Made by a program: the position numbers and the translations under genes
The notes under the pieces: generated by a model
Databases searched by the model: none
Seen by the model: the letters and a program-made list of their open reading frames with translations, nothing else
What the model was told of the DNA's origin: nothing
Shown here: one piece after another, positions 1 through 64,000 of the stretch
Numbering within the stretch: the first letter of the stretch is position 1
Layout of the letters: each line of letters opens with the position of its first letter
NCBI RefSeq assembly: GCF_009725755.1
Contig: NZ_WNIJ01000001.1
Location: 992,001 to 1,056,000, forward strand
DNA: 64,000 nucleotides
Origin: Bombella sp. ESL0385
Lineage (GTDB): Bacteria > Pseudomonadota > Alphaproteobacteria > Acetobacterales > Acetobacteraceae
Reading direction: 5' to 3'

Positions 1-128
1 GCATAGGTGAACTCTAACCCCAATTTAATGGCATCCACCTTTCCTTCAAGCTGGGTGGCCCATTGGGTGGCTTCCTCATAGGAGGCGGTATCAAGAGCAG
101 CGATAAGGCGTGTGCGTGTGCTGGACAT
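1..128 (-). CDS. pyrF: orotidine 5'-phosphate decarboxylase, N-terminal part (cut by window edge)
   Basis: PyrF decarboxylates orotidine 5'-phosphate to UMP, the last step of de novo pyrimidine synthesis, in the cytoplasm. Only the first 42 codons lie in the window; the gene runs off the left edge. The visible protein begins MSSTRTRLIAALDT and continues with a KLGLEF motif. This matches the first beta strand (ALD, substrate-binding Asp) and the second strand (Lys-x-Gly) of the OMP decarboxylase barrel. It starts 12 bases after the stop of the LapA-like gene on the same strand, a neighbourhood common in alphaproteobacteria. The call rests on a short stretch but the motif spacing is characteristic. 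Confidence 0.8.
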   Translation of the reverse strand, partial: MSSTRTRLIAALDTASYEEATQWATQLEGKVDAIKLGLEFTY

Positions 129-140
129 AAGAGGTTCTTC

Positions 141-473
141 TTATTGAGGAAGGGGGTGTTTGGTCTCGGCAGATGATGCAGATGCGGCAGCGGGTTTAAG
201 CTGGTCAAGTCTTTGGTGCAGCTCAATAAGCTGTTTTTGTGCGCCGCGTAATTGGGATTCGGCTTTGCGAGCGCGCCGGCGTTGGCGAATATCTCCTGCA
301 GCCCCTAAGAGGAGGCCAAGGATGAGCGATGGGACAGAGAGCAACGCGATGAGCTTGCCCATTTTGATGGAAAAGCCAAAAGAGGCGATCCAAACAGTGG
401 TGGCGTCCAAATTGCTCATAGAGAAAATGGCTATAAAAGCCACAAAGAGGACAATAATTAAAAGCCGTATCAT
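141..473 (-). CDS. lapA: LapA/DUF1049 family small membrane protein
   Basis: A 110-residue protein with two hydrophobic segments (about residues 2-20 and 36-58). A basic stretch (RQRRRARK) and a coiled-coil-like tail with Gln/Leu heptads follow. This is the architecture of the lipopolysaccharide assembly protein A domain family (DUF1049), inner-membrane proteins linked in E. coli to LPS assembly and LpxC control; the role in this organism is inferred. I chose the start at 473 because AGGAG sits seven bases upstream. An upstream in-frame start at 521 would add 16 residues with no clear ribosome site. It probably shares a transcript with pyrF, 12 bases downstream. Confidence 0.75.
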   Translation of the reverse strand: MIRLLIIVLFVAFIAIFSMSNLDATTVWIASFGFSIKMGKLIALLSVPSLILGLLLGAAGDIRQRRRARKAESQLRGAQKQLIELHQRLDQLKPAAASASSAETKHPLPQ

Positions 474-707
474 TAAGGTACTCCTATCCCGCTTCAGACA
501 GGGCGACAAAGCAGGGCGCAAGGGCTGAACTGCGTTGAATGGTGAACATAACTTTAGAAGAAGTTATCCATTCTGTCATCCTAGGGGTGTAAATTGTCTG
601 CATAATGCTTTTTGGGGAGGCTGGCGAGGCTACGTTCCCTAAGGGGTAGAATCTCTGCTATAGGTTCGGGGAGTATCTTGGAGCAAGATAAGGTGGCGGG
701 GAGATTT

Positions 708-3700
708 ATGGATCAGGGTGAAGTTTTTGGTGAGGCACCAGCGAGTCTGAATCAGCAGGGGCCTTTATGGTCTGGGTTTGATGCTGCGTGGTATCGCCGT
801 CGCTATGCGCATCAGCTTGCCCCAAAAGACGCTGCTTTAGATGATAAGGCACTGCATAATTATTGGGAGACGAACGAGGCGGCCAAACTTACGGCCCCTA
901 ATCGTTATTTTGATGAGGCGTGGTACCTAGAACATTACCCTGATGTGCGCCGAAGTGTGCAGGAGCAAGGCATTTTTCGGAATGGGTTTCAGCATTATGC
1001 GGAGGTAGGCAACCAAAGCTGTGCGGGACATTGGTTATTCTCGGCAGAATATTATCTTAAAGAGAATCATGATTATGGGTTCAGGGCCTTACGTAAGGCG
1101 GGATATGCAAATGCGTACGACCATTTTTTAGCGGTAGGGGATAAGCAATTCCGGTCTCCGCATGTATTTTTTGAGCCAGAAATACTGATTAAAAGTTGCC
1201 TTGCTAAGGATATTCCTTTTGACCCGTCCCAAGGGACATTCTCTCAGTATTTATCGCTTGATGATGTGGAGATGGGGACAGTCCGTACCTCGTGGTATTT
1301 TGACCCAGCATGGTATGTAGAGACTTACCCGCAGGTTAAAGCGTTAATAGAGCAGGGCCTTTTCATTAATCCGCTTCATCATTATTTATGCTGTGACGAG
1401 CCACAGAGTTTTAACCCTAACCCTTATTTTGATGAATCCTATTATTTGGAGCAGTATCCTGATATTCGTGAGGCTGTAGCCCAAGGAGCCTTCCGTAATG
1501 GGTATGCTCATTTCATGCGTAGTGGGATAAGGGAGCTGCGTAATCCCTCTGCTGAGGTGGATATGCGGGCCTTTGCCGCGGGGCTGGATATACCGCGGGA
1601 TCTTCACCAAGCTCATGTGGCAAATATATTCCAACTTTTAGTAAAGCAGCGAGACGAGCCAGAGACGCCGCCAGTTGCTAAATTATCTGCCACAGCAGCG
1701 CGGACTGTAGCGTTAAAGAAGGTAGAGGCGAGTTTACCTTCTTTATGCCGCCAGCCTTTGTCTTTTAGTGCAAATGCGACCCCTCCCTTAACGGTGTTGC
1801 TCATCTCTCAAGGGAATTATTTGTTAGATGTAGCAAGCCTTACCGCTCTGCATGCGCAGGGGGTACCGGGCTTACAAATTATCATTATCGGGAGTGCATC
1901 ACGCCTAGCGCGTCAGCGGCTGGAATTGGCTATTGAGGGGATTGATTACTTTAACAGTGATGAGCATTTGCCGCTTTGGCAGCGTGTGCAGGATGTTCTG
2001 CCCTTTATCCGTGGAGCGCATATTTTGCTCATAGAGTCGGGGATGCAGCTCTTTCCTATGACGTTACCGGCTATGATGGAGGCTCTGAATACACCTCATA
2101 GTGGGGGTAGTGGTAAGATTTTGGCGGCCAATAATGTTGTGTTGGAAGCCGGAAGCACCGTTTGCCGTGATGGAGCTGTGACCGCACGCAGGCAAGGTGT
2201 GGAGGCTTTAGCACATTCTGTGAGCCTTCAGCGTGAGATAGAAGCAGTGCAAGGTGGGTTGCTCTTTTGTGGCTATGACGGTCTTGAGCGCGCTTTATCT
2301 TATGTTGGTAAGCCAGTGGAGGAGGCCTTCTTTACCTGTCTTTCTATGGCGTTGCGGGCTGTGGGGGAAAGGTTGGTATATTGGCCTATCATCCAAGCAA
2401 AGGCCCTGCATGTTACCGCTGAGACTTACGCACAAGACCGCATCACGAAAGAGGCGTTACGCCGGATATTCCCCACATTCTTGCCCACACATTCTATCGT
2501 CCCGAGCGATGGAGATGGGGGGCTGAATCGTCAACCGCAGGTTATGATGATTTTTCAGCATCTCCCTAGGGCGGTAGAGGGTGGGCCTGCACGGCGTATC
2601 ATGCAGCATATCCAGCTTTTCCGGCAAAAGGGCTGGCGGGTTATGGTCGTAGGGTTGGAGAGGGGAGAAGAAGACCGTCTTACCATCGCTTGTGATTATC
2701 CAGCGGATGTAGATTGTTGGTGCGGTGTGAAGGACATAGCGACTTTCATGCAGCAGCATCAGGCTGGGGTGAAGCTTTTTTGGCTGGTAGGAGCATCCTC
2801 TTTGGGGCGTGTGGGGCCTGTTTTGGCGTCTGGGACACTGCTCCTTCATGATAAGGCGATTATGCTGGATATTGTGGGGCAAAAAGGCACGGGCCTTAAC
2901 GCCTTAGAGCAGCATATGCGCCGCCTTGTCGGTATGGTGGATGAGCCTCATACTTTGGTGCGAGAAGCCCAAAAAGAGCTGGAATATGCGTGGTTATGCC
3001 AAGGTATTCTTGCGGGTGATGATGTAGATGCCGCGCTGTTACATCGTCTGGGTTATGGTAATGTTGTGCAGCTCCCTTATGCTGTTGTACCGGAGCAAAT
3101 GGAAACGGGGGCTGAGGTTTTTGCCCGGCGGAAGGGCGTTTTATTTCCCTTGCCTATCTATCAGGCCGGGGATGCTGGGCATGATGGATTTGATTGGTTC
3201 TGCCTTGCCATTATGCCGCATTTACAACGGCATTTTAAAGACCATTTCTCTATTGATGTGGGGGGGTATCATCACCCTTCTGTTGATATTGGGTTTTACG
3301 AGAGAATGGCCCCTCTGGATGGTTTTGCAGAGACGGAGCGGTTGGCTACTGTTCTTAAACAATGCCGTGTGGTTATGGATCCGGCGCGTGTTTTGGCGGC
3401 CACAGCCATTGAGATAGTGGAAGCTGCCGCCCAAGGTGTGCCCGCTATTATAAGCAGCGCGCAAATGGAGCGTTTGGGCTGGAAGGATGGCCAAGAAGCT
3501 CTTGATGGTGGGGTAAATGCTCCAGAACATTTTGCTCAGCAGATTATTCGCCTGTACGAGGAGCCAGAGCTATGGGAGAGCCTCCGTATAAAGGCCTATG
3601 AGTTTGTAAGCAAAGAGCATAGTGCCACAAAACAGCGGGAGATATTTGATCGAGTTTTAGAGCAGCTCTTTCAACAGCCGGTTGTGATAGACCCTGCCCC

Positions 3701-3902
3701 TGAGGTGCCCCCCTTTAAGCCAGAAAGAGTCTTCGCTCCCGCGCCATTGCGGATTCAGCTTAAAGTTTCGCCGGTGCCTGTGGTTGATGAGGCAGAGGAA
3801 GATGAAGGGGAAGACCAAGAGGCAGACGATGTCTCTCCCTTGCCGACCCATATCGGGGTAACATTATCAAATGATTATGAAAGCTCACGAGATGCACAAT
3901 AA
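708..3902 (+). CDS. large two-domain glycosyltransferase with N-terminal FD-WYL-YPDV repeats
   Basis: A 1064-residue cytoplasmic-looking protein with no signal peptide. Residues about 20-290 carry five degenerate copies of a repeat with the core FDxxWYLxxYPDV (near residues 24, 68, 111, 196 and 241). Such repeats occur at the N-termini of large bacterial cell-surface glycosyltransferases. Residues about 360-590 look like a degenerate GT2/GT-A fold without a clear DxD. From about 613 to 1000 a GT-B (GT4-like) fold follows, with a GGPARR motif and a donor-site EIVEAAAQG. The acidic tail (EAEEDEGEDQEADD) may be disordered. A role in surface polysaccharide or glycan assembly is inferred; the substrate is unknown. 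The start at 708 is preceded by GGGGAG; a TTG at 612 is possible but lacks a good site. Isolated from other glycan genes here. Confidence 0.6.
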   Translation: MDQGEVFGEAPASLNQQGPLWSGFDAAWYRRRYAHQLAPKDAALDDKALHNYWETNEAAKLTAPNRYFDEAWYLEHYPDVRRSVQEQGIFRNGFQHYAEVGNQSCAGHWLFSAEYYLKENHDYGFRALRKAGYANAYDHFLAVGDKQFRSPHVFFEPEILIKSCLAKDIPFDPSQGTFSQYLSLDDVEMGTVRTSWYFDPAWYVETYPQVKALIEQGLFINPLHHYLCCDEPQSFNPNPYFDESYYLEQYPDIREAVAQGAFRNGYAHFMRSGIRELRNPSAEVDMRAFAAGLDIPRDLHQAHVANIFQLLVKQRDEPETPPVAKLSATAARTVALKKVEASLPSLCRQPLSFSANATPPLTVLLISQGNYLLDVASLTALHAQGVPGLQIIIIGSASRLARQRLELAIEGIDYFNSDEHLPLWQRVQDVLPFIRGAHILLIESGMQLFPMTLPAMMEALNTPHSGGSGKILAANNVVLEAGSTVCRDGAVTARRQGVEALAHSVSLQREIEAVQGGLLFCGYDGLERALSYVGKPVEEAFFTCLSMALRAVGERLVYWPIIQAKALHVTAETYAQDRITKEALRRIFPTFLPTHSIVPSDGDGGLNRQPQVMMIFQHLPRAVEGGPARRIMQHIQLFRQKGWRVMVVGLERGEEDRLTIACDYPADVDCWCGVKDIATFMQQHQAGVKLFWLVGASSLGRVGPVLASGTLLLHDKAIMLDIVGQKGTGLNALEQHMRRLVGMVDEPHTLVREAQKELEYAWLCQGILAGDDVDAALLHRLGYGNVVQLPYAVVPEQMETGAEVFARRKGVLFPLPIYQAGDAGHDGFDWFCLAIMPHLQRHFKDHFSIDVGGYHHPSVDIGFYERMAPLDGFAETERLATVLKQCRVVMDPARVLAATAIEIVEAAAQGVPAIISSAQMERLGWKDGQEALDGGVNAPEHFAQQIIRLYEEPELWESLRIKAYEFVSKEHSATKQREIFDRVLEQLFQQPVVIDPAPEVPPFKPERVFAPAPLRIQLKVSPVPVVDEAEEDEGEDQEADDVSPLPTHIGVTLSNDYESSRDAQ

Positions 3903-3915
3903 GATGAATGGCATA

Positions 3916-5319
3916 ATGTCTGATGTTCTTCATTATGTTGATGAGCAGCAAGATGCTGCCCGCGAGCGGCTTTTTGATTTGCTACGCATCCCTAGTATTT
4001 CTACGCAAAAGGAACATCGTGAGGATTGCCGTCGCGCTGCGCAATGGTTGGTTGAGGAGTTGTGCACTATAGGCTTTGCAGCAGAGACGCACGATGTCAA
4101 ATGGGCTGAGCCGGGGCATCCGATGGTTGTTGGTCATGCCGATGAGAATGACGCTTATGCCAAGGCTGGGCAAACGCATGTTCTTTTCTATGGGCATTAT
4201 GATGTTCAGCCAACGGACCCGGATCATCTATGGCATAGCAAGCCTTTTGAGCCGTGCATAAAGGAGGATGAAACAGGGCGGAAGGTTATCGTGGCACGCG
4301 GAGCAAGCGATGATAAAGGACAGGTGATGACCTTTATCGAGGCCTGTCGAGCGTGGAAGGCGGTGCATGGCCGCTTGCCTGTGGCGGTGAGTATCCTTTT
4401 GGAAGGGGAGGAAGAATCGGGCGGGGAGAATCTATTGCCTTTCCTCAAGGCGCATCAGGCTGATTTACGCGCTGATATCGCCCTTATTTGCGATACGGCG
4501 ATGCCTAATCGTCATACCCCAGCCATTACAACCTCTTTACGCGGTACGGTGGCGGAGGAGATTTGTCTAACAGCGGCTAAGCAAGATTTACATTCTGGCA
4601 TGTATGGCAATGCGGCGGCTAATCCTGCTTATTTGTTATGTCGCTTTATTAGTGGCTTGCGCGATGAAACAGGCCGCATCACCTTACCCGGTTTTTATGA
4701 TGGTGTGGTCGTGCCAGATGAGCAAACGCGGGCACAATGGGCGCATTTATACCCTGATGATGCCGCTTTGTTAGGTGAGGTTGGCTTGTCTCACGCGGCA
4801 GGGGAGCAAGGCTTTAGCGCAATAGAACAAACATGGTGTCGCCCTAGTTTTGAGGTTAATGGCATTGGCGGTGGGTACCAAGATGATGGGTTTAAAACCG
4901 TTATCCCGGCTCAAGCCTCAGCAAAATTATCGTTTCGCCTTGTGCCGGGGCAGGACCCGTTGAAGATTCGGGAGGCATTTCGGGCTTATGTGCGTGATAA
5001 CCTGCCAGAGGATGTGACTGTCACTTTTACATCACATGGGGCCTCTGCTGGTTTTGCGGTGGAAAAAGAGAGCCCATATCTTGCCGCAACACTCAAAGCC
5101 TTGAGTGAAGAATGGGGCGAGCCAGCCGTTACAACGGGCTGTGGTGGGTCTATCCCCGTTGCGGAGGAAGTCCGGCATGCTTTGGGGATGGATGCCTTGA
5201 TGGTGGGGTTTGCTCAAGCGGATGATCATATTCATTCCCCTAATGAGCAATATGGTTTTGAGTCTTTTCATCATGGGATCCGCTCTTGGGTGCGCATTCT
5301 CGCAGCTTTAGCGGAGTGA
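3916..5319 (+). CDS. M20 family metallopeptidase (dipeptidase type)
   Basis: A 467-residue zinc peptidase of the M20 (ArgE/DapE/carnosinase) family, expected to split dipeptides or related amide substrates in the cytoplasm. Visible motifs in order: the metal-ligand motif GHYDVQP, then GASDDKGQ (bridging Asp), the catalytic-glutamate motif EGEEESGG, ICDTAM, a dimerisation-domain histidine (DLHSGMYGN), and HSPNEQ near the C-terminus. Length and motif spacing fit the carnosine-dipeptidase-like branch. The start could also be 3904 (MNGIMSDV); 3916 fits the usual family N-terminus. The reading frame is open further upstream into the end of the glycosyltransferase gene. It is followed after 6 bases by pdxA, so it may lie in the same transcript. 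The exact substrate cannot be read from sequence. Confidence 0.82.
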   Translation: MSDVLHYVDEQQDAARERLFDLLRIPSISTQKEHREDCRRAAQWLVEELCTIGFAAETHDVKWAEPGHPMVVGHADENDAYAKAGQTHVLFYGHYDVQPTDPDHLWHSKPFEPCIKEDETGRKVIVARGASDDKGQVMTFIEACRAWKAVHGRLPVAVSILLEGEEESGGENLLPFLKAHQADLRADIALICDTAMPNRHTPAITTSLRGTVAEEICLTAAKQDLHSGMYGNAAANPAYLLCRFISGLRDETGRITLPGFYDGVVVPDEQTRAQWAHLYPDDAALLGEVGLSHAAGEQGFSAIEQTWCRPSFEVNGIGGGYQDDGFKTVIPAQASAKLSFRLVPGQDPLKIREAFRAYVRDNLPEDVTVTFTSHGASAGFAVEKESPYLAATLKALSEEWGEPAVTTGCGGSIPVAEEVRHALGMDALMVGFAQADDHIHSPNEQYGFESFHHGIRSWVRILAALAE

Positions 5320-5325
5320 GACGAT

Positions 5326-6333
5326 ATGAAGGCGGCACCACTCGCACTCACAATGGGTGATCCCGCTGGCATAGGGCCAGAATTAACAGGCCGTGTTTGG
5401 CAAGCATTGCGGGATACGGGATGTGTCTTTTTCTGGATTGGTGATCCGACTTTGTTGGGTGAGGCGATTGTATGGCAAGAGATCACTCATCCAGCAGAGG
5501 CGAGAGCTTGTTTTGCCCATGCCCTGCCCGTTCAGCGGGTATCGTGCCCGGAGGTTGTGCAGCCGGGTAAGCCTTCCGCGCAAAATGCCCCCGCAGTTAT
5601 AGAGAGTATAAAACAGGCTGTGCATTATAGCTTGGCGGGTCAGGCTGGGGCTGTGGTGACTAACCCGATTGCTAAGCATATATTAGCGGCTGCGGGGTTT
5701 CCTCATCCGGGGCATACGGAGTTTCTTGCCTCTTTATGTAAGGCTTCAGGACAAGAGGTGATGATGCTCGCCTGCCCAGAGCTGAAGGTCGCTTTAACGA
5801 GTATTCATGTTTCTCTCCAGCAGGCCATTAAGTGTTTATCGGCGGAGCGTATTGTTGAGGTCAGCAAAATCACGGCCAAGGCTCTAAAGCGTGATTTTGG
5901 GTTTACGAATCCTAGATTGGCTATTGCGGGTCTTAACCCTCATGCCGGGGAGCATGGCATGATGGGGGATGAGGAGGTGCGGATTATCCGCCCTGCTATT
6001 GAGGCTCTTACTAAAGAGGGCATTAATGTTATTGGCCCGATGCCCCCTGATACGATGTTTAGTGCCGCTGTGCGTAGCCATTATGATGCGGCGATTTGTT
6101 TATATCATGACCAAGGGCTTATCCCTGTAAAGACTCTTGATATGGCAGGGGGGGTGAATATCACGCTGGGCCTTCCCATTATTCGGACCTCACCTGACCA
6201 CGGTACAGCCTTTGATATTGCCGTGGGGCGTGGGGAGAAAAGCCGTGCGGATTGTTCTAGTCTTTTATCAGCGATGAGAATGGCCCATGATATGGCGCAT
6301 CAACGAGCAGTGACTGAGTCTCACTGCAAGTGA
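5326..6333 (+). CDS. pdxA: 4-hydroxythreonine-4-phosphate dehydrogenase
   Basis: PdxA oxidises 4-phosphohydroxy-threonine with NAD+; the product decarboxylates and is condensed by PdxJ on the DXP-dependent route to pyridoxal phosphate. The 335-residue protein begins with the signature [11 protein letters not shown] and contains [15 protein letters not shown] and the metal-site region [10 protein letters not shown]. It ends with the [20 protein letters not shown] block typical of the family. Full length. GGAGTGAG lies just upstream of the ATG, overlapping the end of the M20 peptidase gene. pdxJ follows 18 bases later, so the two consecutive enzymes of the pathway are almost certainly co-transcribed. 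Confidence 0.95.
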
Positions 6334-6351
6334 GCAAGAAAGGATAAGCCG

Positions 6352-7047
6352 ATGATTCGTCTTGGTATTAATGTGGATCATGTTGCAACATTACGAAATG
6401 CGCGTGGTGAGGCTTATCCAGACCCTGTGCGTGCAGCAGAGCTTGCTTTACAGCATGGTGCTGATGGGATTACCGCGCATTTGAGGGAAGATCGCCGTCA
6501 TATCCGAGATGAAGACGTAAAACAGCTGCGTGCTTTGCCCGCTCCACTTAATTTTGAGATGGCTGTTACCGATGAGATGGTCGCTATTGCATGTGACTTA
6601 AAGCCTCATGCCTGCTGCTTAGTGCCTGAGAGACGGGCGGAATTGACAACTGAAGGCGGCTTGGATGTGATCGGTCTGCGCGATCATCTTGCTCCGCATA
6701 TCACGCGCCTGCTTCAGGCAGGTATTCGTGTTTCTTTATTCATCGACCCAGAGCCAGAGGCTATCCGTACTGCTGCGGCCTTGGGGGCCCCGGTGATTGA
6801 GCTGCATACGGGGGCCTATGCCGCAGGCAAAGCGGGAGAGCTGGAGCGATTGCATCAGGCTGCCCGCATTGCTGGGGAGGTAGGGTTGGAGCTCCATGCG
6901 GGGCATGGGCTGACCTATGAAAATGTTACGCCGATTACAAAATTGCCGCATCTTAAAGAGTTAAATATTGGGCATTTTCTAATCGGCGAGGCCATTTTTG
7001 TTGGGTTAGGGCCTTCGGTAAGGCGGATGAAGGATTTATTGTCGTAA
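6352..7047 (+). CDS. pdxJ: pyridoxine 5'-phosphate synthase
   Basis: PdxJ condenses 3-amino-1-hydroxyacetone 1-phosphate with deoxyxylulose 5-phosphate to give pyridoxine 5'-phosphate. The 231-residue protein opens with [16 protein letters not shown] and has [20 protein letters not shown], the AGHGL loop and the closing [10 protein letters not shown] block, so all hallmark regions of the TIM barrel are present. AAAGGA precedes the ATG at 6352. It lies immediately after pdxA, which supplies its precursor. The stop is only 10 bases from the stop of the convergent lipoprotein gene, with no clear terminator between them. Confidence 0.96.
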
Positions 7048-7056
7048 TAAATCCGT

Positions 7057-7752
7057 TTAGTCGCCGGGCTCATTAATAACGGGGAGGCCATTATCGCCCT
7101 GCTGGATGTTAATGAGCCCACGATTGCGGGGAACATCCGGTATTGTTCCATCCTTAGGAGCAGGCTGGATGAGAGGTGTGCCGGGCTTATGTTTATAGAA
7201 AGGTACATATTTACCCGATTGGTCTGAATAGGTGGCCTTGGGGCTTTGCTCTGGCGTTGGCGTAGAATGGAACGCAGAGATTGGCCCCATAGGCCAGATG
7301 CCCGGTGCATCCCGCATGGTCCCTTCTGGCTGACGCGCACAACCGCGTGTGAGCATGGAGCAAATACCATCTTGGCCGATATATTCATCATCATCACCCG
7401 TATAATGGACCTCTGAAACGCGGTCATGGTCTATGCGGATGAGCATACGGCAGCTAGCCCCAGCCCCACCAAAAATAGATTGATACGCACTAATGGCCGC
7501 ACTGGCAGGAATCAAACCAGAATCCGGAAGTGAAGGAATGGAGCGGCTGATGTCATATTCCCACACAGCTGTTGTGTCGTTTAATGTCTTTGTCGAATTA
7601 GGGCCGCCCGCACAGGCTTGGAGGTCATAGGTCGTCATGCCGATCATCTCATATTGAGCGCGATGAGCTTCCCGCGCATCCCAATAGCCACAAGCTGTGA
7701 GAGTGACGGGCAAAAAGTAAGCAAGGCAACGGACAACCTTTGGGAGGGTCAT
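7057..7752 (-). CDS. putative lipoprotein, unknown function
   Basis: A 231-residue protein not recognised as a named family. It starts with a lipoprotein signal: a basic MTLPKVVRC, a short hydrophobic core, and a lipobox LTAC with the cysteine near residue 21, so it is probably anchored to a membrane. The middle part resembles small outer-membrane-assembly lipoproteins (GMTTYDLQACAG, then WEYDISRS), a pattern seen in SmpA/OmlA-like or BamE-like folds, but this is weak. The C-terminal third is rich in Pro and Gly and probably flexible. I prefer the start at 7752, where GGAAGA lies just upstream; an in-frame ATG at 7764 has no ribosome site. Convergent with pdxJ. Confidence 0.6.
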   Translation of the reverse strand: MTLPKVVRCLAYFLPVTLTACGYWDAREAHRAQYEMIGMTTYDLQACAGGPNSTKTLNDTTAVWEYDISRSIPSLPDSGLIPASAAISAYQSIFGGAGASCRMLIRIDHDRVSEVHYTGDDDEYIGQDGICSMLTRGCARQPEGTMRDAPGIWPMGPISAFHSTPTPEQSPKATYSDQSGKYVPFYKHKPGTPLIQPAPKDGTIPDVPRNRGLINIQQGDNGLPVINEPGD

Positions 7753-7892
7753 TGTTTCTTCCATATGTGTAGAGTTACGAAATATGGGAGATGCTCTATC
7801 ATGTTTTCCTTTCCATCGGGAAGATGGGTTTTCGTCTTCTTAGCAATGGGCTAGAGAGGGGAAAGATTCATTCCGTATTTGGAGCTTACTTT

Positions 7893-8117
7893 ATGGCTGA
7901 TATGTCCCACTCTGAAATCCTGCGCTTACAGGCGGCGTTACAACGTCTCTTGGGCTCTCCCAAGCTGACGGTGAATGTCCCCCCTCGTAAGGGTATGAGT
8001 GTGGAGATCGCTGTGGCAGGCGAGGTTGTAGGGACGGTATATCGTGATGAGGATGAGGGCGAAGTCTCTTATGCCGTCAACCTCACCGTGTTGGAGGAGG
8101 ACCTCCCCGCTGCCTAA
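7893..8117 (+). CDS. DUF3126 family protein
   Basis: A 74-residue acidic cytoplasmic protein. Its pattern (SEILRLQAALQRLLG, then VNVPPRKG and a closing DEDEGEVSYAVNLTVLEEDL) matches the small alphaproteobacterial family DUF3126, whose function is unknown. The start at 7893 is set by GGAG eight bases upstream. In-frame codons back to 7791 are open but unlikely to be translated because the homologous part begins at MADMSHSE. It stands alone between the divergent lipoprotein gene and the convergent aminopeptidase gene. Confidence 0.75.
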   Translation: MADMSHSEILRLQAALQRLLGSPKLTVNVPPRKGMSVEIAVAGEVVGTVYRDEDEGEVSYAVNLTVLEEDLPAA

Positions 8118-8151
8118 GGGGGGAGGCACCGTCCTTATTTTATGGGCTTGT

Positions 8152-9921
8152 TTAGGTGAGTGGGGCGCAGCTTTCTTTCACCCACTCATGAAGCTCCCTC
8201 TCTAGGAGGGGCAATAATCTTTCCTGCACTGTGGCGTGATAACGGTCCAACCATTGCCGCTCATCTGGTGTGAGATGCGCCGTGTCGATGAGACGTTTAT
8301 CAATGGGTGTGTGGGTGAGGGTTTCAAACTCCAAGAAGGGGCCTGATGGGCCGTTAAGTGTGCTTTCCTTCACTAAGAGGAGATTCTCAATCCGAATCCC
8401 ATACGCACCGACCTCATAATAGCCGGGCTCGTTAGAGAGAATCATGCCCGGTACTAACCCGGTTGGCCTTAGTGCTACGGAGATAGATTGCGGCCCTTCA
8501 TGGACGGAGAGATAACTCCCAATGCCGTGGCCTGTACCGTGGTCGAAATCCAGCCCCATATTCCATAAGGCAGAACGTGCTACACTATCGAGCCGATACC
8601 CCGATAGGCCGTGCGGGAAGCGTTGGCGGCTTAGCGCGATATGCCCGCGCAACACAGCAGTAAAGGCCTTTTTAAGGGCGGCTGGTGGCTCATCAGGGCC
8701 AATCCATAGAGTGCGGGTGATGTCGGTGGTGCCGAAGGGATATTGCGCCCCACTATCGACAAGATAGACGCAATTCTCTGTGAGGATACTATCGCGCCCT
8801 ACTTCCGCTCGGTAATGGGGATAAGCCCCATTCGGCCCCGCTGCGGAGATTGTTTCGAAACTAGGGCCTTTATAATCAGGTGATAAAGCCCGGAATGATT
8901 CTAACTTCGCAGCAAGTGCCGTTTCACGCTGGCCAACACCGTGTTTTTCTACCCAATGGAGGAAACGGGCAAGGGCAATACTATCAAGCTGATGCGCCCG
9001 GCGATTACCGTCTTGCTCTGTCTTGGTTTTTATCGCTTTGGGCAATGTGCAGAGGTCTGGCCCATCAGCAATTTCAGCCCCTGCTGCCTCTAGCGTCATA
9101 CGGAACCAGAGTGGGGTTGTTGCTGGGTCTAGGCGGACAAGTTTGCCGGAAAGATGTTGTAAAGCCGTTGGTAAAGAAGATGGGGCTTTTGGTAAAATGC
9201 CGTCATCTTCTACAGCATCATGAAAGCGGCTTTGTTCAGCAAAAATCTCAACCTGCCCACTCGCATAAAGGATACCATAAGCATGGGCTATGGGGGTCAT
9301 GGCAATATCATGGCCCCGGATATTGAGTAACCAAGCGAGAGACGGGCAATCGGCTATAATCATGGCCTCTTGGCCTGCCTTGCGTAATTGTTGGGCAAGC
9401 TCTGCTCGTTTCTCGCGGCTTGTTTTGCCGGTAAACTCTAATGGATGATGGATGATAGGGGTTGTTGGGGGGACGGGTTGGTCAGTCCAAGCGGCATCAA
9501 TGGGATTGCCCTCTAGGGCGATGAGCTGAATATGGGGAGAGGACCATGCTGCAAGCTCCCGCTGGCTGACTAATTTTGGGTCATAACCAATGCGTAAGCC
9601 CTGGGCATGTTCTTCTAACCATTGCCGGGGCGGGGTCTTGCTACTATGGCGCGTTTCCCAATGCTCGGGGAGGGTTTGGTCCTTCATCTGCACGGTATAG
9701 CGTCCATCCGAAAAGACACAGCCTTTATCGTTTAGTAAGATGGCCAGCCCTGCGCTACCGGTAAAACCCGTCAACCATGCGAGCCGCTCTGCATAGGGGG
9801 CAACATATTCCCCCAAATATTCATCCCCGCGCGTTATGATAAACCCTGCAATATCAAAATGCGGGAATTGTTGGCGCACGAGAGCGGGACGGTCTTTTAG
9901 TGGAAGAGACGACAAAGACAT
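8152..9921 (-). CDS. pepP: Xaa-Pro aminopeptidase (M24 family, long form)
   Basis: A 589-residue cytoplasmic metallopeptidase that removes N-terminal residues preceding proline. It has the long three-part layout of aminopeptidase P: two creatinase-like N-terminal domains (residues about 8-300), a pita-bread M24 catalytic domain (about 310-525), and a short C-terminal extension. Metal ligands are visible: Asp in YLVDSGAQY, Asp in GTTDITRT, His in GHGIGSYLSVHEGP, Glu in SNEPGYYE and Glu in GIRIENLLLV. Full length, no frame damage. It lies 33 bases downstream of prmA on the same strand and may be the last gene of the uvrD-prmA-pepP transcript. The symbol is used for the family; this long form is closer to the eukaryotic XPNPEP1 type than to E. 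coli PepP. Confidence 0.88.
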   Translation of the reverse strand: MSLSSLPLKDRPALVRQQFPHFDIAGFIITRGDEYLGEYVAPYAERLAWLTGFTGSAGLAILLNDKGCVFSDGRYTVQMKDQTLPEHWETRHSSKTPPRQWLEEHAQGLRIGYDPKLVSQRELAAWSSPHIQLIALEGNPIDAAWTDQPVPPTTPIIHHPLEFTGKTSREKRAELAQQLRKAGQEAMIIADCPSLAWLLNIRGHDIAMTPIAHAYGILYASGQVEIFAEQSRFHDAVEDDGILPKAPSSLPTALQHLSGKLVRLDPATTPLWFRMTLEAAGAEIADGPDLCTLPKAIKTKTEQDGNRRAHQLDSIALARFLHWVEKHGVGQRETALAAKLESFRALSPDYKGPSFETISAAGPNGAYPHYRAEVGRDSILTENCVYLVDSGAQYPFGTTDITRTLWIGPDEPPAALKKAFTAVLRGHIALSRQRFPHGLSGYRLDSVARSALWNMGLDFDHGTGHGIGSYLSVHEGPQSISVALRPTGLVPGMILSNEPGYYEVGAYGIRIENLLLVKESTLNGPSGPFLEFETLTHTPIDKRLIDTAHLTPDERQWLDRYHATVQERLLPLLERELHEWVKESCAPLT

Positions 9922-9954
9922 AGGGGCACCATGCAGATAGGAGAAAGGATTCGC

Positions 9955-10881
9955 TTAAAAAGGTTTGCGGAGGACGAGGGTGCTCCAAGCACCTTCTTTT
10001 AGATGATGTTCTAAAACCAGCCCTTGGCGTTGATGAGCGACAAGAACCATGCGCGCTTGCGTGGTGAGCAGCCCAGCAAGGATGGCCGTACCCCCTTTTT
10101 GTAAATGGTAGGCTAAATCCTTGGCCATACGGCATAGTGGGCGGGCGAGGATATTGGCAAAAACAAGGTCGTAAGGGGCTTTTTTGCGCACGCTCTCGGT
10201 TAGCCAGCCATTGCCGAAGCGGCACTCTAATAACGGCCCCAATTTATTTAACCGTGCATTAGAGGCCGCCACACGGACAGACCAAGGCTCAATATCCACC
10301 GCTAAAACGGGGCGATGGAACAGCCGCGCAGCAGCCATTGCAAGAATCCCAGAGCCGCAGCCCATATCTAAAATATGTTGTGGTTTGCGGTACGCAATGC
10401 GTTCTAAAGCGCGCAGGCATCCACGCGTAGAGCCATGCTCGCCAGAGCCAAAAGCAATCCCGGCATCTAAGGTGATATTCAGCCGGTTGCGCGCCGCCTT
10501 ATCTTTTAAATGTGTTCCACGAATACAAAAACGCCGCCCGACATATTGAGGAGGAAAGGCCTCTTGTGTGCGGGCTAACCACCCTTCTGCCTCCGTTTCC
10601 CGCCGGAGGAGCGGGGCCTCAACACCTGTCATAGCACGGACAAGGGCGAGGCCATTTTCTAATTCATCTTCATTCTTGCCGCGTTCTTTAACGGCCTCTA
10701 ACCGCCAATAGCGTTGCTCATCATCTTCCTCAAACATCCCGACTGTATCGCACACCCCGAGGAGAACTTGCTCAAAAAGTGGAACATGTGCTTCCTCCAC
10801 CACAATGGAGAGGGTCTCCAACATACGCGCATGGCGTGTGCCAATATGGGATGGGGCGATGGGGCTTTGTTTTGCCTTCAT
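9955..10881 (-). CDS. prmA: ribosomal protein L11 methyltransferase
   Basis: PrmA uses S-adenosylmethionine to methylate ribosomal protein L11. The 308-residue protein has a substrate-recognition N-terminal domain and a class I methyltransferase domain. The latter shows AFGSGEHGST, the SAM motif ILDMGCGSGILAMAA, the acidic motif VLAVDIEPW and the NILARPLCRMA motif (family NILA). Its start codon overlaps the uvrD stop by four bases (ATGA), so it is translationally coupled to the helicase gene. Confidence 0.9.
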   Translation of the reverse strand: MKAKQSPIAPSHIGTRHARMLETLSIVVEEAHVPLFEQVLLGVCDTVGMFEEDDEQRYWRLEAVKERGKNEDELENGLALVRAMTGVEAPLLRRETEAEGWLARTQEAFPPQYVGRRFCIRGTHLKDKAARNRLNITLDAGIAFGSGEHGSTRGCLRALERIAYRKPQHILDMGCGSGILAMAAARLFHRPVLAVDIEPWSVRVAASNARLNKLGPLLECRFGNGWLTESVRKKAPYDLVFANILARPLCRMAKDLAYHLQKGGTAILAGLLTTQARMVLVAHQRQGLVLEHHLKEGAWSTLVLRKPF

Positions 10882-13133
10882 GATACGACCTTTACAAAAC
10901 CGGCCATGATGCGTTTTAGGCCGACATCTTCAAAATTAACGGAGAGTCGCTCCCCTTCAACACCAATGACCACGCCTTCACCATAGCGGCTATGCTGCAC
11001 AGTCGCCCCAAGGGGAATGGTAGGACGGTTGGAGAGGGCCTCTGGTCTATAACGACTAGAGGAGGGAGACCTGCTCATGTTGGCCTGAGCTTGGCGTGCA
11101 AAAAAGGAACCGGGACGCGGATTATGGCGCGCAGGGCTATGCCGTTTAATATGCTTATCGGGTAGTTCTTCAATAAACCGGCTAGGGATGGAATCTTGCC
11201 AATTTGCATAAATACGCCGGCTTGCAGCATGGAGGATAATTGCCCGCTCCCGCGCACGGGTAAGCCCAACATAAGCAAGGCGGCGTTCTTCCTCCAAAGC
11301 GCGATTGCCCCCTTCATCCAATGAGCGTTGAGAGGGGAAAATCCCTTCCTCCCAACCGGGAAGGAACACGGTAGGAAACTCCAATCCCTTAGCGGCATGG
11401 AGTGTCATAAGGCTTACTTTGTCGCGTTCTTCTTGGAGGGTATCGCTCTCCATAACGAGAGCAATATGCTCTAAGAAGGCCTCCATCGTGGGGAACTCCC
11501 CAATGGCGCGGAGAAGCTCACCTATATTATCCAAGCGTCCAGCGGCTTCTACTGTTTTGGGGTCATCACGCCACATCGTGAGGTAGCCGCTCTCTTCTAA
11601 GATAGTCTCGGTTGCGACTACATGCCCCTCTTTGGCAACAATCTTTCGTGCTTTCTCCAAAGCCGCGAGTAGCTCGGCTAATGTAGCGGCAGATTTCCCT
11701 TTGATGAGCTTATGCTCAATTTGTTGTTGGAGGGTCTGTTGGAGAGAGCGTCCCGCTTCGCGCGCAGTAAGGCGCAGGCGGGAGAGTGCCACGTTACCAA
11801 AGCCACGTTTGGGAAGATTAACGATGCGCTCAAAAGCGAGGTCGTCTAACGGGTAAAGAACGGCCCGCATATAGGCAATCGCATCGCGGATTTCAGCCCG
11901 CTCATAAAAGCGAAGGCCCCCGATGATTTGATACGGAATCCCCATGCGCATGAGGGCTTCCTCAAAAGGACGCGTCTGGAAGCCAGCGCGCATCAAAATA
12001 GCCATATCTCCATAAGCCTGCCCCTCTTGATGGAGGGTCTGAATACGCATCCCCACAATACGGGCTTCATCATCGGAATCAGGCGTGCTGATGACCTCTA
12101 CTAACTCTCCCTCATCACTCTCTAAACCGGGGCGGAGGGTTTTGCCCAACCGGTCCTCATTATGGGCAATGATATGAGAGGCAGCACTAAGGATGCGCGG
12201 TGTAGAGCGGTAATTTTGCTCTAGCCGAATGATACGCGCACCGGGAAAATCGTTCTCAAACCGCAGAATATTAGCAATTTCTGCCCCGCGCCAAGAATAG
12301 ATGGATTGGTCATCATCCCCCACGCAAGCGATGTTTGCAGGATCGCCGTCAGGATGTTTGGCTAATAAACGTAGCCATAGATATTGGATGGCGTTTGTAT
12401 CTTGATACTCATCCACCAAAATATAGCGGAAACGATGGTGATATTGAGCAAGAACATCGGGATGCTGACGGAAGATGGTCACCATATGGAGCATTAAATC
12501 GCCGAAATCGCAGGCATTAAGCTCTTTTAGTCGGGCTTGATACGCTGCATAAATCGCACGCGCTTGCCCATTAGCGAGGTCCGTATCATGTGCGGCGGTA
12601 ATCTCCTCCGGGAGGAGGGCTTTATCCTTCCATAACTGGATTTGGTGCATCAGCTGGGCAGGGGGCCAGCGTTTGAGGTCCAGCTTCCAAGGTTCCATCA
12701 CTTGCTTGAGCAAGCGTAGTTGGTCATCAGCATCAAGAATGGTAAAGCTGCGCTCTAGCCCAACGCGGGGGGCGTGCTGGCGGAGCATACGCGCACAAAG
12801 GGAGTGGAACGTCCCTAACCAAAGCCCTTCGACCGGTTTATCCAAAATCACGCTAATGCGCTCGCGCATTTCTTTCGCGGCTTTATTGGTAAAGGTCACG
12901 GCCAGAATCTGCTCCGGCCAAGCGCGCTGTTGGAGCAGAATATGAGCAAAGCGCGTTGTTAACACACGGGTTTTGCCCGTTCCCGCACCGGCGAGAATCA
13001 GCAAGGGGCCTTCTGTTGTCTCTACAGCAAGGCGTTGCTCTGCGTTTAGCCCAACGAGATAATCAGGCTCGGAGGGCGAAAGACGGGGGGAAAAAAGATC
13101 ATCAACCACAATTATCTGATATAATGCGATCAT
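10878..13133 (-). CDS. uvrD: UvrD/PcrA-type ATP-dependent DNA helicase
   Basis: A 751-residue superfamily 1A 3'-5' DNA helicase for nucleotide excision and mismatch repair and for clearing replication obstacles. Motifs in order: Q motif (LNAEQRLAV), Walker A (AGAGTGKT), Ia (TFTNKAAKEM), DEYQDTN (motif II), GDDDQSIYSWRGA (III), LEQNYRS (IV), LMTLHAAKGLEF (V) and VGLTRARERA (VI). The C-terminal end resembles the PcrA/UvrD Tudor-like domain (VQHSRYGEGVVIGVEG). Diverges from radC across a 30-base gap. UvrD versus PcrA naming is a convention here. Confidence 0.92.
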   Translation of the reverse strand: MIALYQIIVVDDLFSPRLSPSEPDYLVGLNAEQRLAVETTEGPLLILAGAGTGKTRVLTTRFAHILLQQRAWPEQILAVTFTNKAAKEMRERISVILDKPVEGLWLGTFHSLCARMLRQHAPRVGLERSFTILDADDQLRLLKQVMEPWKLDLKRWPPAQLMHQIQLWKDKALLPEEITAAHDTDLANGQARAIYAAYQARLKELNACDFGDLMLHMVTIFRQHPDVLAQYHHRFRYILVDEYQDTNAIQYLWLRLLAKHPDGDPANIACVGDDDQSIYSWRGAEIANILRFENDFPGARIIRLEQNYRSTPRILSAASHIIAHNEDRLGKTLRPGLESDEGELVEVISTPDSDDEARIVGMRIQTLHQEGQAYGDMAILMRAGFQTRPFEEALMRMGIPYQIIGGLRFYERAEIRDAIAYMRAVLYPLDDLAFERIVNLPKRGFGNVALSRLRLTAREAGRSLQQTLQQQIEHKLIKGKSAATLAELLAALEKARKIVAKEGHVVATETILEESGYLTMWRDDPKTVEAAGRLDNIGELLRAIGEFPTMEAFLEHIALVMESDTLQEERDKVSLMTLHAAKGLEFPTVFLPGWEEGIFPSQRSLDEGGNRALEEERRLAYVGLTRARERAIILHAASRRIYANWQDSIPSRFIEELPDKHIKRHSPARHNPRPGSFFARQAQANMSRSPSSSRYRPEALSNRPTIPLGATVQHSRYGEGVVIGVEGERLSVNFEDVGLKRIMAGFVKVVS

Positions 13134-13163
13134 CCTCTAATAGCTAGGACATAACCGCAGATT

Positions 13164-13829
13164 GTGAGTAAAGTAGCACCTTCTAAATCAGGACATAGGG
13201 CCCGTATGCGCGAGCGTATTCTGGCCTATGGGGCGGAAACACTTGCAGATTATGAGCTATTAGAGGTGCTTCTTTTTTATGCCATACCGAGGCGAGATAC
13301 AAAGCCGCAGGCTAAAGCTTTGCTCGCCCGCTTTGGGACAATAGGCAAATTGCTACAAGTTGCGCCAGATTCTTTAAAAGATGCGGGAATGAGTGAGAAG
13401 GCGATTGCGCTCCTTCAACTGCCTATCATAGCAGCGCGCGCCCTTGTGGAGCATGATGGTGATGCACCTTTGCAATTAAGTAATAGTGATGCCTTGATGC
13501 GTTATGCCCAAGGGGCGTTGCAGCATGTTTCCACGCAAACGATTAGCTTATTATGTTTGGATAGTAATAATAGGCTTATTGTGGAAAAGGAGTTGCCTAA
13601 ACAAAGACAGATAAACACAATGCACCGTCTCATTGCTTGTATTCTTCTGGAGTGTCATGCTACAGCGGTAATTATTATCTATTACCATCCTCAGGCCCCC
13701 GCTACGGCTTTAGCGGCAGATGCACGGGGGTTGAAGCAGGCCTTATCGGCTTTAGATATTACGGTGCATGAGGGTATGTTAATCGCGCCAGATTGGCATG
13801 TTAGTATGAGTGAGGCTGGGTTATTATAA
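13164..13829 (+). CDS. RadC-like protein with degenerate JAMM site (paralogue 1)
   Basis: A 221-residue RadC (DUF2466/UPF0758) homologue. The N-terminal helix-hairpin-helix half is canonical (GHRARMRERI, then ADYELLEVLLFYAIPRRDTKPQ). The C-terminal JAB/MPN half has lost its metal site: the family HNHPSG is YYHPQA here, and the serine of the S-x-x-D motif that follows is absent. So it should not bind zinc in the usual way. GTG start at 13164; the gene diverges from uvrD after a 30-base gap. A second RadC gene follows after 3 bases and has the opposite pattern (intact JAMM, diverged N-terminus). RadC function is unsettled even in model organisms; despite its old name it is not established as a recombination protein. 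Confidence 0.82.
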   Translation: MSKVAPSKSGHRARMRERILAYGAETLADYELLEVLLFYAIPRRDTKPQAKALLARFGTIGKLLQVAPDSLKDAGMSEKAIALLQLPIIAARALVEHDGDAPLQLSNSDALMRYAQGALQHVSTQTISLLCLDSNNRLIVEKELPKQRQINTMHRLIACILLECHATAVIIIYYHPQAPATALAADARGLKQALSALDITVHEGMLIAPDWHVSMSEAGLL

Positions 13830-13832
13830 AAA

Positions 13833-14480
13833 GTGTCTCATCCGACAAGTCTTAAACATATGGCCTCCCCACAGAGAGACGATATCTTTGCTGAGATTGC
13901 GTCTCTCATCTTCACAGCGGAAGATGCACAGCAGGGTTTAACCTCTTATCTCATCGCACATTATGAATCATTTGCTGATTTATTATGCACTCCAACAATA
14001 AACTGGGAAAAATTACCGCGAGAAACGGTAGCTCTGCCTGTTTTATGTGCGATAGTGAAGGAGCTAGCCCATCGTTATAGTCGGGCCTTATTGCCAGAGG
14101 GGGACCTGCTAAAACATCCAGAATTACTCTATGATTATTTGATGATTCATATGGCGCGGGAGCGTGTAGAGCAGTTCCGGCTTTTATTTCTTGATAAACA
14201 CCATCGTCTTATTTTGGATGAAATACAAACGCGGGGCACAATTAATCACGCACCGGTTTACCCGCGGGAGGTCGCAAAACGCTGCATAGAGTTAAATGCC
14301 TTTGGTCTTATTATGGTGCATAACCACCCATCGGGCCAAGTTATGCCTTCTAAGAAGGATGTCATCATGACCCAATCGATGGAGAGGGCCTTGCAGGTTG
14401 TAGAGGTCTCTGTGGTAGATCATCTCATTGTAACGCGTAAGGCCTTAACGAGCTTCCGTCAGCTTGGCTTACTTTCTTGA
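13833..14480 (+). CDS. radC: RadC family protein with intact JAMM motif (paralogue 2)
   Basis: A 215-residue protein. Its C-terminal JAB/MPN domain carries the complete RadC metal-site signature: a glutamate in DEIQTRGTINHAPVYPRE, then MVHNHPSG, and the S-x-x-D motif in PSKKD, ending in SFRQLGLLS. The N-terminal half is diverged: the GHRxRLRxRF and DYELLE motifs found in normal RadC are not recognisable. GTG start at 13833, three bases after the stop of paralogue 1; an in-frame ATG at 13860 is an alternative and neither has a strong ribosome site. The two genes are clearly one operon and look like the product of duplication with complementary decay. Confidence 0.85.
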   Translation: MSHPTSLKHMASPQRDDIFAEIASLIFTAEDAQQGLTSYLIAHYESFADLLCTPTINWEKLPRETVALPVLCAIVKELAHRYSRALLPEGDLLKHPELLYDYLMIHMARERVEQFRLLFLDKHHRLILDEIQTRGTINHAPVYPREVAKRCIELNAFGLIMVHNHPSGQVMPSKKDVIMTQSMERALQVVEVSVVDHLIVTRKALTSFRQLGLLS

Positions 14481-14510
14481 GAGATGATCTACCATCTATC
14501 TCTTACTGAA

Positions 14511-15647
14511 TTAGGCCGAAAGGATAGGCTTATAATGCTGTAAGACCATAGCACCAGGTAATCCACCGCGTGGGAAGATGCGGTTTACATGGCCCATCTT
14601 ACGGCCCGGGCGGGCATCTTCTTTACCATAAAGATGGAGAGAGGCATTTTCCTCCGCTACAATCTCTGGCAGGAGGGCCATATCTTCAGGGCCAATGAGA
14701 TTATGCATATACACATCAGAATGACGCCGAGGCGGAGGGAGCGGTAACCCTGCAACCGCGCGTATATGCATCTCAAATTGATCCACCAGACAGGCATTCA
14801 TCGTCCAATGGCCAGAATTATGAGGGCGAGGGGCAATCTCATTAACAAGGAGCTTGCCATTTTTATCTTCAAAAAGTTCTACCCCCATAATGCCGATTAA
14901 ACCTAGTTTTTCAGCAAGCTGTGCAGCGAGTTTTTGCGCCTCCTCAGCTAAGGCAGGCATGATAGGGGCAGGGACGATGGAGACGCGTAAAATCCCTTCA
15001 CGATGGTGATTTTCAGCTACATCAAAACACCGGACAGTCCCATCATGACCGCGCACGACCATGACGCTTATCTCCCGTGCGAAATCAATATACTGCTCGG
15101 CAACGAGGGGGTAAGGGAGGGTATCAGCTTGGCGTAATAGAGCCTGAAACGCCTCCTCATCTGGAAGGCGGAATTGCCCTTTACCGTCATACCCGAAGCG
15201 GGTTGTCTTTAAAATACATGGGAAGCCGAAGGAGGCTAGTGCTGTGAGGTCTTCAGTCCCTTTGATTTCATGCCATGGGGCGACAGGTAAACCATAAGAA
15301 CCCAACATTGTTTTTTCAGCAATGCGGTCCTGACTGGTCTCCAAAATATGCCCTGAAGGGTGAACAGGGCAAAAACGTGCTAAATGTTTTAAGCCGCTGG
15401 CACTGATATTCTCAAACTCAAAACTAATGACATCACAGCTCTGGGCGAAGTTCTCTAAGCATGAAGGGTCATCATAAGAGCCGATCGTTACTTTGGCAGA
15501 TGTCTCCGCCGCTGGGCTGGGGGCTGTGTTGGAGAGGATATGGACCTTATAGCCAAGCCGCGCCGCAGCCATAGCGGACATGCGGCCGAGCTGCCCGCCC
15601 CCTACGATGCCAATCCATGCGCTGGGTTGTAAGGGCTGCTGTGCCAT
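14511..15647 (-). CDS. purK: N5-carboxyaminoimidazole ribonucleotide synthase
   Basis: PurK carboxylates aminoimidazole ribonucleotide with ATP and bicarbonate, giving N5-CAIR in purine synthesis. The 378-residue ATP-grasp protein begins with WIGIVGGGQLGRM. It contains the ATP-grasp motifs PCILKTTRFGYDGKGQ and VAEQYIDFAREISVM, and the metal-binding VNEIAPRPHNSGHWT. Full length. Its ATG overlaps the stop codon of purE by one base (TAATG), so the two consecutive enzymes are coupled. It converges with the radC pair. Confidence 0.95.
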   Translation of the reverse strand: MAQQPLQPSAWIGIVGGGQLGRMSAMAAARLGYKVHILSNTAPSPAAETSAKVTIGSYDDPSCLENFAQSCDVISFEFENISASGLKHLARFCPVHPSGHILETSQDRIAEKTMLGSYGLPVAPWHEIKGTEDLTALASFGFPCILKTTRFGYDGKGQFRLPDEEAFQALLRQADTLPYPLVAEQYIDFAREISVMVVRGHDGTVRCFDVAENHHREGILRVSIVPAPIMPALAEEAQKLAAQLAEKLGLIGIMGVELFEDKNGKLLVNEIAPRPHNSGHWTMNACLVDQFEMHIRAVAGLPLPPPRRHSDVYMHNLIGPEDMALLPEIVAEENASLHLYGKEDARPGRKMGHVNRIFPRGGLPGAMVLQHYKPILSA

Positions 15648-16138
15648 TAAACGGGGACCTCCGCGACTGAAGCTGTTTGAGCCTCTCTATAAGCAATAAG
15701 GCGTTTGGCTAACTCTGTATCAGAGAGGGCCAGAACAGACGCCGCTAGCAAAGCCGCATTAACAGCCCCTGCACGACCAATCGCTAAAGTTCCAACAGGG
15801 ATACCAGCAGGCATTTGGACGATGGAGAGCAAGCTATCTTGCCCTTTTAGGCTTCGACTTTCGACCGGTACACCAAAGACAGGTAGGCTTGTCCAAGCGG
15901 CACACATACCCGGGAGATGAGCCGCACCACCTGCCCCGGCGATAATCACCTTCAGCCCCTTATCATGGGCCGATTTCGCGTATGAAGCGAGGCGGTCCGG
16001 GGTCCGATGGGCGGAGACGATACGCGCCTCGTAAGGGATGGCGAGCTTCTCTAGCAGCTCGCACCCATGGCGCATTGTCTCCCAATCGGACTGACTACCC
16101 ATAATCACACCCACTAAGGGGGCTGCGCTATCCGTCAT
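15647..16138 (-). CDS. purE: N5-carboxyaminoimidazole ribonucleotide mutase
   Basis: PurE converts N5-CAIR to CAIR, the step after PurK. The 163-residue protein has the class I signature [13 protein letters not shown], then [13 protein letters not shown] (active-site His), [14 protein letters not shown] and [22 protein letters not shown]. Full length with all catalytic regions. It precedes purK with a one-base overlap and starts 4 bases after the stop of trcR on the same strand, so trcR-purE-purK probably form one transcript. Confidence 0.96.
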
Positions 16139-16141
16139 GCC

Positions 16142-16753
16142 TTAAAGACCGTCATGTGATTCATCAGGGGTCGCGAAAAGACGGTTCGGGTCGTCTTCAT
16201 GAGGTGTATCCTGCAATGCCGTCCCTTCACGGACGAGGCGATCATTAGCTGCTTGTACGGCTGCGTTGAGGTCAGTTTGTGTGCAAAGACCAAGAATGAC
16301 AGGGTCACGCGGTTTGATATTGGGGCTGTTCCAATGTTCGCGGTTACGAATCTTTGCGATTGTATCCTTCGTTGTCCCCAATAGCCGGACGATTTGTGTA
16401 TCGTTAAGCTGGGGGAATTGGCGCAGAATGAAGGCAATCGCATCGGGCCGGTCATGCCGCTTTGCCACAGGGGTGTACCGAGCACCTTTTGCACGGCGTG
16501 CCACAGGGTTGGGCGCGGCCTTCAATTTTAGACGTGCAGAGGCGTTGCCCTCGCAGCGTTTAATCTCAGCCTCGGTCAGTTGATTATTTTTAATGGGGTC
16601 GTACCCGTTGATGCTCCCGCCCACTTCACCATCTGCAATGGCCTGAATCTCTAACGGGTGCATCCCGCAAAAGACAGCAATTTGCTCAAAAGTGAGGGCG
16701 GTTTTCTCAATAAGCCACACAGCGGTAGCTTTGGGCATTAACGGTAGGGTCAT
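16142..16753 (-). CDS. trcR: TrcR/DUF1013 family cell-cycle transcriptional regulator
   Basis: A 203-residue protein of the alphaproteobacterial DUF1013 family; its Caulobacter member is annotated as the cell-cycle regulator TrcR. It starts MTLPLMPKATAVWLIEKT and has two helix-turn-helix-like stretches: LTFEQIAVFCGMHPLEIQAI near the N-terminus, and LNDTQIVRLLGTTKDTI in the middle, followed by IRNREHWNSPNI. The family usually has this length. I chose the start at 16753 because the conserved part begins there and AAAGGA lies upstream; the frame stays open to 16882 without homology. It sits directly upstream of purE, which is probably a transcript partner rather than a functional one. Confidence 0.82.
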   Translation of the reverse strand: MTLPLMPKATAVWLIEKTALTFEQIAVFCGMHPLEIQAIADGEVGGSINGYDPIKNNQLTEAEIKRCEGNASARLKLKAAPNPVARRAKGARYTPVAKRHDRPDAIAFILRQFPQLNDTQIVRLLGTTKDTIAKIRNREHWNSPNIKPRDPVILGLCTQTDLNAAVQAANDRLVREGTALQDTPHEDDPNRLFATPDESHDGL

Positions 16754-16947
16754 GTTAACGCGGTCCTTTTGCAGAATGGTAGAAGGTCCGGCATTTGGCA
16801 AGCCCGGGCCACTCTGAAAAAGAATCACCCGCCACCCAAAAAGAGGCGGTGCCTGCATAATGCACGACAGTGACGCTACCATGCGTTAGGACGGGGGGAA
16901 CGTCAAGCAGAGAAATTACGAGAGGAGAGTGCTGGGCCTTTATAATA

Positions 16948-16982
16948 TGAAAAACCCTCTATTTCCGTGGGAAAGAGAGGGT
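16948..16982 (-). terminator. intrinsic terminator downstream of rpmE
   Basis: On the minus strand a G+C-containing hairpin (ACCCTCT paired with AGAGGGT, extended by TTTCC/GGGAAA) is followed by a run of five T. It lies 34 bases after the rpmE stop, the expected place for a Rho-independent terminator of this gene. It also separates rpmE from trcR. Confidence 0.8.
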
Positions 16983-17015
16983 CTCACATCATATCATCTT
17001 ATAAAGATGACCGTT

Positions 17016-17243
17016 TTACTTCTTGATATTACCGATACCAGAGAAACGCTTGTTGAACTTAGCAACCTGCCCCCCTGTATCGAGAATACGCTGTACGCCT
17101 GTCCAAGCGGGATGGGTCTTGGGGTCGATATCAAGGCGTAGCGTAGCACCAGGCTCGCCATAGCAGGAGCGGGTTTTATATTCGCTGCCATCAGCCATCA
17201 CGACTGTGATTTCATGATAGTCGGGGTGGATGCCGGATTTCAT
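17016..17243 (-). CDS. rpmE: 50S ribosomal protein L31
   Basis: A 75-residue basic ribosomal protein starting [19 protein letters not shown], with the [18 protein letters not shown] and FNKRFSG blocks of L31. Only one cysteine (SCYGEP) is present, so this is the zinc-free (C-minus) form, normal in many alphaproteobacteria. It is monocistronic, with a hairpin-plus-T terminator 34 bases after its stop. The 230-base upstream region is AT-rich and contains a small CTCCG/CGGAG hairpin in the leader, of unknown meaning. Confidence 0.95.
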
Positions 17244-17388
17244 AATATTTCCTGAACCTAAAAGAAAGAAACTCCGATGCCGACCGGAGCAGACGCAGCC
17301 CTCTTACAGGATTTTTTCTATAAAATAAAGCGCGTTTCCTTTCTTTTTATGGGGTTCTTATGAGGAAGGTCGCTTGTGGTTTTGGCGA

Positions 17389-17403
17389 ACATATACAATA
17401 TGT
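17389..17403. promoter_or_regulatory. small inverted repeat in the rpmE-mscL divergent region
   Basis: ACATAT-ACA-ATATGT is a perfect 6+6 inverted repeat with a 3-base centre, 73 bases before the mscL start. It may be an operator or part of a promoter. The -10 and -35 elements are not clear. Nothing else distinctive is seen in the 232-base gap. Confidence 0.3.
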
Positions 17404-17475
17404 CTCCCCATTGTTTTACGCCTTTATGGGCATAGGCTTGTTGGGGCGTTCCACTTTAAGGATTAGGTTAGGTTT

Positions 17476-17928
17476 ATGAGTCGGATTAAGACGCCCGGTT
17501 GGGTTGCTGATTTCCAGAAGTTCATCATGCGTGGCAATGTTATGGATCTTGCCATTGGTGTTGTCGTTGGTGCAGCTTTTACGGGAATTGTAAATAGTGC
17601 CGTCAAGGATATGCTGACCCCTATTTTGGGGTGTCTAACAGGTGGTGTGGATTTCTCCAATATTTTTATCACCATAAAAGGACCTGTGAAGGATACTTTG
17701 GCAGAGGCGCAAAAAGCCGGATCTGTGACCATTAATGTTGGTTTGTTCCTTAATGCAGTGATTCAATTCTTAATCATTGCCTTCTTTGTCTTTTGGGCCA
17801 TGAGATTGATTAGTAAATTGCATCGTAAAGAGGACGCTAAACCAGTTGCTCCGCCAGCACCTAGCCAAGAGGAAATCCTGCTGACGGAAATCCGTGACAT
17901 TTTAGCTGGGCGTTCTTCCGACAAATGA
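17476..17928 (+). CDS. mscL: large-conductance mechanosensitive channel
   Basis: MscL opens under membrane tension to release solutes on osmotic downshock. The 150-residue protein has the N-terminal amphipathic helix (WVADFQKFIMRGNVMDLAIG) with the GNVMDLAIGVVVGAAF pore-lining TM1. A periplasmic loop follows, then TM2 (FLNAVIQFLIIAFFVFWAMRL), a charged linker and a C-terminal helical bundle (EEILLTEIRDIL). A small secreted-protein gene overlaps its stop by four bases. Confidence 0.95.
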   Translation: MSRIKTPGWVADFQKFIMRGNVMDLAIGVVVGAAFTGIVNSAVKDMLTPILGCLTGGVDFSNIFITIKGPVKDTLAEAQKAGSVTINVGLFLNAVIQFLIIAFFVFWAMRLISKLHRKEDAKPVAPPAPSQEEILLTEIRDILAGRSSDK

Positions 17929-18263
17929 GCCGTTTTCTTCCCTCCCTTATGCTTAAGCGTGGGGTAATGCTAAGCGTTGCCCTTTTTGCAAGTAGCCTTA
18001 TTGGGGTTGGTCATGCTGATGACGCACCCTTTGGGGTGCCCATCTCTCCCAACGCGCATCTTTATTCCTATTTTGTGATTAATGGGATGGCGCGTGGTGC
18101 CTTTATGCTTGGCAAGTTACGGCAAAAAGATATGTCAACGCTCATTCAAATAGATGAGGCCACACGCAAGGCGGTTCTTCATAATATGAATGCTCAAACA
18201 ATCCGCTCAGACTTTCAGGCAGATCAAGTTCTTGCGCGTTATTTGGAGCTTATCCCACGCTAA
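17925..18263 (+). CDS. small secreted protein, unknown function, coupled to mscL
   Basis: A 112-residue protein not recognised as a family. It starts with a signal peptide: a basic stretch (MLKRG), a hydrophobic core, and a likely cleavage after GHA near residue 31. The mature part of about 80 residues has no cysteine and looks helical (HLYSYFVINGMARGAFMLG, then DFQADQVLARYLELIPR). The ATG overlaps the mscL stop (ATGA), so the protein should be made with the channel. A periplasmic role is inferred only from the signal. A strong terminator follows. Confidence 0.65.
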   Translation: MSRFLPSLMLKRGVMLSVALFASSLIGVGHADDAPFGVPISPNAHLYSYFVINGMARGAFMLGKLRQKDMSTLIQIDEATRKAVLHNMNAQTIRSDFQADQVLARYLELIPR

Positions 18264-18288
18264 GTTGTTTGGATGAGAGCCTATTAAA

Positions 18289-18315
18289 AAAGGGAGGCCT
18301 TGTGAGCCTCCCTTT
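18289..18315. terminator. bidirectional terminator between mscL operon and secF
   Basis: A perfect 10-base stem (AAAGGGAGGC with GCCTCCCTTT) and a 7-base loop, with A-rich and T-rich flanks, lies between two convergent genes. It can serve the mscL operon on the plus strand and secD-secF on the minus strand. Confidence 0.8.
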
Positions 18316-18338
18316 GTATATGTCGCGCTAGTTTTTAC

Positions 18339-19268
18339 TTAGCTCGTTTTGCGTAAGCGTTTTTGCCCCATTAACAGCAAGAGTGGGGCTGCGATAAAGA
18401 TAGAGGATGATGTCCCTACCACAATGCCAAAGAGCATCACTGTAGCAAAGCCTGTAAGTGTACTCCCCCCAAAGAGGGCGAGGGGCAGTGCGGCGAGGAA
18501 GACCGTCATAGAGGTACCCAAAGTGCGATTGAGAGTCTCATTGATGGAGAGGTCTAACAAATCCCGTAAAGGCATGGTGCGGTACTTACGCAGATTTTCC
18601 CGTACGCGGTCATACACAACCACTTTATCATTCGTAGAATAGCCGAGGATGGTCAAAAGAGCGGCGACCATCACAAGGTCAAACTCAAAACGTGAGATGA
18701 CAAGAAAGCCAATCGTTTTGGTAAGGTCCAAAATCAAGGTAATGACCGCACTAAGGGCGAACTCACGCTCAAAGCGGAACCAGATATAGATAAGAATCAT
18801 ACCCAAACTAAAAAGCAGGGCTAAAACACCATCACGAAATAATTCAGAGGAGACAGAGCCACCAACAGCATCAGCACGTTGAATCTGCACACCGGGGACA
18901 GCCTGCACAATTACTGAGCGGACATGATCGACCAGCTTTTGGGTGACATGCTCATCTTCTCCACCGCGTGGGAGATTGATAGCAATGCGGATATCCTGCG
19001 GGGACCCGAAGGTCTGTACGGAGGCCGCATCAACCTGCCCAGCTTTGAGGATAGCCCGCATATGGGCAGGGTCCTCTGCGGTGGGGGAGTGTGTCTCTAC
19101 AATGACACCGCCGCGGAAGTCCAAGCCGAGATTCAATCCCGGTTCAAAGAACAACACAAGGGAGGCGATAGAGAGCAATGCAGAGATGATTAAGCCCGCA
19201 TGACGGCCACGCATAAAGTGGATCTGACGGTCATCACGCACGAAACGAAGAAGAGGACGAGAAAACAT
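18339..19268 (-). CDS. secF: protein translocase subunit SecF
   Basis: SecF works with SecD in the inner membrane, using the proton-motive force to pull secreted proteins out of the Sec channel. The 309-residue protein has TM1 near residues 27-45, the periplasmic P1 domain opening with GLNLGLDFRGGVIVE, and a cluster of five C-terminal transmembrane segments. These include the TKTIGFLVISRFEFDL region and SINETLNRTLGTSMT. Length is normal. It follows secD after 5 bases on the same strand. The terminator at 18289-18315 ends the operon; yajC is not next to it in this window. Confidence 0.94.
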   Translation of the reverse strand: MFSRPLLRFVRDDRQIHFMRGRHAGLIISALLSIASLVLFFEPGLNLGLDFRGGVIVETHSPTAEDPAHMRAILKAGQVDAASVQTFGSPQDIRIAINLPRGGEDEHVTQKLVDHVRSVIVQAVPGVQIQRADAVGGSVSSELFRDGVLALLFSLGMILIYIWFRFEREFALSAVITLILDLTKTIGFLVISRFEFDLVMVAALLTILGYSTNDKVVVYDRVRENLRKYRTMPLRDLLDLSINETLNRTLGTSMTVFLAALPLALFGGSTLTGFATVMLFGIVVGTSSSIFIAAPLLLLMGQKRLRKTS

Positions 19269-19273
19269 GATGA

Positions 19274-20812
19274 TTAGACCGGCAATTCTTGTGGACGTTT
19301 ATGCGCATACCACCGAATGATAAGCATGCGCGAGACAATAAGGGTTGTGAACAGCGTTGTGGCAATACCGATGGTGATGGTGAGTGCGAAGTTACGCACC
19401 GCCCCTGTCCCAAAGACAAAGAGCATCACATGGGCAAGAAACGCGGTGGCGTTACTATCGATGATGGTCCCTGTCGCGCGTTGGAAGCCAACCTGCAATG
19501 CTTGGAGTGGCTTACGCCCAAGGCGTACTTCCTCTCGGATACGCTCGTTAATGAGGATGTTCGCATCCACAGCCATACCAAGTGTGAGGAGAATACCGGC
19601 CATACCCGGTAGGGTCAGTGTTGCTTCAAAGAGTGACAGCACAGCCAAGATAAGCACCAAGTTGGCAAACAGAGCTATATCAGCATAGAAGCCAAACCGG
19701 GCGTAAAAGAGGAGCATAAATAGCACAACGAGGATGAAGCCAGCGGCGAGGCTGATAATCCCAGCATGGATGGAGGCTGCCCCGAGGCTTGGGCCGATGC
19801 TGCGTTGCTCCACCACGGTAAGCGGTGCAGGGAGAGCCCCAGCGCGGAGCAACAACGCCAAGTCTGAAGCAGAACGTGCGGAGAAGCTTCCTGTGATGAT
19901 GCCTTGCCCTGCTGTGATGGGGCCATTAATGACGGGGCTGGTTAGGATACGGCCATCAAGCACAATGGCGAATGGCTTGCCAACATTGGCCGTGGTGATG
20001 CGGGCGAAATCCTCCGCACCTTTATTATCGAACTTTAAAGCAACAACCCATTGATTCTCGCTCATAGTTGCAGCAGCGTCAGCAAGGTTGGCCCCGTCAA
20101 CGTCAATCTTATCTTCTACAGCAAGTTGCCCATGCCCATCTGCGAGCGGAAGTAAGGTGGTACCAGGCCCTGCATGGGTTAGGTCAGGGGAGAGGAGATG
20201 GAAGGTCATCCGCGCTGTTGTGCCGAGCAGAGCTTTAATACGTTGTGGATCGCTAATCCCCGGCAGCTCTAGGACGATGCGGTCTTCTCCTTCGCGCGCG
20301 ATGCTAGGGTCAATAGCCCCGGTGCTATCAATACGGCGGCGGACAATCTCGATAGAGCGTGTTACGGCCTCCCGCGCACGGCTGCGGATGGAGTCTTTTG
20401 TCAGACTAATAACAAAAGACCCTCCTTTTTCCTCAAGAGTAAACTCTCCCGGTGTAGCGGCGATAAGCCCTTCTAAGGCTTGGCGGTCAGCATCACGCTC
20501 CATAAGGGCGCGTGGGGTGATGATGAGGCCGCTATGGGTATCATCACGCCGAATCTCACGATAGCCTAGATGAGCGTCTAATAGGCTTTGGCGGACTTGG
20601 CCCTCTAAAGACTGTAAACGGTCACGTTGAAGTGTCTGCGTATCAAGCTGCAATAGCAAGTAGGAACCGCCTCGTAAGTCGAGACCAAGATGCACTTGAT
20701 GCCAAGGCAATGAGGGCCAAGGGGACTTTATAAAGTTAGGTAGGCAAAGCAGGGCAGCAATAAGGCAGACACCCGCCACGCCCAACATCCTGAGGCGGCT
20801 ATAATACAACAT
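19274..20812 (-). CDS. secD: protein translocase subunit SecD
   Basis: SecD is the larger RND-type partner of SecF. The 512-residue protein has an N-terminal membrane segment (residues 9-27), the LGLDLRGGSYLLLQ motif, and the P1 head domain with RIVLELPGISDPQRIKALLG. A C-terminal six-helix region contains the conserved GMAVDANILINERIREE, including the Asp implicated in proton coupling. Full length. It precedes secF by 5 bases. A GGTTC/GAACC inverted repeat lies directly upstream in the 158-base gap shared with a divergent oxidoreductase gene. Confidence 0.95.
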   Translation of the reverse strand: MLYYSRLRMLGVAGVCLIAALLCLPNFIKSPWPSLPWHQVHLGLDLRGGSYLLLQLDTQTLQRDRLQSLEGQVRQSLLDAHLGYREIRRDDTHSGLIITPRALMERDADRQALEGLIAATPGEFTLEEKGGSFVISLTKDSIRSRAREAVTRSIEIVRRRIDSTGAIDPSIAREGEDRIVLELPGISDPQRIKALLGTTARMTFHLLSPDLTHAGPGTTLLPLADGHGQLAVEDKIDVDGANLADAAATMSENQWVVALKFDNKGAEDFARITTANVGKPFAIVLDGRILTSPVINGPITAGQGIITGSFSARSASDLALLLRAGALPAPLTVVEQRSIGPSLGAASIHAGIISLAAGFILVVLFMLLFYARFGFYADIALFANLVLILAVLSLFEATLTLPGMAGILLTLGMAVDANILINERIREEVRLGRKPLQALQVGFQRATGTIIDSNATAFLAHVMLFVFGTGAVRNFALTITIGIATTLFTTLIVSRMLIIRWYAHKRPQELPV

Positions 20813-20970
20813 AGGGGGTTCAAGAACCTCAAAAACGTTAATAATGGAGAGGCCAGAGGCCTACTGCACAGATGGTGCAAACCATGCCCTTTTAACGATT
20901 TTAATGCAACCATTATACATAGCCATGCTGTGCATGCAGCGGATGGCTTGTAAAATACGGCCTTATAGAT

Positions 20971-21966
20971 ATGGTGAACCCTATGATGGAAAAGCGGGTC
21001 CTTAATGTCGCAGTGGTGGGGGCTGGGTATTTTGGCCGCTTTCATGCTCTGCATTCAGCAAAACATGCACGAGAAGCTCTTATAGGGCTGTACGACTCTG
21101 ATAATCTGCGGGCACAGGAGGTTGCGCGGGAGGTCGGGACGACTGTTTTTGAGGATTATGAAACAGTTTTACAGCAATGTGATGCGGTTATTATTGCCGC
21201 ACCAGCGGAGGCGCATTACAGCCTAGCCCGTCAAGCTCTTGAAGCAGGATGTCATGTTCTTGTTGAGAAGCCCCTTGCCTCTACGCGGCAGGATGGAGAG
21301 GCTCTTGTCCGTTGTGCGGACGATAAAGGGTTAGTCCTGCAAGTAGGGCACCTTTTACGCTATTCAGCGGAATATGAGGCCATTAACACGCGCATTAAAC
21401 ATCCTCTTTATATAGAGGCAACACGCATTGCCCCATATAAATTGCGCGGGACGGATGTTTCCGTTGTGTTGGACCTTATGATTCATGATCTCGACCTCAT
21501 CTTAGCGTTGGTTGAGAGTCCAATCCTGCATATTGATGCGATGGGAGCTGCTGTCTCTAGCACGCATGAGGATATTGCCAATGCGCGGGTACAATTTGCC
21601 AATGGTTGTGTAGCGTCTATCACAGCAAGCCGCATCTCGTTTAAAACAGAGCGGAAGATGCGTTTATTTAGCCAAGAAGGCTACCTCTCAGCCGATTTTA
21701 CAAGCCGCACATTATCCTTTATTAACCGAAAAGAAGGTCTGATAATGCCGGGGAGCGGTGGCTTCCGGCGTCAGAGCGTGCAGTGGCGTGATCATGATAA
21801 TTTGGCGGCCGAGCATGATGCGTTTGTTGCGTCTTGCTTAGATGGTAAGCCCGTTATTGTGGATGGAGACGCTGGCTTGCGTGCTTTGGATGCTGCTTTA
21901 CGCGTTGGGGAAGACATGCAGCGCGCACGGCGGTTATTACAGAGTTCAGGCCTTTTATCTCATTAA
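20971..21966 (+). CDS. Gfo/Idh/MocA family oxidoreductase
   Basis: A 331-residue NAD(P)-dependent oxidoreductase. The Rossmann motif is VVGAGYFGRFHA near residue 15; the conserved catalytic EKPLA motif is near residue 104. The C-terminal beta-sheet domain begins around residue 130 (VGHLLRYSAEYEAIN) and contains MIHDLDL. Members act on sugars, inositol or nucleotide-sugar-like substrates; the substrate is not readable here. In several alphaproteobacteria a relative of this type sits near lipid A genes, but none is present nearby. It is followed 32 bases later by the superinfection-immunity-like gene. Confidence 0.8.
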   Translation: MVNPMMEKRVLNVAVVGAGYFGRFHALHSAKHAREALIGLYDSDNLRAQEVAREVGTTVFEDYETVLQQCDAVIIAAPAEAHYSLARQALEAGCHVLVEKPLASTRQDGEALVRCADDKGLVLQVGHLLRYSAEYEAINTRIKHPLYIEATRIAPYKLRGTDVSVVLDLMIHDLDLILALVESPILHIDAMGAAVSSTHEDIANARVQFANGCVASITASRISFKTERKMRLFSQEGYLSADFTSRTLSFINRKEGLIMPGSGGFRRQSVQWRDHDNLAAEHDAFVASCLDGKPVIVDGDAGLRALDAALRVGEDMQRARRLLQSSGLLSH

Positions 21967-21998
21967 ATCTCTCCTTTGGAGAGGAAGGATTTTCTAGA

Positions 21999-22421
21999 AT
22001 GAATGCGGTTGATTACTCTTACGCACATGTTGGTGGGTTAAATCCGTTTGTTAGCCTGCTCATTTTTGCCGTATTAATGCTCGCTTTGTTCGGGTTGTAT
22101 TTTCTGCCGAGCGTGATTGCCCTCATCAGACGGCACCCGCAGAGATGGATACTCGTTGGACTAAACGTCTTATCAGGCTGGACGGGGCTGGGATGGATTG
22201 GCCTCTTGTTGTGGTCTTTGTGGCCGCGTGAGGAGCTTTTGGCAGTAAATCGGCGTTTAGCGTCATCTGGGCAGGATTGGGGCCCGTATCAAAACCGGGA
22301 ACAATCTTTCGGCGGGCCGAGCCCAGCTGATGAGTTGGCCAAACTCGCCCAGCTCAAAGAACGCGGTGTTTTGAGCGAGGCTGAGTTCGAGCAAGCCAAA
22401 GGGCGGCTCCTGCATAAATAA
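21999..22421 (+). CDS. superinfection-immunity-like membrane protein with SHOCT domain
   Basis: A 140-residue membrane protein with two transmembrane segments (about 17-42 and 50-71). Between and around them is the pattern FLPSVIALIRRHPQRWILV then LSGWTGLGWIGLLLWSLW. This is the core of the superinfection immunity family named after T4 Imm. The C-terminal 35 residues (DELAKLAQLKERGVLSEAEF, then EQAKGRLL) form a SHOCT motif, a short domain often found at protein ends. Many such proteins are chromosomal with no phage link, so an anti-phage role is only a possibility. GGAAGGA lies upstream of the ATG. Confidence 0.75.
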   Translation: MNAVDYSYAHVGGLNPFVSLLIFAVLMLALFGLYFLPSVIALIRRHPQRWILVGLNVLSGWTGLGWIGLLLWSLWPREELLAVNRRLASSGQDWGPYQNREQSFGGPSPADELAKLAQLKERGVLSEAEFEQAKGRLLHK

Positions 22422-22440
22422 AAGTGTAAGGGCTGGGTTG

Positions 22441-24258
22441 TTAGGATTCCAAACTCTCACGTTTGGCTTCTAACTCCAGCCATTGCTCCTCCGCTTCGCT
22501 GAGTTTTTTCTCAGTTTCAGCTAATATAGCCGTGATCTTCTCAAATCGTGCGGGGTCACGGCTATAAAGCTCTGGGTCAGCGAGGGCTTTGCGGCAAAGC
22601 ATAGCGTCTTTCTCTAACGCCTCGATTGTGAGGGGGAGTTGGTCTAGCTCACGCTGCTCTTTATAGCTGAGTTTGTGCGTTGTCTTGTTGCTACGCGTAG
22701 GGGGAGCCTCTGCCTTCTCTTGCGATGAGGAAGTGGGAGCCGTTTTTTCCTGCCGCTCTTGTGGTGGGGTACCCTTGCGTTGGGCGAGCATATCGGAATA
22801 GCCACCAGCATATTCTATCCAACGGCCATCACCTTCCGCCACTAAGGTGGATGTCGCGAGACGGTCCAAAAAGTCACGGTCATGGCTTACGAGCAAGACA
22901 GTGCCCGTATAATCCCCGAGCATATCTTGGAGAAGGTCCAATGTTTCTAAGTCAAGGTCATTTGTTGGTTCATCAAGAACAAGCAAGTTAGACGGACGTG
23001 CAAGGGCCGCAGCAAGGGCAAGGCGGCCTCGCTCTCCCCCGGATAAATGGCTGACAGGTGTGCGTGCTTGCTCTGGGCGAAAGAGAAAGTCCTTCATATA
23101 ACCGATGACGTGACGCTTCTCCGTACCAACCTGCACCATGTCGCCATGCCCATCGGTGAGGAAATGAGCCACCGTTTGGTCGCCTTCTAAAGCACTACGT
23201 TGTTGGTCCAGTGTGACCATCTGGATGGAGGGGCTACGGCGTATCTCGCCCTTTTGGGGCTCTAATGCGCCAATAAGAAGTTTAAGAAGGGTTGTTTTAC
23301 CCGCACCATTGGCCCCGCAAACCCCTAGCCGGTCTCCTTTGCTTACTGTTAAAGTTAGGGAGTCTATGAGGGTTCGTTCCGGGTAGGACCAGCCAATATC
23401 TTCCGCAGCGATGACGATTTTACTCGTATTTTCTGCCTCATTGACTGCTAATTTGAGCGTTCCACGCTGACGGGAGGCGATATCGCGCCGCTCAGCTCGT
23501 AAGTCCGCAAGCTCTGCAACGCGCCGAACATTGCGTTTACGCCGCGCGGTGACGCCATAGCGCATCCAATCTTCTTCCCGTGCGATTTGACGGTCCAATT
23601 TATGAGCGGCGCGCTCAGCAAGTTCGATTTGCTCATCTCGCCATGATTCAAAATGGGAAAAATTAGCCTCTAAGCGTTGGGTTTTGCCTTGCTCCAACCA
23701 TAAGACGGCACGGCATAATGTTTCTAAAAAGCGGCGGTCATGGCTGATGATAACCATTCCCGCTTGAGAGGCGAGGAGTTCTCGTTCTAACCAAGCAATG
23801 CAAGGGAGGTCTAAATGGTTAGTTGGCTCATCAAGGAGGAGAAGGTCAGGCTCGGAGGCCAAGGCGCGGGCGAGAGCACTACGCCGCGCTTCCCCGCCAG
23901 AGAGGGCAGAGCAACGCTCGCTACCATCCATTCCTAGTTCGCTGAGCATAGCGCGCGCTTTGTAATGAGCGGTTTCGTCTAAGCCAGAAGTGACGTAGTC
24001 AAAAACAGTCTGCCAAGCGGAGAGGTCAGGCTCTTGGGGGAGGTAATACACCTTCAACCCCGGTTGGAGAAAATGTTCCCCGCTATCTTGCTCCAGCTCC
24101 CCTGCGGCAATGCGGAGTAAAGTGGATTTACCAGAGCCATTACGCCCGACAAGGCATAGCCGCTCCCCCGGTTGGACGGAAAGCTCCGCACCATCCAGTA
24201 AAGGACGACCGCCGAGCGTGTAGCTGATATTTTGGAGATTCAAGATTGGTGCAGACAT
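22441..24258 (-). CDS. uup: ABC-F family ATPase, Uup type
   Basis: A 605-residue soluble protein with two ABC ATPase domains and no membrane segments. First domain: Walker A GRNGSGKST, signature LSGGEARR, Walker B LLLLDEPTNHLD. Second domain: GANGAGKTT, LSGGERGR, LLVLDEPTNDLD. A linker with many Arg residues lies between them. The C-terminal 80 residues are a charged coiled coil (KEQRELDQLPLTIEALEKD), which points to Uup among ABC-F proteins. The group acts on ribosomes or branched DNA; Uup loss in E. coli raises transposon excision. Convergent with the SHOCT gene. Confidence 0.88.
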   Translation of the reverse strand: MSAPILNLQNISYTLGGRPLLDGAELSVQPGERLCLVGRNGSGKSTLLRIAAGELEQDSGEHFLQPGLKVYYLPQEPDLSAWQTVFDYVTSGLDETAHYKARAMLSELGMDGSERCSALSGGEARRSALARALASEPDLLLLDEPTNHLDLPCIAWLERELLASQAGMVIISHDRRFLETLCRAVLWLEQGKTQRLEANFSHFESWRDEQIELAERAAHKLDRQIAREEDWMRYGVTARRKRNVRRVAELADLRAERRDIASRQRGTLKLAVNEAENTSKIVIAAEDIGWSYPERTLIDSLTLTVSKGDRLGVCGANGAGKTTLLKLLIGALEPQKGEIRRSPSIQMVTLDQQRSALEGDQTVAHFLTDGHGDMVQVGTEKRHVIGYMKDFLFRPEQARTPVSHLSGGERGRLALAAALARPSNLLVLDEPTNDLDLETLDLLQDMLGDYTGTVLLVSHDRDFLDRLATSTLVAEGDGRWIEYAGGYSDMLAQRKGTPPQERQEKTAPTSSSQEKAEAPPTRSNKTTHKLSYKEQRELDQLPLTIEALEKDAMLCRKALADPELYSRDPARFEKITAILAETEKKLSEAEEQWLELEAKRESLES

Positions 24259-24391
24259 AGCTTTGATGTGCGCAAAAGAATGAAAATTTGCAACCTAAAA
24301 CCGCCAAAAGGCAGAGAGAAAGATTTTCCCGATACAAAACTTATGCTTTGTTTGTTGTTCTTTTAAAGCCTTCCCTTGTATATGTCGCAGC

Positions 24392-26089
24392 ATGAAGGCA
24401 GATAAGAAGATGCTAAAAGGCTGGGTACGGCAGCAAAATCGCGCTAATCGCTCGGCCACAATGAGTCTTGCCCTAATAGGGATGCTCAATGTTGTGACCG
24501 GTATGGTCTTAATGTGGAGCCTAGCGTCCATGCTCGCTACATGGCTTGCGGGCGGCCAACATGCCACACCGCATTCTATGGTGGTGCTTTTTATCATTGC
24601 CTCTCTCGTGCGTGTCTTTTTGGGGTATCTGCAAGAGACGCTTGCCCTTCATGCGGGGGAGACGGCCCGCAAACGTTTGCGGCGCAGCATAGTAGAGCGT
24701 TTTTTTGCACAAGGGCCATCTTTATTACGCCATCAGCATAGTGCAGCTCTTGCAGCGATGGTGACGGACCGCGTGGAAGCGTTGGAGGGCTATTTCGCCC
24801 GTTGGTTGCCAGCGTCCGCTTTGTGGGTTGTAGCGCAATGGTCTGTTGTTGTGGTGGTGTTTTGGCAGAACCATCATGCTGGCTATATCTTAGGCGCATG
24901 TTGCTTATTCTTACCCGTTTTCCAAGCTGTTTTTGGGATAGCCACGGCTATAGCTTCACGGCGGCAGATTTTAGCCCTTAATCGCTTACAAGTCCGCTTT
25001 TTAGACCGTATCCGTGGGATTGCCACCATCGTTCTCTCTGGCAATGCGGTAAAGGATTCAGAAGAACTTGGCCACGCAGCAGATGAGCTACGCCAAAGAA
25101 CTATGAAAGTGCTGCGTGTTGCCTTCCTAACGTCTGCCTCAACGGACCTTGCCATGATTGTGGCTTTGATAGGGATTGTGATTGACCAACATCATAGGCT
25201 GCAACAGGGGTCTTTTTCATCAATAGAGAGCATTATTTTTGCCGTTTTGATGGTACCGGAAGCTTTCGCACCATTCCGTGCTTTATCCGCAGCTTATCAA
25301 GACCGGGCACAAATTACCCATAGCGGGGAGGCTTTGCAAAAACTTCCCGCTTTACAAGCATCAATCACGCCGGAGAGAATAAACTCTGCCGCGCCAGAGC
25401 GTACAAAGGCGGGAATCGCGTTGGATGTGCGGGACGTGTCTTATCGATGGGTGGAAGACCGACCACTTGCGTTGGACCATGTGAGTTTTCACTTAGAGCC
25501 GGGTCAGATTGCGCTTTTAACGGGGCCTTCTGGAGCGGGGAAGTCAACCCTCATAGAGGCGTTGCTTGGCTTTATTCGTCCGTTAGAAGGGCAGATTAGC
25601 CTTGGCGGTGTTGATATTCAGACCCTCCATCCTGCTGATGTAACACGTCAGATAAGTTGGATAGGGCAGAAACCCGTTCTTTTTGCAGGCTCATTGAAAG
25701 AGAATATCATGTTTGCCGCCCCTCATGCCTCGGAGGCGCAATTCCAAGCTGCGTTAGAGGCATCGGCGATTACGCATTACCTCCCCCTCTTGCCGGAAGG
25801 GGTGGAGACGCGCTTAGGGGAAGGGGGCTTCGGCCTCTCTGGTGGGCAGGCGCAGCGCATTGCGATTGCGCGCGCTTTTCTGAAAGATGCGCCGCTCCTG
25901 ATTATGGATGAGCCTACAGCGCATCTCGACCCCGAGACCGAGGGTGATATTCTTACGGCTTTAAAGCCGCTATTGCAGGGTCGTACGGCAGTTATCTCCA
26001 CCCATTCCCAGCAATTTCAAGGGATTGGTGAGAGGTACCATCTTCTTATGGAGCAGGGCCGGCTTACAGTGCAGGAGGGCCAGTCATGA
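24392..26089 (+). CDS. cydD: CydD, thiol reductant ABC exporter subunit
   Basis: CydD pairs with CydC as a heterodimeric inner-membrane exporter of glutathione and cysteine, needed for cytochrome bd assembly in E. coli. The 565-residue protein has a six-helix type 1 exporter domain (about 20-330) and an ABC ATPase domain. The latter shows Walker A GPSGAGKST, signature LSGGQAQRIAIARA, and LLIMDEPTAHLDPET. The stop overlaps the cydC start by four bases. No cydAB genes are in the window. The ribosome site at 24392 is weak; ATG at 24410 is an alternative. Confidence 0.88.
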   Translation: MKADKKMLKGWVRQQNRANRSATMSLALIGMLNVVTGMVLMWSLASMLATWLAGGQHATPHSMVVLFIIASLVRVFLGYLQETLALHAGETARKRLRRSIVERFFAQGPSLLRHQHSAALAAMVTDRVEALEGYFARWLPASALWVVAQWSVVVVVFWQNHHAGYILGACCLFLPVFQAVFGIATAIASRRQILALNRLQVRFLDRIRGIATIVLSGNAVKDSEELGHAADELRQRTMKVLRVAFLTSASTDLAMIVALIGIVIDQHHRLQQGSFSSIESIIFAVLMVPEAFAPFRALSAAYQDRAQITHSGEALQKLPALQASITPERINSAAPERTKAGIALDVRDVSYRWVEDRPLALDHVSFHLEPGQIALLTGPSGAGKSTLIEALLGFIRPLEGQISLGGVDIQTLHPADVTRQISWIGQKPVLFAGSLKENIMFAAPHASEAQFQAALEASAITHYLPLLPEGVETRLGEGGFGLSGGQAQRIAIARAFLKDAPLLIMDEPTAHLDPETEGDILTALKPLLQGRTAVISTHSQQFQGIGERYHLLMEQGRLTVQEGQS

Positions 26090-27726
26090 AGCGGTTTTAC
26101 CCTTTAATCAAAGTTTGGCAGGCCCGTTGGCTGCGCTTATTCATTGGGCTGATTTTGGCTGAACTCTCCATCTGCGCTGCATTTTTATTAATGGGGCAGA
26201 CGGGATCTCGCTTGGGGTTAATCGCTACAGCAGGGGCGTTCGTCACATTTGGGCTGTTGCGCTGGGCGGGTTCGGCACGTCTCATCCTACGTTATGGAGA
26301 GCGGCTAGCGACGCATGATGCCACATTCCGCGTCTTGGCGGATATTCGTCTTTGGTTTTATCGGCGTCTAGCGCGGGGTGCGGCGGCAGGGTTGGGGTTT
26401 CGCCGTACTGGGGATTTACTCACCCGTCTCGTCTCCGATGTGCAAAGCCTCGATAGTCTTTACCTGCGGATTATTATCCCCTTAGCAACGGCGTTATTAA
26501 GCCTGCCGATTGTTATCTTTATCTGCCTGAAAGGCAGTATGCTGCTAGCGTTCAGCATTGCTATCATTTTTTGCCTGACAGCCTTTATCTTACCAGCCTT
26601 TATGGCACGTATGTCATATCGTTGGGGGCCTGTCTTGCAGCAGGCTCAATCAGAGATGAATAATCAAGCTCTTGAGCTGGTAAGCGGTATGAAGGAGCTT
26701 CGTATTTTTGGGCAAGAGGATGCCGCGAAGGCACGTCTTTTTGCCGCAGAGGAGGCCTTTTACCAAGCCCAACGCCAACAAAGCCGTGCTATGGCGCGGA
26801 CTCATACGTTGGCTCTATTCCTTACACGCTTAGGAGTGATTTGCGCTCTAGGAGGCTGTGCAGGGTTGTTCTTCTCTAAAGAGCAAGCAGTGATAGGCAT
26901 CACCGTACTCTTTGTTGTGATGACAGCTCTTGATAATATTGTGGACCTTCCGCGCGCTGGTCTTATTGCTGGGCAAGTATGCCATGCAGCAGAGCGCATT
27001 ATAGAGGCGACAAAAATGCCCGCGTCTCAGCCGCCAGAAGGGGGTCGTCCTGCCCCTGAAGGGTATGAGATTACAGCAAAGGCTCTTTCCTTCGGCTGGT
27101 CGGAAGGCCGTAGCACACTCAAGAACATTAACTTCACCCTTCGCGAAGGGGAGCGAGTAGCTCTTATTGGTCCTTCCGGGGCCGGGAAGTCCAGCCTTGC
27201 TGCTTTGCTCTTAAAGGTTGTTTCGCCTCAAGAGGGGTGTCTTACCCTTGGTGGAGCTGACATTGCAGACATTAAAACCGAGATTGTGCGAGAGCGCATC
27301 GCATGGCTATCACAAGCGAGCCATTTATTTGATGATACAATCCGCGCTAATCTGCTCTTAGGGCGCGAAGCTCCATCAGATGAAGTGATATGGGCGGCGT
27401 TAGAGCAAGCGCAGATAGCTGATTTTGTACGCTCTTTACCTGATGGATTGGAGAGTTGGGTTGGTGAAAATGGCTCTCAATTATCAGGTGGGCAGGGGCG
27501 GCGTATTGCTTTGGCACGGGTGTTGCTCTCTAACGCTCCCATCTTAATTCTTGATGAACCCTGCACAGGGCTGGATATCGATACAGAGCGGGCCTTTCTC
27601 AAGACGTTGAACCAACTAGACCGCTCCCGCACTATTCTGCTAATCACACATCGTTTGACAGGTATAGAGCAGCTCGATCGCTTATGGACCCTTCAGGATG
27701 GTCTATTGACATCCCATATCCCATAA
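26086..27726 (+). CDS. cydC: CydC, thiol reductant ABC exporter subunit
   Basis: The partner subunit of CydD. The 546-residue protein has a membrane domain (about 15-290; RYGERLATHDATFRVLADIR is a typical CydC stretch) and an ATPase domain. The ATPase has GPSGAGKSS, WLSQASHLFDDTI (Q-loop), LSGGQGRRIALARV and LILDEPCTGLD, ending with ITHRLTGIEQLDRLW. It starts inside the end of cydD (ATGA overlap), so the two subunits should be made in equal amounts. The order cydD then cydC matches enterobacteria. Confidence 0.9.
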   Translation: MKRFYPLIKVWQARWLRLFIGLILAELSICAAFLLMGQTGSRLGLIATAGAFVTFGLLRWAGSARLILRYGERLATHDATFRVLADIRLWFYRRLARGAAAGLGFRRTGDLLTRLVSDVQSLDSLYLRIIIPLATALLSLPIVIFICLKGSMLLAFSIAIIFCLTAFILPAFMARMSYRWGPVLQQAQSEMNNQALELVSGMKELRIFGQEDAAKARLFAAEEAFYQAQRQQSRAMARTHTLALFLTRLGVICALGGCAGLFFSKEQAVIGITVLFVVMTALDNIVDLPRAGLIAGQVCHAAERIIEATKMPASQPPEGGRPAPEGYEITAKALSFGWSEGRSTLKNINFTLREGERVALIGPSGAGKSSLAALLLKVVSPQEGCLTLGGADIADIKTEIVRERIAWLSQASHLFDDTIRANLLLGREAPSDEVIWAALEQAQIADFVRSLPDGLESWVGENGSQLSGGQGRRIALARVLLSNAPILILDEPCTGLDIDTERAFLKTLNQLDRSRTILLITHRLTGIEQLDRLWTLQDGLLTSHIP

Positions 27727-27787
27727 GGAACAGACTGTTACCCTGTAATTGGGGAGGAAACTCCCACTGAATGAGAAGGACGCTCCC

Positions 27788-28204
27788 ATGAGGAAGATTT
27801 CTGCTTTTATACGTCAGTTGGCTCCTATGGGGACGGCCTCGCTCTTGGCCGTTACTGTGCTAGCTGGCTGCGCGTCTCATCCCCCGCGGAATGACTATGT
27901 CGTCTTTTTTGACACAGAATCCGTCAAGCCGAGTGCAACGGGTGTAGCTATTATCGCGAATGCGGTGAAAGATGCTCGCAAACGGCACATCTCTCAATTT
28001 ACCGTTTCTGGCTCTGCTGGGAAAATGGGTGATGATGATGTGTTGAAGAAGCTCGCTGAGGCGCGTGCTGATAAGGTTATCGCCCTTTTACAGGCTGATG
28101 GCGTTAACCCAACAGACATCCATAAAGTACCTTTTACACCGTCCAGCCTTGAGGATTCTCGTGTGGCTTTTCGGCGTGTGACGATTCACCTTGGTAAGAA
28201 TTGA
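27788..28204 (+). CDS. OmpA-like lipoprotein
   Basis: A 138-residue protein with a lipoprotein signal (MRKISAFIRQLAPMG, hydrophobic core, lipobox LAGC with Cys near residue 28) and a single OmpA-C-like domain. Recognisable parts: YVVFFDTESVKPSATGVAII at the first strand and helix, LAEARADKVIALLQADGV in the middle, and a closing RRVTIHLGK. This fold binds peptidoglycan in OmpA and Pal, so an envelope-tethering role is plausible. The canonical peptidoglycan-binding Asp/Arg pair is not clear. Start at 27788 is chosen for AAGGA upstream. The recQ start overlaps its stop. Confidence 0.68.
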   Translation: MRKISAFIRQLAPMGTASLLAVTVLAGCASHPPRNDYVVFFDTESVKPSATGVAIIANAVKDARKRHISQFTVSGSAGKMGDDDVLKKLAEARADKVIALLQADGVNPTDIHKVPFTPSSLEDSRVAFRRVTIHLGKN

Positions 28205-30081
28205 TTTCTACTAAGGCTCAAAATGTAGTGGGAGGGGAGGCTTCAGGGTTTGGAAACCCGATTGATAGCTTCCCCCGTTATATTGGCGAGACGCCGGAGA
28301 CCGTACTGCACCGGGTTTTTGGTTTTGCCTCCTTCCGAGGATTGCAAGAGGAGGCCGTTCGCACGGTTATGAATGATGAGGATGCTTTAGTCCTCATGCC
28401 GACTGGGGGTGGTAAAAGCCTGTGTTATCAAGTCCCTGCTTTGTGCCGAGAGGGGGTAGGGCTGATTATCTCCCCGCTCATCGCGTTGATGGAGGATCAA
28501 GTTGCAGGTTTGCGGCAGCTTGGCGTGCGGGCAGCGGCTCTCCATTCTGAGATGGAGTATCAAGACCAACTTACAGTCCAAGAAGATTTAACGTGTGACC
28601 AGTTGGACCTCCTTTATATCTCCCCAGAGCGTCTTTTAACCCCGTATAGTTTGAACCTCCTCAAACGCTGCCGTTTATCTCTCATTGCGATTGACGAGGC
28701 GCATTGCGTTTCAGCATGGGGGCATGATTTCCGCCCAGAATATCGTGAGCTTGCCCATCTTAAACAGCGTTTTCCCCATGTCCCTCGCATTGCTTTGACA
28801 GCAACAGCGGACCCACGGACACGCCGCGATATTTTAACGGCTTTAGATATGCCCGATGCGCATATTTTTATGGGGAGTTTTCATAGGGAGAATCTGTTCC
28901 TTCAAGCGCAACCCAAAATCGCTGAGATGCAGCAGGTATTAACCGCTTTGAGCCGCCATATGGGGCAGGGGGCGGCTATTATTTATTGCGGTAGTCGTAA
29001 GAAAACAGAGCTTATGGCGCGGCAACTCCGAGAGAAAGGCTATACGGCTTTTGCCTTTCATGCAGGCATCTCCCCTGCGGATAAACGGGCTGTGTTATTG
29101 CGTTTTCGCTCTGGCGAGCCGATGGTAATTGCGGCGACTATTGCTTTTGGTATGGGGATTGACCGACCCGATGTGCGCACCGTTATCCATTTAGAGATGC
29201 CAACTTCCCCAGAGGGCTATTACCAACAGATTGGTCGTGCTGGGCGAGATGGGGAAGCCTCCCATACGTTATTGCTTTATAGTGGTGAAGGGGTGGCACG
29301 GGCGCGTTATTGGCTAGATGAATCACAAGCCCCTGAGAGTGAGAAAAAGGCTATGCAAGGGCGGTTGGAGAGCATGATCTCCTTAACCGAAACCACTGGA
29401 TGCCGCACACAGGCTGTCTTAGCCTGTTTTGGTGAAAGCCTAAATGAGCCTTGTGGGCATTGTGATAATTGCCTCAACCCTCCCTCTACCTTTGATGCGA
29501 CAGAGGCCGCGCAAAAAGTACTCTCTACAATTTATCGGACTGGGGAGCGATTTGGCATTGTCCAGCTCATCGCTGTTTTGAAAGGCAAGATGACTGAGGC
29601 GGTAGAGCGTCATGCCCTCCAACATCTTTCTGTCTTTGGCATTGGGAAGGATAAAAGCGATATATGGTGGCGCATGGTCATACGCCAGCTTATCGCCCGT
29701 GGTGCTATTGGCATGGTGGGAGAACATGGCGGCTTTGGGTTACGGCGCGATGCGGCCCGTCCGATTTTACGCGGGGATGTTGCTGTGCAGTTGCGGGAAG
29801 ATAACTCTTTGCATGCCCTTAAAAACGTCACATCAAGACCGAACCCAGCAGAGGAACTCTCTGAAGAAGAACACCGTTTATTCCTCGCGTTAAAAATGTG
29901 GCGGCGTGAAGAGGCTTACCAGCAAGAGATTCCGCCCTACCTTATCTTCCGCGATATTACCCTGCGCGAAATTATCCGCGCTCACCCAATGGATAAGCCC
30001 GCTCTAGGAGAGGTGAAGGGGGTTGGCCAACGTAAGGTTGATCGCTACGGCGATGCTGTTTTGGCTATTTTGAACGCATAA
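28201..30081 (+). CDS. recQ: ATP-dependent DNA helicase RecQ
   Basis: RecQ is a 3'-5' superfamily 2 helicase for recombination-linked repair. The 626-residue protein shows FRGLQEEAV (motif 0), MPTGGGKS (Walker A), IDEAHCVSAWGHDFRPEY (motif II and aromatic loop), ALTATADPRTR (III) and a helicase C domain with AFGMGIDRPDVR and QIGRAGRDG. A zinc-binding region follows (CRTQAVLACFGE, CGHCDNC), then a winged-helix region and a C-terminal HRDC domain (LFLALKMWRREEAYQQ). It begins with TTG at 28201, overlapping the TGA of the lipoprotein gene, so it is probably coupled. A GTG at 28228 is an alternative start. Confidence 0.92.
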   Translation: MISTKAQNVVGGEASGFGNPIDSFPRYIGETPETVLHRVFGFASFRGLQEEAVRTVMNDEDALVLMPTGGGKSLCYQVPALCREGVGLIISPLIALMEDQVAGLRQLGVRAAALHSEMEYQDQLTVQEDLTCDQLDLLYISPERLLTPYSLNLLKRCRLSLIAIDEAHCVSAWGHDFRPEYRELAHLKQRFPHVPRIALTATADPRTRRDILTALDMPDAHIFMGSFHRENLFLQAQPKIAEMQQVLTALSRHMGQGAAIIYCGSRKKTELMARQLREKGYTAFAFHAGISPADKRAVLLRFRSGEPMVIAATIAFGMGIDRPDVRTVIHLEMPTSPEGYYQQIGRAGRDGEASHTLLLYSGEGVARARYWLDESQAPESEKKAMQGRLESMISLTETTGCRTQAVLACFGESLNEPCGHCDNCLNPPSTFDATEAAQKVLSTIYRTGERFGIVQLIAVLKGKMTEAVERHALQHLSVFGIGKDKSDIWWRMVIRQLIARGAIGMVGEHGGFGLRRDAARPILRGDVAVQLREDNSLHALKNVTSRPNPAEELSEEEHRLFLALKMWRREEAYQQEIPPYLIFRDITLREIIRAHPMDKPALGEVKGVGQRKVDRYGDAVLAILNA

Positions 30082-30102
30082 TAAGGCTGGTGCGAGCAGC
30101 CA

Positions 30103-30591
30103 TTACGGGCCGACATTTCTCTCCTCAACAATCGGTTGCATTGTAAAGGAGGCAGTTACATCCCCTACATTTTGGAAGTGAAATGTAAAAGAGAGCGCAT
30201 TCCCCGGTTGATAAGGGACTTTCAGCCCGTGGCAAATAAGATGATACTCACTGGTGGGAAAAACAAGCGTACTCTCACGCGGGATGGCCATATGTTGGAA
30301 CATATCATCCATATCGTTAGGTGATTGAATGGCAACTTGGCTATTCCGGTTAGAGGTTACGCTATTGCAGCTAGGGGAAGAAATACCGCGCAATAATAAA
30401 TCGGTTGTGCTGTGATTGGTAAGAGTGAAGGTCCCAAAAGCAAAAGGGGCCTCTTTATAGCGTGTATGTAAAGCCGTATCGCTAACGGTAATGTCCTTAA
30501 CACTCGGTGCTGTAGGTGTATTAGCGGCCATTGCTATGCTGCTCTGAAACGCTAAAAGTAACGCAGCTGCTGAAAAGGCACTATATTGCAT
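30103..30591 (-). CDS. PCuAC-like periplasmic copper chaperone with altered ligands
   Basis: A 162-residue protein with a cleavable signal peptide (hydrophobic 8-22, AMA near residue 22) and a PCuAC fold, the periplasmic family that hands copper to cytochrome oxidase. Visible parts: the [12 protein letters not shown] and [10 protein letters not shown] strands, a [10 protein letters not shown] region, and the closing [20 protein letters not shown]. The usual H-x-M copper site near GYHIMLMGLK reads YHLICHGLK here, so a methionine is replaced and Cys/His appear instead. A second cysteine is in SSPSCNSV. Copper binding is likely but by a changed ligand set. Start at 30591 follows GAGAGGA. Convergent with recQ, divergent from nrdR. 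Confidence 0.65.
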
Positions 30592-30756
30592 AATTATATC
30601 CTCTCTCATTCTCGCGGAATGACGTTACGAAACGCCTCAAGAGCGCAGAAAAAGACCCTTTCATATTCCTCAATGCGCTTATTTCCGATAGACTGCGTGG
30701 CATGTTGGGTCAAGCAATCAAGCGTGGCCTTACCGTTATTGTTTGTGGAATATGCC

Positions 30757-31233
30757 ATGCATTGCCCTTTTTGTGGACATCAAGAAACACAGGTGAAGGA
30801 TAGTCGCTCCACAGAGGATGGCGCGGCTATTCGGCGGCGGCGTGTTTGCTGTGCATGTGCCCAACGCTTTACAACGATTGAGCGTGTGCAACTGCGCGAG
30901 CTTACCGTCATCAAGGCTGATGGCCGCCGCATCCCGTTTGATCGCGATAAGCTTGCGCGCTCTATTCGTATTGCGTTGCGCAAACGCCCTGTTGATGATG
31001 TTCAACAAGAGCATTTGCTTAATAAGTTAGTGCGGCAGCTAGAGGCTTCTGGCGAGCAAGATATACCATCGCGGCGCATTGGCGAGTTAGCAATGGAAGC
31101 TCTCCGTAGCCTTGATGGCGTGGCTTATGTCCGCTTTGCAAGCGTGTATAAAGATTTTCGGGAGATTGAGGCGTTCTCGAAGATTCTTACTGATATGAAT
31201 ATGCCTTCTAATCCCTCGCAGGAAACCTCATGA
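30757..31233 (+). CDS. nrdR: transcriptional repressor NrdR
   Basis: NrdR represses ribonucleotide reductase genes in response to the ATP/dATP balance. The 158-residue protein starts [17 protein letters not shown], the first half of a zinc ribbon completed by [16 protein letters not shown]. The ATP-cone ([19 protein letters not shown]) follows, ending around [11 protein letters not shown]. Length fits the family. The start at 30757 is fixed by the zinc ribbon; open codons back to 30586 are not homologous. nusB begins inside its stop (ATGA). No rib genes lie between them, unlike the order in many alphaproteobacteria. Confidence 0.94.
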
Positions 31234-31718
31234 CTAACGCGCCTTCCGCTCCTCCTCGTAAACGCAGCCGCACGATTGCCCGCATGGCGGCAACGCAAGC
31301 TCTGTATCAATGTGAACAAACTGGCATGAATGCGGAATCTGTCCTCGCAGAGTTCTCACGCCATCGCCGGAATAACTCCGCCGGTAGTTTTGAGGATGGT
31401 TATATTCCTGATGCCGACCTTACTTTGTTAGATGAGATTGTTCTCCAAGCTGTAGCAAAGCAAGACGCTATCGATGCAGCTTTGGTGCAATTATTACCCG
31501 AGAGCTGGCCTATGGGACGGCTGGACCCGGTGCTTCGTGCCCTTTTACGCGCTGCTCTCGGTGAATTGATGGCCGATTTGCCCGTTCAAATTGCTATTAA
31601 TGAATATCTTGATGTTGCTCATGGCTTCTTTAACGGGGATGAGCCGAAGATGGTCAATGGCATTTTGGATAAGTTCGCGCGTCAGAAAGCTGAAGGCAAC
31701 AGCGCGACACAAAGGTAA
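31230..31718 (+). CDS. nusB: transcription antitermination factor NusB
   Basis: NusB binds boxA RNA with S10 (NusE) to let RNA polymerase read through rRNA operons. The 162-residue all-helical protein shows [15 protein letters not shown] at the N-terminus, [20 protein letters not shown] in the middle, and the closing [21 protein letters not shown] short basic N-terminal extension (RKRSR) precedes the core. Overlaps nrdR by four bases; thiL begins 5 bases after its stop. Confidence 0.93.
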
Positions 31719-31723
31719 AATCT

Positions 31724-32668
31724 ATGGGTGAGTTTGATTTCATAGCACGGCATTTCCGTCCCTTAGCGGGAGCTGGTGCTATGGAGCTGCGTAATGATGG
31801 TGCCGTGATGGACCTTCCCGCGGGGGAGGAGCTTGTTCTCTCTAGCGATACGATGGTCGAAGGACTGCATTTCCTCCCTGATGACCCTGCTAAAACCATC
31901 GCGCAGAAGCTCTTACGCTGCAATCTTTCCGACCTCGCTGCTATGGGTAGTCGTCCTCGTGGTTATATGTTGAACATAAGCGTTCCGCCTCATCGGCATT
32001 ATGATGAGGCATGGTTTACTGATTTTGCAAAAGGACTCGCTGAGGACCAAAAAACCTTTGAGTTTCATCTGTTAGGAGGGGATACGACTGGCAGCCCATC
32101 CCCGTTGGTGCTCGGTGTTACGATTTTGGGGAGTGTCCGTAAGGGTGAAGCCCTCCGCCGGGATAGAAGTCAGCCGGGCGATGGTGTTTGGGTAACGGGG
32201 AGTTTAGGGCGTGCAACTCTTGGGTTGCAGGCGCGGCTGGGAGCGTTAGAGGATGAAGATGGCTCTTTAACCCAAGCCTATCGCGTACCAACGCCGCGCA
32301 TTGGCTTATCCCTTTATGGGATTGTGAGTGCCGCCATGGATATTTCAGACGGGCTCATCCAAGATTGTGGTCATATCGCTGAAGAATCAGGCGTCTCCAT
32401 CACGCTATATGAGGAGAGATTGCCCCTTACCCCGGCTGTTCAGAAGCATCTTGCACAGCATAAAGAGCGTATTTTGCTAGGGGGCGATGATTATGAGCTG
32501 CTCGTTACATGCCCTGCCGCAAAAGAAGCAGCCCTACAAGCGCAGTGCGCTGCACAGTCTGTTCCCATTACGCGGATTGGGGAGGTGAGAAAGGGAGCAG
32601 GGGTTACAATGTTGGATGAGGAAGGTAAGCCGCTCCGTTTTTCTCGCTCCGGGTGGCAGCATTTCTGA
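31724..32668 (+). CDS. thiL: thiamine-monophosphate kinase
   Basis: ThiL phosphorylates thiamine monophosphate to thiamine diphosphate, the last step to the active cofactor. The 314-residue protein starts GEFDFIARHF and has VLSSDTMVEGLHF, KLLRCNLSDLAAMGSRPRG (nucleotide and metal site), LLGGDTTGSP, MDISDGLIQD and LLGGDDYELLVTC. All the conserved blocks of the PurM-like fold are present. Last gene of nrdR-nusB-thiL; converges with the GNAT-fold gene 15 bases on. Confidence 0.94.
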   Translation: MGEFDFIARHFRPLAGAGAMELRNDGAVMDLPAGEELVLSSDTMVEGLHFLPDDPAKTIAQKLLRCNLSDLAAMGSRPRGYMLNISVPPHRHYDEAWFTDFAKGLAEDQKTFEFHLLGGDTTGSPSPLVLGVTILGSVRKGEALRRDRSQPGDGVWVTGSLGRATLGLQARLGALEDEDGSLTQAYRVPTPRIGLSLYGIVSAAMDISDGLIQDCGHIAEESGVSITLYEERLPLTPAVQKHLAQHKERILLGGDDYELLVTCPAAKEAALQAQCAAQSVPITRIGEVRKGAGVTMLDEEGKPLRFSRSGWQHF

Positions 32669-32683
32669 GAGAAACACTGCGCC

Positions 32684-33865
32684 TTATGCGGGAGGTAGTT
32701 CTTTTTCATATAAACGATGCCGTTTATGCGGGTGAGGGACGAGCGATTCGGCAAGATTTCTCATACCTGTATCACTTTCCAAAACCCAGCCGAGTTCGAC
32801 CCATGTATAAGGCAAATTATGCCCCCGGCGCATCAGCTCAACAATCGCGAGGGATGGCAGGAGTGAGCCAAGCATGGTCCCGCGCAATTTGCTCGTAACA
32901 CCAAGGAGAATCACGCGGGCGGAATGAAACTTATGTGTCGCTAAGCGATAACCGAGGCGCACCCATCCCAGCGGGCTAGGGGCCCCGCCTAAATCCCCTG
33001 CAATATCGTAAAGATTCGGCAATACCATAGCCATGGCAACAGGCTCACCATTCTGGTCAATCTGCACATAATGCTCGGGGCGGAGTAACGGCTTGATTTG
33101 CTCAATCATGGCCGTCATCTCATAATCCTGCATGGGCACAAAATTATATTTATGTGACCACGCATCATTATAGAGCTTCCGCAGCACTTCCCCTTGGGTG
33201 GTGATTTCTTTTTTGGAGAGATTCCGCGTTGTGATGCTGCTTAACCGCCCTTCGCCGAGCTTCAAATTACCGGGGACTTTAAAACGTTCCTCCGTATTAT
33301 CACCTAGCTCTAAACGATAGCTTAGGAGGTCTTGCGTCTTTTTATAGCCAGCTTGGCGAATAAACTCATCCAAGCCTTTCGGATGCCAAGGAATCGCAAT
33401 CATAGGGGCAGAGCATTGCCCATCCACCATGGTGCCAGTCTCCGCATTTCCACTAAGGGTCACAGGGCCGCGGACCTTGGAAATCTGCCGTTTTTGTAGC
33501 CATTCCTCTACCTTCTGTAGAAGGGCGGAAACAATGGGGGATTCTGGCAAAGCATCTAACGCGCCAAATTGGCCGATCACTTCCTGCCAATGTTCAATGG
33601 CTTTGAGATCAACAATAGCAGCGATTCGCCCAACTGGCTTGCCATCACGCCATGCAAGGAAGTATTGAATCTCAGCATGCCGGAAAACAGGAGATTCCTT
33701 AGGGTTTAGTAAATGCCTCTGCTCCATATCCAAAGGGGAGACAAAGCCTGTCATTCCTTTGTAGATATGACGCGGAAGTGTGATAAAACGACGCAAATCT
33801 CCCCGTGTTACGACGGGACGAACATCGATCTCACCAGATTGAGGGTTTGACGCTTCACATTGCAT
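32684..33865 (-). CDS. GNAT-fold acyltransferase, YghO / bacterial ceramide synthase-like
   Basis: A 393-residue cytoplasmic protein. The N-terminal region (VVTRGDLRRFITLPRHIYKG, FLAWRDGKPVGRIAAIVD) is a GNAT-type domain, and a second one lies in the C-terminal half (VQIDQNGEPVAMAMVLPNLY, then LLGVTSKLRGTMLGSLL). This layout is that of the YghO-like family. As I recall it, the bacterial ceramide synthase of Caulobacter belongs to this family, and acetic acid bacteria are known to make dihydroceramides. So N-acylation of a sphingoid base is a reasonable guess, not a demonstration. It diverges from an SDR gene across 61 bases, a possible partner. No serine palmitoyltransferase gene is in the window. 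Confidence 0.5.
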   Translation of the reverse strand: MQCEASNPQSGEIDVRPVVTRGDLRRFITLPRHIYKGMTGFVSPLDMEQRHLLNPKESPVFRHAEIQYFLAWRDGKPVGRIAAIVDLKAIEHWQEVIGQFGALDALPESPIVSALLQKVEEWLQKRQISKVRGPVTLSGNAETGTMVDGQCSAPMIAIPWHPKGLDEFIRQAGYKKTQDLLSYRLELGDNTEERFKVPGNLKLGEGRLSSITTRNLSKKEITTQGEVLRKLYNDAWSHKYNFVPMQDYEMTAMIEQIKPLLRPEHYVQIDQNGEPVAMAMVLPNLYDIAGDLGGAPSPLGWVRLGYRLATHKFHSARVILLGVTSKLRGTMLGSLLPSLAIVELMRRGHNLPYTWVELGWVLESDTGMRNLAESLVPHPHKRHRLYEKELPPA

Positions 33866-33926
33866 AGCAATGGCTATACGCGTACATGACCTTTCCCGCT
33901 AGAGGGTAAAAAATGAAAGGGCCACT

Positions 33927-34730
33927 ATGTCCAGACCAGAAAAAGAGACAATGACAGTGCGACATCACATTCTTATTACGGGGGCTTCCAGCGGTATTGG
34001 GGCAGCTCTAGCAGCCTATTACGCACGTCCCGGCGTGTTGCTGACATTGTGGGGACGCAATGAGGAGCGTCTTGAAAATACGGCGTCCATCGCTCGTAAA
34101 AAAGGGGCCGCGGTAGAGACGCTTTGTATCGATTTAACGCAGGCAGACAAAGCTCTAGCGGCTTTAATTAAGGCAGATGATGAATGTCCGGTCGATATTT
34201 TGATTCTCTCAGCTGGGATGGCCGATATTCGCCCACATAATGCCCTTGCTGAATCTGCGGAGACAGCTTTGCGGATGTCCATGGTCAATTTTGCCACACC
34301 AGTGGCTATGGCTACAGAGATGGCAAATCGTATGGCAGAGCGGCGGCGTGGGCGCATCGCATTGATGGGGTCTGTCGCTTCGTTCCATGACCTCCCCTTA
34401 GCAACCGTGTATAGTGGATCTAAGGCAGGGATTGGGCGGTTTAGCACGGCTCTGCGTGCCGCGATGGACCCTTACAACGTGCGCGTTTGCCTGATTGCTC
34501 CCGGCTTTATTGATACCCCTATGAGCCAGCGTCTCGATGGTGAGCAAGCCTTCCTTGTGCCTGTCGATAAAGCCGCACGTAAAATTGCACGCAGCATTAA
34601 TGCGGGGCGGGCTGTTCTCGTATTCCCATGGGTGTTCCAGTTGACGCGCCTGTTGGAGATGCTTCTTCCACGCCCGATTGCGCATCGGATTTTGCGGCGT
34701 CTGGATGTGATGCAACACCCAGAGGGATAG
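33927..34730 (+). CDS. short-chain dehydrogenase/reductase
   Basis: A 267-residue classical SDR. The cofactor motif is LITGASSGIGAAL, followed by a NAD(P)-selecting stretch (LTLWGRNEERL), LSAGMAD (the NNAG equivalent), the catalytic Ser in LMGSVAS, and the YSGSKAG Tyr-x3-Lys pair. PGFIDTPM follows. The C-terminal 45 residues (VLVFPWVFQLTRLLEML, then RPIAHRILRRL) resemble the membrane-associating tail of lipid-modifying SDRs such as 3-ketodihydrosphingosine reductases. That suggests a lipid substrate and fits the adjacent divergent GNAT-fold gene. The ATG at 33927 follows AAAGGG; a second in-frame ATG is at 33951. Confidence 0.78.
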   Translation: MSRPEKETMTVRHHILITGASSGIGAALAAYYARPGVLLTLWGRNEERLENTASIARKKGAAVETLCIDLTQADKALAALIKADDECPVDILILSAGMADIRPHNALAESAETALRMSMVNFATPVAMATEMANRMAERRRGRIALMGSVASFHDLPLATVYSGSKAGIGRFSTALRAAMDPYNVRVCLIAPGFIDTPMSQRLDGEQAFLVPVDKAARKIARSINAGRAVLVFPWVFQLTRLLEMLLPRPIAHRILRRLDVMQHPEG

Positions 34731-34813
34731 TGATTTTTGATCAAACTTGCAGCTCTCAGCGTAGCGTGGGAAAAGGGGGGTATATGCCTTTAGGTGAAAT
34801 GAAGGACGAGTCC

Positions 34814-35797
34814 ATGAAAGAAATTGTTGCCGTTGATATTGGTGGCACCCACGCACGTTTTGCCATTGCGCAAGTTAAAGAGGGCAAAGTTGTCTCTCTA
34901 GGTGAGGCTACAACGCTAAAATGTGCCGAGCATGCTTCGCTTGCATTGGCATGGGAGGCTTTTGAGCGGTCTTTGGGTCGTTCCGCCCCACGGGAGGCCG
35001 GTATTGCTGTGGCTTGCCCTATTAACGGCGACATCCTCAAAATGACTAACAATCCATGGATTATCCAGCCAGCTCAATTAGGAGCACGGTTGCATTTAGA
35101 TGATTTTGTGTTGGTCAATGATTTTGGTGCGATTGGACATGCTGTTGCTCAAGTCGGCCCGGAATATATGAATCATCTCTGTGGCCCCAACACAGACCTG
35201 CCGAATACGGGAACGATTACGATTTTAGGCCCCGGCACAGGCCTCGGTGTTGCACTTCTTCTGCGGAGAGAGCAGGGGTATCATGTGATTGAGACAGAAG
35301 GCGGGCATATGGATTTCTCTCCGCTTGATGCCATTGATGATCATATTCTCTGCGCCTTGCGGGCACGTTTCCGCCGTGTCTCTGTGGAGCGAATCGTCTC
35401 TGGTCCGGGGCTGACAAATCTTTATGAAGTCATCGCGGAATTGCAGGACCGCCCTGTCACTATCAAGGATAATCGTGCCTTGTGGACAACAGCGATGGAA
35501 GGGACGGATAATCTCGCTGCGGCTGCGTTAGAGCGTTTCTTCCTTAGTTTGGGGGCTGTGGCTGGGGACTTAGCTCTTGCTCATGGTGCGCATGGTGTTG
35601 TGGTTGCTGGGGGCCTTGGGCAAAGATTAGCGAATATTCTGCCTCATTCTGGTTTTGCAGAGCGTTTCTTAGCGAAAGGGCGTTTTGAAACTATGATGAG
35701 CGAAATGCCTGTAAAGATTATTACGCATCCTCAGCCGGGCCTTTATGGGGCGGCGGCGGCTTATGCAAGCAAGCTTGCTCATAAAGTCAAAGCTTAA
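34814..35797 (+). CDS. glk: glucokinase
   Basis: Glucokinase phosphorylates glucose to glucose 6-phosphate. The 327-residue protein has the phosphate-1 motif AVDIGGTHARFAIA, PINGDILKMTNNPW, VLVNDFGAIGHAV (catalytic Asp region), GPGTGLGVALL, ETEGGHMDFSP (substrate Glu-His) and HGVVVAGGLGQRL. It belongs to the proteobacterial Glk family rather than ROK. Start at 34814 is chosen for AAGGACGAG upstream; in-frame ATGs at 34784 and 34799 are alternatives. A GGGTTC/GAACCC stem-loop lies about 15 bases after the stop and may end transcription, though no T run follows. Confidence 0.92.
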   Translation: MKEIVAVDIGGTHARFAIAQVKEGKVVSLGEATTLKCAEHASLALAWEAFERSLGRSAPREAGIAVACPINGDILKMTNNPWIIQPAQLGARLHLDDFVLVNDFGAIGHAVAQVGPEYMNHLCGPNTDLPNTGTITILGPGTGLGVALLLRREQGYHVIETEGGHMDFSPLDAIDDHILCALRARFRRVSVERIVSGPGLTNLYEVIAELQDRPVTIKDNRALWTTAMEGTDNLAAAALERFFLSLGAVAGDLALAHGAHGVVVAGGLGQRLANILPHSGFAERFLAKGRFETMMSEMPVKIITHPQPGLYGAAAAYASKLAHKVKA

Positions 35798-35863
35798 GGC
35801 ATCTTTTATAGGGTTCTCTCGCTTAGAAGGTGAGGGAACCCTCTCCATAAAGGGGCGTAGAAG

Positions 35864-36499
35864 GTGAGGTTCACTCCTTTTGTCATGGTGATTCTTGCAG
35901 GGCTTGCTGGCTATGCTGGCTTTGTAGCAGGGCATCATAGGCCATCCTTTACGAGGTCACGTCTCCCGCCACCACCTGCTTTGGGCTCGCGAGATGCTGA
36001 GCTGGATAAGCAGATATATCTAACAACGCGACAGTTGATAGGATCGGCACGATGGCAACAAGCCGTTGAGGATGCAAAACTGAATGATGAAGGGACTGTT
36101 CAAGCTTTTGTAGAGGTTGAACAACTGCATCTCTCCCCGGTGGAGAAAGAAGCCCTCATGCAGCGATTGAGAGTCGTGCAGGCTATGGCACGCCGCGCTA
36201 TGGGCGGAGAGAAATATATTTGGCAACGCCGCCGCCCCTTTATAGATTATGGCGGGCAAAGTTGCGTTATTGATATTCAACGCTTTCTCACAAGTTGGTC
36301 CTATCCCTCGGGCCACACGGTACGTGCCTACGCGCTAGCATTGGCTTTATCGAAATTATACCCCGAACATCGAGCTGCCTTCCTAGCAAAAGCCCATCAA
36401 TTTGCAGAAAGTCGCGTGATTTGTGGGATGCACTGGGCGTCCGATATTAAGGCAGGTGAAGCATTTGCAACTCGATTGATGGAGACTGTTGCCCCGTAG
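35864..36499 (+). CDS. class A acid phosphatase (PAP2 superfamily), secreted or anchored
   Basis: A 211-residue protein with an N-terminal hydrophobic segment (residues 5-22), a signal or anchor. The phosphatase signature is complete: K-x6-RP (KYIWQRRRP), PSGH (SWSYPSGHT), and SR-x5-H-x3-D (SRVICGMHWASD). These are the catalytic residues of bacterial class A non-specific acid phosphatases, which use a phospho-histidine intermediate in the periplasm. Start is GTG at 35864 with an AGGGGCG upstream. It lies 66 bases after glk and directly before the AT-rich accessory segment. Confidence 0.85.
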   Translation: MRFTPFVMVILAGLAGYAGFVAGHHRPSFTRSRLPPPPALGSRDAELDKQIYLTTRQLIGSARWQQAVEDAKLNDEGTVQAFVEVEQLHLSPVEKEALMQRLRVVQAMARRAMGGEKYIWQRRRPFIDYGGQSCVIDIQRFLTSWSYPSGHTVRAYALALALSKLYPEHRAAFLAKAHQFAESRVICGMHWASDIKAGEAFATRLMETVAP

Positions 36500-36676
36500 C
36501 TAGGCGTATGCGTGCAATGGGCATAAAAGCTAGATTTTATTCAGTTTAGAGGCTCCTTTGCAGTGTCATCCTTATTATGAGGGACTGCGAATAAAGTTAC
36601 CCAATGTTGCTATACAATTCGGGGTTTGGTGAGGGGATTGCTTCTTAATAATCCCTTCTCTATTCCAGTGATTCAG

Positions 36677-36688
36677 TATAATTATAAT
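36677..36688 (+). promoter_or_regulatory. two overlapping TATAAT boxes before the Sel1-repeat gene
   Basis: TATAAT occurs twice, at 36677-36682 and 36683-36688, in a very AT-rich stretch 30-40 bases before the start codon. No convincing TTGACA is seen at the right distance. The rest of the 218-base gap after the phosphatase gene holds a GGGATT/AATCCC stem-loop (about 36631-36661) and nothing else I can name. Confidence 0.35.
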
Positions 36689-36717
36689 ATCAATAATGGA
36701 TTTATATGGAGTTTAAT

Positions 36718-38142
36718 ATGAGAAAGAGCGTAATTGGTTTATTTATTCTCTCAAGTTTCTTACCCCTAAAAGCATATGGATATCCTAAAGTTAAAAAAGA
36801 TAATGTGCAGTATAATTCGGAGGGTTCCTATGAAAGAGGCCGAGGAATACCGCAAGATTATGAGAAAGTATTTGAACGGTACCAAAAAGCAGCGGAGCAA
36901 GGAGATGCTAAGGCTCAGTATAATTTGGGAGTTTCTTACGAAAACGGTGAAGGGGTTCCGCAGGATTATAAAAAAGCTGTTGAGTGGTATCAGAAAGCAG
37001 CAGAGCAAGGGTATGCTCCAGCTCAGTATAATTTAGGATTTTCCTATTATCATGGCCAAGGAGTTCCGCAGGATTATAAAAAAGCTGTTGAGTGGTATCA
37101 GAAAGCAGCAGAGCAAGGGTATGCTCCAGCTCAGTATAATTTAGGATTTTCCTATTATCATGGCCAAGGAGTTCCGCAGAATCATGAGAAAGCGGATGAA
37201 TGGTTGCAAAAGGCAGCAGAGCGAGGAGATGCTAAGGCTCAGTTTAGTTTGGGGATTCTTTATTATAACGGCGAAGGAGTTCCGCAGAATTATAAGAAAG
37301 CTGTTGAGTGGTACCAGAAAGCAGCGGAGCAAGGGTTTGCTCTTGCTCAGTTTAATCTAGGAGTTGCCTACGATATTGGTCAAGGGGTTCCGCAGGATTA
37401 TAAGAAAGCATTTGAATGGTTGCAAAAAGCAGCGGAGCAAGGAGATGTTAAGGCTCAGTTTAAGTTAGGGGTCCTTTATCATGATGGCCAAGGAGTTCCG
37501 CAGAATTATAAGAAAGCTGTTGAGTGGCTCCAAAAGGCAGCTGACCAAGGGTATACTGACGCTCAGTATAATTTAGGGATCCTTTATTCTGATGGCCGAG
37601 GAGTTCCGCAGGATTATAAGAAAGCTGTTGAGTGGCTCCAAAAGGCAGCTGACCAAGGGTTTGCTCTTGCTCAATCTAATTTAGGATTTTCCTATGCTAT
37701 CGGCCAAGGCGTGCCACGGAATTACGAGAAAGCTGCTGAGTGTTTCCAAAAGGCAGCGGAACAAGGGTTGGCTGACGGTCAGTATAATTTAGGATTTTCT
37801 TACGAAAACGGCAAAGGAGTTCCGCAGGATTATAAGAAAGCCATTGAATGGTACCAGAAAGCAGCAGAGCAAGGGGTGGCTGACGCTCAGTATAAGTTAG
37901 GATTTTTTTATGATAACGGCGAAGGAGTTCCGCAGGATTATAAGAAAGCAGCGGAGTGGTATCAAAAAGCTGCTGACCAAGGGTCTGCCTCAGCTCAGTA
38001 TAGGTTAGGACTTTTCTATGCTATTGGCCGAGGAGTTCCAAGGGATTATACGAAAGCTATTGGATGGTTCCAAAAAGCAGCGGAGCAAGGGTTTGCTCAA
38101 GCAAAATCTATACTAAAAGAATTCTCAAAAAGTCAGCCTTAA
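36718..38142 (+). CDS. secreted Sel1-like repeat protein with 12 repeats
   Basis: A 474-residue protein with a signal peptide (MRKSVIGLFILSSFLPLKAYG) and twelve 36-residue Sel1-like repeats from about residue 45 to the end. Each has the form GVPQDYKKAVEWYQKAAEQG, then about 16 residues with AQYNLG. These fold as paired helices and usually bind other proteins. Repeats 2 and 3 are identical. Start at 36718 is set by GGAG six bases upstream; an in-frame ATG at 36706 contains that site. The DNA is clearly more AT-rich than the flanking core genes. A secreted or periplasmic binding role is inferred; the partner is unknown. Left-hand gene of the accessory segment. Confidence 0.82.
   Translation: MRKSVIGLFILSSFLPLKAYGYPKVKKDNVQYNSEGSYERGRGIPQDYEKVFERYQKAAEQGDAKAQYNLGVSYENGEGVPQDYKKAVEWYQKAAEQGYAPAQYNLGFSYYHGQGVPQDYKKAVEWYQKAAEQGYAPAQYNLGFSYYHGQGVPQNHEKADEWLQKAAERGDAKAQFSLGILYYNGEGVPQNYKKAVEWYQKAAEQGFALAQFNLGVAYDIGQGVPQDYKKAFEWLQKAAEQGDVKAQFKLGVLYHDGQGVPQNYKKAVEWLQKAADQGYTDAQYNLGILYSDGRGVPQDYKKAVEWLQKAADQGFALAQSNLGFSYAIGQGVPRNYEKAAECFQKAAEQGLADGQYNLGFSYENGKGVPQDYKKAIEWYQKAAEQGVADAQYKLGFFYDNGEGVPQDYKKAAEWYQKAADQGSASAQYRLGLFYAIGRGVPRDYTKAIGWFQKAAEQGFAQAKSILKEFSKSQP
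36952..37167 (+). repeat. 108-bp tandem duplication inside the Sel1-repeat gene
   Basis: Positions 36952-37059 and 37060-37167 are two adjacent copies of a 108-base unit that differ by one base that I can see (GGGGTT versus GGAGTT). The unit equals three turns of 36 bases, exactly one Sel1 repeat, so frame is kept. The other repeats are much more diverged, which marks this as a recent duplication. Confidence 0.9.
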
Positions 38143-38265
38143 ATACATTATATATGTGCTGCCCCGTAAGGTGTGGAATTAGCGCATCGGTCATGTCGAG
38201 TGTGGGTCCGTTTCTTCATGCCTTTTTGATGTTGTAGCATAATTTCGTTGTAGGGGGGTGAAGAC

Positions 38266-39309
38266 ATGTTACGGTTGGGGGTTGTGATGCGGGGATTTGT
38301 TGCGGGGATTTTGAGTTTTGTGGCGTTTGTTTTGATGCCTGGTTTGGGTGTTTGTGCTGATGGGATACCGCCTATAGAGGAGGGGTTGAAGATGGTTGCG
38401 GCGCAGCAGCAATATGCGTTGCAGCGGATGGGCTTGAGTGCGTCGTTAGCGCGGCAGGCTTTGTGGGGGGCGAAGTATAAGCCTGAGTCTATGTGCGCGC
38501 AGCATGTGAGTTTGCTGTTGAGCGGGTATGATGCGTTGCATCCTGAGTTCCCTGATGATGGGCCGCCGGATAAGGATAGGCAGGAGCGTATTCGCTTAGC
38601 GAATTCTGGGTCATGGCGGTTTGTTTACGATATTGAGCAAGTGCATATTTGTAGTAAGGCCTTTTTGGATAAGACGCCTGCGAAGCCTGTAGTTCGTAAT
38701 CATGCAGAGGTGGTTGCAAGGGACTTTCTAACCGATCGTCAAGGGACGATTAAGGCAATGATTGACGCTGGTGTAGAAAAAGGTGTTGCGGAGAGTGCAG
38801 CTGTTCTTTTAACGACTCAAAAAGGAAGGTTTGAAGCCTGTGCTGTGACAGTAGACCTTTTATTGCACGCTCATCAACCGTTGATGGGGCTGGATACGGA
38901 TATTGCCCGGGAGTTGAATGCTCGGAGTTTTGAAACAGCGGAAACAGATTGTGACATTGGGCGGATGTATCAAGACCCGAATGCGGAAGACCCTTATGCG
39001 CCATCGATTGAGCGGTTATTGAAGGCTTTTCGGGAGGACCGGAAGGGGACGATTAAGAGGTTGAAGAAAGTGGGCGTCCGATGGGATCATGCTGAGGATG
39101 CGGCAGATTTAGTTCTTTCCCAGAAGGGGCGTTATTGGCGTTGCGCGGTTATTGTAGGGGGGTTGTTGGATAATATGGGGTATGAGTGGGGGGATATTAC
39201 CCATCATGTAGATGCGATAAATAAGGGGTTTTATTACGTAGGGAGTACGGTTGGCGATGGGGTTTGTGATGTGGATAATATGAATCATGACCCGCGAGAG
39301 GGATGGTAG
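38266..39309 (+). CDS. secreted three-repeat cysteine protein A1, unknown family
   Basis: A 347-residue protein I do not recognise. After a signal peptide (MRGFVAGIL, core, cleavage near GVCA) it consists of three diverged units of about 90-100 residues. Each has a basic helix-like start, a K-x-x-R/S...CA motif, a run of hydrophobics (LLL or GGLL), then a stretch ending in a second cysteine. The pairs are MCAQHV/HICSK, ACAVTV/DCDIG and RCAVIVGG/VCDVDNM, so three disulfides are possible. Units 2 and 3 share FxxDRKGTIK and AExAA. Start at 38266 has a strong GGGGTG site; ATG at 38287 is the one conserved with the paralogue. A near-identical paralogue (A2) lies 1.7 kb downstream. Confidence 0.7.
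   Translation: MLRLGVVMRGFVAGILSFVAFVLMPGLGVCADGIPPIEEGLKMVAAQQQYALQRMGLSASLARQALWGAKYKPESMCAQHVSLLLSGYDALHPEFPDDGPPDKDRQERIRLANSGSWRFVYDIEQVHICSKAFLDKTPAKPVVRNHAEVVARDFLTDRQGTIKAMIDAGVEKGVAESAAVLLTTQKGRFEACAVTVDLLLHAHQPLMGLDTDIARELNARSFETAETDCDIGRMYQDPNAEDPYAPSIERLLKAFREDRKGTIKRLKKVGVRWDHAEDAADLVLSQKGRYWRCAVIVGGLLDNMGYEWGDITHHVDAINKGFYYVGSTVGDGVCDVDNMNHDPREGW
38287..38690 (+). repeat. direct repeat unit, copy 1 (5' end of gene A1)
   Basis: About 400 bases from the conserved ATG to the codons for KTPAKP are nearly identical to 40032-40435. After the signal-peptide region I count only about four to five substitutions. A shorter second block of identity codes for MYQDPNAEDPYAPSIERL in both genes. 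It marks tandem duplication of the A/B module. Confidence 0.9.
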
Positions 39310-39318
39310 AGCAAGGGG

Positions 39319-39927
39319 TTAGGTTGCTCCGTTGTGAGGTGGTTTTTGGCCGAGATTGGTGCGGATGCAATCTATGGTTGTGTGCCATTTGCCTTCCGCT
39401 ATTTCTGTTGAGACTTCATGTTGGATGGCAATGGGGAGCCATAGGCCATCCCAAGGGGCTTTGCTGATAAGCTGGTGACTTTGGTTGGTGAGGCTGTTCG
39501 GTTGGCTTTGTGGAGGGAGCCAGTTTGCGGGAGCGTATTTGCTATCTAGGGTGAATGGTTGCCAGAAGGCGATGTCTGGGCGGAGGAGTGTTGTGATGGT
39601 TGTTCCGGCCTCGTTATATTTGGGGTAGCCAACCATACCATTTTGGGCGGAGATGATGGGTATTGATTTTTCTTGCCCATTTGGAGGGGTGCCAGTGTAG
39701 GAGCCGCCCCAGATTTCAACTACCCCTAGATGGGCTGTTGTTTGGGAGATTTGCTGCTTGTAGCTGTTGGGGAGGTTGTTAGTCTCGTCTTGCGTAATGG
39801 GGGTGTAAGGTCGGATATTATATTTGATATGTGTTGCGTTTACAACCCCCTTTATTTGGTCTAGCGCAGTCCCAGAGCGGTAATGGTTGGTGAGGGGGGC
39901 GTTGTTATCATCGCTCACAGAGAGCAT
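39319..39927 (-). CDS. phage baseplate hub-like protein B1, apparently lacking its N-terminus
   Basis: A 202-residue protein rich in Gln, Thr, Asn and Pro. The stretch NGMVGYPKYNEAGTTITTLL, RPDI, then WDGLWLPIAIQHEVSTEIAE, GKWHTTIDC follows a pattern I know from C-terminal parts of phage baseplate-hub or tail proteins: an IG-P-x-T...V-x-x-L-x-P segment, then HxxDxxxxxWxTxLxC. This is a weak, memory-based match. The frame continues open upstream of the ATG at 39927 with protein-like codons (FLNHVLPGRTSIM) up to the junction with gene A2 near 40020. So the real N-terminus was probably cut off by the duplication. It has no ribosome site that I can see. A decayed second copy lies at 41143-41376. 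Confidence 0.45.
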   Translation of the reverse strand: MLSVSDDNNAPLTNHYRSGTALDQIKGVVNATHIKYNIRPYTPITQDETNNLPNSYKQQISQTTAHLGVVEIWGGSYTGTPPNGQEKSIPIISAQNGMVGYPKYNEAGTTITTLLRPDIAFWQPFTLDSKYAPANWLPPQSQPNSLTNQSHQLISKAPWDGLWLPIAIQHEVSTEIAEGKWHTTIDCIRTNLGQKPPHNGAT

Positions 39928-40031
39928 GATGCTGGTGCGGCCGGGAAGAACGTGGTTGAGGAATGTTAAGGTGACAATATGGTTTATTTGTTGATAGGGT
40001 GGCTTTGACTTTGTGATTATTGGGGGGTGTG

Positions 40032-40435
40032 ATGCGGGGCATTGTTGCGGGTATTTTGAGTTTTGCGGCGTTTATTTTGGTGTCTGGTTTGGGTGTTTGT
40101 GCTGATGGGATACCGCCTATAGAGGAGGGGTTGAAGATGGTTGCGGCGCAGCAGCAATATGCGTTGCAGCGGATGGGCTTGAGTGCGGCGTTAGCGCGGC
40201 AGGCTTTGTGGGGGGCGAAGTATAAGCCTGAGTCTATGTGCGCGCAGCATGTGAGTTTGCTGTTGAGCGGGTATGATGCGTTGCATCCTGAGTTCCCTGA
40301 TGATGGGCCGCCGGATAAGGATAGGCAGGAGCGTATTCGCTTAGCGAATTCTGGGTCGTGGCGGTTTGTTTACGATATTGAGCAGGTGCATATTTGTAGC
40401 AAGGCCTTTTTGGATAAGACGCCTGCGAAGCCTGC
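40032..40435 (+). repeat. direct repeat unit, copy 2 (5' end of gene A2)
   Basis: This is the partner of 38287-38690. Homology begins a few bases before the ATG, at about 38275 and 40018, which places the duplication junction between B1 and A2. Confidence 0.9.
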
Positions 40436-41090
40436 TTATAACCCGGAGAATGATTCTGTTCAGATTATGGTGCGCGAATTTCGAGAAAATCGGCAGGGTG
40501 TGATTGATGAAATGGTAGAAGGAGGGATTGATAGGTCGGTTGCGGAGAATGCGGCTATTCTCGTGAGCTCACAGAAAGGAAGGTATAGGTGGTGTGCGCA
40601 GACGTTGAATAATGTATTGAATCGTCGGATGCCTGGTATGCCGGTCGGTAAGGAGGATGCGCGCGAGATGAATCTGCGCAGTTATGAGACGGCGGAGAAT
40701 ATTTGTGACGTAGGGTTGATGTATCAAGACCCGAATGCGGAAGACCCTTATGCGCCATCGATTGAGCGGTTGCAGAGAGCTTTTCGGGAGGACCGGAAAG
40801 GGGTGATTAAGAAGTTTGTGAAGGTTGGCGTTAGGCGTATGTGGGCGGAGAATGCAGCGGATTTAGTATTGGCGCAGAAGGGGCGGTATCGACGATGCGC
40901 TGTCATTATGGGAGGATTATTGGATAATATGGGGTATGAGTGGGGGGATATTACCCACCATGTACAGGCGATTAATGAGGGGTTTTATACTACTGGTGGT
41001 TATCCCGGAGGGGGAGGAGGAAGTGGCGTAGGAGATAGTATTTGTGATGTGGATAATATGAACCAAAATCCTCAAGAGGGGTTATGGTGA
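40032..41090 (+). CDS. secreted three-repeat cysteine protein A2, paralogue of A1
   Basis: A 352-residue paralogue of A1 with the same layout: signal peptide (MRGIVAGILSFAAF, cleavage near GVCA), then three cysteine-pair units (MCAQHV/HICSK, WCAQTL/NICDV, RCAVIMGG/SICDV). Unit 1 is almost identical to A1, unit 2 is strongly diverged, the segment before unit 3 is again near-identical, and unit 3 is moderately diverged. A Gly-rich insert (PGGGGGSGVG) precedes the last cysteine. GGGGGG lies just before the ATG. Upstream DNA differs from that of A1 from about 40018 back, so the two copies have different promoters, or A2 may depend on read-through. Function unknown. Confidence 0.7.
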   Translation: MRGIVAGILSFAAFILVSGLGVCADGIPPIEEGLKMVAAQQQYALQRMGLSAALARQALWGAKYKPESMCAQHVSLLLSGYDALHPEFPDDGPPDKDRQERIRLANSGSWRFVYDIEQVHICSKAFLDKTPAKPAYNPENDSVQIMVREFRENRQGVIDEMVEGGIDRSVAENAAILVSSQKGRYRWCAQTLNNVLNRRMPGMPVGKEDAREMNLRSYETAENICDVGLMYQDPNAEDPYAPSIERLQRAFREDRKGVIKKFVKVGVRRMWAENAADLVLAQKGRYRRCAVIMGGLLDNMGYEWGDITHHVQAINEGFYTTGGYPGGGGGSGVGDSICDVDNMNQNPQEGLW

Positions 41091-41142
41091 GGGAGGCGTG
41101 TTTAGGGTTGTGAAGCATTAGGGTATTTCCTATCGAAGGGAC

Positions 41143-41376
41143 GGTTTTTGGCCGAGGTTAGTGCGGATGCAGTCAATGGTTGTGTGCCATTTGCCTTCTT
41201 GCATTTCTGTTGAAACTTCATGTTGGATGGCGATGGGTAGGGGCTTTGCTGATAAGCTGGTGACTTTGGTTGGTGAGGCTGTTCGGTTGGTTGGGGGAAG
41301 GAAGCCAATTTTGAGGGGCGTATTTGCTCTCTAATATAAGAGGTTGCCAGAAGGCGATGTCTGGGCGAAGGAGTGG
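41143..41376 (-). pseudogene. decayed second copy of gene B (B2)
   Basis: DNA here aligns with the C-terminal third of B1 (39343 to about 39590), for example the shared stretches GGTTTTTGGCCGAG, TTTGCTGATAAGCTGGTGAC and GCCAGAAGGCGATGTCTGGG. Small deletions, one of about 17 bases where B1 encodes WDGLWLP, break the frame, so no matching protein can be made. Homology stops near 41376, right where the integrase remnant begins. It proves that A and B were duplicated as a unit. Confidence 0.85.
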
Positions 41377-41380
41377 TTCT

Positions 41381-41572
41381 TTATGATACGGCCATGGTAA
41401 ACTCAGCCCTAGCTTTATCTCGCAGGCGTCTGGCCTCTGCTAGCGTTATCTTTGGATATTATTGTTCGAACTTTATTGGCTGTAACTTAGGCCCGTTGGG
41501 CCAAACCAGTATATAAAGCCCCTGTGAGTTAGTAATCTTATACTTACTGCGGATTCTGTTATCTATCCCGCC
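41381..41572 (-). pseudogene. remnant of tyrosine integrase N-terminal domain
   Basis: Read on the minus strand, this gives IDNRIRSKYKITNSQGLYIL, then VWPNGPKL, a short disrupted part ending in a stop codon, then YPKITLAEARRLRDKARAEF and another stop. The pieces match the N-terminal DUF4102-type domain of P4-like phage integrases (usual forms: YKLTDxxGLYLLVxPNGSKLW and GxYPxVSLAEARxLRDxAR). About 20 residues between them are missing and no catalytic domain follows, so it is dead. It lies about 144 bases beyond the 3' end of tRNA-Cys, in the orientation expected for an element integrated there. Confidence 0.75.
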
Positions 41573-41715
41573 TCAACGCTATGCCTGTCAGCATACCTTT
41601 TCAAAATCATGGGATACACCGGGGCGCATCAAAACCAACCGGAATGGTCGATACCCTGAGAAAGGCCGTTACTCAAGGGGCAGGGGGCGCACTGGAAGAG
41701 AGCGAGATAACACTG
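41573..41715. other. spacer between integrase remnant and tRNA-Cys
   Basis: I find no gene here. The stretch is where an attachment site would lie. I looked for a repeat of the tRNA 3' end elsewhere in 36.5-41.7 kb and saw none by eye. Confidence 0.4.
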
Positions 41716-41789
41716 TGGAGGTCTGGGCGGGAATCGAACCCACATACGCGGATTTGCAGTCCGATGCATAGCCATTCTGCCACCAGACC
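41716..41789 (-). tRNA. tRNA-Cys (anticodon GCA)
   Basis: A 74-base cloverleaf on the minus strand. The acceptor stem GGTCTGG pairs with CCAGACC, followed by T and an encoded CCA end. The D arm, anticodon stem CGGA/TCCG with loop CTGCAAA (anticodon GCA at 41755-41757) and T arm with GTTCGATTC are all visible. It borders the accessory segment, with the integrase remnant beyond its 3' end, a classic integration target. Confidence 0.95.
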
Positions 41790-41937
41790 TCAGCTGCGCT
41801 CTCTCTATTAAAGATTATGTCGCTCCGGTCAATAGGGAAAAAACATTCAAGATTTTTTTTACTTATTTTTCACCCTGTTCTGCCTTATACTCACGCCAAT
41901 GGTTTTTTGTAACTGCAGGCCCTGATAGATTATCGCT

Positions 41938-43425
41938 ATGACATTCCCTCTCTTCGCATTTTTGAAAAATAGACGGTCTATTCAGCTTGGACTAGGGCTT
42001 ATTACAAGCTTAGGGCTGGGGGCTGGTTATGCGTCCGCGCAGACGATTGAGGGGGCAGGTCGCTCCGAGTTTATCCCTCATACACTAAAAGAAGCCCTCT
42101 CTATGGCGTATCTAACCAATCCTCAGCTGCGTGAAGCAAGGGCGCAGTTGCGTGCTGTGGATGAGCAAATGTCCGCCGCTATGGCCGGTTGGCGTCCGAC
42201 CATTACTGGCAGTGCGGGTTTAACCTATTATAAAGGGAGTAGCCGTTATAGTCAGTTAACTGAGTTGATGGGGCGCAACGTAAAAATCCCGAACGAGCAG
42301 CGTTATAGCAATGGCGGTTATAATGCTAGTGTCTCTGTTACGCAGCCAATTTATCAAGGTGGTAAGACGGTTGCGGGCATTCATATGGCTAAGAACCAGA
42401 TTTTTGCTCAACGTGCCCGCCTCATCGCGACTGAGCAGCAAGTTTTATATAATGCGATGGAAGCTTTTGTGAAGGTTGTTGGTAATAAGCAACTCCTTCA
42501 GGTGAGTATTAATAACGAGCGGTCCTTACAACAACAACTTGACGCTACGAATCGCCGTTTTCGTCTTGGGGAGCTAAGCCGTACTGATGTTGCGCAGGCG
42601 CAAGGGGCTTTGGCTACCGCTACGGCGGAACGTCAGCAGGCTGAGGGAACATTCCAAGCGGCACAAGCAAGTTATTTACAGACCATTGGTGTCCCGGCTC
42701 CGCCGGATCTCGTGCCACCTCAGCCTTTGGCCCTACCTGTACGGACAGAAAAGGAAGCTGTGGATGAAGCCGTGCGGAACAATCCGAATGTGATTGCCGC
42801 ACTTTTTAACGAGGCGCAGCAGAAGGATAATATCTCCGTCCAAATGGCTGCTATTTTGCCGAAGATTACAGCAGGCTTAGGGTATCAACGCTCTAGGGAC
42901 CAAGCATCAGATGATTCTTTGCAAGATAACAAGTTTGCGTCTCTGACGTTGCAAGTGCCTATTTATCAGGGGGGCAGTGAATATTCGGCGGTACGTCAGG
43001 CACGGCAAACAGCTATTGCAGCACGACATGAGGTAGATGTACAGCGGCGTTTGGCTCTGCAACAAACATCATCTAGCTGGCAATATTATATAGCAACGCA
43101 AGAAACGCTAAAAAGCAATAAAGTTGCTGTCTCCTCTAATTTGGCTGCCCTTGCTGGGGTGGAGCGGCAAGCTCTGATGGGGACAGCGACAACCTTATCT
43201 GTTCTTCAGCAGCAGCAATCTTTATTGCAAGCTCAGCGTCTTTTAATTCAAAATGCAGCAGCTTTGGTGACATCATCTTACGATATTGCGCGCGCTATGG
43301 GTCGTCTCACGGCGATTGATCTGAAATTGGACGTCCCACTTTATGATGAAAAAGCCTATTATAACGCTGTGAAGACCCGCCTATGGGGCGTTGGCGATTA
43401 TAAAACGAATATTCCGGGACGATAA
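41938..43425 (+). CDS. tolC: TolC family outer membrane efflux protein
   Basis: A 495-residue outer-membrane channel of the TolC type, which connects inner-membrane exporters to the outside. It has a signal peptide (LGLGAGYASA, cleavage near residue 35), then two related halves. Each opens with the family pattern: LKEALSMAYLTNPQLREARA, and EAVDEAVRNNPNVIAALFNE. Helical stretches and beta-strand patches (ASVSVTQPIYQGGKT, ASLTLQVPIYQGGSE) follow. Full length by comparison with TolC of 470-500 residues. No cognate pump is adjacent, so it may serve several transporters. Ribosome site is weak. Upstream lies a T-rich stretch near 41855. Confidence 0.88.
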   Translation: MTFPLFAFLKNRRSIQLGLGLITSLGLGAGYASAQTIEGAGRSEFIPHTLKEALSMAYLTNPQLREARAQLRAVDEQMSAAMAGWRPTITGSAGLTYYKGSSRYSQLTELMGRNVKIPNEQRYSNGGYNASVSVTQPIYQGGKTVAGIHMAKNQIFAQRARLIATEQQVLYNAMEAFVKVVGNKQLLQVSINNERSLQQQLDATNRRFRLGELSRTDVAQAQGALATATAERQQAEGTFQAAQASYLQTIGVPAPPDLVPPQPLALPVRTEKEAVDEAVRNNPNVIAALFNEAQQKDNISVQMAAILPKITAGLGYQRSRDQASDDSLQDNKFASLTLQVPIYQGGSEYSAVRQARQTAIAARHEVDVQRRLALQQTSSSWQYYIATQETLKSNKVAVSSNLAALAGVERQALMGTATTLSVLQQQQSLLQAQRLLIQNAAALVTSSYDIARAMGRLTAIDLKLDVPLYDEKAYYNAVKTRLWGVGDYKTNIPGR

Positions 43426-43518
43426 AAGGGGTTTTTCTAAGGGCGGCCTATCGGCAAGCCTCACGGTCGATGATATGAAGGTCTTATCAATGAAGACCAT
43501 ATATTAAGATGTGAGCGC

Positions 43519-46224
43519 ATGCCTAAACAGACCTCCCACACACCCTTAGCTGCCTCTGAGTTAGAGAAGGCCTTCACCCCGGCTGATTATGAAAATACGC
43601 TTTATAAGCAATGGGAAGAGTCTGGTATTTTTGAGGCTCACCCTGAGGATAAGGGCACAGCCTATTCCATCATGTTCCCGCCGCCGAATGTGACGGGGAC
43701 ACTCCATCTCGGCCATGCTCTGACCTTTACCTTGCAGGATATTCTTATTCGCTGGCAGCGGGGGAAAGGGGCGAATGTTTTATGGCAACCCGGCACAGAC
43801 CATGCTGGTATCGCTACCCAAATGGTGGTTGAGCGTGCTTTGGACAAAGAGGGCATAAACCGTAAAGAGCTGGGCCGCCCGCGCTTCATTGAGCGCGTCT
43901 GGGAGTGGAAGAATGAATATGGCGGCACGATTATCAAGCAATTACGCAGGTTAGGGGCCTCTGCTGATTGGACGCGTGAACGCTTTACAATGGATGCAGG
44001 CCTCTCACGCGCGGTGCGTAAGGTCTTTGTTCAGCTCCATAAAGAGGGGCTTATTTATCGGGACCGCCGTTTGGTGAATTGGGACCCGGTATTTCGTTCT
44101 GCGATTTCTGATTTAGAGGTGGATAATAAAGAAACTAAAGGCTCTATGTGGTATATCCGCTACCCGTTAGAGAGCGGAGCGCATATCACCATCGCCACGA
44201 CCCGGCCAGAAACTATGCTGGGTGATGTTGCCGTAGCGGTGAATCCAGAAGATGAGCGTTACCAAGCCTTCATCGGGCAGAAGGTTATATTGCCTCTAAC
44301 GGGGCGTTCTATCCCCATTGTAGCGGATGAACATTCCGATCCAGAAAAGGGAACAGGGGCTGTTAAGATTACTCCTGCTCATGATTTTAATGATTTTGAG
44401 GTCGGTAAGCGGCATAATCTCCCTGCCCCAACTATCCTTGATGAAGGGGCCTGCATTTGGCTGGATGAGGTGCGTGGAGAGTTCACCCAGCATGATGGCA
44501 TTAGCGATTTAGAGTTTGTCCATTCCCTAGAAGGGCTACATCGCGATGAAGCGCGTAAAAAGATTATCGCGCGGCTTGAGGCGATGGAATGGCTGGAGAA
44601 AATCGAGCCGCATACTCTACAAGTCCCGACTGCGGAGCGTGGGGGGGCTGTTGTAGAGCCACGTCTGACACTGCAATGGTATTGCGATGCACCCAAACTC
44701 GCTCAACCTGCTGTTGATGCGGTTAAAAACGGGGCTATGAGCTTTGAGCCACGCCAGTGGGAGAACACTTTCTTCGCGTGGATGCGAGAGCTTCAACCAT
44801 GGTGTATTAGCCGTCAATTATGGTGGGGGCACCAAATCCCCGCATGGTATGGCTCCGATGGTAAAACTTATGTGGCAGAGAGCGCGGAAGAAGCCCAACA
44901 ACAAGCGGGGCCTTCTGTATCCTTAACGCAGGATGAGGATGTACTTGATACATGGTTCAGCTCAGCCTTATGGCCGTTTACGACCTTGGGATGGCCGGAT
45001 AAGACAGAGGCATTAGAGTTCTATTACCCAACCAGCACATTGGTCACAGGGTTTGATATTATCTTCTTCTGGGTATCGCGGATGATGATGATGGGCCTTC
45101 ACTTTATGGGGAAGGTGCCCTTCCAGAAGATTCTTATTCATGGGCTGGTGCGGGATGAAAAAGGGCAAAAAATGTCCAAGTCCCGCGGCAATGGGATTGA
45201 TCCGCTGGATTTGATTGCCGAATATGGGGCTGATGCGACACGTCTGGCTATTGCGGCCGGGGCCGGGTTGGGGCGTGATATTAAGCTTGGGCGCGGTAAG
45301 GTGGAGGAGCATCGTGCTTTCATCACCAAGTTGTGGAATGCCTCACGCTTTTTGCAGATGAATGGTGTGAAGCCCCACTTAGAGTTTAATCCAGCTAAGG
45401 TGCAATCAACATTAGCGCGTTGGATTGTGGAGGAAGCGCGCAAGGCTGTTGTGCAAGCTGATGCCGCGCTGGAAGCATCACGCTTTGATGATTATACGCG
45501 CTGCTGTTATCAGTTCGTCTGGAACATCTTTTGTGATTGGTTTGTCGAGTTCTCCAAACCTGTATTCCGTAGCGGTGGGGCAGAGGCGGAGGAGTTAAAA
45601 GCGGCTGCTGCCTATGTTCTGGGTGTCATCTTACAGATGATGCACCCCGTTATTCCTTTTGTCACAGCAACCTTATGGCAGAAATTGGGGTATCATGGGG
45701 CCTCCATTGTGGGGCACTGGCCGACTATTCCAGAGAGGAAAGAGGCTCACGCTGCCGCGGATGAAGTGAATTGGGTGGTTCGTCTCATTAGTGAGGTGCG
45801 AACCGTGCGGGCAGAGATGAACGTGCCGCCTTCACAAAAGGCACCACTTCTCTTGCGTGATGCTTCGGCTCAGACAATCGAGCGTGCCCAGAGCTGGAAA
45901 GCGGCGATTGATCAAATGGCGCGTGCGTCTGAAGTGACAGTTCTTACCAATGAGCCGCCGAAAATGGCCGCGCAAATCATCTTAGATGAGGCAACCATTT
46001 TCATGCCGCTTGAAGGTGTGATCGACCTCGAAGCTGAAAAGACGCGCTTGAATAAGGAAATTGCCCGTCTTGAAAGCGAGATTGGGAAGGTTGAAAAGAA
46101 GCTCTCTAACGAGAACTTTGTCGCGCGTGCTAAAGCGGAAGTTGTGCAAGAGAACCGGGAGCGGTTGGAAACCTTCCTGCATGAGTTGAAGAAACAAAAA
46201 ACCGCTTTAAGCCGGATTAGCTAG
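43519..46224 (+). CDS. valS: valyl-tRNA synthetase
   Basis: ValS charges tRNA-Val. The 901-residue class I enzyme has the HIGH-type motif PPPNVTGTLHLGHAL near residue 54. The editing domain has TTRPETMLGDVAVAVNPED, and the KMSKS motif is in KGQKMSKSRGNGIDP. The tRNA-binding anticodon domain follows, then a C-terminal coiled coil (LEAEKTRLNKEIARLESEIG). Length is somewhat shorter than E. coli ValS (951), normal for alphaproteobacteria. A strong terminator follows at 46245. A GGTCTT/AAGACC stem-loop sits in the 93-base leader; I saw nothing to suggest a T-box. Confidence 0.96.
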   Translation: MPKQTSHTPLAASELEKAFTPADYENTLYKQWEESGIFEAHPEDKGTAYSIMFPPPNVTGTLHLGHALTFTLQDILIRWQRGKGANVLWQPGTDHAGIATQMVVERALDKEGINRKELGRPRFIERVWEWKNEYGGTIIKQLRRLGASADWTRERFTMDAGLSRAVRKVFVQLHKEGLIYRDRRLVNWDPVFRSAISDLEVDNKETKGSMWYIRYPLESGAHITIATTRPETMLGDVAVAVNPEDERYQAFIGQKVILPLTGRSIPIVADEHSDPEKGTGAVKITPAHDFNDFEVGKRHNLPAPTILDEGACIWLDEVRGEFTQHDGISDLEFVHSLEGLHRDEARKKIIARLEAMEWLEKIEPHTLQVPTAERGGAVVEPRLTLQWYCDAPKLAQPAVDAVKNGAMSFEPRQWENTFFAWMRELQPWCISRQLWWGHQIPAWYGSDGKTYVAESAEEAQQQAGPSVSLTQDEDVLDTWFSSALWPFTTLGWPDKTEALEFYYPTSTLVTGFDIIFFWVSRMMMMGLHFMGKVPFQKILIHGLVRDEKGQKMSKSRGNGIDPLDLIAEYGADATRLAIAAGAGLGRDIKLGRGKVEEHRAFITKLWNASRFLQMNGVKPHLEFNPAKVQSTLARWIVEEARKAVVQADAALEASRFDDYTRCCYQFVWNIFCDWFVEFSKPVFRSGGAEAEELKAAAAYVLGVILQMMHPVIPFVTATLWQKLGYHGASIVGHWPTIPERKEAHAAADEVNWVVRLISEVRTVRAEMNVPPSQKAPLLLRDASAQTIERAQSWKAAIDQMARASEVTVLTNEPPKMAAQIILDEATIFMPLEGVIDLEAEKTRLNKEIARLESEIGKVEKKLSNENFVARAKAEVVQENRERLETFLHELKKQKTALSRIS

Positions 46225-46244
46225 GCGTTGCATCATGCTGAATC

Positions 46245-46277
46245 AAAAAGCCTGCCCTTTTGGAGGCAGGCTTTTTT
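46245..46277. terminator. bidirectional terminator between valS and ilvD
   Basis: A perfect 12-base stem (AAAAAGCCTGCC with GGCAGGCTTTTT), 8-base loop, then T on the plus strand and T on the minus strand. It lies between two convergent genes and can end both. Confidence 0.9.
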
Positions 46278-46294
46278 ATGGGGAATCTTAACGC

Positions 46295-48154
46295 TTAGAC
46301 GGAGCGTTTTTTGATAATAATCTGAGATAGGTCGCGCACAGCCCCATGTGCTGCGCTGGTCGTCATGGCGGCATAAGCTTTTAGAGCAGTGGACACAATA
46401 CGCTCACGCTGCGGTTGCCAGCCTGCGGCCCCTTTGGCGTCCATAGCTGCACGCCGCGCTCCAATCTCCGTTGCGGCAACGTCCAAATGTAAGACGCGTT
46501 TGGGAATATCAATGATGATGGCATCGCCTTCCTCAACAAGGCCGATTAAGCCACCCTCTGCAGCTTCTGGTGACATATGCCCAACAGAGAGGCCAGAGCT
46601 CCCCCCAGAGAAGCGGCCATCAGTAATGAGGGCACAGGCTTCTCCCAACCCCATAGATTTCAAATAGCTGGTTGGATAAAGCATTTCCTGCATGCCCGGT
46701 CCACCTTTGGGGCCTTCATAACGGATGACAACAACATCGCCGGGGATAATCTGCTTACCCAAAATGGCTGTGACGGCGGCATCTTGGCTATCAAACACTC
46801 GAGCGCGCCCTTTGAATGTCAGGATATTCTCAGCAACGCCCGCTGTTTTTACGATGGCTCCATCCGTTGCTAAATTACCATAAAGGACAGCTAACCCACC
46901 ATCTTGGGAGAAAGCATGATCCTTATCCCGCAATACACCAGCCTGACGGTCTGTATCCAATGTTTTATATTGGCTTTTTTGGGAGAAGGCCTCAACAGTT
47001 CTCACACCACCCGGTGCGGCTTTAAAGAAGGCTGTTGCTTTCTCCTTACCATGGGCAATATCCCATTCTGCAAGGGCTTCTTTTAAGCTGGGCGTATGAA
47101 CAGTAGCTGCACTCGTATCAATCAAACCAGCACGGTCTAACTCCCCAAGAATGGCTGGAATCCCTCCAGCGCGGTGGACATCTTCCATATGAACATTCGG
47201 TACAGAAGGCGAAACTTTGCAGAGATGTGGCACTTTGCGGGAGAGAGCATCAATATCGCTCATCTTAAAATCAACGCCTGCCTCGTGTGCGGCGGCGAGG
47301 AGATGCAGCACGGTGTTGGTGGAGCCTCCCATGGCGATATCTAACGTCATAGCATTGGTAAAGGCTGCTTTTGTCGCAATCCCACGGGGGAGCGCGCGCT
47401 CATCTTCTTGCTCATACCAACGGCGGGCAAGCTCAACGCTCAAACGGCCAGCCTCAAGAAAGAGGTTTTTCCGCTCACTATGCGTTGCCAGAAGGGACCC
47501 ATTGCCTGGTAGAGACAGCCCTAAAGCCTCTGTCAAGCAGTTCATAGAATTAGCGGTGAACATCCCAGAGCAAGACCCACATGTTGGGCAGGCTGACCGC
47601 TCTACTTGGGCGGAAACATCATCACTAACGCGCTCATCCGCTGCGGCCACCATGGAGGTTACAAGGTCCACTGCGCGCTCAATGCCGTTCATATCCGCTT
47701 TGCCAGCCTCCATAGGGCCACCAGAGACAAAAACGGTCGGGATATTCAGCCGAAGCGAAGCCATTAACATGCCCGGCGTAATTTTATCACAATTACTGAT
47801 GCAGACTAACGCATCGGCACAATGGGCATTGACCATATATTCCACAGAATCAGCAATCAATTCCCGCGAGGGGAGGGAATAGAGCATCCCGCCATGACCC
47901 ATCGCGATGCCATCATCCACGGCGATTGTATTAAACTCTTTAGCAACACCGCCGGCTTCTTCCACCGCGGATGCGACTAATGCCCCCATATTTTTGAGGT
48001 GAACATGACCGGGAACAAATTGGGTAAAGGAATTAGCGATGGCGATAATGGGTTTATTAAAATCATCATCCTTCATGCCGGTTGCACGCCATAGAGCGCG
48101 AGCCCCCGCCATATTGCGGCCGTGAGTACTAGTATGAGAACGATAGGCGGGCAT
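46295..48154 (-). CDS. ilvD: dihydroxy-acid dehydratase
   Basis: IlvD removes water from dihydroxy acids in valine, isoleucine and pantothenate synthesis, using an iron-sulfur cluster. The 619-residue protein begins [20 protein letters not shown]. It has [10 protein letters not shown] and [20 protein letters not shown] (cluster and metal cysteines), [13 protein letters not shown]-like and DGRFSGG blocks. Length and the three cysteines fit the [4Fe-4S] E. coli type. On its upstream side lie a hairpin with T run (48208-48254) and an 18-base palindrome, either of which may regulate it. Divergent from msrA. Confidence 0.95.
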
Positions 48155-48207
48155 GAAGAACCTCGTTTAAAAAGAAACGCTCAAAGGCATGTTGTGGTAA
48201 GAATAGG

Positions 48208-48254
48208 TAACATAAAATAAGAAAAATGAAAGATGTGAAAAGCATCTCTCATTT
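48208..48254 (-). terminator. hairpin with T run in the ilvD leader, possible attenuator
   Basis: On the minus strand AAATGAGAGATG pairs with CATCTTTCATTT (one G-U pair) around a 7-base loop, followed by TTTTTCTTATTTTA. This looks like an intrinsic terminator placed about 54 bases before the ilvD start codon, in the ilvD direction. It could attenuate ilvD, or end a minus-strand transcript from further upstream. Confidence 0.5.
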
Positions 48255-48268
48255 CCCTTTGCTCCCCT

Positions 48269-48286
48269 AGCTAAATGCATTTAGCT
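48269..48286. promoter_or_regulatory. perfect 18-bp palindrome, candidate operator between ilvD and msrA
   Basis: AGCTAAATGCATTTAGCT is a perfect palindrome in the 156-base divergent gap. It lies about 25 bases before the msrA start and 115 before ilvD. Flanking CCCCTA (48264) and TAGGGG (48297) form a second, wider inverted pair. The shape suits a dimeric regulator. No known consensus is recognised. Confidence 0.5.
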
Positions 48287-48310
48287 TCCCATATGATAGG
48301 GGACTGATTT

Positions 48311-48871
48311 ATGAGACAAAGAGGCGTTATGGCAGAGGCATCATCAATTATCCTCGGAGGCGGTTGCTTCTGGTGTGTTGAGGCGATTTTTAAGGGATTG
48401 CGTGGTATTATAACCGCTAAACCCGGTTATGCAGGCGGGCATACGGAGCATCCACAGTACAAAGAGGTATGCACAGGCCATACAGGCCATACGGAAGTTG
48501 TAGAGCTTCGTTTTGATCCGCGCGAGATTAGCCTTGAAGATATTCTGCGTGTTTTCTTCACCACGCATGACCCAACACAACTTAATCGACAAGGCGATGA
48601 TGTGGGGACGCAATATCGGTCCGTTATTTTTGGAGATGAGGCCCAGCAAGCCATAGCGAGGGCAATTCGTGATGAAATTGCCACGCAAGGGATTTGGAAT
48701 GACCCCATCGTAACAGCGATTGAAGGTCCGGCTCATTTTTGGGAGGCCGAAGCAGACCACCATGATTACTTTGCGCGCAACCCCGAAACCGCTTATTGCG
48801 CCGCCGTAGTGGCCCCTAAGGTTGCTAAGGCACGCAAGCTTTATCGCGATCGTCTAAAGCCAGCAGACTAG
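48311..48871 (+). CDS. msrA: peptide-methionine (S)-S-oxide reductase MsrA
   Basis: MsrA reduces methionine-S-sulfoxide in oxidised proteins. The 186-residue protein has the active-site motif GGGCFWCVEAIFKGLRG, then GYAGGHTEHPQYKEVCTGHT, a central HDPTQLNRQGDDVGTQYRS and FWEAEADHHDYFARNPETAYC near the end. Start at 48311 has GGGGA upstream; an ATG at 48329 closer to the conserved part is also possible. It stands alone, divergent from ilvD across a palindrome-containing gap. Confidence 0.94.
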   Translation: MRQRGVMAEASSIILGGGCFWCVEAIFKGLRGIITAKPGYAGGHTEHPQYKEVCTGHTGHTEVVELRFDPREISLEDILRVFFTTHDPTQLNRQGDDVGTQYRSVIFGDEAQQAIARAIRDEIATQGIWNDPIVTAIEGPAHFWEAEADHHDYFARNPETAYCAAVVAPKVAKARKLYRDRLKPAD

Positions 48872-48909
48872 GATAGTCTTTCCCCAACCCCTAAAAAGGT
48901 GGCGGGCTG

Positions 48910-50223
48910 TTATTCTTCACTTTCTAGTAAGATGCGGTCCGTCTCCTCATCATAATCGAACAGATTGGCATAACGTGCCCATGAGATGGCCGTGTTTAAT
49001 GTCTGCCGAGCAAAGCTTATCGACATAGATTCTTCCAATCGCCGCCGAAAGACGTCTGCATCAATAGCGTGGCTGTTGCGTTCATCCAATGTGCCGCGAA
49101 TCAATTTTAACAGTGGAACAGCATGGAGCAGAGCGGCACGCATAATATCGCGCCGTGCATCAGCATCGGCCTCCACAAAGGTACGTCCGGTTTGGGTTAA
49201 GATAATATCGCCATCCTCAAGGTCAGCGAAGTCCAATAATTGCAATGTTTCTCCTAATGGGAAAAGGTCATCCAAAGTCATTTGGAGATGTTGGGCTAAT
49301 TCTGGGAGGTCAGCACGGCCAGAATGAGGCGCATGTTCCAACGCTTCCATAAGTCCGACCAACATCTCGATAGATAAATCAGGCAAGACAAGGAACAGCT
49401 CGCTTTCATCCTGTATCTCTGCCGATGGCATGGCTTCCGCCTCCGAGACACTAGGGGCGCGCAAGGTCATCAATGTATAAATCTGGTCCACAAAATGACG
49501 GAACTGCTCATCATGCCGGTTACGTGGGTGCGGGAAGGGGACACGGATTTCATGCGTGATGCGCCCCGGCCCCGATGAAAAGAGCAATATCCGGTCACAC
49601 ATTAAAACGGCTTCTTCAATCGCATGGGTTGCGAGAACCATAGCTTTAAGCGGGCCTAGGCGATGTTCCTGCCATAATTCAATCAAATCGGTTCGCAGAT
49701 TTTCGGCACTCAGATGGTCAATATTTAAAAAAGGCTCATCTAGTAACAAAATCTCAGGTTGGCGAGCTAGGGCACGTGTCAGAGAGGTACGCTCTGCTAA
49801 TGCATCGGATAATTCTCTCGGATAAGCCCCTTCATAGCCATCCATATCCAACACCTCGATAATCGCACTGGCTATTTTTTCCCGCTCTGCTTTGGATTGG
49901 CGTTTAGCTTCTAGGGCAAGGAGAATATTCTCCCGTACGGTCAACCACGGGAAAAGAACATCATCTTGCAAAATGATGGATACCCCCTCCAAAGCTAGGG
50001 GAGTGGCTTTATCATCCTTCCAAAAAACAGTGCCCGTTTTAGGCTGCTCAAGCCCGGCCATGATTTTTAATAAGCTTGATTTACCAGAGCCAGAACGCCC
50101 CACAAGGCCTAGAATCTCACCCTCTTGCACCTCCATATTAATCTGCTCAACAATAGGAAGGTCTTGGTTACGGGCCTTTTGAGCAACTTGTGTGCAGTCA
50201 ACTAGGCGTAGAAGTGTATTCAT
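48910..50223 (-). CDS. anion-type ABC transporter ATPase with AAA-associated C-terminal domain
   Basis: A 437-residue protein with an N-terminal ABC ATPase of the nitrate/sulfonate/taurine type and a C-terminal AAA-associated region (about 280-435, ELAQHLQMTLDDLFPLGETL). Walker A is GRSGSGKSS, the Q-loop is ILQDDVLFPWLTVREN, Walker B is EILLLDEPF, and the switch His is in LATHAIEEA. The usual LSGGMxQR signature reads LSDALAERTSLTRAL: both glycines are lost, which is odd for a working ATPase. It lies 3 bases after the permease gene on the same strand. No binding protein gene is adjacent. Confidence 0.82.
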   Translation of the reverse strand: MNTLLRLVDCTQVAQKARNQDLPIVEQINMEVQEGEILGLVGRSGSGKSSLLKIMAGLEQPKTGTVFWKDDKATPLALEGVSIILQDDVLFPWLTVRENILLALEAKRQSKAEREKIASAIIEVLDMDGYEGAYPRELSDALAERTSLTRALARQPEILLLDEPFLNIDHLSAENLRTDLIELWQEHRLGPLKAMVLATHAIEEAVLMCDRILLFSSGPGRITHEIRVPFPHPRNRHDEQFRHFVDQIYTLMTLRAPSVSEAEAMPSAEIQDESELFLVLPDLSIEMLVGLMEALEHAPHSGRADLPELAQHLQMTLDDLFPLGETLQLLDFADLEDGDIILTQTGRTFVEADADARRDIMRAALLHAVPLLKLIRGTLDERNSHAIDADVFRRRLEESMSISFARQTLNTAISWARYANLFDYDEETDRILLESEE

Positions 50224-50226
50224 GAG

Positions 50227-51747
50227 TTAAATCCCATAACGGCGCGTTACGCGCTCTTGTAATGGCATACACACTCCCCAGCGTACAGATAGGGCAAGTG
50301 CGGTCATTAAGGCGAGGAAGAGCATCTCTTGACCATAAGATTGACCATGCACCATCGCATAAAGTGTAGATGTTGGAGACGATAGTGCTCCATCATGGCC
50401 CAGAAAGCTCACTAGATACACATTATCCCAAAAAAAAGGGAGGGCGAGTGCAATGGACTCACAAAGGATGGGATATAGTAAGGGCAATCTAACCTTCTGC
50501 CATAGAGGAAAACTGGGTAAATGTAATTGCTCGCCCATAAGGAATAGTCGTTTTATATCCTCCCTCTTCGATTTATAGGCGATATTCCATCCTACAATAC
50601 CTAATGATGCTAGTGCTGGTAAAGATATAGCAGGAATGATGTTCTCTAAATAAGGGAACATCACATATATAGGAAAGAGGCTCACAACAAAGCCAACATA
50701 ACTTATTAGCTTTTGGAAGGGTTTAGGTAAGCCTAAAATTAGGCCTCCTATATAGCCCCAGAAAAGCCCAATAATGCAGACAGCCGCTAAAACGTAACTC
50801 AGAGGCCCTAAAAAACGGAGACTATCAACCGGCCATGGCCACATCAGATAGGTTAAAAAACCAGCGGATAGAATGAGGATAACCATTTGTGAGACAACGC
50901 TATAATCACGCCATTTCATCATCAAGCGTGATTCAGGGGGTACTTTTTTGAAGTTGTCTAGGCTGCACACAGCATAGCGTTTACCATGCCCGAGCAAGGG
51001 GGCTATTAAGCCATGCTGAACAAGGGCCATCAAACCAAGGCTCATAATAATTACAAGCCATATTGCCGCTATATGATGTTGCACTAAAGCCGTATAGGCA
51101 TAGCCTCCTAAACCCGGATGCCATTCTGGATGGCAGAAGGCGAGCAGATATTCCCCCCCAAAGAGGCAAAGCCAGAAATCTGGGAGATTTAACAAGACAG
51201 ACTGCACAAGCTCCGGGAAGGCAAAGGGTACATGTAATCGCCAGAACATCTGCCCATAACCCAGCCGTAATGCGCGTGCTGTCTTTAAAAACTCTGTTGG
51301 GATGTCGTGCCCTGTCTTTAAAGTTGCATATAAGCTGCGTGCAATGAGGCTAAAAGCCGCCATACATGCGATGCTCCAAAAGGAGGGGAGCACGGCAGAG
51401 AATAAGCCAAGCAAACAAAGGGAGGGAATCCCTGCCAAAATTACTGTTACTGCAGAGAGGCCCCGCCTGATAAAAGCTGAATAAGCTGCAAGGGATAATA
51501 GGGCGAACTGGCCGATAGCTGCGCTTAACAAAGCAGCGGCGACTTCGCCTAGCGTCCAAAAGGCAGCGTTCCATAATGGGGGAAGAAAGGCAAATGCCTC
51601 CAAGCCAAAGCCGAGGGAAAGCCCATATAAGGCCCCAAGCATTAACGCACAACAGGATAAGCCACTGCCGCCATGTGCGACCAACCAACGCAGACAGCTG
51701 CCCTCAATGCGCGAGATAAGAGCAAAGGAGAGGAGATGCTTCCTCAT
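50227..51747 (-). CDS. duplicated ABC transporter permease (anion type, fused halves)
   Basis: A 506-residue membrane protein with about 12 hydrophobic segments in two similar halves, the layout of the duplicated permease of anion-type ABC systems (COG4986-like). The coupling-loop pattern for the ATPase is visible in half one (TEFLKTARALRLGYGQMFWR, then LHVPFAFPELV) and more weakly in half two (MGEQLHLPSFPLWQKVRLPL, then LYPILCESI). It pairs with the ATPase 3 bases downstream. Substrate unknown. dut lies just upstream (17 bases) on the same strand. Confidence 0.78.
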   Translation of the reverse strand: MRKHLLSFALISRIEGSCLRWLVAHGGSGLSCCALMLGALYGLSLGFGLEAFAFLPPLWNAAFWTLGEVAAALLSAAIGQFALLSLAAYSAFIRRGLSAVTVILAGIPSLCLLGLFSAVLPSFWSIACMAAFSLIARSLYATLKTGHDIPTEFLKTARALRLGYGQMFWRLHVPFAFPELVQSVLLNLPDFWLCLFGGEYLLAFCHPEWHPGLGGYAYTALVQHHIAAIWLVIIMSLGLMALVQHGLIAPLLGHGKRYAVCSLDNFKKVPPESRLMMKWRDYSVVSQMVILILSAGFLTYLMWPWPVDSLRFLGPLSYVLAAVCIIGLFWGYIGGLILGLPKPFQKLISYVGFVVSLFPIYVMFPYLENIIPAISLPALASLGIVGWNIAYKSKREDIKRLFLMGEQLHLPSFPLWQKVRLPLLYPILCESIALALPFFWDNVYLVSFLGHDGALSSPTSTLYAMVHGQSYGQEMLFLALMTALALSVRWGVCMPLQERVTRRYGI

Positions 51748-51764
51748 GGGCAGAAAAACTCCCG

Positions 51765-52217
51765 TTAATGGCCCGTACTGCCAAAGCCGTTATGGCCACG
51801 CTCTGTTGTATCAAGGCTTTCACATTCCTGCCACGCTATTTTAACAACAGGCGCAAGGACAGCCTGCGCAATCCTCATCCCACGATGTATCACAAAATCC
51901 TCAGCCCCAGCATTGATGAGAATAATGCGTATCTCCCCGCGATAATCTTCATCAATCGTGCCGGGACTATTGGGAACCATAATCCCGTATTTTAGCGCAA
52001 GGCCAGAGCGTGGGCGGATTTGTAATTCGTACCCTGCTGGTAAGGCGATAGACAAGCCGGTGGGAATTAAAGCACGTTCCCCAGCTTTAATGGTGAGGGG
52101 GGCCTCCACAGCGGCTTGCATATCCACCCCCGCTGCCCCGGCTGTCCCATAAGTGGGGAGGTCTAAATCGTGGCCGTGAGGCAGCCGTACAATACGAACC
52201 GTTATAGACGCTGACAT
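51765..52217 (-). CDS. dut: deoxyuridine 5'-triphosphate nucleotidohydrolase
   Basis: Dut hydrolyses dUTP to dUMP, keeping uracil out of DNA and feeding thymidylate synthesis. The 150-residue trimeric enzyme shows all five motifs: [11 protein letters not shown] (I), RPRSGLALK (II), [20 protein letters not shown] (III), [10 protein letters not shown] (IV) and the C-terminal [11 protein letters not shown] (V). The start is 3 bases after the coaBC stop, so ubiE-coaBC-dut are probably one transcript. Confidence 0.95.
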
Positions 52218-52220
52218 AAT

Positions 52221-53417
52221 TTAAGGAGCCTCTTGATGAAAAAATGAAGCAATTTTATCCGCTAGGTGCTGAGCAAGGTCCTGCTTGGACATTTCAGGCC
52301 ATGGTTCCACCCCAGAGCCTGTCAGGAATAGAACCTGGTTCTCTGCCCCGCCAAATTGATGCTTGCTGACATCATTCGCTAACAGCCAATCACATCCCTT
52401 CTTTTGCCGCTTTTGCTGTGCATAGTCTTGTAGGTGAGTCGTCTCAGCAGCGAACCCCACGACCAAAGCAGGTCGTTGCTCTGCATGTGAGAGGGTAGCG
52501 AGAATATCGGGGTTTTCCACTAAGGAGAGGGTAGGGGCGGCTTCATCCCCCTTTTTCTTGATTTTATGGGCTTGTATCGTATCAGCGCGCCAATCACTTA
52601 CAGCGGCTACGCAAATGGCAGCATCAACGGGTAAGTGAGCCAAACAAGCTTCATACATCTCTTGTGCTGTTTGGACATTAATCCGCGTAACATGAGGGGG
52701 TGTTGGTAAGGATACAGGACCACTTATAAGATGCACCTCCGCCCCACGGGCAGCGAGGGCCTCTGCAATGGCATAGCCCTGCAAACCTGATGAGCGGTTT
52801 GATATAAACCGCACCGGGTCAATCGGTTCAACTGTAGGGCCGGCTGTGACCAAAATACGCCGCCCTTTTAAATCAGCCTGCTTATGAGAGATAATGTCTC
52901 GGATGGCAGTAAGAATGACCTTAGGCTCGGCTAGACGACCACGTCCCGTTTCCCCACAGGCAACATCACCATGCGCAGGGCCGATTATCTTTACGCCTCG
53001 TTGTTGCAATAGAGCTACATTGGCTTGTGTGGCAGGATTCTCCCACATATGCGGATTCATCGCAGGGGCGAGTAAGATGGGGGCATCCGTGGCGAGTAAA
53101 AGAGTTGTTGCGAGGTCATCAGCCATACCATGCGCCATGCGTGCCATGAGATTTGCTGTTGCAGGGCATACTACAATAGCATCAGCCGAGCGCGCTAAAG
53201 AAATATGCCCGATATCACTCTCACCTCCCGGTTGAAAAAGCTCTGTATGAACAGCCTGACCGCACAGCACTTCTACCGATAAAGGGGTAATGAAATGATG
53301 AGCGGCATGCGTCATGACGGGGACAACCTCCACCCCATCACGCTTGAGCTGTCGTGCAACATCCAACGCTCTATAAGCGGCAATACCACCGCTTATGATG
53401 AGTAGAATACGGGCCAT
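52221..53417 (-). CDS. coaBC: bifunctional phosphopantothenoylcysteine decarboxylase / synthetase
   Basis: CoaBC joins cysteine to 4'-phosphopantothenate (CoaB) and decarboxylates the product (CoaC) on the way to coenzyme A. The N-terminal half (residues 1-180) has GGIAAYRALDVARQL, HISLARSADAIVVCPATAN (flavin and active-site His) and PAMNPHMWENPATQ. The C-terminal half begins at GRRILVTAGPTVEPIDPVRF and has NRSSGLQGYAIAEALAARGA, AAVSDWRADT and the KIKKKG lysines. Both domains are complete over 398 residues. It follows ubiE after 3 bases. Confidence 0.95.
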   Translation of the reverse strand: MARILLIISGGIAAYRALDVARQLKRDGVEVVPVMTHAAHHFITPLSVEVLCGQAVHTELFQPGGESDIGHISLARSADAIVVCPATANLMARMAHGMADDLATTLLLATDAPILLAPAMNPHMWENPATQANVALLQQRGVKIIGPAHGDVACGETGRGRLAEPKVILTAIRDIISHKQADLKGRRILVTAGPTVEPIDPVRFISNRSSGLQGYAIAEALAARGAEVHLISGPVSLPTPPHVTRINVQTAQEMYEACLAHLPVDAAICVAAVSDWRADTIQAHKIKKKGDEAAPTLSLVENPDILATLSHAEQRPALVVGFAAETTHLQDYAQQKRQKKGCDWLLANDVSKHQFGGAENQVLFLTGSGVEPWPEMSKQDLAQHLADKIASFFHQEAP

Positions 53418-53420
53418 CTC

Positions 53421-54209
53421 TCAAAGCCGCCAACCAGAATGAATAGCGACAATCCCACCTGAGAGATTTTGGTAAGAGACACGCTCCATCCCCGCTTGGC
53501 GCATCATTCCCGCTAATGTCTCTTGGTCTGGGAACATACGAATACTCTCGGCGAGATACTGGTAGCTTTCCGCATCCCCAGCAATCATCTGGCCCATGCG
53601 TGGGAGCACCTGGAAGGACCAGAGATCATAAAGCGCGGAGAGGGCTGCAATATCTACTTTAGAGAACTCAAGGCATAAAAAACGACCACCGGGCTTTAGG
53701 ACGCGGCGTACTTCGCGCAATACAGCCTCTTTATCCGTACAATTCCGCAATCCAAATGCCATGGAGACCCTATCCATTGAGGCATCAGGGAAGGGGAGTG
53801 ATTCGGCATCAATGACGCACACATCCATCTTCCCGATCAAACCGGCATTGATAGCGCGTTGCCGTCCTACCTCTAACATGGCCTCGTTAATATCTGAGAG
53901 GACAGCGCGCCCTCCACCACGGCGTAGCCAACCAAAGGTAATGTCCCCCGTCCCACCGGCTAAATCCAACAGGTGATGGTTGGGTTGAGGCGAGAGCATA
54001 GTGACGAAAATGCGCTTCCAAACGCGATGAATCCCTAGGGACATCGCATCATTCATCACGTCATATTTTCCTGCAACACTTTCAAAAACCTGCCTGACAA
54101 GGGGTTTCTTCTCGTGGCGAGGAACATCACGATAGCCGAAATCAGCGCGCTCATTATCAAAATCAGCTGACGGCGAGGAGGGAATATGGGAAGAATGGGT
54201 CTCAGTCAT
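53421..54209 (-). CDS. ubiE: ubiquinone biosynthesis C-methyltransferase UbiE
   Basis: UbiE methylates the benzoquinol ring in ubiquinone synthesis. The 262-residue SAM-dependent enzyme has VFESVAGKYDVMNDAMSLGI, the SAM motif LLDLAGGTGDITF, DINEAML, FGLRNCTDKEAVLREVRRVL and the closing YQNLSGGIVAIHSGWR. The N-terminal 25 residues are Ser-rich and not conserved. First gene of the ubiE-coaBC-dut run, divergent from mutM across 30 bases. Confidence 0.94.
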   Translation of the reverse strand: MTETHSSHIPSSPSADFDNERADFGYRDVPRHEKKPLVRQVFESVAGKYDVMNDAMSLGIHRVWKRIFVTMLSPQPNHHLLDLAGGTGDITFGWLRRGGGRAVLSDINEAMLEVGRQRAINAGLIGKMDVCVIDAESLPFPDASMDRVSMAFGLRNCTDKEAVLREVRRVLKPGGRFLCLEFSKVDIAALSALYDLWSFQVLPRMGQMIAGDAESYQYLAESIRMFPDQETLAGMMRQAGMERVSYQNLSGGIVAIHSGWRL

Positions 54210-54239
54210 AAAACCATCGTTATCTCATTATGAGGATTT

Positions 54240-55097
54240 ATGCCAGAACTCCCAGAAGTAGAAACTATCCTTCAAAATATGAAGCCTTGCCTTATGGGGC
54301 GGAGTTTTGGGAAGATTGACGTAAATCGCCCTAATTTACGCACCCCTTTTCCCGCTGGGCTGGCAACGATTCCACTTCATCACCCTATTATAGAGTTGCG
54401 GCGGCGGGCTAAATACATCTTGATCGATTTTCAACATGGGTGGAGCCTACTGATTCATCTCGGCATGTCTGGCCGTCTTTTTATCGACCCGACTATCTTC
54501 GCGCCCGCTTCGCGCAAACATGAGCATCTCGTATTTTGGACGAATGATGACCAGCGTATTGCTTTTGTTGATGCGCGCCGTTTCGGTATGGTGGCTCTAT
54601 TCCGCACAGATGAGGAGAGTCAGCAGCCTCAGCTTGCTCATCTTGGGATAGAACCCCTATCGCCACATTTTACAGCAGATTACCTTTACGGGCTGTGCCG
54701 TACAATACGGATGCCATTAAAGACGGCCTTGCTAGACCAAAGGAAAATCGTAGGGCTTGGCAATATCTATGTTTGTGAGGCCCTGTTCCGTGCGGGGTTG
54801 CATCCCCAAAGGGAGGCAAAAAGCTTAACCCAGCAAGATGCTGTTAGGCTGCATCACGCTATTATTGAGATTTTAGATGCTGCTATCAAAGCGGGAGGGT
54901 CAACCTTACGGGATTATGTGCATACAGACGGTACACCGGGGGCATTTCAAAATCTTCACCTTGTTTATGGGAGGGAAGGAGAGCCTTGCCCATCCTGCAC
55001 GCAGGCTGCTCGGCAGAGGCTTATTGAACGTATAACCCAAAATGGGCGTTCAACCTTCTTTTGCCCTCATTGTCAGAAAAATAAAGAGAATGCTTGA
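54240..55097 (+). CDS. mutM: formamidopyrimidine-DNA glycosylase
   Basis: MutM (Fpg) excises 8-oxoguanine and ring-opened purines and nicks the strand. The 285-residue protein begins with the catalytic PELPEVETI (N-terminal Pro and Glu). It has HLGMSGRL, FVDARRFGM and KIVGLGNIYVCEALFRAGLH. A C-terminal zinc finger (CPSC near residue 257, then FFCPHCQ) completes it. rpsT follows 70 bases later. Confidence 0.95.
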   Translation: MPELPEVETILQNMKPCLMGRSFGKIDVNRPNLRTPFPAGLATIPLHHPIIELRRRAKYILIDFQHGWSLLIHLGMSGRLFIDPTIFAPASRKHEHLVFWTNDDQRIAFVDARRFGMVALFRTDEESQQPQLAHLGIEPLSPHFTADYLYGLCRTIRMPLKTALLDQRKIVGLGNIYVCEALFRAGLHPQREAKSLTQQDAVRLHHAIIEILDAAIKAGGSTLRDYVHTDGTPGAFQNLHLVYGREGEPCPSCTQAARQRLIERITQNGRSTFFCPHCQKNKENA

Positions 55098-55167
55098 CGA
55101 GACTTAAACAGAAGGGTAGATGGCAAGCATCATTTTTAGCGAACTATCCGCAGGAAACTTGAAGCTC

Positions 55168-55437
55168 ATGGCAAATAACGCATCCGCCCGTAAACGCATC
55201 CGTCAGAATGAACGCCGTCGTCTGCGCAATGCGTCTCGCCTGTCTCGTATGCGGACTTTCATTAAGTCTGTCGAAAAAGCGATTCTTTCTGGCGACAAGG
55301 CAGCAGCAGCCGAGGCTCTCCGTGCTGCTCAGCCTGAGATGCAACGCGCTGCTGGTAAGGGTGTGATTGCACGCAATACGGTTAGCCGTAAGCTTTCCCG
55401 CCTTTCTGCTCGCATTAAGGCTCTGTCTGCGGCCTGA
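55168..55437 (+). CDS. rpsT: 30S ribosomal protein S20
   Basis: An 89-residue, highly basic ribosomal protein starting [20 protein letters not shown] and ending with the family block [18 protein letters not shown]. Start at 55168 is fixed by the MAN N-terminus; a longer open frame from 55120 is not part of S20. Two hairpin terminators follow in tandem. rpsT before dnaA is a common order in acetic acid bacteria. Confidence 0.96.
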
Positions 55438-55456
55438 GGTTAGGTTTGTAACCTAC

Positions 55457-55515
55457 TGCTCCGCTAATATTATGGCGGAGCATTTTGGGCGCGCCTATGG
55501 GCGCGTTCTTTTTTC
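55457..55515 (+). terminator. two tandem intrinsic terminators after rpsT
   Basis: The first is TGCTCCGC/GCGGAGCA (55457-55482) with TTTT. The second is CGCGCC/GGCGCG (55490-55505) followed by TTCTTTTTT. Together they isolate rpsT from dnaA. In the remaining 140 bases before dnaA I found no clear DnaA boxes (TTATCCACA). Confidence 0.8.
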
Positions 55516-55655
55516 CTGTCAACAGTGATATGCTGTCCGTTCCTCTTTATGGGAAAATGGCCTATATCCTGTTTGCATAGGCAAAAAAGCTTGATTGCGC
55601 CTTCCAGCGGGCATTACTCTGGCTGGTGACTTATAAATTATAATGGAGAATAGAA

Positions 55656-57122
55656 GTGGAAAAAGCTCAGGATGCTGCTATGGCCTCTGCTGATGCCGCT
55701 TCTCTCCACGCCGCATGGCTCCGCATTTGTGACCGTTTAAAAGCCGAGGTTGGAGACGTAGAGTACCAATCATGGATTCAGCGCATCACGCTTGGGCCGT
55801 TGGATGATGATGAGATTACGCTCTATCTCCCAGAACGTTTTTTGAGGGATTGGGTCCGTACGCAATATGGCCAGCGACTGCAAACTTTGTGGCGGGAGGA
55901 AACGCCGCATGTGCAGCATGTTGAGTTAAAGATTGATAAAAAAGCACAGCGCGCCCCTATGTCGAATGGGAGCCATGCGCCGTCTTCTAAGTCCTCCCAT
56001 AACATAGCGGCTTTTGCTCGCGAAGATGCTGCGGCTTTGGATGCCGAAAAAGAGACCTCCCCGACTGCGGCTAGTCCCTCCGTGGATGTGCGTAATGACC
56101 TCGCTGTGCCGTTGGATCGCCGTTTTACCTTTGATAATTTTGTTGTCGGTAAGCCGAATGAATTCGCTTATGCGTGTGCAGGGCGGGTAGCAGACCAGCC
56201 AGCAAGCCCCGGCTTTAACCCTCTTTTCCTTTATGGTGGCGTTGGGCTTGGCAAAACCCATCTCATGCATGCTATCGGCCTAAAGCTTATGAGCCGGGGT
56301 AATATTTCGGTCGCTTATATGTCGGCCGAAAAGTTCATGTATCGTTTTATTGCGTCCATGCAGTCTAAATCTCAAATGGAGTTTAAGGAACAATTAAGGT
56401 CTGTTGATGTTTTGATGATTGATGACCTCCAGTTCCTCATCGGTAAGAATAGTACACAAGAAGAGTTCTTCCATACATTTAATGCGCTTGTTGATGCAGG
56501 GCGACAAATTATTGTCAGTGCAGATAAAAGCCCCTCAGACTTATCAGGGTTGGAAGACCGACTACGAACTCGCCTAGGTTGCGGGATGGTCGCGGATATT
56601 CATGCGACAACCTTTGAGTTGCGTATTTCCATCCTTGAGGCAAAAGCGAAGGCATCGGGCACTCCTGTTCCACCAAAGGTTTTGGAATATTTAGCGCATA
56701 AAATCACCACTAATGTGCGTGAGCTGGAAGGCGCGTTAAATCGCCTCATCGCTCATGCAGATTTGGTTGGCCGTCCTGTTACGCTGGAATCAACGCAGGA
56801 TGTTCTCAAAGACATGCTCAAGGCGCATGAACGGCGCGTTACGATTGATGAGATTCAGCGGAAAGTTGTGGAGCACTTTAATATCCGCCTAACGGATATG
56901 TCCTCCGCGCGTAGGGCACGTGCTGTTGCACGGCCACGACAGATTGCTATGTATCTTGCCAAGCAACTCACAAGCCGGAGCCTGCCAGAAATTGGCCGTA
57001 AATTTGGTAATCGGGACCACACGACCGTTATGCACGCCGTCAACCGTGTAGCAGAGCTTATGGAGCAAGACCCCGGTTTGGCAGAAAGTGTGGAGCTGTT
57101 AAAGCACATGCTAGAAAGCTAA
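55656..57122 (+). CDS. dnaA: chromosomal replication initiator protein DnaA
   Basis: DnaA binds and melts the replication origin. The 488-residue protein has domain I at the N-terminus (WLRICDRLKAEVGDVEYQSW), a variable linker, and an AAA+ domain starting at FTFDNFVVGKPNEFA. The latter has Walker A (GVGLGKTHL), Walker B (VLMIDDLQFL) and a C-terminal HTH with the DnaA signature RDHTTVMHAVNRV. GTG start with GGAG upstream. dnaN follows after 72 bases. Confidence 0.97.
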   Translation: MEKAQDAAMASADAASLHAAWLRICDRLKAEVGDVEYQSWIQRITLGPLDDDEITLYLPERFLRDWVRTQYGQRLQTLWREETPHVQHVELKIDKKAQRAPMSNGSHAPSSKSSHNIAAFAREDAAALDAEKETSPTAASPSVDVRNDLAVPLDRRFTFDNFVVGKPNEFAYACAGRVADQPASPGFNPLFLYGGVGLGKTHLMHAIGLKLMSRGNISVAYMSAEKFMYRFIASMQSKSQMEFKEQLRSVDVLMIDDLQFLIGKNSTQEEFFHTFNALVDAGRQIIVSADKSPSDLSGLEDRLRTRLGCGMVADIHATTFELRISILEAKAKASGTPVPPKVLEYLAHKITTNVRELEGALNRLIAHADLVGRPVTLESTQDVLKDMLKAHERRVTIDEIQRKVVEHFNIRLTDMSSARRARAVARPRQIAMYLAKQLTSRSLPEIGRKFGNRDHTTVMHAVNRVAELMEQDPGLAESVELLKHMLES

Positions 57123-57194
57123 AATCGCTTTCAAAATATTCTTTTCCTTGCTAGAAGGCCATACTACACGCATTCGGTAAGATTTGGGGTTATC

Positions 57195-58319
57195 ATGAAG
57201 TTTAAGGTTGATCGCGCGCCGCTTCTGCGTGCTTTGTCCCATGTTAATGGTGTTGCCGAAAAGCGAAATACCATCCCCATTCTTGCCAATGTTTTGCTAG
57301 AACATGATGGCGAGACTCTCCGCTTAACCGCTACGGATATGGAAATTGCTGTTGTGGAGGAGATTCCTTCCACAGCGACACGCGCAGGTGCGGTAACCAT
57401 TCCCGCTGCTGTTCTTTTCGAGATTGTCCGTAAATTGCCCGATGGTGCAGAGATTGAGTTCAATCAGGAGAGCGCAGAAGAGCCACTTCACCTGCGGGCT
57501 GGGCGGTATGCTACGAGCTTGAATGTCCTGCCGGTGGATGATTTCCCTGCTATGGTTGCAGGGGACCTTCCTCATCATTTCACCATCCAAGCAGGGGAGT
57601 TGCGCACTCTCATTGACCGTACGCGCTTTGCTATGTCCAATGAGGAAACACGCTATTACCTCAATGGGATTTACCTCCATGTCGTGCTGGAGGGTAAGAA
57701 GAACTATCTTCGTGCCGTTGCGACAGATGGGCATCGTCTGGCCAAAGTGGATACAGAGGCCCCACTCGGTGTTAAGTCCATGCCCGGCATTATTGTTCCG
57801 CGCAAAACGGTTACAGAAGTGCGAAAGCTACTGGATAATGATGGCGCAGATGTTGAGGTGGCCCTTTCTGAAACGCGCATCCAGTTCCGTATTGGCTCCA
57901 TCTTGCTGACCTCTAAACTTGTGGATGGGACTTTTCCTGAATATTCACGCGTTATCCCGCAGAATAACAGCCGTATCTTGCGCGTTAGCAAGCAGGATCT
58001 TGCCGCGGCCGTTGGGCGTGTGGCAGCGATTAGCCAAGAGCGTTCTCGCCCTATCAAGCTGACGGTAACAAAGAATCATCTTACGCTTTCAGCGATCAGC
58101 CCTGACCAAGGGATTGCCCAAGAAGAGTTGGATGAAAATAGCGTCAGTTACGATAGTGATGACGTGGAGATTGGCTTCCAAGCGCGTTATCTAACGGATA
58201 TTACCGACCAAATTGATGCGGAGGCGGAGTTCGCTTTAGCGGATAGCTCCTCACCGACATTGATTCGCGATACGGAGCAGCCTGCTGTTCTTTACGTTCT
58301 TATGCCTATCCGGGTTTAA
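57195..58319 (+). CDS. dnaN: DNA polymerase III beta subunit (sliding clamp)
   Basis: The clamp encircles DNA and holds polymerase III and other enzymes. The 374-residue protein has the three-domain clamp layout, starting MKFKVDRAPLLRALSHVNGV, with EIVRKLPDGAEIEF, ATDGHRLAKV, and the C-terminal PTLIRDTEQPAVLYVLMPIRV. Sits between dnaA and recF on one strand. Confidence 0.97.
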   Translation: MKFKVDRAPLLRALSHVNGVAEKRNTIPILANVLLEHDGETLRLTATDMEIAVVEEIPSTATRAGAVTIPAAVLFEIVRKLPDGAEIEFNQESAEEPLHLRAGRYATSLNVLPVDDFPAMVAGDLPHHFTIQAGELRTLIDRTRFAMSNEETRYYLNGIYLHVVLEGKKNYLRAVATDGHRLAKVDTEAPLGVKSMPGIIVPRKTVTEVRKLLDNDGADVEVALSETRIQFRIGSILLTSKLVDGTFPEYSRVIPQNNSRILRVSKQDLAAAVGRVAAISQERSRPIKLTVTKNHLTLSAISPDQGIAQEELDENSVSYDSDDVEIGFQARYLTDITDQIDAEAEFALADSSSPTLIRDTEQPAVLYVLMPIRV

Positions 58320-58327
58320 GTGCCGCC

Positions 58328-59440
58328 TTGCGGTTACACCGTCTTACCTTAACGGATTTCCGTAATTATTGCCGTTGTGTTTGGGAGCCCGCTGCCAGTA
58401 TCTCTGTCCTCACCGGAGAAAATGGCAGCGGGAAGACTAATCTTTTAGAGGCCCTGTCTCTCCTTGCCCCGGGGCAGGGCTTGTTAAGCTCCCCAGCGTC
58501 TCTTTTGCCACGCCATGGGACAACAGATTGGGGTGTCGCTGCACATTTGGAGAGGGGGGAGCATGATTTCCAGCTCGCTACCGGGGTTGCAGCGGGGAAG
58601 GGTCGCCGTGTTTTTCTACTAGATGGGGAAAAACCACGCACCCACGCAGAGATTGCTCAGCTTTATTCTTGTGTGTGGCTTACCCCGCAAATGGATCGTT
58701 TGTTTTTAGACGGAGCCTCTGGGCGCAGGCGTTTCTTAGACCGTCTCACTGTAGCTCTTATCCCAGACCATACCCAGCAGCTTATCGCACATGAACGCTC
58801 CGTGACGAGCCGTAACCGTGTCTTACAAGAACATCCTCAAGAAACCGCTTGGCTTGATTCGCTCGAAACATCCATAAGTCGTCACGCTGTAGCGGCAACT
58901 GTCGCCCGGATGAATCTGATAGACACTCTTGGGGCAACTCCCTTTGGGAATAAGGCCTTTCCTCATACGATGATAGAGCTGCATTGCCCCATTGCAGAGG
59001 CTCTTAGAACAAAACCAGCTATAGAGGTTGAGGACTGGTTGCGTCAGGCTCTCCAGCAAGCACGCCAGCAAGACCAAGTCCGCAAAAGCACCTCCCTCGG
59101 CGCACATCGGGCCGATATGAGTTTAAAAGACCAAGCAACAGGGCGGGACGCTATACAATCCAGCAGTGGGCAGAAAAAAATCATGCTACTAAGTATTATT
59201 TTGTCCCATGCAGAAGCTATAACGCATCTTTTAGGATATGCTCCGCTCATTTTGCTTGATGAACCACTAGTTCATCTTGATGAAAAGCGGCGTATTAATT
59301 TGATGGAAAGTTTGCGTGCTTTAAAAACAACCATACTCTTAACCGGTACAGAAGCCGCATTATTTTCCCCCCTGCGAGGTCATGCAGATTTTATAACCAT
59401 TCGTAACGGAACACTCCTGCCAGAAAGGGGGAGGGAATAG
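58328..59440 (+). CDS. recF: DNA replication and repair protein RecF
   Basis: RecF loads RecA at gaps through RecFOR. The 370-residue SMC-like ATPase has LTLTDFRNYCRCVW at the N-terminus, Walker A GENGSGKTNLLEAL, signature SSGQKKIMLLSIILSHA and Walker B PLILLDEPLVHLDEKR. Start is TTG at 58328, 8 bases after the dnaN stop, so it depends on the dnaN transcript. Confidence 0.94.
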   Translation: MRLHRLTLTDFRNYCRCVWEPAASISVLTGENGSGKTNLLEALSLLAPGQGLLSSPASLLPRHGTTDWGVAAHLERGEHDFQLATGVAAGKGRRVFLLDGEKPRTHAEIAQLYSCVWLTPQMDRLFLDGASGRRRFLDRLTVALIPDHTQQLIAHERSVTSRNRVLQEHPQETAWLDSLETSISRHAVAATVARMNLIDTLGATPFGNKAFPHTMIELHCPIAEALRTKPAIEVEDWLRQALQQARQQDQVRKSTSLGAHRADMSLKDQATGRDAIQSSSGQKKIMLLSIILSHAEAITHLLGYAPLILLDEPLVHLDEKRRINLMESLRALKTTILLTGTEAALFSPLRGHADFITIRNGTLLPERGRE

Positions 59441-59505
59441 CTCTGGTCATAAGCGGGTTCTCGCAGTATATTCATGGAAAATCCGTCTCTTTCAAACCGG
59501 AGTAA

Positions 59506-62845
<3,340 letters not shown>

Positions 62846-62861
62846 TGTTACGAGGTCATTT

Positions 62862-64000
62862 ATGAGTTCCATCACCACTGCCATTATTTTGGCCGCCGGG
62901 ATGGGGTCGCGTATGAAGTCCCGCTACCCTAAAGCAATGCAACGCTTGGGAAACCGCCCTATGATTGGCCATTTACTAGAGACGGCCCAACATAGTGTTG
63001 ACCAAATTATCGTTGTGGTCGGCCCGGGGATGGAGGAACTTACCCATTATGTTCAGCCGCATCAAACTATTATTCAAGCCGAGCGGTTAGGGACGGGACA
63101 TGCAGCGAAAATAGGCGTCTCTTCGCTGACAGAGGGGAAAGCTGTTATCCTCTATGCAGATAATCCCCTTCTCACAGAAGATACAATGCAACGTCTGTTA
63201 GAGGCTCATACGCACGATAACAAATTATCCCTTTTAGGTATGCGTCCGCACAATCCGGGGCATTATGGACGTATTATTGTGGACCAAAAGGGCATGGTCG
63301 AACGTATTGTTGAGTATAAAGATGCCACCGAGGCAGAAAAACAGACGACCCTTTGTAATGCTGGGATGATGTGTGCCGATGTAAGTGACCTCAAGCGGTG
63401 GTTGGCGGAAATTACCCCTAATAATGCGCAAAATGAATATTATCTAACAGATATTGTCGCCCTTGCTGCGCGTGAAGGCCATGTAACATGCGTTGAAGGT
63501 GGGGAGGAGGAGCTTGCGGGTATTAATTCCCGCGCGGAATTAGCGCAAGCTGAAGCACGGCTCCAAGATAGATTGCGTTTTCGCGCTATGGAGCAGGGGG
63601 TTACGCTGATTGACCCTGCTAGTACTTTCCTCAGTATAGATACAAAGCTCGCCCCTGATGTCATCATTGAGCCACATGTTTTCATCGGCCCCGGCGTTAC
63701 GCTGGAGGAAGGCTGTCTTATTCGTGCTTTTTCACATCTGGAGGGCTGTCACGTTAAAGCAAATGCAGTGATAGGGCCTTATGCCCGCCTACGACCGGGG
63801 ACGCTTTGCCATGAAGAAACGCATGTTGGTAATTTTGTAGAGCTTAAAAATACGACTCTTGGAGCAGGCAGTAAGGTTAACCATCTCAGCTATTTGGGGG
63901 ATAGTGAGGTCGGCACGCACAGCAATATCGGGGCCGGAAGCATTAGCTGTAATTATGATGGCGTCTTTAAACATAAAACGATGATTGGTGATGATTGTTT
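62862..64000 (+). CDS. glmU: bifunctional GlmU, N-acetylglucosamine-1-P uridyltransferase, cut by right edge
   Basis: GlmU makes UDP-GlcNAc, the precursor of peptidoglycan and lipid A: it acetylates glucosamine-1-P and then transfers UMP. About 379 residues are visible. The pyrophosphorylase domain opens with LAAGMGSRMKSRYPKAM and has GTGHAA, YADNPL (metal Asp) and NEYYLTDIVA. The acyltransferase left-handed helix follows (IGPYARLRPGT, HVGNFVELKN, IGAGSISCNYDG), with the start of the active-site loop. GAGG precedes the ATG at 62862. The usual GDVP is ADNP, a small variation. Confidence 0.94.
   Translation, partial: MSSITTAIILAAGMGSRMKSRYPKAMQRLGNRPMIGHLLETAQHSVDQIIVVVGPGMEELTHYVQPHQTIIQAERLGTGHAAKIGVSSLTEGKAVILYADNPLLTEDTMQRLLEAHTHDNKLSLLGMRPHNPGHYGRIIVDQKGMVERIVEYKDATEAEKQTTLCNAGMMCADVSDLKRWLAEITPNNAQNEYYLTDIVALAAREGHVTCVEGGEEELAGINSRAELAQAEARLQDRLRFRAMEQGVTLIDPASTFLSIDTKLAPDVIIEPHVFIGPGVTLEEGCLIRAFSHLEGCHVKANAVIGPYARLRPGTLCHEETHVGNFVELKNTTLGAGSKVNHLSYLGDSEVGTHSNIGAGSISCNYDGVFKHKTMIGDDC

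Follow-up and report, generated by a model that had tools for sequence, protein, structure and literature searches.

A duplicated gene pair beside tRNA-Cys in Bombella sp. ESL0385: a candidate relic of a contractile-tailed phage carrying a predicted exported cargo protein

The window, a 64,000-nt stretch of a Bombella sp. ESL0385 contig, contains a module of alternating genes in the order A1 (+), B1 (-), A2 (+) and B2 (-), as stated in a preliminary description of this DNA (Table 1). Both A frames are intact, and both B copies are broken. The right flank is conserved in the genus and includes a gene that we take to be tolC-like, which served as the marker for locating the site in relatives. 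On the left, the Sel1-repeat gene is matched in one relative (G008, locus L048) and has no match in the stretch retrieved from another (G007, L050).

Table 1. Coordinates of the module and its neighbours in the window
Feature	Position	Strand	Remarks
Sel1-repeat protein	36706..38142	+	Upstream neighbour, outside the module; Pfam Sel1 5.4e-158, 12 stretches
A1	ORF 38266-39309, likely start ATG 38287	+	347-aa ORF; three-domain protein, predicted to be exported
A1 domain 1	38359..38679	+	ORF residues 32-138; hardly varies among compared copies
A1 domain 2	38680..38985	+	Residues 139-240; variable
A1 domain 3 and tail	38986..39306	+	Residues 241-347; variable, assorts independently of domain 2
B1	39319..39960 (ORF 39319-39927)	-	Baseplate-hub gene remnant from about codon 86, with internal deletion; PHROG 196, tblastn against full hub
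Promoter-like site	39991..40020	+	Before A2; TG ahead of second hexamer
A2	ORF 40020-41090 (TTG 40020), likely start ATG 40032	+	356-aa ORF
B2	41142..41373	-	Broken remnant of hub 3' end; hub residues 335-367 (91%) and 285-329 (100%)
tRNA-Cys(gca)	41716..41789	-	Module edge; ARAGORN; same place beside tolC in relatives
tolC-like gene	41938..43425	+	Right flank; matched in 11/11 genus genomes

The two A genes are, as had been noticed, nearly identical at the 5' end (97% over 300 nt in register), with identities of 78-83% in later blocks and 76% in the last block of 63 nt; the encoded proteins are 75% identical. The likely start codons lie downstream of the ORF starts, and this ATG is kept in all 17 aligned copies, most of which have a G-rich stretch before it. 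A TG-type promoter-like site occupies the same position before A2 and before both A genes of a resident phage element (see below), the numbers of promoter-like sites per region (6 versus 4.4 and 7 versus 4.5) being not clearly above those in shuffles. No terminator-like site directly 3' of A is present among the sites listed.

Searches of Pfam, PHROGs and NCBIfam with A return only insignificant matches (best 0.033), in agreement with the preliminary description, in which no family was recognized for A. PADLOC profiles give no family for A1, for A2 or for the short relatives m129 and m126, and a neighbouring gene, m196, has a weak AbiEi match (0.0065). In addition, a PDB sequence search with A gives nothing at E<=1, and no match is obtained when A is compared by tblastn with phages and with plasmids, or when a 129-aa relative is compared with phages. 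AlphaFold2 models were obtained for A (pLDDT 69.3, pTM 0.48) and for a single-domain relative (pLDDT 85.9, pTM 0.63). Foldseek, a check proposed in the preliminary description, retrieves nothing at E<=0.001 from the PDB or, for A only, from viral models. On the basis of sequence and a model of moderate confidence, A is predicted to consist of three related all-helical domains with two conserved cysteines each, and its N-terminus, as judged by eye, resembles an export signal or signal peptide.

The proposed phage origin of B is borne out. B corresponds to the 3' portion of a baseplate-hub gene, B1 matching PHROG 196 at 2e-15 and Pfam E217 gp41 at 4.2e-5, the latter with a score under the Pfam cut-off, and both copies are truncated and broken. 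When compared with the full hub by tblastn, B1 matches residues 178-372 at 93%, together with a weak overlapping match to residues 86-140 (51%), so that B1 carries an internal deletion. B2 is reduced to two pieces. B is incomplete in every copy seen at both chromosomal sites. Hub pieces of at least 150 residues share 93-96% identity with the hub of the resident element described below, and shorter pieces mostly 76-100%, weak overlapping matches aside; A varies more than the long hub pieces, so that A and hub variants are not matched. The six A genes in the genome form three pairs, located at the window site (tRNA-Cys/tolC), near tRNA-Val/manC, and inside a resident contractile-tailed phage element in which the order is spike, A, hub fragment, A, hub. 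In this element both A genes run antisense to the tail operon, and they adjoin a full-length hub (9.9e-31). The duplicated A/hub order therefore exists in the phage, so that the earlier proposal of copying as a unit stands in respect of the unit, although the duplication need not have occurred at the window site. The idea of a free-standing two-gene system, on the other hand, finds no support: B is a truncated structural gene, and relatives of the A domains exist without a hub neighbour. The same duplicated order is also found in the resident phage.

No tyrosine-integrase match is present in the resident element, and literature searches, as far as the sources seen extend, found no published description of such an integrase-less element in Bombella. 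The element occupies a fixed place in much of the genus and may represent a domesticated particle, resembling PBSX or a GTA, in a symbiont of bees. Full-length A is present in 3 of 11 genus genomes, the sheath gene in 10, and short A-domain relatives in all 11. The contigs of the G007 and G008 drafts end inside A genes, and assembly error is possible there.

A is retained while B decays, as had been suggested: none of 18 A sequences, some of them cut by contig ends, has an internal stop, and hub pieces are truncated at both chromosomal sites. Among the 17 copies used for domain comparison, from which the 63-residue piece IMG_ph2P was dropped, domain 1 has a mean dN of 0.005 and a mean dS of 0.093 (136 pairs; ratio of means 0.05), and domain 2 falls into nine types, that of A1 being common to both resident-phage copies and the G008 phage copy. 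The combinations AA, AC, GA and GC of domain 2 and domain 3 types are all found. Moreover, the distances in domains 2 and 3 give a Mantel r of 0.03 (p=0.34), and neither site nor genome accounts for the variation in either domain, in a set of 15 copies that leaves out two cut by contig ends. Domains 2 and 3 have been swapped among the phage and both chromosomal sites, and domain 1 is constant. The chromosome is itself highly mosaic: when G000 was compared with G008, 187 of 236 1-kb pieces had a match, and 45% of the matched pieces lie below 90% identity beside tracts of 97-99%. The domain shuffling may thus partly reflect general recombination. An unusually divergent tract around the A locus (mostly 75-88% identity, ~28-43 kb) was also considered, an idea rejected when a wider control showed the whole compared stretch to be mosaic.

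Of 395 genomes searched in the order, 19 contain A-domain relatives, and these 19 belong to a single family. The suspected link of A to mobile DNA is upheld by these loci, many of which, on inspection, are antisense in the same phage tail operon, in other genera (L111, L116, L117, L129, L135, L137) and at other tail junctions too; some are orphans. Four A/hub units stand in tandem at L111. Three loci (L112, L118, L121) are outside any recognized tail operon and have no tRNA found nearby, and two more (L136, L138), considered for tail genes alone, are likewise outside such an operon. For the antisense genes m129 and m126, dS between G000 and G007 is 1.41 and 0.92, compared with 0.01 and 0.14 for the neighbouring gpW and spike genes: cargo is swapped more often than the surrounding tail genes. 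Several dS values in this gene-by-gene comparison are saturated or undefined, and rows for gluK (against G001, G007 and G008) and OmpA (against G006) were dropped as alignment artefacts because dN exceeded 1 despite high amino-acid identity.

In another genus (g61), the tRNA-Cys/tolC site carries an A-like gene together with a TerL-like gene in G070 (L114), and an A-like gene with no recognized phage genes at L113; near tRNA-Val in G070 (L115), pieces resembling head and spike genes accompany an A-like gene in antisense orientation. Relatives of two other antisense genes are found near tRNA-Tyr in G002 (L122), again with no recognized phage genes. Other phage genes at the same tRNA site are also seen in G010 (L075), and not at L068-L074. 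No phage gene besides B is recognized at the window site, which may consequently owe its origin to recombination that moved a small segment out of the resident phage. Searches for att repeats derived from tRNA-Cys (window positions 33001-41700) and tRNA-Val (L017, 7401-12000) found none at either site, the comparisons giving a longest shared word of 10 nt and no shared word of 10 nt, respectively.

Phage morons, or lysogenic-conversion genes, are inserted between phage genes in their own orientation with their own promoter and terminator, are dispensable for the phage, and are expressed in the lysogen, where they change the host. A most likely resembles such a gene, being periplasmic phage cargo kept after decay of the phage. 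Like morons, A lies opposite in orientation between late genes (in the resident element, between spike and hub), its product is predicted to be exported, and it is kept while phage genes decay; unlike them, it is multi-copy, three-domain and domain-shuffled, has been duplicated along with part of a tail gene, and belongs to no known family. That A is phage cargo by origin is very probable. We tentatively favour an account in which the module descends, as a relic, from the tail genes of a contractile-tailed phage of Acetobacteraceae and A is periplasmic cargo that blocks related contractile tails. In this account A is a cargo gene carried antisense between tail genes; its duplication with the 3' part of the hub took place inside the phage, as the same order in the resident phage shows. 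Related prophages probably settled beside tRNA-Cys and tRNA-Val and then decayed, leaving A intact and the hub fragments broken, and the A copies recombine through exchange of domains 2 and 3. In the periplasm of the carrier, A may bind a component of an incoming related tail and block entry, with the variable domains setting which tail is recognized.

Protection against related tails, our best guess at a function, is possible. Superinfection-exclusion proteins are envelope-located products that block entry of related phages, and A resembles them in being prophage-encoded, in its export-signal-like N-terminus and in its small helical domains; it has, however, no sequence or fold match to them, and is a candidate for exclusion of this kind. 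If the favoured account holds, the module is a clear case of phage cargo that has survived its phage next to tRNA genes, in more than one genus, and that evolves by domain shuffling between phage and chromosome, and whether variable periplasmic cargo proteins decide entry of related phages or phage-like particles becomes a testable question.

It is somewhat unlikely that A is instead host-fitness cargo (stress, envelope or bee-gut interaction) unrelated to phage defence, its variable domains binding differing envelope or host ligands. Retention of A after phage decay is consistent with such a role, and it is further favoured by Acetobacter phage phiAO1 (LC644971), in which catalase, superoxide dismutase, peroxiredoxin and sulfurtransferase are encoded as antisense cargo among structural genes, including between spike-like and gpW-like genes. 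This phage is related to the resident element in most of the head and tail genes queried, and 21 queried proteins of the element have matches in it, in largely the same order; TerL and the tape-measure protein of the element have no listed match, and the one antisense gene checked (17050-17541) does not match the A profile. Nevertheless, A matches no enzyme family, and its family is confined to one bacterial family in the order search, with many loci inside or beside this phage type.

An extension of the favoured account is unlikely as a whole: that A forms a recombining repertoire for recognition, with the constant domain 1 as anchor of the protein. Domains 2 and 3 would then move in varying combinations between a domesticated element that lacks an integrase and the two arrays in the chromosome, homology being provided by domain 1 and the hub fragments, and the carrier would be protected from the changing contractile-tail particles of its relatives. 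It is improbable that recombination between phage copies, in a chromosome so prone to it, produced the arrays as a by-product, with A not specially selected; the mosaicism described above speaks for this, whereas the intact A frames, the strong constraint on domain 1 and the retention of A-like genes at tRNA sites in two genera speak against it. Orphan toxin-tip/immunity modules are known from CDI or Rhs loci, and in two genera a full hub adjoins a series in which A alternates with hub copies truncated at the N-terminus; that each A neutralizes the adjoining hub variant is nevertheless very improbable, the long Bombella hub pieces being alike in the face of nine domain 2 types and the window copies broken, and pairing by co-variation was rejected because the hub does not vary with A. 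It is equally improbable that late tail genes are controlled by transcription running from A through the hub gene, or that A is a particle component, as its position antisense to, and inside, the tail operon might suggest: the protein sequence and export-signal-like N-terminus are kept, A persists where no tail gene is whole, and the sheath gene is present in seven of the eight genus genomes without full-length A.

The module at 38266-41373 has the order given in the preliminary description, A1, B1, A2 and a broken B2, in which A1 and A2 encode putatively exported three-domain proteins of no known family, and B1 and B2 are antisense remnants of a phage baseplate-hub gene. The near identity claimed for the 5' ends of A1 and A2 also holds, at 97% across 300 nt, and the two proteins are 75% identical. 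An alignment of upstream regions indicates that translation likely starts at the ATGs at 38287 (A1) and 40032 (A2), which are kept in 17 of 17 copies and preceded in most by a G-rich stretch. B1 matches the PHROG 196 baseplate hub (2e-15) and, under the Pfam cut-off, E217 gp41 (4.2e-5). Aligned to the full-length hub encoded in the resident element, the contractile-tailed phage element of this genome, B1 covers residues 178-372 with a weak overlapping match at 86-140, and B2, previously seen as a broken copy of the end of B1, consists of two pieces of the hub 3' end; neither is capable of being a whole hub. A Sel1-repeat gene with 108-bp DNA repeats (36706-38142, Pfam Sel1) adjoins A1; it is matched in genome G008 of the genus, and no match is found in the fetched stretch of G007.

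Positions of the A/B module genes and of the resident phage element
Feature	Position	Strand	Description
A1	38266-39309	+	ORF
B1	39319-39927	-	ORF, hub remnant
A2	40020-41090	+	ORF
B2	41142-41373	-	broken hub remnant
Resident element	G000:C1 ~410-439 kb		stretches L018/L016/L040; relatives L042-L046, L053, L124, L125, L127, L128

Six full-length A genes, arranged as three pairs, are present in this genome (1.9 Mb, 5 contigs) together with one weak single-domain match. One pair is interleaved with hub genes in the resident element, where the order runs from spike through A, a hub fragment (residues 86-372) and the second A to the full hub; both A genes are antisense to the tail genes, so that the duplicated A/hub unit is present in the phage itself, in agreement with the earlier proposal that A and B were copied as a unit. 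We read the window pair and the pair at tRNA-Val/manC as copies derived from this phage unit. Three more small antisense genes (126, 129 and 196 aa; m126, m129 and m196) lie between spike and gpW; of these, m129 encodes a relative of A with a single domain. Three stretches from other genus genomes (L045, L046, L052) carry additional pieces of spike or hub beside antisense single-domain genes, as if a unit of tail gene and cargo duplicates repeatedly.

The resident element has a contractile tail and a repressor adjoining dinB. Its flanking genes are shared, on at least one side, by G000 (this genome), G001, G003, G004, G005, G006, G007 and G010, the 8 of 11 genus genomes covered by the comparison (those of G002, G008 and G009 were not seen); G000, G001 and G006 share them on both sides. 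The genome has four tyrosine-integrase matches, all of them outside the element. Most structural genes are strongly constrained: capsid dN/dS, for example, is 0.042 in the comparison with G001 and 0.034 in that with G006, dS exceeding 1 in both. Constraint is looser for the hub (0.21) and gpI (0.23-0.37). Fixed flank, lack of a tyrosine-integrase match and constrained structural genes make the element a candidate domesticated particle. The available text on the related Acetobacter phage phiAO1 describes mitomycin-C-induced particles, a genome of 34,100 bp that lacks an integrase and is predicted to be incomplete, and a 43.1-nm head for particles of its host (PMC8566455). Of the element proteins queried, 21 match phiAO1, the majority being head and tail proteins; TerL and tape measure have no match there. 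A 43.1-nm head is small for 34 kb, judged against other phages. Given these phiAO1 traits and a constrained, integrase-less element, a PBSX- or GTA-like role would be possible. Gene labels derive from PHROGs matches (hub, sheath, terminase, portal, major head protein, repressor), from Pfam (glucokinase, PAP2, Sel1) or, for gpJ, from a match to a phiAO1 protein annotated baseplate J-like; spike, tube, gpW, gpI, tape measure, dinB, parE, AKR, manC and TolC are names that we assume. The protein named tape measure matches a PHROG of lytic tail proteins, and the one named spike matches a PHROG of unknown function.

Full-length A is found in 3 of the 11 genus genomes (this one, G007 and G008), which carry two, one and three copies, respectively, at tRNA-Cys/tolC, and short relatives occur in 10 of 11 by single-protein search and in 11 of 11 by profile. 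Of the eight genus genomes that lack full-length A, seven have neither A nor any queried element protein matched at tRNA-Cys/tolC (L068-L074), and the eighth, G010, has lysis- and regulator-like phage genes there (L075). In G002, relatives of m129 and m196 lie near tRNA-Tyr with no recognised phage genes (L122:8420-9780). Matches to A were obtained in 17 of 397 genomes at family level and 19 of 395 at order level, the latter all from one family and five genera. Upstream of tRNA-Cys/tolC in genus g61, an A-like gene is seen with a TerL-like gene (L114) or with no recognised phage genes beside it (L113), and another, accompanied by head- and spike-like pieces, lies at most ~5 kb from tRNA-Val (L115). 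Genus g101 (G110, L111:7659-14647) has a tandem array of four A-like genes alternating with four hubs, one full and three shorter, at ~1.65 kb per A/hub unit; judged by eye, the shorter hubs are missing their N-terminus up to roughly the position seen in Bombella. Antisense A-domain genes are present at other tail junctions (L116, L117, L129, L135, L137). The exceptions are L112, L118, L121, L136 and L138, where such genes stand outside recognised tail operons with no tRNA found nearby (tRNA scan of L112, L118 and L121), and these argue against a simple location rule.

None of 18 A sequences read contains an internal stop. Mean dN and dS are 0.005 and 0.093 for domain 1 and 0.325 and 1.04 for domain 2 (136 pairs, 17 copies each), and 0.137 and 0.662 for domain 3 (105 pairs). 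When clustered by single linkage at 93% nucleotide identity, the domain 1 sequences form a single type, the 17 domain 2 sequences nine types and the 15 domain 3 cores six. For two types of domain 2 and two of domain 3, each of the four possible pairings is present, and window A1 has the domain types of the G008 phage copy. Among 15 copies, distances in domain 2 show no correlation with those in domain 3 (r=0.03, p=0.34), and site and genome explain neither. Domain 1 distances correlate weakly with those of domain 2 (r=0.21, p=0.03) and with genome (r=0.23, p=0.018). Distances in domain 3 are correlated with those in the tail (r=0.64). The short antisense genes turn over too, dS between G000 and G007 being 1.41 for m129 and 0.92 for m126 as against 0.01 and 0.14 for the neighbouring gpW and spike. 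As a control, 236 one-kb pieces of G000 (C1:880-1115 kb) were searched against the fetched stretches of G008. Matches of at least 400 nt were obtained for 187, and 45% of these fall below 90% identity and adjoin long 97-99% tracts. The compared region is a patchwork of tracts at 97-99% and roughly 75-85% identity to G008, which suggests extensive homologous exchange among diverged lineages of Bombella. With the whole chromosome mosaic, recombination is not peculiar to A; the distinctive feature left is that parts of one gene are exchanged independently and its first domain stays constant. About 38 kb of G000:C1 (~946-983 kb), with an integrase close to its end (983.8 kb), is unmatched in the fetched G008 stretches and is perhaps a separate mobile element.

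The evidence supports A as exported phage cargo retained by the host. We favour protection against related contractile tails as its putative role because A is encoded at tail-tip genes, bears a putative export signal, is variable and is multiplied. A serious rival is that A is host-fitness cargo: in phiAO1 (L130), antisense catalase, superoxide dismutase, peroxiredoxin and sulfurtransferase genes lie among structural genes (1611-4314 and 21209-23332), and this oxidative-stress cargo keeps that reading serious. Predicted Bombella prophages are reported (PMC9147383, PMC12282179, PMC10259446), with no mention of A or a fixed element in the available parts of these papers, and no bacteriocins were found according to the accessible text of PMC9147383. 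Literature searches combining Bombella with gene transfer agent returned no paper and with superinfection only PMC10259446; a narrow five-term query for opposite-strand morons in tail modules returned none. Models of A and of a single-domain relative have no fold match at E<=0.001. Full-length A is predicted, with moderate confidence, to be nearly all-helical with ~4 helices per repeat, and the single-domain relative is better predicted (pLDDT 85.9).
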